A stretch of DNA of 34,176 bases, taken from positions 1 to 34,176 of the forward strand of contig JAJRWB010000073.1 of the NCBI GenBank assembly GCA_024276995.1, given 5' to 3'. The position numbers were made by a program, and so were the translations under genes. The DNA is from Candidatus Eiseniibacteriota bacterium. GTDB taxonomy: Bacteria > Orphanbacterota > Orphanbacteria > Orphanbacterales > Orphanbacteraceae. Below the pieces are notes generated by a model. That model was not told where the DNA came from and ran no database searches. It saw nothing but the letters and a program-made list of their open reading frames with translations. Positions 1-34,176 of the stretch are shown here, one piece after another. The number at the start of each line of letters is the position of its first letter. The stretch's first letter is position 1.

Positions 1-72
1 GAGAATCTCCTCGAGCAGGGGGCCGATGTTCTCCTTCTCGTCGTACGTCGGGATGATCACCACCGTCTTCAG
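1..72 (-). CDS. Polyprenol-phosphate glycosyltransferase (GT2), N-terminal fragment
   Basis: Only the first 24 codons lie in the window; the gene runs off the left edge. The peptide reads MKTVVIIPTYDEKENI and onward, the classic opening of GT2 enzymes of the dolichol/polyprenol-phosphate mannose synthase type (VVIPTYNExENI). These make polyprenyl-P-hexose at the cytoplasmic face of the membrane as donor for GT-C enzymes. The best start is CTG at 72-70: it gives the family-typical MKT start, sits 7 nt after a GGGAGGA Shine-Dalgarno, and overlaps the TGA of the upstream GT9 gene as CTGA, implying translational coupling. GTG at 63 is the alternative start. The family call rests on one short motif, so other GT2 glycosyltransferases are possible. 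Confidence 0.75.
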   Translation of the reverse strand, partial: MKTVVIIPTYDEKENIGPLLEEIL

Positions 73-1187
73 CTCGACTTCCTCCCGAGACGAACGACGG
101 CGTCGTGAACCTCTTCGGCAAGGATCGCCCGGTCGCAACCCGGCTCGATGTCGCACTCTTTCCGATAGCACGGATGACACTCGACGGCGGGAACGATCTT
201 CTCGCCGAGGCCATAGAGTTCGATTTCCGCGCTCGCCGTCGAGCCGAAGATCACCGCCACCTTCCGCTTCAGTGCCAGCGCGAGATGCATGCCGAGGGTA
301 TCGCCCGTGACGAGGGTATCGCACCGGCCTATGAGGGCGGCGAAACGGCGCACCGACCGAGTGGCCCCCGGATCGAGAAGGGGAAAATCGGCCGCGCGGC
401 GCAGCGTTTCCACCCGGCGGCGGTCCCGCTCCCCGCCGAGGAGGACCACCGCCGTGCCGTCCGACGCGGCGAGGAGGCGCGCCAGCTCAAGGAACCGCTC
501 ATCCACCCATCCTTTACGGGCGAACTGTTCTCCCGCCCCGAGGTTGAGCCCCACCAAGCGCGTCCCGGGCGGGACCGCTGCGCCGCCGAGCCGCTCGCGG
601 GCGTAGCGGCGTGCATCGTCGCCCGGATCGAAGTCGTACGGCTCGCCCTCGAACTCGAGGCCGCACATCTCGAAGACGACCTCCTGGTAGGTCTTCCGGT
701 TCACGCGAAACTTCAGGTCGTCGTCGAGGCCGAGGCGAAGGGCGTACTCCCCTTCGGGCGAGGCGACGACGAGACCGCCGCGACGGTCGGCGAGGAAGCC
801 GTAACGCCTCTTCGCTCGTAGCCGGGAGGCGAGACCGGTGGCGGCGCCCTCCTTGTCGAGACAGATGACGACGTCGAAATGCTCCGGCTCGAAAGTGAGC
901 AGCGCGTCGAGGTCGAGAGGGAACAGCCTGTCGATGCCCGCCGTCCCGGAGAGCATGTCGAGCGCCCCCGGCCGGGTGACCCAGGTGATCGTGCACGGCC
1001 CGTATCGCCGGCGCAGCCCCGCGAGGAGCGGCGTCGTTCGAAGCACATCGCCGAGCGCCGCCAGCTTGATCAGTAAGATCCGCCTGCCGGCCGGTTCGAA
1101 AAGATCGCAACCTTCACAGAGCCTCCCGTGGATGCACGGCTTGTCCCCGCGAAAGAAGCGGCAGTCGGTTCGCGTTTCGAAACTCAC
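69..1187 (-). CDS. Glycosyltransferase family 9 (heptosyltransferase-like), Cys-rich
   Basis: A 372-aa GT-B fold enzyme of the ADP-heptose:LPS heptosyltransferase superfamily, expected to add a sugar to a lipid-linked envelope glycan at the inner face of the membrane. The N-terminal Rossmann start is RRILLIKLAALGDVLRTTPLL. The donor-site signature near residues 290-320 (DTLVTGDTLGMHLALAL, then VAVIFGST) matches the GT9 DxGxxHlAaAL...FG pattern. The GTG start at 1187 overlaps the TGA of the upstream gene (GTGA) and follows a GGAGGGAGGG Shine-Dalgarno; an in-frame ATG at 1304 would overlap that gene by 120 nt and is unlikely. Oddities are an N-terminal cysteine set (C9, C18, C24, C27) and a second near the C-terminus (C337, C340, C345, C351), suggesting bound metal. 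The sugar and acceptor cannot be told from sequence. Confidence 0.88.
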   Translation of the reverse strand: MSFETRTDCRFFRGDKPCIHGRLCEGCDLFEPAGRRILLIKLAALGDVLRTTPLLAGLRRRYGPCTITWVTRPGALDMLSGTAGIDRLFPLDLDALLTFEPEHFDVVICLDKEGAATGLASRLRAKRRYGFLADRRGGLVVASPEGEYALRLGLDDDLKFRVNRKTYQEVVFEMCGLEFEGEPYDFDPGDDARRYARERLGGAAVPPGTRLVGLNLGAGEQFARKGWVDERFLELARLLAASDGTAVVLLGGERDRRRVETLRRAADFPLLDPGATRSVRRFAALIGRCDTLVTGDTLGMHLALALKRKVAVIFGSTASAEIELYGLGEKIVPAVECHPCYRKECDIEPGCDRAILAEEVHDAVVRLGRKSS

Positions 1188-2686
1188 ACTCCCTCCCTCC
1201 TGCGGAAATAGACGAGGTACATCTTTCCGATCGGCGCACTCTCCCCTTTGTACTCCCGGTTGAACCGCTCGCTTTCGAGAAGTTCCCTCAGCCCCGGGTT
1301 CCACGGCGTCTTGAACTGTCCGGTGGTGAACACCGGCTCGGGCAGCAAGAATGTGTAGTGGAAGATGTACGTCGGCTTTCGTGAGAGTACGTACTCCATG
1401 TCGTTCTTCTCATGCCCGGCGATCCCCTTCCCCATGTCGGGCATCTTCCGGTGACCGATCGTCCTGTCGGTGATGCCGAGCATGTCCACCGTGGGAATAC
1501 GCCCGTAATACGGAATCACCCCCGCGGTGGCGACCGCCATCGTCTCCCCCTCCTTCGCATGTTCGCCGATCCACCGGCCGATCACCTTCCAGTGCAGTTC
1601 GATCCGCTGCCGGTCTTGAACGAGGAAGCGATACGAAGCGCCGCCGAACGACGAGTAGGCCGGCAGCGCGAAGAGGAGGGCGAAGGCGGCGAGCCGCACC
1701 GTGCCGATGGCGCCCGTCGGCCAGGGGAAGAGTTTCGCCAGCCCCGAAAGGGAAAGGAGGGTGAAGAGGGGGAGCAGCGGGACGAGGAAGCGATAATACG
1801 GGAGGCCGTCGCCGCCGACGAGCACGACGTACGCGGTGAGCACCGCCGCCACGGCGAGGAACGTCCGCTCCCACGGCTTCACCCGCACCAGGAAGACGAG
1901 GGGGAGCGGCGCGAGGATCGTCCAGCCGCCGAACGGCCCCGCCCAGGCGAGAAGATACTTCACGCCCCGGATCGCCGCGTAGACGCCTCCTCCCGACTTG
2001 GCATAGTACGTGTTGGGCAGTGCGTCGCCGTAGTAGGCGATCCGCCACGCTTCGTAGGGAACGAGAACGGCGAGGAAGAGGGCGAGAGCGGGCAGCAGGT
2101 CGCGCAGCGCCGCCGAGCGGTGCGCCGCGAGCCGCTCCCCCACGACCACCGCGAAGACAAGTGCCCCTTCCGGCCGGGTAAGCGTCGCGAGGGCGAGAAG
2201 GAGCGCCGAGCGGAGAAATGGTCGTTTCCCCCTCTCCCCCGCCGCGGCCGCTACGCCGGCGAAGACGAGGAGCGAAAAGAGCGATGTCTCGAGACCGGCG
2301 CCGCTCCACAGCGCCAACGCCCCGCTCGCAGCCAGAGGCAGGGGGAGGAGGAGGGCGAGCGGCCTCTCCCCGAGGCGTGAGCGGCCGTAACTCCACACCG
2401 CGAAGATCAACACGACGCCCGCCGCAATGCCCGCGATCTTCATGAACCACTCGACGTCGAGCCCGAGCCGGATCGGAACGGCGGCGAACACCGTCCACAG
2501 GAAGTTCGTGTACCCCTCCACCCGTTCGGTCGGGTTGTAGACGAGTCCCGCCCCTTCCACCCAGTTTCTCGCATAGCGGAACGAGATGAACGCGTCGTCC
2601 ACGGTGTAGCGGAAGGAGAGGGCATGCGCGACGAAGACGGCGGCACAGACCGCCGGAAAGACCTTCTCGATGCGGTTTTCGCTCAT
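1184..2686 (-). CDS. GT-C membrane glycosyltransferase, AftB/LA3751-like
   Basis: A 500-aa polytopic membrane protein with about ten hydrophobic helices. The first extracytoplasmic loop begins at D30-D31 with DDAFISFRYARNWVEG, followed by LVYNPTERVEGYTNFLW. This combination is characteristic of GT-C enzymes related to the mycobacterial arabinofuranosyltransferase AftB and the LA3751-type family, in which the acidic pair is the catalytic or metal-binding site. Such enzymes use polyprenyl-phosphate sugars at the periplasmic face. The soluble C-terminal part (from about residue 390) carries a conserved-looking segment around VDMLGITDRTIGHRKM. The start at 2686 has GGGGAG 7 nt upstream. The gene leads a tightly coupled unit with the GT9 and the polyprenol-P glycosyltransferase, so these probably build or modify one envelope glycan. 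The transferred sugar is unknown. Confidence 0.82.
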   Translation of the reverse strand: MSENRIEKVFPAVCAAVFVAHALSFRYTVDDAFISFRYARNWVEGAGLVYNPTERVEGYTNFLWTVFAAVPIRLGLDVEWFMKIAGIAAGVVLIFAVWSYGRSRLGERPLALLLPLPLAASGALALWSGAGLETSLFSLLVFAGVAAAAGERGKRPFLRSALLLALATLTRPEGALVFAVVVGERLAAHRSAALRDLLPALALFLAVLVPYEAWRIAYYGDALPNTYYAKSGGGVYAAIRGVKYLLAWAGPFGGWTILAPLPLVFLVRVKPWERTFLAVAAVLTAYVVLVGGDGLPYYRFLVPLLPLFTLLSLSGLAKLFPWPTGAIGTVRLAAFALLFALPAYSSFGGASYRFLVQDRQRIELHWKVIGRWIGEHAKEGETMAVATAGVIPYYGRIPTVDMLGITDRTIGHRKMPDMGKGIAGHEKNDMEYVLSRKPTYIFHYTFLLPEPVFTTGQFKTPWNPGLRELLESERFNREYKGESAPIGKMYLVYFRRREGV

Positions 2687-2782
2687 AATCGCTCCCCTGC
2701 GCCCTTCCCGACGGCCTGTTCGGCCCCCCGGGCGCCTCCCTGCGACCCTATCACAGAATACGCCCGTCGCGGCCACTTCGCC

Positions 2783-2826
2783 TTGCGGTCGCATCGTGTT
2801 AAATGGTACAATTACTTTGATATATC
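2783..2826 (+). promoter_or_regulatory. Promoter region of the diguanylate cyclase gene
   Basis: An extended -10 TGGTACAAT lies at 2804-2812 with a weak -35 TTGCGG at 2783-2788 (18-nt spacer). A second extended -10-like stretch, TGaTATATC, lies at 2818-2826, only 5 nt before ATG 2832. The first would give a leader of about 12 nt and the second a leaderless mRNA. The 145-nt gap (2687-2831) is shared with the divergent GT-C gene, for which no clear promoter is visible. Confidence 0.5.
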
Positions 2827-2831
2827 GCATC

Positions 2832-4172
2832 ATGGGGCAGACCATGCATAGAGAAGAATCGGACTACAGGCGACTGCTCACCGAAGTCCTCCCTGTCGAC
2901 AGCCTGGACGAACCGCTCCGTAAGCTGGTGGAGGAGAGCATCGGGAAAGGGGACGACGTCACCCTCTGGAGGACCACCCTCCTGGTGATGGACGCTCTTT
3001 GTTCCCGGGGACTCTTCCTGAAGGGCGTCGGGGGAGGCACTGCGGGGGCGAGCACGTTTTACCGCCGCGGGAAACTGCTCACCGTAACCGTGAAGCCCCC
3101 TCCGGGGTCGGCGGCGGAATACGAGTTCACCGCCGAGCCCGCGCTCTTCCCCGGTATCGCCCCTTCCGGCGGCGACGCACCGCTCGATTCGCTCTTCTGC
3201 GGCATCGCCACGCGGGCGGCGGGGGACGAGCTGGCGGATTCTCTCGGCGAGATCACCGGCTATCTTCGTACCGTTCTTTCGCCGCTGGCGGTCCACCTCT
3301 TCCTCTTCGAAGGGGACGACACGACGCCTGTCGGCACCGCCGCCGCCACCCGCTTCGTCGACACCCTGCGCCCCTCCTTCGAAAAGGGCGGGGACGCCGT
3401 GTATATCCCCGACCTCGCGCGCGAACCGGACGTCTTCCGGCGGATCGGAGCGAAGGACGCCTCGTCGGCGGTTCTCCTCCCCCTGCGGACCGGCGACGTT
3501 CTGTACGGCGCCATGGAAGTGCTCCATCGCGAAGTCGGTCCTTTCGGTCAAAAGGAACTCGGTCTCCTTTCCCTTCTCGCCCTTCTCGCGGCGGGGAGGA
3601 TCCGAAACGCCGGGCGGCTCGAGAAACTGATCTATATCGACGTGCTCACCGGGGTGTTCACTCGGCGGTTCTTCGAGGAACAGGTGGTGCGCGAGCTGGA
3701 GCGGGCGAACCGGGAGAGTGTTCCCCTCGCCTTCGTCATGGTCGACCTCGACGATTTCAAGGGGATCAACGACCGCCACGGTCACGCCACCGGCGATCGG
3801 GTGCTCGGTGCGGTCGGCAGGCTCCTCAACGAAAACGTTCGGAAAATCGATCTCGTCACCCGCTTCGGCGGAGAGGAGTTCGCCATTCTCCTGCCGGGCG
3901 CCTCGCGCGACCAGGCCGCGATGATCTGCGAAAGGCTCCGGTCGCTCGTCGAGAAGCTCATCCTCCTGGACGACAAGGGAGGAAAGCTCGGCCTTACGGC
4001 GTCGATCGGCATCGCCCTTTACCCGGAACACACCGGGGCGACGGACGATCTTGCCGCCGTGCGCGACGATCTCCTGCGAAAAGCGGACGGGGCGCTCTAC
4101 GGCGCCAAGGGGGAAGGGAAGAACCGGGTTCTCTTCTGGGACGCGGCGGGCGAAGGGGGGAATCGATCGTAG
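2832..4172 (+). CDS. GAF-GGDEF diguanylate cyclase
   Basis: A 446-aa soluble cytoplasmic protein that should make cyclic di-GMP from two GTP. The C-terminal GGDEF domain (about residues 270-440) opens with DVLTGVFTRRFFEE, has the metal-binding segment MVDLDDFKGINDRHGHATGD, and an intact GGEEF active site at 346-350. The product-inhibition I-site RxxD is present (RKID, five residues before GGEEF), so feedback inhibition is expected. Residues about 140-260 look like a GAF sensor. The first ~130 residues are a domain I do not recognise. There are no transmembrane segments, so the signal is intracellular. The start is uncertain: ATG 2832 lies right behind the promoter without a Shine-Dalgarno, while ATG 2844 has a weak GGGG upstream. 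The gene stands alone between divergent and convergent glycosyltransferase genes. Confidence 0.9.
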   Translation: MGQTMHREESDYRRLLTEVLPVDSLDEPLRKLVEESIGKGDDVTLWRTTLLVMDALCSRGLFLKGVGGGTAGASTFYRRGKLLTVTVKPPPGSAAEYEFTAEPALFPGIAPSGGDAPLDSLFCGIATRAAGDELADSLGEITGYLRTVLSPLAVHLFLFEGDDTTPVGTAAATRFVDTLRPSFEKGGDAVYIPDLAREPDVFRRIGAKDASSAVLLPLRTGDVLYGAMEVLHREVGPFGQKELGLLSLLALLAAGRIRNAGRLEKLIYIDVLTGVFTRRFFEEQVVRELERANRESVPLAFVMVDLDDFKGINDRHGHATGDRVLGAVGRLLNENVRKIDLVTRFGGEEFAILLPGASRDQAAMICERLRSLVEKLILLDDKGGKLGLTASIGIALYPEHTGATDDLAAVRDDLLRKADGALYGAKGEGKNRVLFWDAAGEGGNRS

Positions 4173-4196
4173 CTCCCCGAGTCGGGGAAAGGCGGT

Positions 4197-6800
4197 CTAC
4201 CCCTCCCCACCGAGGAGGCGCCTCGCTTCCGTGGCGTGAGGCGATTCGGGATCGGCTTCGAGGGCGGAACGGAGGAGGGCGAGCCCTTCGTCGCTCTTCC
4301 CGGCGCACACGAGGGCGAGACCGAGCCGGTAGCGCGCCCCCTCCCCCCGGTAACCGAGCCGCATGGCGTCGCGCAGCGACTCGACCGCCTCGTCGCACCG
4401 GCCGAGACGGTAGAGCACCCACCCATGCGTATCGGCGATGTACGGGTCGGAGGGGGCCAGGTCCGCGGCACGGCGCGCCAAGTCGAGCGCACGGGGAAGG
4501 TTGCGGTTCCTTTCGGCGAGGGACCACGCATAACTGTTTAGCCGCGAAGGATCGTTTCGGTCGAACCCGACGAGGATCTCGAAGAGCGAGTCGGCCTCCT
4601 CGTCGCGCCCCTGTCCGGCGCGCAGCAGCGCGAGCGCCTCGAGAGCGTCGCCGTCCGCGGGGGGATTCCCGGTGAGAGCGGCGTAGATGTCGGCGGCTTC
4701 ACCGGTCTCCCCACCCGCTTCGAGCGCCGCGGCGATCGAGAATTCCCCCGCGCGCCGTTCGCCCGGCGCGAGTCGGTCGGCCTTCGCGAAGAGGATCCGC
4801 GCCTCGCCATAGCGCCCCTCGTCCACGCGGCTGCGCGCCAGTTCCACCAGCGGCGCCGTCTCGTACGGCCTCTCCTCGGCGGCGGCGCGCAGCATTCTCT
4901 CCCCCTCGGCGCGATCGCCCCCGGCGGTAAGGAGACGCCCCAGGGCGAAGAGGGCGTCGTACCGGAGCCTCGGATCATGGGAGATCACCCACCGGAAATG
5001 CTCCTTCGCCTCGTCTACCTTCCCCTCCTCGAGAGAGAGGTAGGCGAGATTGAGCCGGGGGAGACCGTCACGGGCGATCGCCGCCGCCTTCGTGTAGAGC
5101 CGCCTCGCCTCGTCGTTCCTTCCCGCGCGGTACCAGGCGAGGCCGACATTGTTCAACACCACCGACAGACCGTCCCCCATCTCCTCGGTCTTCCGCAGGA
5201 GGGTGTACGCATCCTCTTCCTTCCCCTCGGCGAGACGAAGGCGGCTCTCCTGGAGCGGGTACGTGGCGGCGAGAATCCTCTCGAGATAGCCGCCGTCGCG
5301 CGGCACCTTTCGCGCCTCGCCGACATGGTACTCCTTCCAGATTCCCGACCGCCGCGCGCCGACCGCCGCGCCGATACGGACATACCGGTAGAGGAGACCG
5401 TACGGAACGAGTTCGAAGGTGGCGAGGCCGAGTTCATCCCTGTCGCTCACGGCGTACACCGCCCCACCCGAGCGGAGGCGCGCGCGAAGACGTTCCCGCT
5501 TCGCCCTCGTCCTTCCCCCCGCGGTGGGGAGGTCTTCGAAAAGGGGACCGTCGGGCATCAGGTCGAGTACGGCGTTCCACACGGTGATATCCGGTCGCCG
5601 CCGTTCGGCGTGAAGGGCGTAGAGCAGGCCGAAGGTGTCGCTGTCCCCTTCCGCCACGAGAGCGGCGCCTTCGTCGAGAGTCATAAGTAGATTGTTTATA
5701 TATTCATCCATCACTCCACGATCATGAAGATCGCAACTGTGTGCGTTCTGCGCCGCCTGCACGACGATAAGAACGGCGAAGAGGGGCGCCGCCGTTTTCG
5801 TGGGGATGAAACGCGTGGAAAAGGCGATCGCCGTCGCGAGAAGCATGTAGACGGGAAGGAAATAGGCGGCGGGGTCGTTGATCTGGAAGTGGAGCGTGTA
5901 CCCGAGACTGAGGAGCGTACCGCCCGCCACGAGAATCAGGAGCGGCCGGTGCGACCGGCGCATCGCCACCACTCCCGCGGGGACGAGAAGGTAGACCCCC
6001 CACGTCAGTTTCGTGCCGAGCCCGCCGAGCCACGAAAGGAACCGGCCGACGGTATTCCCCTCTCCCAGATAGCCCCAGTAGCCGTATCCCGTCACGTGGG
6101 CGACGAACCGGTCGAGCGTCGAGGGGTCGCCCCAATTCCAGAGAGGATCGAGCGAGGCGCGCACCGGGAGGTAGAGATAGGGCGTCAGCCCCAGGAGAAA
6201 GAAGAGCGCCGACGACACCGCCGTCCAGCGCGATACCCCCGCGGCGAACACCGCGCGAAGCGCCAGCACCGGGAGGAGAAAGACGAGGGAGAGGTGATTC
6301 GTCAGCGCGAGTCCGGCGAGAAAGGAGAAGAGGAACACTCTTCTCGTCTCTCCCCGTCGCTCGGGGGACACCGCGAGGAGGAGCGCGAGGAAGAGGAGAG
6401 ACAGGGTGTACACCTCCGCCGAGGCCGACTCGCGCCAGAGCGCGCTCGACGTCGCGAGCGCCGCCGCCGCGAACGCCGCCCCCACCGCACTCGCACCTTC
6501 CCGCCGGAGGAACCCGCCCAGGAGCGCCGCCGCCGCCGCGCCGCAAAGCGCGCTGAAAAGATTCATGCGAAAAGCGATCGACCCGAGGGGAACGAGGGAG
6601 AAAAGCCTTCCGGTCAGGGTGTAGAGAGGGTAGCCGGACGGGTGGGGCACGCCGAGACGATACGCCGCCGTGGTCAGCTCGGGGCCGTCCCCCGCCTGGA
6701 TACCGTGGGAGAGGGTGAGGACGTAGAACGTCGCGATCGGCGCGAGGAGAAGGAGGGCGAAACGCGCCGGATAACGCCTCCGATCAATCGAGATAGCCAA
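4197..6800 (-). CDS. DUF2723 GT-C membrane glycosyltransferase with long TPR tail
   Basis: An 867-aa protein. The N-terminal half is a polytopic DUF2723 (GT-C superfamily) domain with the family signature at residues 37-60: GDGPELTTAAYRLGVPHPSG followed by YPLY. The invariant acid in this loop (D38/E41) is the likely catalytic base for a polyprenyl-P-sugar donor. From about residue 505 to the end there are around nine TPR units rich in A..Y...G and L/A-x-P helices, probably facing the periplasm. The start ATG 6800 lies 17 nt inside the end of the upstream phosphodiesterase-like gene, so translation is coupled. It is the last gene of a three-gene operon with two AP-superfamily lipoproteins. 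A GT-C body plus C-terminal TPRs resembles eukaryotic TMTC O-mannosyltransferases in layout. A protein acceptor is inference; glycolipid modification is the alternative. Confidence 0.85.
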   Translation of the reverse strand: MAISIDRRRYPARFALLLLAPIATFYVLTLSHGIQAGDGPELTTAAYRLGVPHPSGYPLYTLTGRLFSLVPLGSIAFRMNLFSALCGAAAAALLGGFLRREGASAVGAAFAAAALATSSALWRESASAEVYTLSLLFLALLLAVSPERRGETRRVFLFSFLAGLALTNHLSLVFLLPVLALRAVFAAGVSRWTAVSSALFFLLGLTPYLYLPVRASLDPLWNWGDPSTLDRFVAHVTGYGYWGYLGEGNTVGRFLSWLGGLGTKLTWGVYLLVPAGVVAMRRSHRPLLILVAGGTLLSLGYTLHFQINDPAAYFLPVYMLLATAIAFSTRFIPTKTAAPLFAVLIVVQAAQNAHSCDLHDRGVMDEYINNLLMTLDEGAALVAEGDSDTFGLLYALHAERRRPDITVWNAVLDLMPDGPLFEDLPTAGGRTRAKRERLRARLRSGGAVYAVSDRDELGLATFELVPYGLLYRYVRIGAAVGARRSGIWKEYHVGEARKVPRDGGYLERILAATYPLQESRLRLAEGKEEDAYTLLRKTEEMGDGLSVVLNNVGLAWYRAGRNDEARRLYTKAAAIARDGLPRLNLAYLSLEEGKVDEAKEHFRWVISHDPRLRYDALFALGRLLTAGGDRAEGERMLRAAAEERPYETAPLVELARSRVDEGRYGEARILFAKADRLAPGERRAGEFSIAAALEAGGETGEAADIYAALTGNPPADGDALEALALLRAGQGRDEEADSLFEILVGFDRNDPSRLNSYAWSLAERNRNLPRALDLARRAADLAPSDPYIADTHGWVLYRLGRCDEAVESLRDAMRLGYRGEGARYRLGLALVCAGKSDEGLALLRSALEADPESPHATEARRLLGGEG

Positions 6801-8148
6801 GGCTCTTCAGCATCTCCCTCATCTGGTCGTCCATGGGGGACTCGACCGGCGCCGGCGCCGGCGATCCCTTCCCTCCCGATTCGTACGAATCGATCCTCTT
6901 CACCGGATGGGCCTCGAGGAACTCTTTTCGGAACAGGTCGCGCCTCACCGCACCGTCCATATCCTTCCCCACGGGGAGGCCGAAGGCGGCGAGAATGAGA
7001 GGCGTCAACTGCTCCGGCGCCACGGCGCCGTCCGCCTTTCCCTTGCGGAACGGCCCGCCGGCGGCGAGAAGTATACCGTGCCTCGAATGCCAGAAGGGCA
7101 TTTCCTCGTACTTGCCGTCGCCTACATGGAGTCTCGTTCCAGGCGGCCAGTCCCGGAATCCGTGGTCGGACACCACCACGATGGCGTCTTTTTCCAGGTC
7201 GAGACGGTCGAGAAAAAGGCCGATCAGCCTATCGGCGAGACGGTACGTCTGGGCCACCATCGGGCCGATCCGTTCGAGCACCCCGGGGGGAAGAGGCTTG
7301 TCAAGCGGTGGAAGATCGCCCAGAGGCGCGTCATGGTACCGGTTCTCGTACAGGCGGTGGATCATCCACAGCCGGTGTTCGAAAAAGTCGATCGACTCCA
7401 TATATTGGGTGAAAAAATGGGGCGACCTTGCGTCGTAAAGAGCCATCCCCGCGTTGAGATAGGCGAAATCCTTGTCCAGGTAGTGGCGAAGCGCCGGGTC
7501 GAGGCGGTCGATCTCGGGAAAATGTTCACTCGCGAAGTATCGACCCGCGTTCACCGCCGGCCGCACGACTTCGTCGAGTCGATCGGGGTATGTCCTGCGC
7601 CCCACCGTGTCCCACTCCGCGCCGGGGGTCCACTCCTTCTCGAAAGGGGCCGACGGGGGCCACGTGTAGTTGGTGAGAAGAAAGCCGTTCACCTTCTCGG
7701 CTGGCCACGTCACCCAGTGTCCCACCACGCCGACGTCGATGCCGGACGAGCCGAGAATGTCCCACAGCGTCCTTCTCCGGCGGAGGTTCGACGTCACCGG
7801 CACACGGCGCGTCGAATCGGCCGACGGCAACGTAAAGCTCGTGACGCCGTGCTTCTCCGGCCGGCAGCCGGTGAAAAGGGTCGTCCAGATCACCGGCGAG
7901 AAGACCGGCTCGTCGACGTCGGTGACGGTTGAAATCCCCTCCTCGAAGAGACGATCGAAATTCGGCAGTTCACCCCGAGTTCGCAGCACGTCGATCACAC
8001 CCGGATCGGCGCCGTCGAGGCCGATGAGGACGAGCCTCTCGGGCGGGGAGTCGCCCCCTCCCGAACAAGCCGCCCCGGCCAGGACGACGGCGAGCGTCGC
8101 CAGGGTCGCGGCGAACCGTACCGACTTCGTGTGAAAGGGGATTCTCAT
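6784..8148 (-). CDS. AP-superfamily phosphodiesterase-like lipoprotein
   Basis: A 454-aa alkaline-phosphatase-superfamily (type I phosphodiesterase/nucleotide pyrophosphatase) protein. It starts with an export signal with Cys28 after LAVVLAGAA; the lipobox is imperfect, but a lipoprotein is likely. The metal-site start is LIGLDGADPGVID (D45). The segment SPVIWTTLFTG carries the expected nucleophile T89. The later metal ligands are in VVSDHGF and WHSRHGI. It probably hydrolyses or transfers a phospho-group in the periplasm; the substrate is unknown. The start ATG 8148 overlaps the TGA of the upstream sulfatase-like gene (ATGA). A longer in-frame ORF back to 8415 lies inside that gene and is rejected. 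The protein ends in MLKSLGYLD, a tail also found in related proteins here. Confidence 0.85.
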   Translation of the reverse strand: MRIPFHTKSVRFAATLATLAVVLAGAACSGGGDSPPERLVLIGLDGADPGVIDVLRTRGELPNFDRLFEEGISTVTDVDEPVFSPVIWTTLFTGCRPEKHGVTSFTLPSADSTRRVPVTSNLRRRRTLWDILGSSGIDVGVVGHWVTWPAEKVNGFLLTNYTWPPSAPFEKEWTPGAEWDTVGRRTYPDRLDEVVRPAVNAGRYFASEHFPEIDRLDPALRHYLDKDFAYLNAGMALYDARSPHFFTQYMESIDFFEHRLWMIHRLYENRYHDAPLGDLPPLDKPLPPGVLERIGPMVAQTYRLADRLIGLFLDRLDLEKDAIVVVSDHGFRDWPPGTRLHVGDGKYEEMPFWHSRHGILLAAGGPFRKGKADGAVAPEQLTPLILAAFGLPVGKDMDGAVRRDLFRKEFLEAHPVKRIDSYESGGKGSPAPAPVESPMDDQMREMLKSLGYLD

Positions 8149-9515
8149 CGGACGTACTGCAGCGCTTCCAGTTTCCGGCGGACATCGTCGTCGGTGGTGA
8201 GGTCGCCCATCTGGAAGCCGGGGTCGGTCTCCCGCATCCAGTCGGTCAAGATCGCCTCGAGCCTCTTCACTTCCCCCGGATGGTCGCCGTAGACGTTCTT
8301 CGTCTCCCCCGGATCGGCGTCGAGATCGTAGAGAGCCTTCTGCCCGGTGATCGGAAAGACGACGAACTTCCATCGTTCGTCGCGCACCGACTTCGCCTTG
8401 TATCGGTTCTGCCATTCATCGCTCACTTCAAGATCCCACGGCTTGCTCGCCTCGCTTACCGAAGAGCGCGCCTCGATGCCCCCGTCGAGCACTCCGAGAA
8501 GGCTCTTTCCCTCGAACCGGGAAGGGGGACGGATCCCCGCCGCATCGAGGAGCGTCGGCGCGATGTCGAGAAGACGTACCGGCTCGCGCACCACGAGAGG
8601 TTTGCGGATCAGTTTCGGCGAGTTGAGCACCAGGGGGACGCGGATCTCGTTGTCCCAGAGGAAATGGCCGTGGTCGTAATAATAGTTGTGCTCACCGAGG
8701 GATTCGCCGTGGTCGGCGGTGACGGCGATCAGAACGCTGTTCCTCCTCGAGGCGGGAAGCGCATCGAGCACCTCTCGCAGCTCCCGGTCGGCGAAGGCGA
8801 CCTCTCCGTCGTGGGCGGCCGCCATGTACGCCAGGTCGGCCGGTGTCTGCGCTCGCCTGTGGAACCGGAGGGCGAAGAGATCATCGAGGCTCTCCGGATC
8901 GAAGTCGCCCTTCGGAACCCGCCGGAACGAGAGATACGGTTCGGGGGGATTGTACGGCCAGTGGGAATCGAAGAAATGAACCCATAGGAAGAACGGTTCG
9001 TCGCCGACGCCGCGGAGCCATTCCACCGCCCGCGCGGCCACCTTGTCCGCCTTCCTTTCCACTTCACCGCCGAAGGGGGTGTCATCGAGATCCTCGTCGT
9101 AGAGATCGAACCCCCGGGAGAGGCCGAAACGGCTGTGAAGGGGATACGCGCCGATCACAGCGGCCGTCCGGAAACCGTGATTCCGAAAGATCTGCGCCAC
9201 CGTGACCACCCGGGCGGGCACTTCGAAGCCGTTGCGAGGCACGCCGCTCGACCGGGGATGGAGCGAACTGAGAATCGTGGTGTGGGAGGCGAGGGTGGTC
9301 GGCACCTGGGAGATGCACGCCTCGAACTGGATGCCGTCGAGGGCGAGGCGATCGACGCCGGGCGTCACCGCCTCGACATGCCCGTAACAACCGAACCGGT
9401 CGGCTCGGGTGGTATCGAAGGTGAACAGGATCACCCCGGTCACCCCGTCCCGGGTCGGCCCGCGGCCGCACGATAGGAGGAGGAGCAAAGCGAGGAACGG
9501 GACTGTTTTTTTCAT
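8145..9515 (-). CDS. Sulfatase-fold lipoprotein lacking the formylglycine motif
   Basis: A 456-aa PF00884-type (sulfatase/phosphoglycerol transferase fold) protein with a good lipoprotein signal: MKK, then a leucine-rich core, then Cys16. Metal-binding elements are present: FTFDTTRAD (D34), TADHGESLGEH and DHGHFLWDNEIRVPL. At the catalytic position of true sulfatases (C/S-x-P-x-R) it has T74 and H78 (T-x-x-x-H), so formylglycine chemistry is excluded. A Thr nucleophile, as in phosphatases and phosphoglycerol/phosphoethanolamine transferases, is more likely. ATG 9515 follows GGGAG by about 10 nt. It heads the operon with the phosphodiesterase-like and DUF2723-TPR genes, suggesting one envelope glycan or protein-modifying pathway. 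Automatic annotation would say sulfatase, but I would not assign sulfate-ester hydrolysis. Confidence 0.85.
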   Translation of the reverse strand: MKKTVPFLALLLLLSCGRGPTRDGVTGVILFTFDTTRADRFGCYGHVEAVTPGVDRLALDGIQFEACISQVPTTLASHTTILSSLHPRSSGVPRNGFEVPARVVTVAQIFRNHGFRTAAVIGAYPLHSRFGLSRGFDLYDEDLDDTPFGGEVERKADKVAARAVEWLRGVGDEPFFLWVHFFDSHWPYNPPEPYLSFRRVPKGDFDPESLDDLFALRFHRRAQTPADLAYMAAAHDGEVAFADRELREVLDALPASRRNSVLIAVTADHGESLGEHNYYYDHGHFLWDNEIRVPLVLNSPKLIRKPLVVREPVRLLDIAPTLLDAAGIRPPSRFEGKSLLGVLDGGIEARSSVSEASKPWDLEVSDEWQNRYKAKSVRDERWKFVVFPITGQKALYDLDADPGETKNVYGDHPGEVKRLEAILTDWMRETDPGFQMGDLTTDDDVRRKLEALQYVR

Positions 9516-9550
9516 TCGTACCGGTCTCCCTTCGCGCGTGTCCGTGCGGC

Positions 9551-9559
9551 ATTGTAGCA
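9551..9559 (-). promoter_or_regulatory. Extended -10 promoter of the 9515-4197 operon
   Basis: On the minus strand the sequence reads TGcTACAAT (TG at 9559-9558, hexamer 9556-9551), 35 nt before ATG 9515. No good -35 is visible 17 nt upstream, which fits an extended -10 promoter. Expected transcription start is near 9544, giving a leader of about 30 nt that includes the GGGAG ribosome site. Confidence 0.55.
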
Positions 9560-9590
9560 CATCGGCGCACCGCCCCACCCGGTCGATCCA

Positions 9591-9620
9591 TTGACGGATG
9601 GCGACCGGTGTGAGTATGTT
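9591..9620 (+). promoter_or_regulatory. Promoter of the secreted metalloprotease-like gene
   Basis: TTGACG at 9591-9596 and TATGTT at 9615-9620 with an 18-nt spacer, followed by a leader of about 48 nt with GGAGGT at 9663-9668, six nt before ATG 9675. It runs back to back with the divergent extended -10 at 9551-9559 in a 159-nt intergenic region. Confidence 0.55.
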
Positions 9621-9674
9621 ACCGGTAGATCGGTCCACCGCCCGCTCCCTCTCTTCGCTCGCGGAGGTAGGTGA

Positions 9675-12122
9675 ATGTCTCCGTCACGCTCCCACCGGGA
9701 AACCGCCCCCTCCCATCGTCCTGCCGCCGCGTCGCGCTCCGATCTCCTCGCCGCGTTCCTCGCCGTCCTCATCACCACGTCGATCCCCCTTCACGCGGAG
9801 GCCGCCGGAAACGCCGTCGCCGGGATCCCGCCGACCGACGCGCTGATCGTCCTTGACGACATCGACATCGACGAAGTCTGGGCGTTCATCGACGAGTGGA
9901 CCGCCAACGGCGCCTGGCTTCCCCACGTCTATCCCCCGAACCTGATCATCGGCTCCGTTCCGCCGTCGCTGGAGGAAGCGCTCCACTCCGACCGGCGCGT
10001 CCTCTCGCTGAATCGCCGTCCCTACGTGCCGCCCGCGTCCGATAAGAACGCCCGCCGCCACGCCCTGGTGATCGCCTCGTGGAACATGGAAGGAGGTGAA
10101 GCGGCGGAAAAGAACGGGGAGGAAGCGGTTTTCCGGGAAGGGGGAGAACTGTCGTGCCGCGTCGAGACGGTCGACGGGAGAGCCGCGGAGCTTTTCGCCC
10201 GGAAGGCGGGGCGGATCGAGGAGAAGCAGTACGGCCGGGCGAAGGGGGCCGATTTCTTCCAGACCTCCGAGTGGGTCATCGGAAGGACGGTGGTGGGGGT
10301 CGTTCTTCCGAGCACGGAAGGGGCGACCCACACGAAAGAGGAGGTCGCCGGCGTCTATTCCCAGGTGAGGGGCGCCTTCACCTATCTCGCTTCGCGTGCC
10401 GGGGCGTACCCGGGCGCCCAGTTTCTCTACGACCTCCACGACTCGGTTTACACATCGAGAAATCTGCAGTACTCTCCCCCGCACTACAGGGAAAGCGAGT
10501 GGACCGGCGAGGTGATGAAGAATCTCGGCGGATACGACCTGTATGTGAAAGGTGTTCCCCAAGCGCCGGTGTACGAGTACCTCGACACGCTCCGGACGCG
10601 CTTTTCCACCGAGTGGGCTGTCTGCCTCTTCCTGCCGAGGGCGAAGTTCTTTCAGGGCGCCGGCTATACCGCTTACGCCTATCTCGGCGGGCCGTTTCTC
10701 GTCGCCCCCTCGGCCGGCGGCGGCAAGGTGGGGCCGTCGGGAACGATCCTCCTCTCCCATCTGATCATCCACGAAGCATCGCATCTCTACTTCGCCCTCG
10801 ACGAGTACGCCAAGGGGGGATCGGCCACGCCCTGCCGCGCCACGTCGGGCTACATGGGGGTGTTCAACCGGAACAGCCTCCGCCGGGACTTCCTGTGCGA
10901 CCCGGAAAGCCACCAGCCGTGCGCCATGCGCGAGGCGAGCGCGAACCTCTGCTCGTACTCCCTCGCCATGATGGCGGCGGCCGACTCGGACACCAACGGC
11001 GTGCCCGATGTGCTCGACACGACGCCGTGGGTGAACATCGACTCGACCCTCGGCGACACGATCACCACCGTCTCCCCCGAGATCTCCGGGTGGATCTCGG
11101 TGGTCCCCGCGCCGAACCTGGCGAACCGGTCCGGCACGGGCGCCGACGGCCGCCGGGAGAAAGAGGCGCTCGGGCGGCGAAACAACATCACCTTCAACTA
11201 CATCACCCACGTGATCTACAGGATCGACGACCAATCGTGGCAGTTCGGCGACCCCGACGGCGGGTGGCGGTACGACTCGTCGCTCGTCCATTTCCGTTTC
11301 ATTCCCGACTCCCTTTCGGGCGGGAATCACGTCATCCGGATCCGGGGGGTGAACAGCGTGGGGAACGAATCGACGGGCGGATTCGAGAAGAAATTCGATC
11401 TTTTCGTGAAGGCGGTGGCGCTTCGCGATTTCGAAATCGAAGCCGACTACGGAGGAAAGGTGCGGCTTTCGTTCAATATCTTCGGAGGAGCTTTCGGATC
11501 GGAGGCGACGCTCTACAGGACCGCGCCTTCACCCGACACGGGGCTCCCCGAGACCGACGTGGTTCGCGTCCTCACGCTGAGCGATGACACCGCCTACGAG
11601 GTGATCGACGAACAGGGACGGCCGGGGGATACGCTCACATACGAAATCGTCGTGCGCGGCCTCGGCCTCGAGTGGTCGTGGGAGAAGCGCTTCGTCAAGC
11701 AGTCGCCCATCGAGCGGAGCACCTATCTCTCGATCGCCACGCCGAACCCGTTCCGTGACCGCACGGTGATCTCCTTCCGCGTCCCGAGGGGGCCGAGGAT
11801 CGTCCGTCCGGGCGGAGGGGGCAAGCCGGGGGGAACGACGCACAACGGCGACTACCGGCCCGACGCCGGTTATGCTCCGCCGGCGGGAAAGACGTCCGTC
11901 CGCTACCGGCAGATCGTCGCCCGTCTCGATATCTATAATATCGCGGGGCGAAGGGTGCGCCACTACCCGCCCACATACTGGGACGAAGGGTTCGTCCCCG
12001 ACCCGGTGATCTGGGACGGCAGAGACGACAGGGGAAACGATGTCCCCCAGGGCGTCTATTTCATCCATTTCAGCGCGGGCGACGATGTGAGGGAGACGCG
12101 AAAGATCGTCCTCATCCGATAG
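9675..12122 (+). CDS. Secreted HExxH metalloprotease-like protein with FlgD-like C-terminal domain
   Basis: An 815-aa exported protein with a basic N-region and hydrophobic core (LLAAFLAVLITTSIPLHAEA) as signal peptide. The zinc-site candidate is H366-E-A-S-H370, followed by LYFALDEY. Spacing matches the HExxHxxGxxD-type site of M64 metallopeptidases, with D376 as possible third ligand and Phe replacing the usual Gly. Residues 437-448 (DSDTNGVPDVLD) look like a thrombospondin-type-3 calcium loop. An Ig-like stretch (about 510-590) precedes a FlgD-like/Por-type domain from about 682. That domain holds TPNPFRDRTVISF, LDIYNIAGRRV, WDGRDDRGNDVPQGVYF and ends KIVLIR, the usual terminal domain of surface or secreted proteins in this type of bacterium. 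It is interrupted by a roughly 40-residue Gly/Pro-rich insert (708-748). The start has a strong GGAGGT six nt upstream. Peptidase activity is inferred from the motif only. Confidence 0.8.
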   Translation: MSPSRSHRETAPSHRPAAASRSDLLAAFLAVLITTSIPLHAEAAGNAVAGIPPTDALIVLDDIDIDEVWAFIDEWTANGAWLPHVYPPNLIIGSVPPSLEEALHSDRRVLSLNRRPYVPPASDKNARRHALVIASWNMEGGEAAEKNGEEAVFREGGELSCRVETVDGRAAELFARKAGRIEEKQYGRAKGADFFQTSEWVIGRTVVGVVLPSTEGATHTKEEVAGVYSQVRGAFTYLASRAGAYPGAQFLYDLHDSVYTSRNLQYSPPHYRESEWTGEVMKNLGGYDLYVKGVPQAPVYEYLDTLRTRFSTEWAVCLFLPRAKFFQGAGYTAYAYLGGPFLVAPSAGGGKVGPSGTILLSHLIIHEASHLYFALDEYAKGGSATPCRATSGYMGVFNRNSLRRDFLCDPESHQPCAMREASANLCSYSLAMMAAADSDTNGVPDVLDTTPWVNIDSTLGDTITTVSPEISGWISVVPAPNLANRSGTGADGRREKEALGRRNNITFNYITHVIYRIDDQSWQFGDPDGGWRYDSSLVHFRFIPDSLSGGNHVIRIRGVNSVGNESTGGFEKKFDLFVKAVALRDFEIEADYGGKVRLSFNIFGGAFGSEATLYRTAPSPDTGLPETDVVRVLTLSDDTAYEVIDEQGRPGDTLTYEIVVRGLGLEWSWEKRFVKQSPIERSTYLSIATPNPFRDRTVISFRVPRGPRIVRPGGGGKPGGTTHNGDYRPDAGYAPPAGKTSVRYRQIVARLDIYNIAGRRVRHYPPTYWDEGFVPDPVIWDGRDDRGNDVPQGVYFIHFSAGDDVRETRKIVLIR

Positions 12123-12162
12123 TGCCGCCCAGCCTCACGATTCCCCGGTGCGGGCGGGAAGG

Positions 12163-13161
12163 TCAGCGCCTGAGGCGAAGCGCGAACACGAGAAGCGCCG
12201 CGAGCACCAGGAGACCACTCAATAGGACGCCGGACGGGATCTTCTTCCCTCTTGTCCCGTCGGCGGCGGGCGCCGCCGGCGCTTCGTCCGGCCTCTCCTT
12301 GAGCCACTCGGAGTAGTCGACCATGCCGTTCGCCCGATCTTCGCCGTCCCACTTGTCGAAGATCTTGTCGATGTTGGCCGGGTAGCCGAGCCGGTTCATC
12401 ACCGACGTGGTGGCGATCCCCCAGTAGTTGTAGCGGGCATTGATCTCGTTGCGCGAACTGTTGAACAGGATGTACCCGGTGTGGGAGAGAAAGATGTTTC
12501 CCTTCCCCGGGCTTCCCCCCACCACGGGGTATCGCCTCTTCCCGACAATCAGGATCGACGCGGTCATCGTGCGGTTGAACAGGTTGTTGTAGATTTCCGC
12601 CGACGAGCCGCGCAGCGTGATGGCGTACTGCCTCGTCCTGTCGAAGCTGTTCTTCTCGATCACGAGAGGCGAATTGAGAATCTTCATGCCGTTGAAACAG
12701 CAGTCGAACACGTTTCCCCGCACCGTTCCCTTGGTGGAGTCGGCGAGCACCCCCGATCCGCCGAGGAAGCGGCACCCCTCCAGGTCGAGGAGTGTCGAAC
12801 CGGTTACGAGGGCGTAGGTCGTGCCCGGAGTGTTCCTGTCGAAGGTGATCCCCTCGATATGCACAGGCCGGCCGGCGGCGTACACCGTGAGGATCGCCAT
12901 CGTGTCGACCGTTCCCCGGATCGTCGTCGATTCGGCGCCGTCGCTCCCGATGAGCGAGAAACCGATTTCCTTCCGGACGAGAGGTTCGAAATCGTACTCT
13001 CCCGGGCCGACTCTCACGGTATCCCCGTCGGCCGCAGACCGGATCGCTTCGCGAAGAGCCTTTCCATCCCCGGTGACATCCCACGTCCGCGCCGCCCCGG
13101 GAGAGGGAACGGCAAGAAGAGTCGCGAACAGCGACAGGGCGATCAGTTTCGAGCGGATCAT
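12163..13161 (-). CDS. Exported right-handed beta-helix protein with C-terminal membrane anchor
   Basis: A 332-aa protein. Signal peptide MIRSKLIALSLFATLLAVPS with likely cleavage near A24. The body has repeated short strands typical of parallel beta-helix (NosD/pectate-lyase-like) proteins: an opening ALREAIRSAADGDTVRVGPG, then units such as TTIRGTVDTMAILTVYA, VHIEGITFDRNT, TVRGNVFDCC, LVIEKNSFDRT and AEIYNNLFNRT. Such folds bind or cleave polysaccharides, but no catalytic triad is obvious, so an enzymatic role is not assigned. Residues 308-332 form one hydrophobic helix ending in RLRR after a Pro/Ala/charged linker: a membrane anchor or sorting signal. ATG 13161 has GGGGAGG about 6 nt upstream; the in-frame ATG at 13206 is rejected. 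It follows the GT-C/TPR gene by 45 nt and probably shares its transcript. Confidence 0.78.
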   Translation of the reverse strand: MIRSKLIALSLFATLLAVPSPGAARTWDVTGDGKALREAIRSAADGDTVRVGPGEYDFEPLVRKEIGFSLIGSDGAESTTIRGTVDTMAILTVYAAGRPVHIEGITFDRNTPGTTYALVTGSTLLDLEGCRFLGGSGVLADSTKGTVRGNVFDCCFNGMKILNSPLVIEKNSFDRTRQYAITLRGSSAEIYNNLFNRTMTASILIVGKRRYPVVGGSPGKGNIFLSHTGYILFNSSRNEINARYNYWGIATTSVMNRLGYPANIDKIFDKWDGEDRANGMVDYSEWLKERPDEAPAAPAADGTRGKKIPSGVLLSGLLVLAALLVFALRLRR

Positions 13162-13206
13162 CGTATCCTCCCCGGGCCCGGCCGGCCCGATGCGAGTGAC
13201 TCTCAT

Positions 13207-15243
13207 CTAACGGCTATCGGCCTTCTGCTTTAACTGCTCAAGCGCCTCGCGCGGTTCCATCCGGTCCGGCATCGCGCGGCACGCCTCCTCGAGCACCTCC
13301 CTCGCCTCGTCCGGTCGTCCCGATCGCTCGAGGTATTCGGCGAGCCTGAGGGCGGGCACCGGCTCCGCGGGCGCGAGTCGGACCCCGAGACGGTACTCCT
13401 TCTCCGCCCGGGCGCTCTGCCCTGTCTTCTCCAGACAAAGGGCGAGGTTCGTATGAACCCTCCCGTCCACGGCGCCCGTGCGCACGAATGCCCTGTACTC
13501 CTCGATCGCCTCCTCGTAGCGCCCCTCGTTGTGGAGGAGCATGGCGAGGTTCGCATGGAGACCGGGGTGACGCCTGTCGGCGGCGATCCCCTTCCGGTAC
13601 GCGGCGATCGCCTCCTCCACCCTCCCCATCCGACCGTATGTAAGACCGAGATTATTGTACGCCTCCGCCTTGTCCGGGTCGAGACGGAGCGCCTCCCGGA
13701 ACGCCGTGAGCGCGCCTTCGAATTTTCCCGACTCTCTCAAGGCGACACCGAGGTCGTGATAGGCGTCGCTCGACGAGGGATCGTGAGCAATCGCCTCGCG
13801 GAACCGCCCGGCCGCCTCCTCGTTCCTCCCCTGGGCGAGGAGCGACACCCCCTCTCCTTCGTAGCCGAGGGCGAGATTCACCGGGGGGATGATTCCGAAG
13901 TCGATATTCAGCAGCGCCGTGAGACCGACTACCGCCGCCAGGAGCGCCATTCCCCGCGCCGGGGCGCGCCGGAGCATCTGTGCGACCTTGACGATCCCCG
14001 CCGCCGCGAAAAGAAGAATCACCGGGAGAAGGGGCATCCGGAATCGGGAGCACACGAAGAAGAGCACGAGCGTGGCGGAATAGGCGAAGAAGTAGAAGAG
14101 GAGGAGCCTTCGCCCCCTTCCCCGCCCGGCGAGCACCATGCCGAGGAGGGCGAGCGGGGAGAGAACGCCGTACGCCACCGGAAGATTTCGAAAAACCCTC
14201 GAATATCGACCCGAAAAGGAAAGAATCTGGTTATTCGACAGCTCTTCCCCGCGAAGGAGGAGGTACGCCTTGCGGGCGAAAAGGCGCGTCGCCTCCGCCG
14301 GGTTCTCTTGAATGAAGGCGATGCCCCGGGCGAACCAGTAGTTCGAAATCTCGCGGTACCGGAGTTTCCTGCCGAGTTTCGTCTGGGGAATGCGGATGCC
14401 GTCCTCGTACCCCCCCCACCAGTCCTTCCGCATTCCGGGCGCGGTGGCGCTCCAGCCGTCGGCGCCCGGATGGTTCCCGAGGTAGAAGTTGAGTCCCCCC
14501 TGCCACGAGATGAGTACGACCTCTCCCCCCTCCCGGGCGTTCCGCCACGTCACCGGCCCGATGACGGCGAGCGATGCGGCCGCCACCAGGAGCGTCGGCA
14601 CCGCCACGTCGCGCAAGAACCGGCTCCTTTTCGTACCGAGAAAGAGCCATATAGGGATCAGAGGCGCGAAAAGCAGGATGTTCGGCCTGGCGAGCGCCGC
14701 CAGACCTAGAACGACGCCCGCAGCCCCCCACCACATCGCGCGCCGCCGCCGGTCCGCTTCGAGAAGGACGGCGAGGAGGAGGGTGTCGAGAAAGAGCGCC
14801 AGCGGGGTGATCAGCAGTTCTCCGTCGAAATAGACCGCCAGGGGGTAAAGCGTGCCGAGAAGGACGGCGAGAAGGGCCGTACCGCCGCCGAACAGCCGTC
14901 TCCCCATGTGGAACACGAGCCCGAGGGTGAGCACGCCGAAAAGCGCCTGGGCGATCCGGGCGACGTGGCGTTCTCCCCCACCGAGCCGGTAGGCGGCCGC
15001 CAGGAACCAGGGATAGAGGGGGGCACGGAAATAGGGGGCCCCATCGGTGATCGGTCTGCCTTCGAGGATCGATTTCGCCCAGGAATCATGGTATGCGGCG
15101 TCCATTACCGGGTGGTCGAAAACGGGCGAGGCCGCCATGTCGGAAAGATGGACCATCCGGAGGGCGAATGCGGAAAGGAGGAGGAGAACCAGGAAAAGCC
15201 GGATCGCACCGCTCTTGCCGAAACCGGAGGGGAACAACGTCAT
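13207..15243 (-). CDS. PMT-type (GT39/ArnT-like) GT-C glycosyltransferase with TPR tail
   Basis: A 678-aa protein. Residues 1-450 form a polytopic PMT_2-like GT-C domain: the first periplasmic loop has VMDAAYHDSWAKSILEG then YFRAPLYPWFLAAAYRLGG, the usual D...Y...A...G...R.PLYP pattern with an acidic catalytic residue. It would transfer a sugar from a polyprenyl-phosphate donor at the periplasmic face. From about residue 455 there are about six regular TPR units (for example AYNNLGLTYGRMGRVEEAIAAY), ideal for recognising protein partners. The start is uncertain: ATG 15243 has GGGAG only two nt upstream, while TTG 15237 has better spacing. A six-codon upstream ORF (ATG 15260) stops in ATGA overlap with ATG 15243. 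The beta-helix gene follows by 45 nt. The layout matches TMTC proteins; the acceptor is unknown. Confidence 0.85.
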   Translation of the reverse strand: MTLFPSGFGKSGAIRLFLVLLLLSAFALRMVHLSDMAASPVFDHPVMDAAYHDSWAKSILEGRPITDGAPYFRAPLYPWFLAAAYRLGGGERHVARIAQALFGVLTLGLVFHMGRRLFGGGTALLAVLLGTLYPLAVYFDGELLITPLALFLDTLLLAVLLEADRRRRAMWWGAAGVVLGLAALARPNILLFAPLIPIWLFLGTKRSRFLRDVAVPTLLVAAASLAVIGPVTWRNAREGGEVVLISWQGGLNFYLGNHPGADGWSATAPGMRKDWWGGYEDGIRIPQTKLGRKLRYREISNYWFARGIAFIQENPAEATRLFARKAYLLLRGEELSNNQILSFSGRYSRVFRNLPVAYGVLSPLALLGMVLAGRGRGRRLLLFYFFAYSATLVLFFVCSRFRMPLLPVILLFAAAGIVKVAQMLRRAPARGMALLAAVVGLTALLNIDFGIIPPVNLALGYEGEGVSLLAQGRNEEAAGRFREAIAHDPSSSDAYHDLGVALRESGKFEGALTAFREALRLDPDKAEAYNNLGLTYGRMGRVEEAIAAYRKGIAADRRHPGLHANLAMLLHNEGRYEEAIEEYRAFVRTGAVDGRVHTNLALCLEKTGQSARAEKEYRLGVRLAPAEPVPALRLAEYLERSGRPDEAREVLEEACRAMPDRMEPREALEQLKQKADSR

Positions 15244-15319
15244 AACTCCCTGTCATTCATATAATTGCCCTTCCGGGAGGGTATCAGTCCCTCTTCGTCC
15301 AGACAAGCGAAATCGCCCT

Positions 15320-15334
15320 GGATACGGCGTATCC
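15320..15334. promoter_or_regulatory. Inverted repeat in divergent intergenic region
   Basis: A perfect dyad GGATAC-GGC-GTATCC lies between the divergent GT-C/TPR gene and the secreted-protein gene. It has operator-like size and symmetry. It may be a protein-binding site; nothing in the window identifies a cognate regulator. The rest of 15244-15430 has no gene. It contains a second small hairpin (GAGGG/CCCTC at 15278-15294), an 8-nt palindrome TGTATACA, and a possible extended -10 TGcTATCAT at 15376-15384 on the plus strand. Confidence 0.35.
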
Positions 15335-15430
15335 CCTCACGGGAACCTCCCGGCTGGCGCCCCCGTGTATACATATGCTATCATGCAAGTTGCGGACGGA
15401 GAAGAAATGGGTGATCACGAAACTTTCCTG

Positions 15431-15460
15431 TTGACTTTCCAAGCGGGGTCGTGCTACAAT
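15431..15460 (+). promoter_or_regulatory. Strong sigma-70-like promoter of the Cys/Trp-rich secreted protein
   Basis: TTGACT at 15431-15436, an 18-nt spacer ending in TGC, then TACAAT at 15455-15460. This is a near-consensus -35 plus extended -10 and the best promoter in the window. Expected transcription start is near 15467, giving a leader of about 157 nt before ATG 15624. Confidence 0.75.
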
Positions 15461-15466
15461 TCTTTC

Positions 15467-15623
15467 CGTCCCGGAGAGTATCTCCGGGGGTATTGAAGGT
15501 AGCTTCCCGTAGAGGGCGTCCCTGCTGGACCCAGTTATGGGGGTGCCCGACGGTAACTGTTTCATGGACAGACCGAAAGACCTTTCCCGAGGTTCCAAGG
15601 CTGTTCAAGGAGGTTTCGTTCAC
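15467..15623 (+). promoter_or_regulatory. Long structured 5' leader
   Basis: The transcribed leader can fold into a string of hairpins. A perfect 8-bp stem CCCGGAGA/TCTCCGGG with a GTA loop (15470-15488) lies right at the predicted 5' end. It is followed by GAAG/CTTC (15495-15506), GTCC/GGAC flanked by GGG/CCC (15514-15533), and CAGTTA/TAACTG (15532-15559), which competes slightly with the previous stem. The Shine-Dalgarno AAGGAGG (15607-15613) is outside these stems. I do not recognise a known riboswitch class. The 5' terminal stem is the type that stabilises abundant mRNAs. Confidence 0.45.
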
Positions 15624-16361
15624 ATGAAGAAGCTGCTTCTAGTTTCGTTCCTGTCGCTCGCGGTCGCTTTCAGCGTCTTTGCCGATATCAATGGCAAGAC
15701 TCTGACCGCCGAGCACGTGCCTGGCTTCAGTGGCCCGGCCGGTCAGGGTGGAGGCGCCGGTTCCTGCACGCTCGTTTATTACAACACGTGTGGTGGCTGG
15801 ATCTGGGGTTGGAGTGGTTGGGCTGCCGGTGATCAGATCGGCATCAACTTCGACCTGCCCGCCGATTGCAACAAGCTTCCCGGCGACGTCTGCTGCATCG
15901 ACGCTGCTCGTTGGTACTGGCGTTACACCTCGCCGAACTACGGTTTCACCATGACGGTCAACGTGTACAACACCGATGCGAGTGGCTGCCCGACGGGCGC
16001 CTCCCTCGGTACCGACTCGTACGATCCGCTCGAGAGGTGGAACATGTCGTTCGTCGGCGCGGGAATCTGCCCGACTTCGGATGTTGTCGCTGTTGTCGCC
16101 ACGTTCGACAAGGGTACCCTTCCCTACGCGGCGTCGGATCAGACCGCCGGCAACGCCAATGCGCCGAACAGCTGCCCCGGCTTCGTTCCGGGTCCCGGCA
16201 ACTCGATGGTGTACGGCTCCGCCACGACCACCTACTGCCCGCCGGTTCCGGCCGCGGACGGCTACGGTGTGGTCAACTGGCTGGCCCAGCATTGGTTCAC
16301 CTGCTCCAACGTGGCGACGGAAGACGCTTCCTGGGGCGAGATCAAGAGCCTCTTCCAGTAG
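15624..16361 (+). CDS. Small Cys/Trp-rich secreted protein, probably highly expressed
   Basis: A 245-aa protein I cannot place in a named family. MKKLLLVSFLSLAVAFSVFA is a textbook signal peptide with cleavage before DINGK. The mature part has ten cysteines, including the pair in DVCCIDA, and ten tryptophans, with motifs such as GGWIWGWSGW and RWYWRY. This fits a disulphide-stabilised beta-rich exported protein. It ends TEDASWGEIKSLFQ, a compact acidic-Trp tail that may be a sorting element. Expression signals are unusually strong: near-consensus promoter, structured leader, AAGGAGG about 10 nt before ATG, and a perfect terminator directly after the gene, making it monocistronic. Codon use is visibly less extreme in GC than the neighbours (more CTG, AAG, GGC and T-ending codons), consistent with high expression. 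Role unknown; an abundant surface or extracellular structural protein is my best guess. Confidence 0.75.
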   Translation: MKKLLLVSFLSLAVAFSVFADINGKTLTAEHVPGFSGPAGQGGGAGSCTLVYYNTCGGWIWGWSGWAAGDQIGINFDLPADCNKLPGDVCCIDAARWYWRYTSPNYGFTMTVNVYNTDASGCPTGASLGTDSYDPLERWNMSFVGAGICPTSDVVAVVATFDKGTLPYAASDQTAGNANAPNSCPGFVPGPGNSMVYGSATTTYCPPVPAADGYGVVNWLAQHWFTCSNVATEDASWGEIKSLFQ

Positions 16362-16394
16362 TAGACTGCTGCGAAGTTCTTGATTGGCATTGCG

Positions 16395-16434
16395 AACCCC
16401 GACCGGTCCTTACCGGTCGGGGTTCTTTCATTTC
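16395..16434 (+). terminator. Intrinsic terminator
   Basis: A perfect 13-bp stem, AACCCCGACCGGT (16395-16407) and ACCGGTCGGGGTT (16412-16424), with a CCTT loop, followed by CTTTCATTTC. It ends the secreted-protein transcript 34 nt after its stop codon. Its presence means the next gene needs its own promoter. Confidence 0.9.
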
Positions 16435-16451
16435 CCCCGGCCGAGCACCCC

Positions 16452-16480
16452 TTGCCCTCCGGTCGCTCCCCCGATAGAAT
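16452..16480 (+). promoter_or_regulatory. Promoter giving a probable leaderless mRNA
   Basis: TTGCCC at 16452-16457, a 17-nt spacer, and TAGAAT at 16475-16480. ATG 16487 follows after only six nt (GGGTCG), so transcription should begin at or within a base of the start codon. There is no Shine-Dalgarno in front of this ATG. Confidence 0.6.
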
Positions 16481-16486
16481 GGGTCG

Positions 16487-17584
16487 ATGAGACGCGTCGC
16501 GCCGCACATCCTTCTTCTTTCTTCTTTTCTACTGCTTCTCCCGTCCGTTTCCTGCGCCCCCGGGTCGAACCATGGAAACGACTTGAATCTCGTCGTGGTC
16601 ACGGTGGACACGCTGCGCAGGGACGTCCTCGGCTGTTACGGTTCGCCCGGCGCGCGAACGACACGACTCGATCGGCTCGCCGCCGAGTCGGTTCTTTTCA
16701 GCGCCGGCAGAACGGTGGCGCCGATCACCCTCCCGGCGCACGCCACCCTCTTCACCGGCCTCTACCCCGCTTCCCACGGGGCGCGCCATAACGGCCGCTT
16801 CCTCTCGGAGGGCGCCGGCACGCTGGCCGATCTCCTCTCACGCAGCGGGTACGAGACGGTCGGATTCGTCGCGAGCCTGGTGCTGAGCGGCGCGTACGGC
16901 ATCTCACGCGGTTTCGACGGCTATGACGACGGCTGGGGAGGGTCGGCCGGGGCGGTGATGGGACTCCACGGTATCTGGGAGCGACCGGGCGACGAGGTGG
17001 TCGACTCGTTCGCGCAGTGGCTCCGCCGGCGCGATCGCGACACCCCCTTTTTCGCGTGGGTCCATCTCTACGACCCTCACGCGCCGTACGATCCTCCCTC
17101 TCCCCTCGCAAAGGTCGAAAGCGGCGCCTACGGCGGCGAGGTGATCTACACCGACCGCCAGGTCGGCCGGGTCCTCGACCTCCTCGACGAGCGGGGCGTG
17201 TCGGGCCGGACGGTGGTTGTCGTCCTTTCCGATCACGGGGAGGCCCTCGGCGAGCGCGGCGAGTCGGAGCACGGCCTCCTCCTCTACGAGAACACCCTCG
17301 ACATACCATGGATGATCCGCGTCCCGGGAGGACCGGCGGGGCGAATCGTTTCCGAGCCGGTTTCCCTGGTCGATTTCTTCCCGACCGTATGCGACCTCCT
17401 CGATCTAGACCCTCGAGAGGCGCTCCCCGGATCGTCCCTCGTTCCCCTCATGAACGGCGGGGAGGGAGAGAAGGGGCGCCCGATTTATGCCGAAACCTTT
17501 TATGGCTATTACGGCTACTCGTGGTCCCCCTTGAGAGCGATCGTTTCGAATGGATGGAAACTGGTGGCCGGAACGCGGGACTAA
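16487..17584 (+). CDS. Sulfatase-fold lipoprotein, upstream part of a gene interrupted by TAA
   Basis: 365 codons of a PF00884-type protein with a lipoprotein signal (Cys23 after LLLLPSVS). Metal-site motifs are VVVTVDTLRRD (D41) and LSDHGEALGERGESEHG. Like the 8145-9515 protein it has T81 and H85 (APITLPAHATLFTG) where sulfatases have Cys and Arg, so it is not a formylglycine sulfatase. Translation ends at TAA 17582-17584 in the middle of the usual C-terminal signature. The reading frame continues on the other side with LFRLDDDPYET, matching the common ELYDLxxDPxE pattern, so a Glu codon (GAA to TAA) was probably lost. The fold up to the stop is nearly complete, so the product might still fold. 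It probably comes from a leaderless mRNA. Substrate unknown. Confidence 0.8.
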   Translation: MRRVAPHILLLSSFLLLLPSVSCAPGSNHGNDLNLVVVTVDTLRRDVLGCYGSPGARTTRLDRLAAESVLFSAGRTVAPITLPAHATLFTGLYPASHGARHNGRFLSEGAGTLADLLSRSGYETVGFVASLVLSGAYGISRGFDGYDDGWGGSAGAVMGLHGIWERPGDEVVDSFAQWLRRRDRDTPFFAWVHLYDPHAPYDPPSPLAKVESGAYGGEVIYTDRQVGRVLDLLDERGVSGRTVVVVLSDHGEALGERGESEHGLLLYENTLDIPWMIRVPGGPAGRIVSEPVSLVDFFPTVCDLLDLDPREALPGSSLVPLMNGGEGEKGRPIYAETFYGYYGYSWSPLRAIVSNGWKLVAGTRD

Positions 17585-18424
17585 CTCTTCCGCCTCGATG
17601 ACGACCCGTATGAAACGACCGACCGTTCAACGGAGAACGGCGCCGAACTCCGGCGCCTCGAACGGCTTCTCGGGACGATCGAAGAGAGCGAGCCGCCGCC
17701 GGACGAGGAGAGCGGCGGCCGGACACTCTCTTCGGGGCAGAAGCGGGCGCTCGAAGCGCTCGGTTACGTTTCCCCACGCCGCGGGGAAACGACCCGGCCG
17801 ACCCTCGATCCCCGCGATGTTCACGACGCCCATGAGCGGATCATGGAGGGAAGAGAACTGGCGAACCGGGGCGGGTATCGCGCCGCCGAGGAGAAGTTCC
17901 GCGAAGCGCTCGCCGTCGACGAACGGAATGAAGAAGCGCTCCTCCGCCTCGCCGACTCCCGGAACGCCGCGGGCGAGACGGCGGGCGCCGAGAGCCTCTA
18001 CGTCCGCCTCCTGTCGCTCAACGATCGGAACGCCCCGGCTTGGTGCAATCTCGGCGTGCTCCGCGAGAAGAGGGGCGAACCGCGCGAGGCGCTCCGCTGC
18101 TATGATGCCGCCATCGCCGCCGATTCGACGTTCGCCCTCGCCTGGGCGAACCGGGGAAATGTCTCCGCCGCCCTCGGCGACTGGGAGAGTGCGGCGAAAG
18201 AGTACGCCGAAGCGGTCCGGCACGATCCCGAACTCGCCTCTGCCCATTACGGCCTCGCTACGGTATATTATAGAAAGGACGATTTCGACCGCCTCGTCTA
18301 CGAGTTGAAGCTCTGCCTCCGATTCGACCCCGAACGAGACGACGCGGCGCGCTGGCTTCGATCGCTGAGGGAGGCGAACGGAAGGGACGGGTATGGCGAA
18401 GGAGAAGCCGGTGCGCCCTACTGA
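17585..18424 (+). pseudogene. TPR part of the interrupted sulfatase-fold gene
   Basis: In the same reading frame as 16487-17584 and directly after its TAA, an open frame of 279 codons runs to 18424 with no other stop. It encodes the end of the sulfatase fold (LFRLDDDPYET), then RALEALGYVSP at 17744-17776, a linker, and about four TPR units (from about 17850: ANRGGYRAAEEKFREALAVD and similar). No ATG, GTG or TTG occurs in frame before ATG 17843, so if translated independently it would start there (193 aa) and lack any export signal. The intact gene would be about 645 codons, a sulfatase-fold/TPR fusion common in related bacteria. The end overlaps the mltD-like start by 32 nt. A sequencing or assembly error at one base is the main alternative. 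Confidence 0.75.
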
Positions 18425-20234
18425 CCCCCCCGTCCACCCCGTTCTGGCGGTGGCGGCCGCGCCCGCCGGCCACATCCGTCGCGCCCACCGCCGCGCCACG
18501 CGCGGGACGCTCCTCGCCCTCGCGGCGCTCCTTGCCGGCTGCGCGTCGCGCACCCCTCCCCCCCCTCCACCGACCGTCGAAGAGCGCCCGGACGACTTCG
18601 AGGCGGCGGCCGCCGTCGACGGCGCCGAAACGCTTTATGCCGAGGGGATCGACCTTTACCGCGACGGCCGCTGGGAGGAGGCGGCGACCTCGTTCGAACG
18701 GACGATCGATAAGCTCCTCTCCGGCGCGACCGAGTGGACGACCGACAGGAAGACATCCCGCTACGCCACCCTTCTCCGCATCAAGGCGGAGTACTATCTC
18801 GACAGGTGCCGCGACGAGAATGAGCGCATCGCGGCGCTCCCTCCGCCCCCACCGGCGCCGGCGCCCTCCCCTTCCTTCCCGCGGGATAGGAACACGCCGG
18901 TCAAGCAGTGGATCCACTACTTCCGCACGCGGGGGAGGAGCAACTTCACGTCGTGGCTCGAGAACTGCGGCCGCTACGAAAAGATGATGAAAGGGATTCT
19001 CCGGGAGGAAAACCTTCCACCGGAACTCTTCTACGTCGCCCTCATCGAGAGCGGGATGAATCCCCACGCCTACTCGCGCGCCCACGCCGTCGGCGTCTGG
19101 CAGTTCATCGGGAGCACGGGACGGCTCTACGGATTACGCTCCGACTGGTGGTATGACGATCGGCGCGACCCGGAACGCGCATGTCGCGCCGCGGCGGCAC
19201 ACATGAAGGATCTCTACGAATCGCTCGGCGACTGGCGTCTCGTGCTGGCGGCGTACAATTGCGGTGAAGCCCGCGTGAAGCGGGAGATCCGCCGTTCGGG
19301 AAGCCGCGATTTCTGGAAGCTCCGCCGGTTGCCGAGACAGACGAAGGAATACGTGCCGAAATTCATGGCCGCCCTGATCATCGCCTCATCGCCCGAGGAG
19401 TACGGCTTCTACTTCGTTCCCGACCCCCCGCTCGAATACGAAACGGTGCGGGTCCGCGGAACGGTCGCCTTGGAAGCGATCGCCTACTGCGCCGGAAGCA
19501 GCACGGAAGAGGTGGAGCGACTCAACCCGGCGATCCGCCGTTCGGTGACGCCTCGGACGAGGGAGTGGTTCGATGTCCGCGTCCCGGTGGGGACGGCGGA
19601 CCGCGTCGAGCGATGCCTCCCGGAGCTGCCCACCGAGATGCGTGTCACATGGGAGGAGTACCGAATTCGGCGGGGCGACACGCTGTCCGAGATCGCGCGG
19701 CGTTTCGGCACGACCACCACGGCGCTCATGCAGATGAACCGTCTCGCGAGCCGCCACTCGATCCGCGAAGGCCGGCGGCTCCTCATCCCGCGACGAAGCC
19801 GGATGGCGGTTCCCCCTTCGATGGTCGCTCGCCGGGAGGCGACGAAGACGGACGGCGGAGACTCGACGCCGCGCGGCAAGGGGCGCTACCGGTACGTCGT
19901 CCGGCGGGGGGATACGCTCGGCGGGATTGCCGAGCGTTTCGGCGTTCCCCTTAGGGAGGTTCGCGAGATGAACCGGATCGGCAGGCGGGGATTGATCCAC
20001 CCCGGTGAGGCACTCGTCCTTTATCTCTCGGCCTCGACGGCCGCCAACTTCCGTCTCGAGAAAGCGACCGATGAACCGGTGATCCATGTCGTCGTCCGGG
20101 GCGATACGCTCGAGACGATCGGTAGGCGTTACGGCGTGGCGGCCGGGGAGATCGCCCGCTGGAACGGCATCTCCCTCCGGCGGACGATCCACCCGGGCGA
20201 CGAACTGAAGATCTACGGCGACAGTCGGCCTTGA
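18393..20234 (+). CDS. mltD: MltD-type membrane-bound lytic transglycosylase with LysM repeats
   Basis: A 613-aa lipoprotein (lipobox LLAG-Cys50 after an unusually long N-region) that should cleave the MurNAc-GlcNAc bond of peptidoglycan to 1,6-anhydro ends. After a TPR-like helical segment (80-140) and a Pro-rich linker comes the SLT domain (about 165-330). Its catalytic E219 is in ALIESGMNPHAYS, with GVWQFI and LAAYNCGEARV as the other family motifs. Three clear LysM modules follow at about 423-466, 501-545 and 565-610 (RRGDTLSEIARRF, RRGDTLGGIAERF, VRGDTLETIGRRY), plus a degenerate one near 350-400. ATG 18393 has GGGACGGG upstream and overlaps the previous gene; GTG 18450 would give a shorter signal but has no ribosome site. 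The overlap suggests co-transcription with the interrupted sulfatase/TPR gene. Confidence 0.92.
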   Translation: MAKEKPVRPTDPPVHPVLAVAAAPAGHIRRAHRRATRGTLLALAALLAGCASRTPPPPPPTVEERPDDFEAAAAVDGAETLYAEGIDLYRDGRWEEAATSFERTIDKLLSGATEWTTDRKTSRYATLLRIKAEYYLDRCRDENERIAALPPPPPAPAPSPSFPRDRNTPVKQWIHYFRTRGRSNFTSWLENCGRYEKMMKGILREENLPPELFYVALIESGMNPHAYSRAHAVGVWQFIGSTGRLYGLRSDWWYDDRRDPERACRAAAAHMKDLYESLGDWRLVLAAYNCGEARVKREIRRSGSRDFWKLRRLPRQTKEYVPKFMAALIIASSPEEYGFYFVPDPPLEYETVRVRGTVALEAIAYCAGSSTEEVERLNPAIRRSVTPRTREWFDVRVPVGTADRVERCLPELPTEMRVTWEEYRIRRGDTLSEIARRFGTTTTALMQMNRLASRHSIREGRRLLIPRRSRMAVPPSMVARREATKTDGGDSTPRGKGRYRYVVRRGDTLGGIAERFGVPLREVREMNRIGRRGLIHPGEALVLYLSASTAANFRLEKATDEPVIHVVVRGDTLETIGRRYGVAAGEIARWNGISLRRTIHPGDELKIYGDSRP

Positions 20235-20283
20235 ACGGGAGACCCGATGCACGAACAGTTCTTGCCGGGTCGCCGCCCGTTTC

Positions 20284-21819
20284 TCACCGGACGATCCCGT
20301 CCGACGCGAGACGGATGAGCGCCGATACCGTGACCGTCCACTCCCCTTCGGTCCGGTCCGCGTCGAGCCGAAACCGCCTCGCCTCGTCGGGATGCCAGCC
20401 GAACGAGACCCCTCCCCCCCTGCGGAGAGTGACGCTCCCCGTGAGAAACGTATTCCCGAACGGCACGGCGCTCTCCCTCGGGTCGTCGATCCGCCCCTCG
20501 CCCCGGCGGCCGTAGAAAAACCGTCCACCCCACTCCCACGTCCTCCCGTGGCGATAGAGAACGCGAACGAGCGTCCTGTCCCCGTCGGGACCGAGCGGGT
20601 GGCCGAGCGGCCTTTCCCGGTCACCGCCGTAGACATACCGGTTCCACGGCACGTCGTGGCCGTAGACCCAGTTGTGGATCCTGGCGTACTCGCCGTCGAC
20701 GAACAGCCCGGGGAGCGCGCCGAAGCGATGAAGCCTCGCGCCGGCGAGAAAACCGATCTGGTTCGGCTCTGTTTTCAGATCGTACTGGAAGTCGTCGACG
20801 AGAAACTCCCCGAACAGGTCGGCGTGTTCTCCGGCGCGGACGTACGCTTCCGCCGACCAGAGGGTGTTGTCGTTCTGCTTCCGGTTCCACTGCACGGCGT
20901 ATTCCAGGAGAAGGGGATTGGCGTACGCCCAGTCGAAGGAACGGTTCTCTCCTCCGTACACCACGCTCTCCGACAGGGCGACATAAAGAAGACCTCCCGC
21001 GCGAAAGGTGATCCTGTGGGCGGCGAGGAAGCGTCGCGCCGTCACCACCTCGCCGTCGGCGCCGGTTGTCTCGAGCCCGTCGAGGGGCGCGGTGAACGCT
21101 TCGGCCCCGAAGCGACCGAGTCGCACCCGGGCGGAAAGCTGGTCGAAAGAAGGCTTCGGCCTCCCGAGGAGCATCCCCCCTTCGAGGCCGACCCCCCACG
21201 ACACCGGCCTCCTCCCGGCGGTGAAACGAAAGGCGCCGAAATCGATCGACGCCGAGGCCGCCCGGAACTGCGCGGCCACGCCGTTCTTCCACGGCCGGCC
21301 GTCGAAGTCGGGATCGTCGCCGCCGCGCGAATCGATCTCGAGACGCTGCCGCCACGCGACGTGCCGCGATACCGACACCGCCCCGTCGAGAAGAGCGATC
21401 CCCCGAAACGACGCCTCTCGTTCGCTTTGAAGGGAAAGATCACTCTCACCGCGCAGCGTGTAACGGCCTTCGCGGAGCCGTTCTTCGTCGCCCCGAGCGA
21501 CCCCGTTTTCATTCGTGCCCCTCTCAAGATCAGCGATTTCGGGGGCGAGTTCGTCGGCCAGTTCGTCGAGATAACCGGCGACGGCGCCGGAGCGCTCCGC
21601 GGCGCCCGATCGTATCAGGCGGATCACCTCGGCGGCGAGTTCCCCCCGGGTGAACGGTCTCGACCAGACGTCGAGATCCCGGAAGGGAGCGACTTCGTTG
21701 AGCCGCTCCGCCGCCTCGATCATCCAGTCGCCGTCGTAGATCTCCTCGCTCCCGAGGGAATGCGCGGACCGCGGGAAGAGAAGAGGGGTGAGGATGATTA
21801 CGACGGCCGCCGCGACGAC
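20284..21819 (-). CDS. Wzi-like outer-membrane beta-barrel protein
   Basis: About 511 aa. A hydrophobic export segment (AAAVVIILTPLLFP) precedes a short helical domain (EIYDGDWMIEAAERLNEVAP, then RPFTRGELAAEVIRLI). The long remainder is alternating-hydrophobicity strands ending in a beta-signal-like VSALIRLASDGIVR. The segment FRFTAGRRPVSWGVGLEGGM and the surrounding strand pattern match capsule-assembly Wzi-family porin-like barrels, which hold or assemble surface polysaccharide. No ATG, GTG, TTG or CTG lies in frame near the signal sequence. The coordinate given is the first codon (GTC) of the hydrophobic stretch, and ATC at 21798 overlaps the comF stop as TAATC. The true start is unresolved. 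The very long upstream extension of this frame, to 23307, is antisense-free shadow over comF and aroE. Last gene of the mre/rod operon. Confidence 0.7.
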   Translation of the reverse strand, partial: VVAAAVVIILTPLLFPRSAHSLGSEEIYDGDWMIEAAERLNEVAPFRDLDVWSRPFTRGELAAEVIRLIRSGAAERSGAVAGYLDELADELAPEIADLERGTNENGVARGDEERLREGRYTLRGESDLSLQSEREASFRGIALLDGAVSVSRHVAWRQRLEIDSRGGDDPDFDGRPWKNGVAAQFRAASASIDFGAFRFTAGRRPVSWGVGLEGGMLLGRPKPSFDQLSARVRLGRFGAEAFTAPLDGLETTGADGEVVTARRFLAAHRITFRAGGLLYVALSESVVYGGENRSFDWAYANPLLLEYAVQWNRKQNDNTLWSAEAYVRAGEHADLFGEFLVDDFQYDLKTEPNQIGFLAGARLHRFGALPGLFVDGEYARIHNWVYGHDVPWNRYVYGGDRERPLGHPLGPDGDRTLVRVLYRHGRTWEWGGRFFYGRRGEGRIDDPRESAVPFGNTFLTGSVTLRRGGGVSFGWHPDEARRFRLDADRTEGEWTVTVSALIRLASDGIVR

Positions 21820-22544
21820 CCCGCCTGGACGACCGCCGCGACGGCGACCCGCACCGCCCCCGCCGCGAGAAGCACACGGGCGAGTTCCCCCGCCGTCGCC
21901 CCGGTGGTGATCACGTCGTCCACCACGAGAATCTTTCTGCCGGCGATCACCGATGGGTGCTTCACGCGAAAGACGCCGCTCACATTCGCGCGCCGCCCGC
22001 TCCGGCCCAGTTTCGTCTGCGACCGCAAGCCCCCGCGCCGGCGCACCGCGCCCGACGAGACCTTTGCGCCGAGCGGTGCCGCCGCCTTCCGGGCGATCCG
22101 TTCCGCCTGGTTGTATCCCCGCTCCCGCCTCCTCCCAACGGTGAGCGGCACGGGAAGAAGCAGGTCGCACGACGCCAGGCGGCGATCCGAGACGATGAGC
22201 GCCGCGAGCGCTTCGCCGAGCGGCCCGTCGAGTTGGCTGAATCCCCTGTATTTGTATGCGTGAAGGATCGGCTCGAAGCGCTCGTTCCACCTGTAGGCGC
22301 ACCTCCCGTAGATTCCGTCCGCCGCCGCGCCCTCGACGAGCCCCGCCGGCGTGAGGGTGAACGGTTCCGCCCGCTCGGCGCGCGCCGCGGCCCAGCACCG
22401 CCGGCAAATCACCTCGCCGGGGGAAGCGGTCGCGCCCTCGCACGAGACACAAAACGGGGGAAAGAAGAAGTTCCGCACCACCTCCCACCACAAGGCCGCC
22501 CCTCCCCCGCATCGCGGCGGGCCGCACCGTTCTCGAACCGTCAC
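21798..22544 (-). CDS. comF: ComF family phosphoribosyltransferase-like protein
   Basis: 248 aa. The N-terminus has a four-cysteine zinc finger (FCVSC ... VICRRC) as in ComF/GntX proteins. The middle has the family signature YKYRGFSQLDGPLGEAL and LLLPVPLTVGRRRERGYNQAE. The C-terminus has the PRPP-binding loop ILVVDDVITTGAT. In naturally competent bacteria ComF works in DNA uptake or processing of incoming single strands; elsewhere its role is unclear. GTG 22544 is the first start after aroE (40-nt gap). GTG 22481, just before VRNFFFPPFC, is the more family-like start and has GGGAGG close by. It sits downstream of aroE in the mre-rod operon. Confidence 0.9.
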   Translation of the reverse strand: MTVRERCGPPRCGGGAALWWEVVRNFFFPPFCVSCEGATASPGEVICRRCWAAARAERAEPFTLTPAGLVEGAAADGIYGRCAYRWNERFEPILHAYKYRGFSQLDGPLGEALAALIVSDRRLASCDLLLPVPLTVGRRRERGYNQAERIARKAAAPLGAKVSSGAVRRRGGLRSQTKLGRSGRRANVSGVFRVKHPSVIAGRKILVVDDVITTGATAGELARVLLAAGAVRVAVAAVVQAGSSRRPS

Positions 22545-22583
22545 GAACCGCCGGTCCCGCCAAACTCTTTCCCCGGAATCCCC

Positions 22584-23441
22584 TTACCCTTGCCGGGGCC
22601 CCTCCCCGTCGATTGCCCGTTCGAGCGCCTTCTCGAACAGTTCCAGCGGGGGCCGCCTGCCGAACCAGAGTCGGAACGATTCCCGCCCCTGGGCGGCGAG
22701 CATCACCGAGCCTCCCTCCGCCGCGATGCCGGCCGATCGCGCGAGAGAGACGAATCGCGTCCCGCCGGGACGGACCACCAGGTCGGCGACCGCCCGCGAC
22801 CGGAGCACCACGGCTCTCGACAGCGGGAGCGGATCGCTCGGCCGCCGTGCAAGGGGCGTGGCGTTCACGAGAAGTTCGGACATCACCTCGCCCCGTTCCT
22901 CCCACGGGACCGCCCGCGCGACCTTCTCCGCCCCAAAATCGTCGATCAACTTTCTTCCGGCGCTTTTCTTCCGGCAAGCGACGACGATCTCCTCCATTCC
23001 CCCGTCGAGAAGCACCGCCACCACCGCCCGCGCCGCGCCACCCGCACCGGCTACGAGGGCGGTGCGGCATCGCTTCACACCGATCCGACCGAGGAGCATC
23101 TCGAACCCGGCAATATCGGTGTTCCTCCCGGTGAGACGCCCGTCCCTGTTTACGAGGGTGTTCACCGCCCCCACGCGCCGGGCCTCGCCTCCGATCTCGT
23201 CGAGCAGGGGGATCACCCTCTCCTTGTGGGGGATCGTCACGTTGGCGCCGGGCATCTTCAGGAGTCGCACCGCCTCGACCATACCGGGCAGCTCTCGCGG
23301 GGGGCATGATAACGCCACATATCGATAATTCAGATTACAATGTTCGAGGGCGGCGTTCTCGATCGCCGGAGAGAGAGTGTAGCCGATCTTGTCGCCGATC
23401 ACCCCGAGGAGACGCGTTCTCCCGTTGATCTCACTTCGCAC
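22584..23441 (-). CDS. aroE: Shikimate dehydrogenase
   Basis: About 285 aa; reduces 3-dehydroshikimate to shikimate with NADPH in aromatic amino-acid synthesis. Motifs are in the expected order: YTLSPAIENAAL (shikimate-binding Ser), NVTIPHKE (catalytic Lys), GRNTDIAGF (catalytic Asp), the dinucleotide loop GAGGAARAV, VNATPLA, and the C-terminal MLAAQGRESF. Length is normal for the family. The start is GTG 23441 or the adjacent GTG 23444, both after AGAGGAGG. Either overlaps the end of lgt, so the two are translationally coupled. The in-frame ORF start at 23477 is less likely. Confidence 0.94.
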   Translation of the reverse strand: MRSEINGRTRLLGVIGDKIGYTLSPAIENAALEHCNLNYRYVALSCPPRELPGMVEAVRLLKMPGANVTIPHKERVIPLLDEIGGEARRVGAVNTLVNRDGRLTGRNTDIAGFEMLLGRIGVKRCRTALVAGAGGAARAVVAVLLDGGMEEIVVACRKKSAGRKLIDDFGAEKVARAVPWEERGEVMSELLVNATPLARRPSDPLPLSRAVVLRSRAVADLVVRPGGTRFVSLARSAGIAAEGGSVMLAAQGRESFRLWFGRRPPLELFEKALERAIDGEGPRQG

Positions 23442-24210
23442 CACCCGGCCTCCTCTGGAAAAAGAAGAAAAGCCCACCGGCGACGATCAGGAGGCTCACG
23501 ACCTGGGGCGCCGTGGCGGTGATTGGCCCGAGGCTTACCACCGCGCGGGGATCGTACGTGCGGATCATGTCCTGGAAATACCGGTTCACTCCGTAAAGGA
23601 CGAGGAAGAGAGGAAAGAGCCGCCCATCACCGCGCAGGCGCTTTTCGACGAGCAGAAGGATGCCGAAGACCGCGAAGCCGGCGGCCGAATCGTACAGCTG
23701 CGCCGGGTGGATCGGCGTGCCGGGGTAGGCGGCGCCCGCGGCGCAGCCGGGCGGGAAGACGATGCCGGGCGCGTCGCCCGAGGGAATGCCGTAACAGCAG
23801 CCGTTCAGAAAGCAGCCGATCCTCGTGATACCGATGCCGAGTGCCACGAGCGGGGCGCAGACGTCGCTCACCCGGGGGAAGGAGATCTTCTTGCGCCTCG
23901 CGAAGATGTACGAAGCCGCGATGGCCGCGAGAATACCGCCGTAAAGCGTGAGCCCCCCCTCCCACACCATGAAGATCTCGAGCGGACGGGCGGCGTACTC
24001 ATCGAGGAAGGGGAGGACGTAGGCGATCCGCGCACCGACCACCGACGCGATCAGTATGGTGACGCAAAGATCGGTGAACACCGTCGCATCGATCCCCTTC
24101 GCCGCCGCCCTGCGGATTCCGTAAAAGATCCCGAGGGTAAACGAAAGGGCGATCGTCACGCCGTAGGCGCGGATCGGCAGCGGACCGATATGGAAAATCG
24201 TCGGAAACAT
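23431..24210 (-). CDS. lgt: Prolipoprotein diacylglyceryl transferase
   Basis: A 259-aa polytopic inner-membrane enzyme that attaches diacylglycerol from phosphatidylglycerol to the lipobox Cys of prolipoproteins, the first step of lipoprotein maturation. Diagnostic segments are LPIRAYGVTIALSF, EGGLTLYGGILAA, the Lgt signature GITRIGCFLNGCCYG (with the essential Arg), PIHPAQLYDS, and LYGVNRYFQDMIR near the C-terminus. The His of E. coli GGMSFHGG is Tyr here, a substitution I believe occurs in other lineages. ATG 24210 has GGGAGGG 4-5 nt upstream and follows rodA by 27 nt. Its substrates would include the several lipoproteins in this window. Confidence 0.95.
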   Translation of the reverse strand: MFPTIFHIGPLPIRAYGVTIALSFTLGIFYGIRRAAAKGIDATVFTDLCVTILIASVVGARIAYVLPFLDEYAARPLEIFMVWEGGLTLYGGILAAIAASYIFARRKKISFPRVSDVCAPLVALGIGITRIGCFLNGCCYGIPSGDAPGIVFPPGCAAGAAYPGTPIHPAQLYDSAAGFAVFGILLLVEKRLRGDGRLFPLFLVLYGVNRYFQDMIRTYDPRAVVSLGPITATAPQVVSLLIVAGGLFFFFQRRPGGAK

Positions 24211-24237
24211 CGACCCTCCCGAGCGCGGAACATCCGG

Positions 24238-25458
24238 TCAGTACCGCGACCTCCGCAATCCTACACCAAGAACGGCACCGATGGCGAACAGTGACGTGGT
24301 AAGCGACGATCCGCCATAACTCAAGAGCGGGAGGGGAAGCCCGGTGACCGGCACGAGGCCGACGGTCATTCCGACGTTCACCATCACCTGAAACCCGAGG
24401 TAGGAGAAAAAGCCGATCGCCATGAGCGAGGCGAAGGCGTTTCTCGCGCGCATCGCGATGAGAAGCATTCGCAGCAGCATCACGGCGTAGAGGAAGAGAA
24501 GGGCGCCGCATCCGACGAAGCCGAACTCCTCGCCCACCACGGAGAAGATGAAATCGGTGTGCTGTTCCGGCAGAAACGACAGGCCCTTCTGTGTTCCCTG
24601 CAAGAACCCTTTCCCCCCGAAACCTCCCGAACCGACCGCCACCGCCGACTGGATGATCTGGTATCCCGCACCGAGGGGGTCGTGACCCGGGTCGAGAAAG
24701 GTGAGGATCCGCGCCTTCTGGTAGTCGTGCAGCCGGTTCCAGAGGATCGGCGAGGCGACGCCGACCGCCATGTTGATCCCCAGCGCGATGAAAAGGAAGA
24801 ACGCCGATGCCCTCGACACGACAAGGAGAACAAAAAGCACCACGAGAAAGGCGATCCACGCGAAGAGGCTGGCCGATGCCACCATGCCGACCACCGGGGA
24901 GACGGCGAGGAGGATCAGCCGCGCCGGGAGGCCCGCCCAGTAGAGCATCGGCAGGATGATCGCACCGAATACGAGCGACGTGCCGAGGTCGGGCTGTTTC
25001 AGCACGAGGAGAAAGGGGAGCGCCGCGATGATCCCCGGAAGGAAGAGCCACCGGATGCCGATACGGATCTTCCCCCTGTCCGAGAGCACCCGGGCGAGCA
25101 TGAGCACGAGCGCGATCTTCGATGCCTCCGACGGCTGGAGGCGCAGCGGTCCGAGGGCGATCCACCGCTCGGCACCGCCGCCGGGGCGGAACATCAGGTA
25201 GAGGAGGAGGAGAAGGGAGACGACATAGATCGGGATCGAAAGGCCGTCGAGATAACGCGCCGGGAGCGCCAGCGCGACGAGGAGCGCACCGAAGCCGATC
25301 GCGCACCAGGCGAGCTGCCTCATGTGATAGTTCGCCTCGCTCCCGGTGGTGTGACCCGCACTGTAGAGCACCACCAGGTCGAAGGCGAGGATCGCCACGA
25401 CGGTGACGAGAAGGACCCAGTCGAACTGCCGGATATCGGCGCGGCTCCTGTACGACAC
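24238..25458 (-). CDS. rodA: Rod-shape SEDS peptidoglycan polymerase RodA
   Basis: About 406 aa with ten hydrophobic segments; a SEDS-family glycosyltransferase that polymerises lipid II for lateral wall growth as partner of PBP2. Family motifs: RWIALGPLRLQPSEASKIAL, the catalytic-Asp loop KQPDLGTSLVFGAI, YQIIQSAVAVGSGGFGGKGF, QHTDFIFSVVGEEFGF, and PVTGLPLPLLSYGGSSL. GTG 25458 is the chosen start: it lies just past the mrdA stop codon and is followed by SYRSRADIRQFDW. The longer frame to 25566 lies inside mrdA. Adjacent to its cognate transpeptidase, as usual. Confidence 0.95.
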   Translation of the reverse strand: MSYRSRADIRQFDWVLLVTVVAILAFDLVVLYSAGHTTGSEANYHMRQLAWCAIGFGALLVALALPARYLDGLSIPIYVVSLLLLLYLMFRPGGGAERWIALGPLRLQPSEASKIALVLMLARVLSDRGKIRIGIRWLFLPGIIAALPFLLVLKQPDLGTSLVFGAIILPMLYWAGLPARLILLAVSPVVGMVASASLFAWIAFLVVLFVLLVVSRASAFFLFIALGINMAVGVASPILWNRLHDYQKARILTFLDPGHDPLGAGYQIIQSAVAVGSGGFGGKGFLQGTQKGLSFLPEQHTDFIFSVVGEEFGFVGCGALLFLYAVMLLRMLLIAMRARNAFASLMAIGFFSYLGFQVMVNVGMTVGLVPVTGLPLPLLSYGGSSLTTSLFAIGAVLGVGLRRSRY

Positions 25459-25462
25459 GACG

Positions 25463-27238
25463 CTAAACCCCCCCGCCCCGGAAGTAGCGTCGCAGCAGCT
25501 TTCCCGCCACCGGCGCCGCCTCTGCGCCGCCGTGCCCCGCCTGCTCGAGGAAGACCACCACCACAATCACCGGCGCCTCCACCGGGGCGTACGCCACGAA
25601 CCAGGCGTGCTCCGTGCCGTGGGGATTCTCGGCGGTGCCCGTCTTCCCCGCCGCGACGATCCCCGGTATGCGCGCCGCCGTCCCCGTTCCCCGGTCGTCC
25701 TCGATCACCGCCGTGATCCCCTCGCGCAGCTCATCGAGCACCTTCGCGGGGAGGTTCACCTTCTCGAGCGCCGGCGTCGGCCCCGCAACGATCGACCCGT
25801 CGGGGGCGACCGCCTCGCGCAGCAGGCGGGGGCGCACCCTCTCCCCCGTGCCGAGGGCGCCGTAGAAACAAGCGACCTGAAGCGGCGTGGTGAGAATCTC
25901 CCCCTGACCGATGGCGTGGTTGAGCTGGAACCCCGCCCCCCACCCCGACTTGCCATAACGGTTGTTCATGTATTTCTTCGACGGGACGAGGCCGCTTCGC
26001 TCGCCGGGCAGATCGATCCCCGTCTTCCGGCCGAGGCCGAAATCGCCCGCCACGCCGGCGAAATGATCGAGGTCCATCCCGGCGCCCACCTGGTAGAAAT
26101 AGACATCGCACGAGCGGGCGATCGCATCGGTCAGCCGGAGCGAGCCGTGCCCCGTTTCGAGCCAGCAGCGGTAGACCCTCCTGCCGAACTTGTACGAGCC
26201 GAGGCAGGGAAGGAGCCTCATGTCGGGCCGGATCAGCCCATCGATCAGCCCGACGGCGGCGGTGACCGGCTTGAACGTCGAGCCGGGGGGGAACGCCGAC
26301 TGGAGCGCCCTGTCGAGCATCGGGTGGGCCGGGTCGGTGGAAAGCGAGTCCCACACGACGCCCGACACGGCGACCGAAAAGAGGTTCGGATCGAACGTGG
26401 GGAAGGAGGCGAGGGCGAGCACGTCGCCGCCGACCGGATCGAGCGCCACCACGGCACCTCCCCTGTAATCGGCGAGGAGCGACTCGGCGAGCGCCTGGAG
26501 GGGCGCGTCGATCGTCAAGTAGAGGTCTTCCCCCGGGAGGGGGTCGGTTTCGCGAAGCGTGCCGAGGGGCCTCCCCCGGGCGTCTTCTTGGACATAGCGG
26601 ACGCCGTCCTTTCCCCGGAGGCGGCTGTCGTACTCCCGCTCGATACCCGCCCTCCCGACGCGCATCCCCACGGCAAGACCCGATCCCCCCACACGGGAGG
26701 CGGCGATCTCCTTTTCCGACACCTCGCCCATGTAGCCGATCACGTGCGCCGCGAGCGATCCTTCCGGGTAGCGCCGAACCGGCTCGCTCTCGATCAGCAC
26801 GCCGCTCAAGTCGTATCCCCTCTCCTCGATGATCGACACGGTACGCAGGTCGACGTCGCGCAGCACCGGGCGCGGTTCGTACGGCCTGGAGAATCCCTTG
26901 CGCACCCGTTCCCGTAGCCGATCGGGCTCGACGCCGATCAGATCGCCGAGACGATCGAGAACCTCCGGGTTCTTACGGACCTGGTACGGCACGATCGACA
27001 CGGAAAAGGACGGTCGGCTGTCGGCGAGCACCGCGCCGTTGCGATCGTAGATCTTCCCCCGGAGGGCGGCGAGTCGCTCCGGCCGGATCCGGTTCTCGTC
27101 CGCCCGTGCGAGGTATTCCTCCCACACGAGCACCTGCATCTGGAAGAGCCGCCCGGCGAGGATCAGGAACCCGACGAGGAGGATCGCCGCCAGAGTGATC
27201 GCCTTCTCCCGGCGTCCCCTTTCCAGCGTATCGATCAT
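25463..27238 (-). CDS. mrdA: Penicillin-binding protein 2 (class B transpeptidase)
   Basis: 591 aa; cross-links peptidoglycan during elongation. There is one N-terminal membrane helix (about residues 12-33), then a pedestal domain with RGKIYDRNGAVLADS and GYMGEV...GIEREYDSRLRG. The transpeptidase domain has active-site S320-T-F-K323, S376-C-D (the SxD form usual for PBP2), and K532-T-G-T. ATG 27238 overlaps the mreD stop as ATGA. It works with RodA (next gene) and the MreBCD scaffold encoded upstream. Confidence 0.95.
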   Translation of the reverse strand: MIDTLERGRREKAITLAAILLVGFLILAGRLFQMQVLVWEEYLARADENRIRPERLAALRGKIYDRNGAVLADSRPSFSVSIVPYQVRKNPEVLDRLGDLIGVEPDRLRERVRKGFSRPYEPRPVLRDVDLRTVSIIEERGYDLSGVLIESEPVRRYPEGSLAAHVIGYMGEVSEKEIAASRVGGSGLAVGMRVGRAGIEREYDSRLRGKDGVRYVQEDARGRPLGTLRETDPLPGEDLYLTIDAPLQALAESLLADYRGGAVVALDPVGGDVLALASFPTFDPNLFSVAVSGVVWDSLSTDPAHPMLDRALQSAFPPGSTFKPVTAAVGLIDGLIRPDMRLLPCLGSYKFGRRVYRCWLETGHGSLRLTDAIARSCDVYFYQVGAGMDLDHFAGVAGDFGLGRKTGIDLPGERSGLVPSKKYMNNRYGKSGWGAGFQLNHAIGQGEILTTPLQVACFYGALGTGERVRPRLLREAVAPDGSIVAGPTPALEKVNLPAKVLDELREGITAVIEDDRGTGTAARIPGIVAAGKTGTAENPHGTEHAWFVAYAPVEAPVIVVVVFLEQAGHGGAEAAPVAGKLLRRYFRGGGV

Positions 27239-27759
27239 CGCGTCCCTCCCGCACCGCCGGCGGCGGACGCCCGGCGCGTGCGGGCGCGCCGCCGGATGAA
27301 ACGCTCCCCTTCATGGAGCGCCGCCCCCACCGCCGCCGTGATGATCCCGGCGGGAACACTGAGCAGCAGAAACCGCGCGGCGAAGGGAAAGAGTCCACCC
27401 GATAGACCGGCGGCGAGGACGACCGTGTCGTGAACGAGCACCATGCCGGCGACGATCAAGAAGAGACCGAGAGAACTTTCCCCCACGAGACGGCGGTGCG
27501 CCTCGCCTGCGAACCAGCCGGCCGCGCCCGAAGCGACGACGCCGATGGCGATGTCCCCCGCGCCGAGAAGGTGCTGAAAGAAACCGACGATCATCCCGGC
27601 CGCGGCGGCACGAAGCGGACTTCGCCGCAGGGCGAGCCAAGCGACGAACAGGAGCGTCACGTCGATCGAACGGAAGAAGAAGCTCGCGCGGCTGAGAATC
27701 GTCGTTTCGAGAAGCTCGAGGGCGATGAAGACGAGGGTGAGCTTCGCGAAGGGGATCAT
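27235..27759 (-). CDS. mreD: Rod shape-determining protein MreD
   Basis: A 174-aa small polytopic membrane protein with about five hydrophobic helices, of normal MreD length. Family-like features are the polar residues in the first helices (VFIALELLETTIL), then SIDVTLLFVAWLALRRSP and AAAAGMIVGFFQHLLG. It joins the elongasome in the inner membrane. Its start overlaps the mreC stop and its stop overlaps the mrdA start, both as ATGA, so production of the three proteins is coupled. The identification rests as much on position as on sequence, since MreD is poorly conserved. Confidence 0.88.
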   Translation of the reverse strand: MIPFAKLTLVFIALELLETTILSRASFFFRSIDVTLLFVAWLALRRSPLRAAAAGMIVGFFQHLLGAGDIAIGVVASGAAGWFAGEAHRRLVGESSLGLFLIVAGMVLVHDTVVLAAGLSGGLFPFAARFLLLSVPAGIITAAVGAALHEGERFIRRRARTRRASAAGGAGGTR

Positions 27760-28652
27760 CGGCGCGCCTCTTCGCCGGTGGCCGGACCGGCGGCGGCGGA
27801 CTTCCCCGCCGTGGTGTCACCGCCGGCGGTGACCGGCGCAACCTGTTCGGCGCCCGCGCCCGGAGCGCCGTTCTCCATGCCGGGGGCGGCACGCACGACG
27901 TAGACCTCCTCGAGAAGAGAGAAGTCGACCGCCGGTTCGACCTCGACCTCCCGGAAGATCCTTCCCCTCTTTTCACGGGCCGCCTTCACCCTCCCCAGGG
28001 GGATTCCCGGCGGGAAGACCCCGCCGAGGCCGGACGAGACGATCTGGTCGCCCGTTTGCATGTCGCCGTTCGACGGCACGTCGAGAAGACGGAAACCGCG
28101 GGGAAACCGCCACGAGAGGATCCCGACGACGCGGCTCCTCTGCGATACGGCGCTCACCCGGACGTCCTGGTTTCTCAGCGTGCGGATCGACGCCGAAGAG
28201 CCGAGCACGTCGACGATCCTCCCGACGAGCCCCCTGTGGGAGACGATCGCCATACCCGAAACGATGCCGTCCTTCGACCCCTTGTCGATCTTCCACGTCT
28301 CCGCCCCCCGGCCGCTTGTGCGCGCCACCACCCGCACGGGCAGAAGCTCGAAACGGTTCTCCTCCCTAAAGGAGAGGAGCTTTCGAAGCCGCCGGTTCTC
28401 GAAGCGGTATTCCTTCAGGTAGAAATTTTCGATCGCCAAATGGGTGGCGAGAAGGCGGAGTTCCTCGTTGTCCCGTTTCACCTCGGTAAAGGCACGGACA
28501 TAGTCGACACCTTTTTCGATCGGCGTGAGGGCGCTGTCGGCGAACGAGCGGAGCGGCTTGAGCCTCGATCGCTGGCCGAGCACGAGCAGGCCGAGGCCGC
28601 CCAGCACGAGGAGCACGAGGATCACGGGATGATAGGGAGGTCGAAGGCGCAT
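27756..28652 (-). CDS. mreC: Rod shape-determining protein MreC
   Basis: 298 aa. One N-terminal membrane helix (about residues 10-27) is followed by a coiled-coil (about 58-95, VKRDNEELRLLATHLAIENF and following) and the paired beta-domains of MreC. These include TWKIDKGSKDGIVSGMAIVS, GLVGRIVDVLG, GDQIVSSGLGGVFPPGIPLG and the closing VDFSLLEEVYVV. It links MreB to PBP2/RodA from the periplasmic side. The last ~40 residues are a low-complexity Ala/Gly/Pro tail without a recognisable role. It begins six nt after the mreB stop, with no strong Shine-Dalgarno. Confidence 0.94.
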   Translation of the reverse strand: MRLRPPYHPVILVLLVLGGLGLLVLGQRSRLKPLRSFADSALTPIEKGVDYVRAFTEVKRDNEELRLLATHLAIENFYLKEYRFENRRLRKLLSFREENRFELLPVRVVARTSGRGAETWKIDKGSKDGIVSGMAIVSHRGLVGRIVDVLGSSASIRTLRNQDVRVSAVSQRSRVVGILSWRFPRGFRLLDVPSNGDMQTGDQIVSSGLGGVFPPGIPLGRVKAAREKRGRIFREVEVEPAVDFSLLEEVYVVRAAPGMENGAPGAGAEQVAPVTAGGDTTAGKSAAAGPATGEEARR

Positions 28653-28658
28653 CCCGGG

Positions 28659-29681
28659 CTACTTCATGAGGACTTTTTCGTAGTCCTCGGGGTTGTCGAG
28701 TATCTTCCCGGTGCCGAGCACCACGGCGGTGAGGGGATCCTCCACCATGTTGATCGGAAGGTTCGTTTCTTCACGAAGAAGGGCATCGAGTCCCCGCAGA
28801 AGGGCGCCGCCGCCGGTGAGGACGATCCCCCGGTCGACGATGTCCGCCGCCAGTTCGGGGGGGGTCGTCTCGAGGGAGCGCTTCAGCGCGTCGACAATGG
28901 CGACGATCGGCTCCTGCATCGCCTCGCGCACTTCCTCCGCCTTGATGACGATCGTCTTCGGCACCCCCGCCACCAGGTCGCGCCCCTTGATCTCCATCGT
29001 CTTGTTGTCGCCCATTTCGAAGGCGGAGCCGATGCGGATCTTGATCTGCTCGGAGGTCTGCTCGCCGATGAGGAGGTTGTACGTCCGCTTGACGTATTGG
29101 ATCACCGACTCATCGAGCTTGTCGCCCCCCACGCGCACTGACGTGGCGTTCACGATCCCCGACAACGCGATCACGGCGATCTCGGTGGTGCCGCCGCCGA
29201 TGTCGATCACCATGTTCCCGGCGGGCTTGGCGATCGGAAGCCCCACGCCGATGGCCGCGGCGATCGGCTCGGCGACGAGATAGACCTCCCGCCCGCCGGC
29301 GGCCGCCGCGCTGTCACGCACGGCGCGCTTCTCCACTTCGGTGATCCCCGAGGGGACACAGACCATGATCCGCGGGCGCACGAGGAAGCGCCGGCGCATC
29401 ACCTTGCCGATCAGCTCGCGCAACAAAGCCTCGGTCGTTTCGAAATCGGCGATTACGCCGTCTTTCAGCGGGCGGATCGCCTCGATCTCGCCGGGCGTGC
29501 GGCCGAGCATGCTCTTCGCCTCGGTGCCGACGGCGAAGATCTTGCCGGTCGCCTTGTCGACGGCGGCGACCGACGGCTCGTTCAGCACGATCCCCCGTCC
29601 CTTGACGTAGATCAGCGTGTTCGCCGTGCCGAGATCGATCGAAATATCGTTCGTGAAATAGCTGAGCAGCGATTCGATCAA
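28659..29681 (-). CDS. mreB: Rod shape-determining protein MreB (actin-like)
   Basis: A 340-aa cytoplasmic actin homologue that forms membrane-associated filaments orienting lateral wall synthesis. ATP-site motifs are intact: [17 protein letters not shown] (phosphate 1), [16 protein letters not shown] (phosphate 2) and [15 protein letters not shown] (adenosine), plus [16 protein letters not shown] short amphipathic N-terminus (IESLLSYF) suits membrane binding. The start is TTG 29681 with GGAGA seven nt upstream; the codon is unusual for such an abundant protein. Second gene of the operon, 51 nt after radC. Confidence 0.97.
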
Positions 29682-29732
29682 CTTGGTTCTCCAAGGCGGC
29701 GCCGCCCGGGGGACGCCCCCGCGACGAAAGTC

Positions 29733-30422
29733 CTACAGGTAGCCCGATTCCCTCAGGCTCTCGAAACGCCCGTCGCCGATGATCACGTGGTCGAGCACGT
29801 CGATGCCGATGATCCGCCCGGCGTCGACGAACCTTCCCGTCACGTCGATATCCTCCCGGCTCGGCGACGGCACTCCGGTCGGATGATTGTGCACCAGCAC
29901 GACCGATGCCGCGCTCTTCACGATCGCCGCCTTGAGCCCCTCGCGCGGGTGGATCAAGGAAGCGGTGAGCGTTCCGACCGATACCGTCTCGATGTCGATC
30001 ACCCGGTTCTTCGCGTCGAGCAGAACGACGCGGAACTCCTCCCGGTCGAGACTCCGCATCTCGTCCATGACGAGACGGGCGACATCGTCGGGCGAGTGGA
30101 TCTGCGGCGGGTCGGCCCGGCGGTAGCGAACGACCCTCCGCCCGAGTTCCACCGCGGCGAGCACCCGCGCCGCCTTCCCCGTTCCCACGCCGTCGACGCA
30201 CAGGAGGTGCGCCGCGTCGCGCGCCGCCAGGGCGCGCAGATCCCGAATCGAGTGGAGCACATCGGTCGCCACGGAAAGAGCGCTCCTGCCCCGGCTCCCC
30301 GACCCGAGAAGAATGGCGATCAGCTCGCGATCGGCGAGCGCCGCCGGCCCTTTTTCCATCAACCTTTCCCGCGGCCTCTCCGACCGGGGGAGCTGAAAGA
30401 TCGTTCCCGTCTCTTCCACCAC
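29733..30422 (-). CDS. radC: RadC family JAB-domain protein
   Basis: 229 aa. An N-terminal helix-hairpin-helix-like part (AHLLCVDGVGTGKAARVLAAVELGRR) precedes the JAB/MPN domain. The metal motif is intact: VHNHPTGVPSPSREDIDVT gives HxHx7SxxD. Despite the name, a DNA-repair role is not established for the family. GTG 30422 (or the next GTG, 30419) follows GGGGAGGTGAGG. It heads the long minus-strand operon and is directly upstream of mreB, an arrangement seen in many bacteria. Confidence 0.94.
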   Translation of the reverse strand: MVEETGTIFQLPRSERPRERLMEKGPAALADRELIAILLGSGSRGRSALSVATDVLHSIRDLRALAARDAAHLLCVDGVGTGKAARVLAAVELGRRVVRYRRADPPQIHSPDDVARLVMDEMRSLDREEFRVVLLDAKNRVIDIETVSVGTLTASLIHPREGLKAAIVKSAASVVLVHNHPTGVPSPSREDIDVTGRFVDAGRIIGIDVLDHVIIGDGRFESLRESGYL

Positions 30423-30481
30423 ACCTCACCTCCCCTAACCTGAGCACGAAGAACGGGCGGAGCCGACCACCGCCCGGGCGG

Positions 30482-30510
30482 AACGTATCAGAACACTTCA
30501 GACCGATCAA
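30482..30510 (-). promoter_or_regulatory. Candidate promoter of the radC-mreBCD-mrdA-rodA operon
   Basis: On the minus strand TTGATC (30510-30505), a 17-nt spacer ending in TGA, and TACGTT (30487-30482). It lies about 60 nt before GTG 30422 in the 133-nt gap after the STT3-like gene. The -10 is weak, but the TG extension and spacing are right. No other promoter is obvious before the ten-gene run. Confidence 0.45.
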
Positions 30511-30555
30511 GATTTTTCCCGCCGATCGACGCCCCGCCGCTCGGAGCCGGACGGA

Positions 30556-32907
30556 TCAGCGCGCCGCCGGGCCGAACGATTTCATCCGGGCGCGGGCGAG
30601 CGGATGGCCGGGATAACGGGCGAGCGCGGCGGAATAGGCGGACAGCGCCTCGTACGGCCGGTTCGCCAGGCGGAGGACCTCCCCCTTCCGGTAGTAAAGC
30701 TCCGCCGAAGAGGGCCGGACGGCAAGGCCGTGGTCGAGCGCGGCGAGGGCGCCGTCGAAGTCGCCCCGCTCCGCGAGAAGCGTGCCGAGAGCGGCCGCAC
30801 CCTCCTCGGAGTCGGGCGCGTACGCCACGAGCCGCCGGCAAATCTCGAGCGCCCCGTCCCGATCGCCCCGGCCGGCGGCACTGTTCATCTCCCGGATCAG
30901 CGCGTAGCGCTCTTCGAGGGCGTCGATCGCCCGCCGTCGGTCGGCGTCGGCGAGATACTCCCCCCGCCGCGATGGATGCACCGTCTCCCAGACCTCTTCA
31001 TGCGCCGGCGGATGATCGAGCGCCGGCGGCTTACGCTCGGGGTGAAAAGCGAACACCCTGTAATACGAATCCTGGTAGACGACCGTGAACCGCTTGAGAT
31101 CGTCGGGAAAGAAGTGCATCGCGAAAGCGACCGAGCGCACCGGGATCCCGGGCAGCCCCGCCTCGTACCGCTCCGAGTCGATCGAGTCGTCGAGAGTGAA
31201 GTTGATCTGGTCGACGAAGTACGTCGCGCCGAGCGAATCGCACAACGCCGCCAGGTCGCCCTCGCTCCCGTAGAGCGCCTCGAGAAACTCGCGGTAGCGC
31301 TCTCTGATCGTCGACGACTCGAATTTCGAGTGGAGAATGATCGCTCGCTCGCCGTCGACGAGCACCATCGCGCCGGTCGAATACGCCGTCAGGAAGACGG
31401 CGCTCTTTGGCGTCTCGCGGCGGATCCATTCAATCAGCCGGCGGTTGTTCCCGTGGTTCGCGGGGGGCGATTGTCGATCGGCGGCCGACAGGGCCGCGGC
31501 AAGCCGGTTCATCGGAGAGGCCGCTCCCATTTGGTTGTTCAATAGCTGCCACCCGAGTGACACGATAAACAGGGCGACGAGGAGCTTTTTCTTTTTCGAT
31601 CGAACGATCACAAACGGCAGAAACACCGCCAGAAAAAAAACGTAGAACGACGAAACGCGCTGCACGAACAAAAAGAGCACCGCGAACACGGCGAACAGGT
31701 AGAAAATCACCAGCGGCGATCGTTGCAGTCTTCCGCGGAAGATCGCCGCGACGCCGGCGATCAGCGCCACGCACCCCCATGCGAGAAAAACGCCCCCGCG
31801 CGCCACGAGATACGATATCGACGGCGTGTTGAACGGCGGCACCCAAAGCGATCTCGCCTGGAACGGCAACAGCGTCGGGTCTTCCGGCTTTTGTCCCAAG
31901 AATCGCAACTTGCAGGCGATCAGCTCATAAACATGCGAGTACTCCGGGTAGCCGCCGGTGAGCTTGATAATTAGAATAAGCCCGGCCGAGCCGGCGACGA
32001 TCCACCCGGCGGTTTTTTTCCCCGACCAGCCTGATCGATTCGAAAGAACGAGTACGATCGTCGATATATAAATCACCAGCATCGGGGCGGCGGTAAGAAA
32101 CTCTTTTTCTCGAAGCACGGGAACGATCAGCGATGCCGCCGCGCACCAGAGCGTGAGCGCGATAACAGCGTTCCGGAGACGCGCCCGACCAGAAAGCGTG
32201 AGCGTCAGGATCGGGATGGCCGGCACGAAGATCAATAAGAAAAACCGGCTCAGGTGCCATGAGGCGAGAGCGATCGCCAGGAAGAGCCCGGCGAGCATCG
32301 CATCGATCAGGTCGCGACGACCTGGCCATTCACGATCTGTCGCATCGCGATCGACCGCCCTTAAGAAAAATCCAACAAACATAAATAATAATACAAGCGC
32401 GAAATCTTCCCGGCCGTAGTTGCCGATCGTGCGATCCCAGCTCATCGGGATCAGCGCGTAGGCCGTCGCCGCCCCAAGCGCCGCCCACCGGCTTTTCCAG
32501 AGAACCAGCGCCGCCATACAGACCGCCACGATCGAAAGGCTCGAAAACCAGCAAACGAAATGAACCAGGTAGACATGAAACGGTGCGCGAACGATTCCGA
32601 TCCCGTGGAGTGCCCGGTACGAGTACCCCGCGGCGTACTCCATGGCCACCGTGAACTGCCGGCGTACATCGAGCCCCTCCGGCGCCTGGGCCATGAGATC
32701 GATTCCGGGCACCCCCTCGCCGAGCGCGATCCTTTTCGCGTACCGATAGTGAAGCGCCGACTCGGTCCAGAACAAGAGCCGGTCGCTGTTCGGGTCGTAG
32801 CGAGGAGACTCGGTGAAGGCGATTATCTTCGCGAGCGAAGCGACGGCGAACAACACCAGCACAGCCGCCGGGAAGACGAGACGCCGCAGATCCCACACGC
32901 GTTTCAT
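30556..32907 (-). CDS. STT3-like GT-C membrane protein with TPR tail
   Basis: 783 aa. About a dozen membrane helices (1-480) and a soluble domain, with three TPR units at the end (about 675-783). The first loop has E49-SALHYRYA, aligning in spacing with the D...YR motif of oligosaccharyltransferase STT3/AglB, and then APEGLDVRRQF. A second loop has SWDRTIGNYGREDFALVL, resembling the STT3 GSYDNE segment. In the soluble domain the position of the WWDYG sequon-binding motif reads FLTAYSTGAM, so canonical N-x-S/T recognition is unlikely. I call it STT3/GT66-like, donor and acceptor unknown. ATG 32907 lies eight nt after a perfect TATAAT and lacks a Shine-Dalgarno, so its mRNA is probably leaderless. 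The part encoding the membrane region is slightly AT-richer than the neighbours. Confidence 0.75.
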   Translation of the reverse strand: MKRVWDLRRLVFPAAVLVLFAVASLAKIIAFTESPRYDPNSDRLLFWTESALHYRYAKRIALGEGVPGIDLMAQAPEGLDVRRQFTVAMEYAAGYSYRALHGIGIVRAPFHVYLVHFVCWFSSLSIVAVCMAALVLWKSRWAALGAATAYALIPMSWDRTIGNYGREDFALVLLFMFVGFFLRAVDRDATDREWPGRRDLIDAMLAGLFLAIALASWHLSRFFLLIFVPAIPILTLTLSGRARLRNAVIALTLWCAAASLIVPVLREKEFLTAAPMLVIYISTIVLVLSNRSGWSGKKTAGWIVAGSAGLILIIKLTGGYPEYSHVYELIACKLRFLGQKPEDPTLLPFQARSLWVPPFNTPSISYLVARGGVFLAWGCVALIAGVAAIFRGRLQRSPLVIFYLFAVFAVLFLFVQRVSSFYVFFLAVFLPFVIVRSKKKKLLVALFIVSLGWQLLNNQMGAASPMNRLAAALSAADRQSPPANHGNNRRLIEWIRRETPKSAVFLTAYSTGAMVLVDGERAIILHSKFESSTIRERYREFLEALYGSEGDLAALCDSLGATYFVDQINFTLDDSIDSERYEAGLPGIPVRSVAFAMHFFPDDLKRFTVVYQDSYYRVFAFHPERKPPALDHPPAHEEVWETVHPSRRGEYLADADRRRAIDALEERYALIREMNSAAGRGDRDGALEICRRLVAYAPDSEEGAAALGTLLAERGDFDGALAALDHGLAVRPSSAELYYRKGEVLRLANRPYEALSAYSAALARYPGHPLARARMKSFGPAAR

Positions 32908-32915
32908 GGGATCCC

Positions 32916-32921
32916 ATTATA
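32916..32921 (-). promoter_or_regulatory. Consensus -10 of the STT3-like gene
   Basis: TATAAT on the minus strand, ending eight nt (GGGATCCC) before ATG 32907. No good -35 stands at 16-18 nt; TTGCTG occurs only at a 21-nt distance. The position predicts a leaderless or nearly leaderless transcript. Confidence 0.5.
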
Positions 32922-33023
32922 AAGGCGGAAGATGCGGCTGGGCAGCAAATTGCGTCCCGGGCCGGAACAAATCATGTCCGGACCGTCCTTCCTGTATGGT
33001 GATCCCATCGAAGAAGCAGCGGG

Positions 33024-33962
33024 TCACTTCAGAAGCGTCACCTTCGTCGTCTGCGCCCCGCTAGGTGTGTTCAACTTGAGGAAATAGATCCCCGAGGGGA
33101 TTCCTCTATGGTTTTCGTCCCTTCCGTCCCAGAAGACCGAATGAGTTCCCACCTCCATCGGCTCTTCCAGGAGGACACGAACCCGTTGACCGATCATATT
33201 GTACACGGACAGACGAACAGGTCCCGCAACCTGTTGATGGAAAGAGATCGTCGCGTTTTCGCGGACGGGATTCGGCTGGTACAGGATCCTGAGTCCCGGT
33301 TGCGCTTCGGATTCCTGCGTGACCGATTGGACACTGGTGGACGCATCCAGGATCTCCGGCAGGAGGGGAACGGAGTTCTGAACCATAACCGGGGAACCTG
33401 TTGGTACGGTGACATGAACCGTCGCACTTACCCTCGGTATCGAATCCACATCGACGAGAATATGGTGCGAAAAGACTCCATCTGGTATCAGTGTGCCCAA
33501 ATCGATTTCGTACAATCCCACTGCTGTATTGATATGGCGCACCTCGGTCTCACCCAACCTGACCGTATCGGTTAAACTCCAACGAACTCCCGTGAGACAG
33601 GAATCGGGGCTAACAGGCTCGAGAACGACGGTTACGAGTGAGTCGATCGTAGTCGAGAGGGTTTCAGCCGTGGAGGAGAAATAAGGTACGCCCGCCGCAG
33701 AAGCAAAACCGGCTGGATTCGCCGCCAGCTCCCGCCCCGTAGCCACCGAGGACAAAAACCAGCCGAAAGTCGAGTCGGCAGGAACTGCATGGGGTGGAGC
33801 CGGGGAAGACTTGGAATGAGACGGCGGGCCAGATCCAACGAATCCCTCATCGCAAGCTCCCATCTCAGCACCATGCCGGTAGGGCGTGGGGTCCAGAATC
33901 GTGCCCAATCCTAACGAAGGGAGCTGAATACTCTCTATCGCGTGGGCTAGAGAGTCTCGCAT
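33024..33962 (-). CDS. FlgD/Por-type C-terminal domain protein, probably 5'-truncated
   Basis: 312 aa. The last ~85 residues are a FlgD-like Ig domain used by exported proteins of this group: LYQPNPVRENATISFHQQ, LSVYNMIGQRVRVLL, VFWDGRDENHRGIPSGIYFL and a terminal TKVTLLK. The middle (about 95-215) looks like beta-rich repeats of no family I know. The N-terminus (MRDSLAHAIESIQLPSLG) is not a signal peptide. ATG 33962 has no Shine-Dalgarno, and the frame stays open without a start codon to a TAA at 34019-34017, inside the neighbouring transposase gene. This looks like the 3' part of a larger secreted-protein gene whose 5' end was removed by the adjacent insertion sequence. GC content is visibly lower (roughly half) than elsewhere in the window. 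Confidence 0.65.
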   Translation of the reverse strand: MRDSLAHAIESIQLPSLGLGTILDPTPYRHGAEMGACDEGFVGSGPPSHSKSSPAPPHAVPADSTFGWFLSSVATGRELAANPAGFASAAGVPYFSSTAETLSTTIDSLVTVVLEPVSPDSCLTGVRWSLTDTVRLGETEVRHINTAVGLYEIDLGTLIPDGVFSHHILVDVDSIPRVSATVHVTVPTGSPVMVQNSVPLLPEILDASTSVQSVTQESEAQPGLRILYQPNPVRENATISFHQQVAGPVRLSVYNMIGQRVRVLLEEPMEVGTHSVFWDGRDENHRGIPSGIYFLKLNTPSGAQTTKVTLLK

Positions 33963-33968
33963 AAATAG

Positions 33969-33997
33969 TTGACGATTCGGATCGAACGTGCTATATT
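33969..33997 (+). promoter_or_regulatory. Promoter of the transposase gene
   Basis: TTGACG at 33969-33974, a 17-nt spacer ending in TGC, and TATATT at 33992-33997. Near-consensus, and six nt before ATG 34004, so the transcript should be leaderless. Confidence 0.65.
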
Positions 33998-34003
33998 TAA
34001 AGC

Positions 34004-34176
34004 ATGACGATTTCTCTTACATCGAAAGCGGCACAAGGAGATCTGCAACGACGGCGGCGACGTGCGGGTCGGCTTTTTGTGAGTGGTTATTCTCAGGCGG
34101 AAGTAGCGCGGCAGGTTGAGGTATCCCGCACAACGGTCATGCGATGGTATCGGGCGTGGGAGGAATCAGGATCGGA
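34004..34176 (+). CDS. IS630-type transposase, N-terminal fragment
   Basis: The first 57 codons before the window ends. After a basic start (LQRRRRRAGRLF) comes a helix-turn-helix: SGYSQAEVARQVEVSRTTV, then MRWYRAWEESG. This matches the N-terminal winged-helix/HTH (homeodomain-like) region of IS630/Tc1-mariner-type bacterial transposases, which binds the terminal inverted repeat; the DDE catalytic part would lie beyond the edge. ATG 34004 sits six nt after the -10 and has no Shine-Dalgarno. I cannot define the element's left terminal repeat between 33963 and 34003. A solitary HTH regulator is the alternative. Confidence 0.7.
   Translation, partial: MTISLTSKAAQGDLQRRRRRAGRLFVSGYSQAEVARQVEVSRTTVMRWYRAWEESGS

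Follow-up and report, generated by a model that had tools for sequence, protein, structure and literature searches.

A conserved chromosomal block with DPY19-like, TMEM260-like and PMT_2 GT-C/TPR proteins in a Candidatus Eiseniibacteriota bacterium: a putative protein mannosylation pathway

The window analysed here is a whole contig (C59) of 34,176 bases from a genome of 3.76 Mb in 81 contigs. It is part of a conserved chromosomal block that encodes outward-facing GT-C/TPR enzymes and a Dpm1-like enzyme, and we give an even chance to the reading that the Dpm1-like enzyme and the TMEM260-like and DPY19-like members make up a pathway for the mannosylation of exported polypeptides. The reading starts from observed homologies, kept catalytic residues, predicted folds and topology, synteny and TPRs. 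DPY19 is a tryptophan C-mannosyltransferase and TMEM260 a protein O-mannosyltransferase, both of them animal enzymes. A preliminary description had placed three GT-C genes with C-terminal TPRs at 4197-6800, 13207-15243 and 30556-32907; Pfam recovers both parts in each of the three at these positions, all on the minus strand. The three GT-C bodies are of different families, with TPR arrays, predicted to be periplasmic, at their ends. As to the identity of the bodies, the PMT_2-like assignment of 13207-15243 holds, the protein at 4197-6800 is TMEM260-like, and that at 30556-32907, described as STT3-like, is DPY19-like instead.

The gene at 30556..32907 (minus strand) encodes a DPY19-like (GT98) GT-C protein of 783 aa with a luminal dome and C-terminal TPRs, as found by Pfam, profile and Foldseek searches. 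Its match to Dpy19 (PF10034) scores 60.2 bits against a cut-off of 27.2 (E 1.5e-16). The AlphaFold2 model (mean pLDDT 90.9, pTM 0.88) has 13 membrane helices and a dome; the luminal-dome-like domain, which aligns to that of C. elegans DPY-19 (CeDPY19), comprises residues 480-621 (31045..31470, minus strand; also in the AlphaFold2 model), and the TPR array residues about 654-777 (30577..30948, minus strand; Pfam and AlphaFold2). When this model was searched with Foldseek, CeDPY19 structures took ranks 1-3 (E 7e-16, TM-score 0.72-0.74 by target length), and oligosaccharyltransferases and STT3 came after them. Similarly, a profile of 25 bacterial DPY19-like sequences found CeDPY19 (7zlg) first, with E 2.4e-28 over most of the length, and eukaryotic STT3 next, with 1.6e-20. 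Among the 22 full-length members of the family, Pfam detects Dpy19 in 19 (E 0.01), a TPR family in 16 and STT3 in none. In addition, there is no Pfam STT3 match in the window's DPY19-like protein (P0003), in the members of family A4 or in the source genome, and the oligosaccharyltransferase WWD motif is absent from all 25 aligned bacterial sequences. In a maximum-likelihood tree, CeDPY19 and the bacterial sequences are split from STT3/PglB with a support of 100/100, and a topology that joins CeDPY19 to eukaryotic-type STT3s is rejected (p-AU 0.031); the test of CeDPY19 inside versus beside the bacterial family gave p-AU 0.25. CeDPY19, taken from a printed alignment, is the single animal sequence in this tree and sits on a long branch; the tree therefore supports the grouping without proving it. 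On the combined evidence of Pfam, the missing WWD, the tree and the profile, the STT3-like label was dropped; an identity of the oligosaccharyltransferase/STT3 type (GT66) finds no support in the absent WWDYG motif and the lack of an STT3 match.

The catalytic residues were compared using the numbering and roles given in the CeDPY19 structure paper (PMC10154233), with counts over the 25 aligned bacterial sequences. Glu49 (codon 32761..32763, minus strand) corresponds to the catalytic Glu71 of CeDPY19, a position with 22 Glu, two Asp and one gap; the E71D variant of CeDPY19 retains most activity, and one human paralogue has Asp (PMC10154233). Arg159 (32431..32433, minus strand) corresponds to Arg211 of the Rx6LRE motif in EL2, where Arg is found in 22 of 25, the three exceptions being a TPR-less subfamily, and Arg417 (31657..31659, minus strand) to Arg471 in EL6, which is Arg throughout (25/25). 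Glu220 of the LRE motif is likewise kept in 22 of 25, and the EL2 motif is mostly RE or KE, in the style of DPY19, not DNE. The TPR-less subfamily (L039, L040 and L042), which has lost Arg211 and Glu220, perhaps has another function.

In the acceptor pocket, Tyr578 of the dome, which stacks on Trp(0) of the acceptor in CeDPY19 (PMC10154233), is F529 here and aromatic in 21 of 25 sequences, and the position of Phe401 is F359 (aromatic in 18 of 25); the position of Tyr395 is L354, mostly Leu or Met in the family, with an invariant W355 adjoining it. In CeDPY19, Trp(+3) of the WxxW sequon is held by Lys473 and Leu474 (PMC10154233); these positions are not conserved, being Ser419 and Ser420 here and variable, mostly Val, in the family. 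Since Leu474 also varies among the human DPY19 paralogues (PMC10154233), loss of the +3 pocket bears on the sequon and not on family membership. Judged by the kept residues, the machinery that takes mannose from polyprenyl phosphate looks intact. The catalytic residues are kept but the +3 pocket is not, suggesting that the sequon differs or that the acceptor is something else.

The DPY19-like family is patchily distributed. With an alignment of the phylum's copies as query, it was found in 33 of 386 genomes, belonging to many families across the bacteria, and relatives at 48-49% identity occur in metagenome assemblies labelled Candidatus Eisenbacteria and Gemmatimonadetes. No operon of the gene common to all lineages was found. 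Its neighbours are polA/secretin and coaE-rho in one group of lineages, a TMEM260-like gene, hslU and an MglA-like GTPase gene in another group, and mreBCD in this phylum; in several lineages it lies amid housekeeping genes and not in polysaccharide clusters. At six loci (L061, L062, L064, L065, L066 and L069) the gene stands between secretin/polA and coaE-rho-prfA-prmC-murA, with type IV pilus-like genes near secretin/polA in some of them, and pilus proteins are possible acceptors there. In two other genomes (L067 and L068), TMEM260-like, hslU, MglA-like GTPase and DPY19-like genes adjoin. Across the 386 genomes, TMEM260-like genes accompany the DPY19-like gene in 24 of 33 genomes versus 156 of the 353 others (Fisher p 0.0018; p 0.017 without the bacterium's own family), a statistic that ignores kinship and is therefore not relied on. 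That bacteria of several lineages make TPR-armed DPY19 C-mannosyltransferases, which would modify exported proteins at a sequon other than WxxW and whose family would be a possible ancestor of eukaryotic DPY19, is a tentative proposal that we consider rather unlikely as it stands.

The TMEM260-like (GT117) GT-C protein of 867 aa, encoded at 4197..6800 (minus strand), matches PF11028 with 93.4 bits against a cut-off of 24.2 (Pfam, E 1.8e-26). Residues 10-407, a GT-C body of about 400 residues, align with human TMEM260 (PDB 9rql) at E 1.8e-40. The C-terminal TPR array, residues 543-860 (4221..5174, minus strand), is matched by several Pfam TPR families and, by analogy with the topology of the family, would lie on the luminal side. 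Each of the seven genomes that represent this small phylum in the collection sampled has an orthologue. A lipoprotein gene of the alkaline-phosphatase superfamily (Phosphodiest PF01663 by Pfam; 6784..8154, minus strand, with the start placed from the lipobox) overlaps with its end the start of the TMEM260-like gene, and the two stay together in the relatives G002, G003 and G004. Directly upstream of, and overlapping, the phosphodiesterase gene is that of a sulfatase-family lipoprotein (8145..9638, minus strand; PF00884, E 2e-37). The sulfatase, phosphodiesterase and TMEM260-like genes are probably one operon.

The third protein, of 678 aa with six TPRs (13207..15243, minus strand), is a generic, ordinary member of the bacterial PMT_2/TPR proteins. 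Its Pfam match to the GT39/GT83-like PMT_2 family (PF13231, E 3.3e-17) scores 63.6 bits against a cut-off of 26.1, its AlphaFold2 model (mean pLDDT 93.5) has 11 membrane helices, and its TPR array, seen by Pfam and in the model, comprises residues 459-668 (13240..13869, minus strand). The orthologue in G002 is 59% identical. The Foldseek matches listed for the protein covered its TPRs only, and a sequence search of the PDB with its GT-C body gave no match. PMT_2 genes are hugely expanded in the source genome (39 loci in 3.76 Mb, about half of them TPR-tailed), and TPR tails were counted on 15 of the 28 PMT_2 proteins scanned.

In the AlphaFold2 models of the PMT_2 and DPY19-like proteins, helix counts place the TPR regions on the outer face of the membrane, C-terminal to the last helix. 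This agrees with the layout of GT-C body plus periplasmic TPRs put forward in the preliminary description, and no cytoplasm-facing array was predicted in the two models. A role in acceptor recruitment has been proposed for the TPRs of TMTC and TMEM260 (PMC11292533). The comparison with a TMTC-like set stands for the GT-C plus luminal TPR layout, but kinship with TMTC (GT105) does not: Pfam matched none of the three proteins to a TMTC family, and a TMTC identity was rejected for them. About 8 kb past the left end of the window, on contig C25, lies a GT-C/TPR gene that is TMTC-like by eye (L164:4784-6766); it gave no Pfam glycosyltransferase match and no PDB match. Repeated fusion had also been read as selection for a protein-binding module on sugar transferases. 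With TPR tails on so many envelope enzymes of the genome, including 15 of 28 PMT_2 proteins and a sulfatase, that argument is weak, and the GT-C/TPR fusion itself is ordinary in the source genome. On an extrapolated figure of about 27 GT-C/TPR proteins per 3.76 Mb, 0.25 are expected per 34 kb; the chance of at least three is about 0.002 for one window and about 0.2 across all windows of the genome, so the clustering of three in 34 kb is by itself unremarkable. A further GT-C protein (1184..2845, minus strand) is weakly AftB-like (GT89; NCBIfam NF041481, E 5e-10, far under the cut-off), and no TPR was found in it. Another sulfatase-family lipoprotein gene, at 16487-18397 (plus strand), has an in-frame TAA at 17582-17584, followed by a frame encoding TPRs; the region is a single open frame in G002, and the part of it covered in G004 is open too. 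Breakage of the gene or an assembly error may explain the copy in the window.

The gene order around these enzymes is conserved. In G002 it runs from the DPY19-like gene through radC-like, mreB, mreC, pbp2, rodA, lgt, Wzi-like and MltD-like genes, then through genes for the sulfatase/TPR protein, a Cys-rich protein, the PMT_2/TPR protein, a beta-helix protein and a FlgD_ig protein, and finally through sulfatase, phosphodiesterase, TMEM260-like, GGDEF and AftB-like genes. Parts of the block, the TMEM260-like gene among them, are kept in G003 and G004; searches of these two genomes did not find the DPY19-like gene. The long open reading frame at 20284-23307 (minus strand) is misleading, since over its first half it runs in the wrong frame through aroE-like and ComF/phosphoribosyltransferase-like genes, and the C-terminal part alone, a Wzi-like protein, is real. 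The exported Cys-rich protein (15537-16361, plus strand) is kept in relatives, with two copies in G004, and is a possible acceptor.

A gene for a Dpm1-like polyprenol-phosphate mannose synthase, truncated where the contig ends, has its 5' end in the first bases of the window (1..72, minus strand). The start of the window and the end of contig C25 share an overlap of 141 identical bases, and the complete gene (239 aa; L164:14211-14930) lies on C25. Searched against the PDB, its product matches a dolichol-P-mannose synthase best (5mlz, E 8e-25); the polyprenol-phosphate glycosyltransferase start proposed earlier is thus real. On the window contigs the gene adjoins that of a GT9-type, heptosyltransferase-like glycosyltransferase (69..1304, minus strand; assigned by sequence inspection and syntenic in G004), and G004 has a short match to the start of the Dpm1-like gene at the syntenic place, just after the GT9 gene. 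The suggestion of a nearby Dpm1-type donor enzyme is therefore borne out, in that the gene belongs to the same conserved block, and its position at the window edge makes it a plausible donor enzyme beside the proposed pathway.

Putative protein mannosylation is a plausible function of this set. The Dpm1-like enzyme would make polyprenyl-phosphate-mannose on the cytoplasmic side of the membrane, and the lipid would then be flipped. In the periplasm, the TMEM260-like and DPY19-like enzymes would move single mannoses from the lipid onto exported polypeptides, while the TPR arm may capture or position the polypeptide during its emergence. In the DPY19-like protein, Glu49, Arg159 and Arg417 would act as Glu71, Arg211 and Arg471 do in C. 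elegans DPY-19. That the sugar is mannose and the acceptor a protein is inferred, as are the residue that would be modified and the part given to the TPRs. Acceptor signals were sought in 62 sampled exported proteins of G002, which has the DPY19-like gene, in comparison with G004, which lacks it. In this small sample, drawn with a crude signal-peptide rule, neither WxxW (9 versus 10.6 expected) nor WxxC (1 versus 4.3 expected) was enriched in G002. Meanwhile, three TIG/IPT domains occur in the source genome and none was found in four of the seven phylum genomes (G001, G002, G005 and G006); over all seven genomes, the presence of TIG domains showed no correspondence with TMEM260-like genes.

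Lipids are the substrates of many GT-C enzymes whose bodies are similar, which counts against a polypeptide acceptor. It is quite possible, if not what we expect, that the acceptors of the GT-C/TPR enzymes are lipid-linked or envelope glycans, as for ArnT and the mycobacterial arabinosyltransferases, with the TPRs holding other proteins of an envelope-assembly complex. The expansion of PMT_2 to 39 loci would fit this, as would the TPRs on a sulfatase, the lost +3 pocket of DPY19, and the neighbours, namely GT9, the AftB-like GT-C protein, the Wzi-like protein, and the phosphodiesterase and sulfatase lipoproteins. However, for two of the three bodies the nearest enzymes have polypeptides as their known acceptors, and 21 of 25 sequences retain an aromatic residue at the dome position that stacks on Trp(0).

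Two other explanations concern the DPY19-like protein. It might be a divergent oligosaccharyltransferase, moving a preassembled glycan onto asparagine, for it shares ancestry with STT3, which comes second in both profile and fold searches, and it has 13 membrane helices; with WWD in none of 25 sequences, EL2 mostly RE or KE and not DNE, no Pfam STT3 match and a tree separation of 100/100, we regard this as very unlikely. The family might also have turned into a non-catalytic binding or transport protein, as the TPR-less L039, L040 and L042 without Arg211 and Glu220 could suggest; but the other 22 sequences, from very divergent lineages, keep Arg211, Glu220, Arg471 and, where the residue is present, Glu or Asp at Glu71, which makes that explanation very unlikely too.

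Published work confines C-mannosylation to metazoa and alveolata (PMC6801728), and a 2026 review names no bacterial enzyme for it in the part where bacteria are mentioned (PMC12990085). In the open-access literature we found no report of a prokaryotic DPY19, no paper on DUF2723, as the body at 4197-6800 had been called, and no activity data for any family member. The Pfam Dpy19 model already recognises bacterial proteins, so some of them may be listed there. Within the scope of that literature, the predicted bacterial, TPR-armed branch of the known DPY19 family appears to be new. With its catalytic residues kept, such a divergent bacterial family would be a place to look for prokaryotic C-mannosylation; it may also be a source of the eukaryotic enzymes, and would offer bacterial models for study. 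The TMEM260 relative encoded in this block and the adjacent Dpm1-like gene make a bacterial mannoprotein pathway directly testable.

Among known systems, DPY19 (GT98; C. elegans DPY-19, PDB 7zlg-7zlj) is the best match of the protein at 30556-32907 by profile and fold, with which it shares 13 helices, the luminal dome, the catalytic Glu, the EL2 and EL6 Arg and, mostly, an aromatic dome residue. In contrast to DPY19, the bacterial protein has a C-terminal TPR array, and Lys473/Leu474 of the WxxW +3 pocket are not kept. STT3, PglB and AglB (GT66) are alike in fold, in the 13 helices and in the EL2 and EL6 arginines, whereas the bacterial DPY19-like proteins lack WWD and DNE and form a separate clade. 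TMTC1-4 (GT105) have the same layout of GT-C plus luminal TPRs, but no TMTC-type body is present in the three proteins. The PMT_2 protein resembles other bacterial PMT_2 proteins with TPR tails, with no special feature seen. TMEM260 (GT117; 9rql) shares with the protein at 4197-6800 the GT-C body, the GDxxEL motif after TM1 and the C-terminal TPRs; it differs in that the protein here is bacterial and has several paralogues per genome, in a phylum where IPT domains, the acceptors of TMEM260, are rare or not found.
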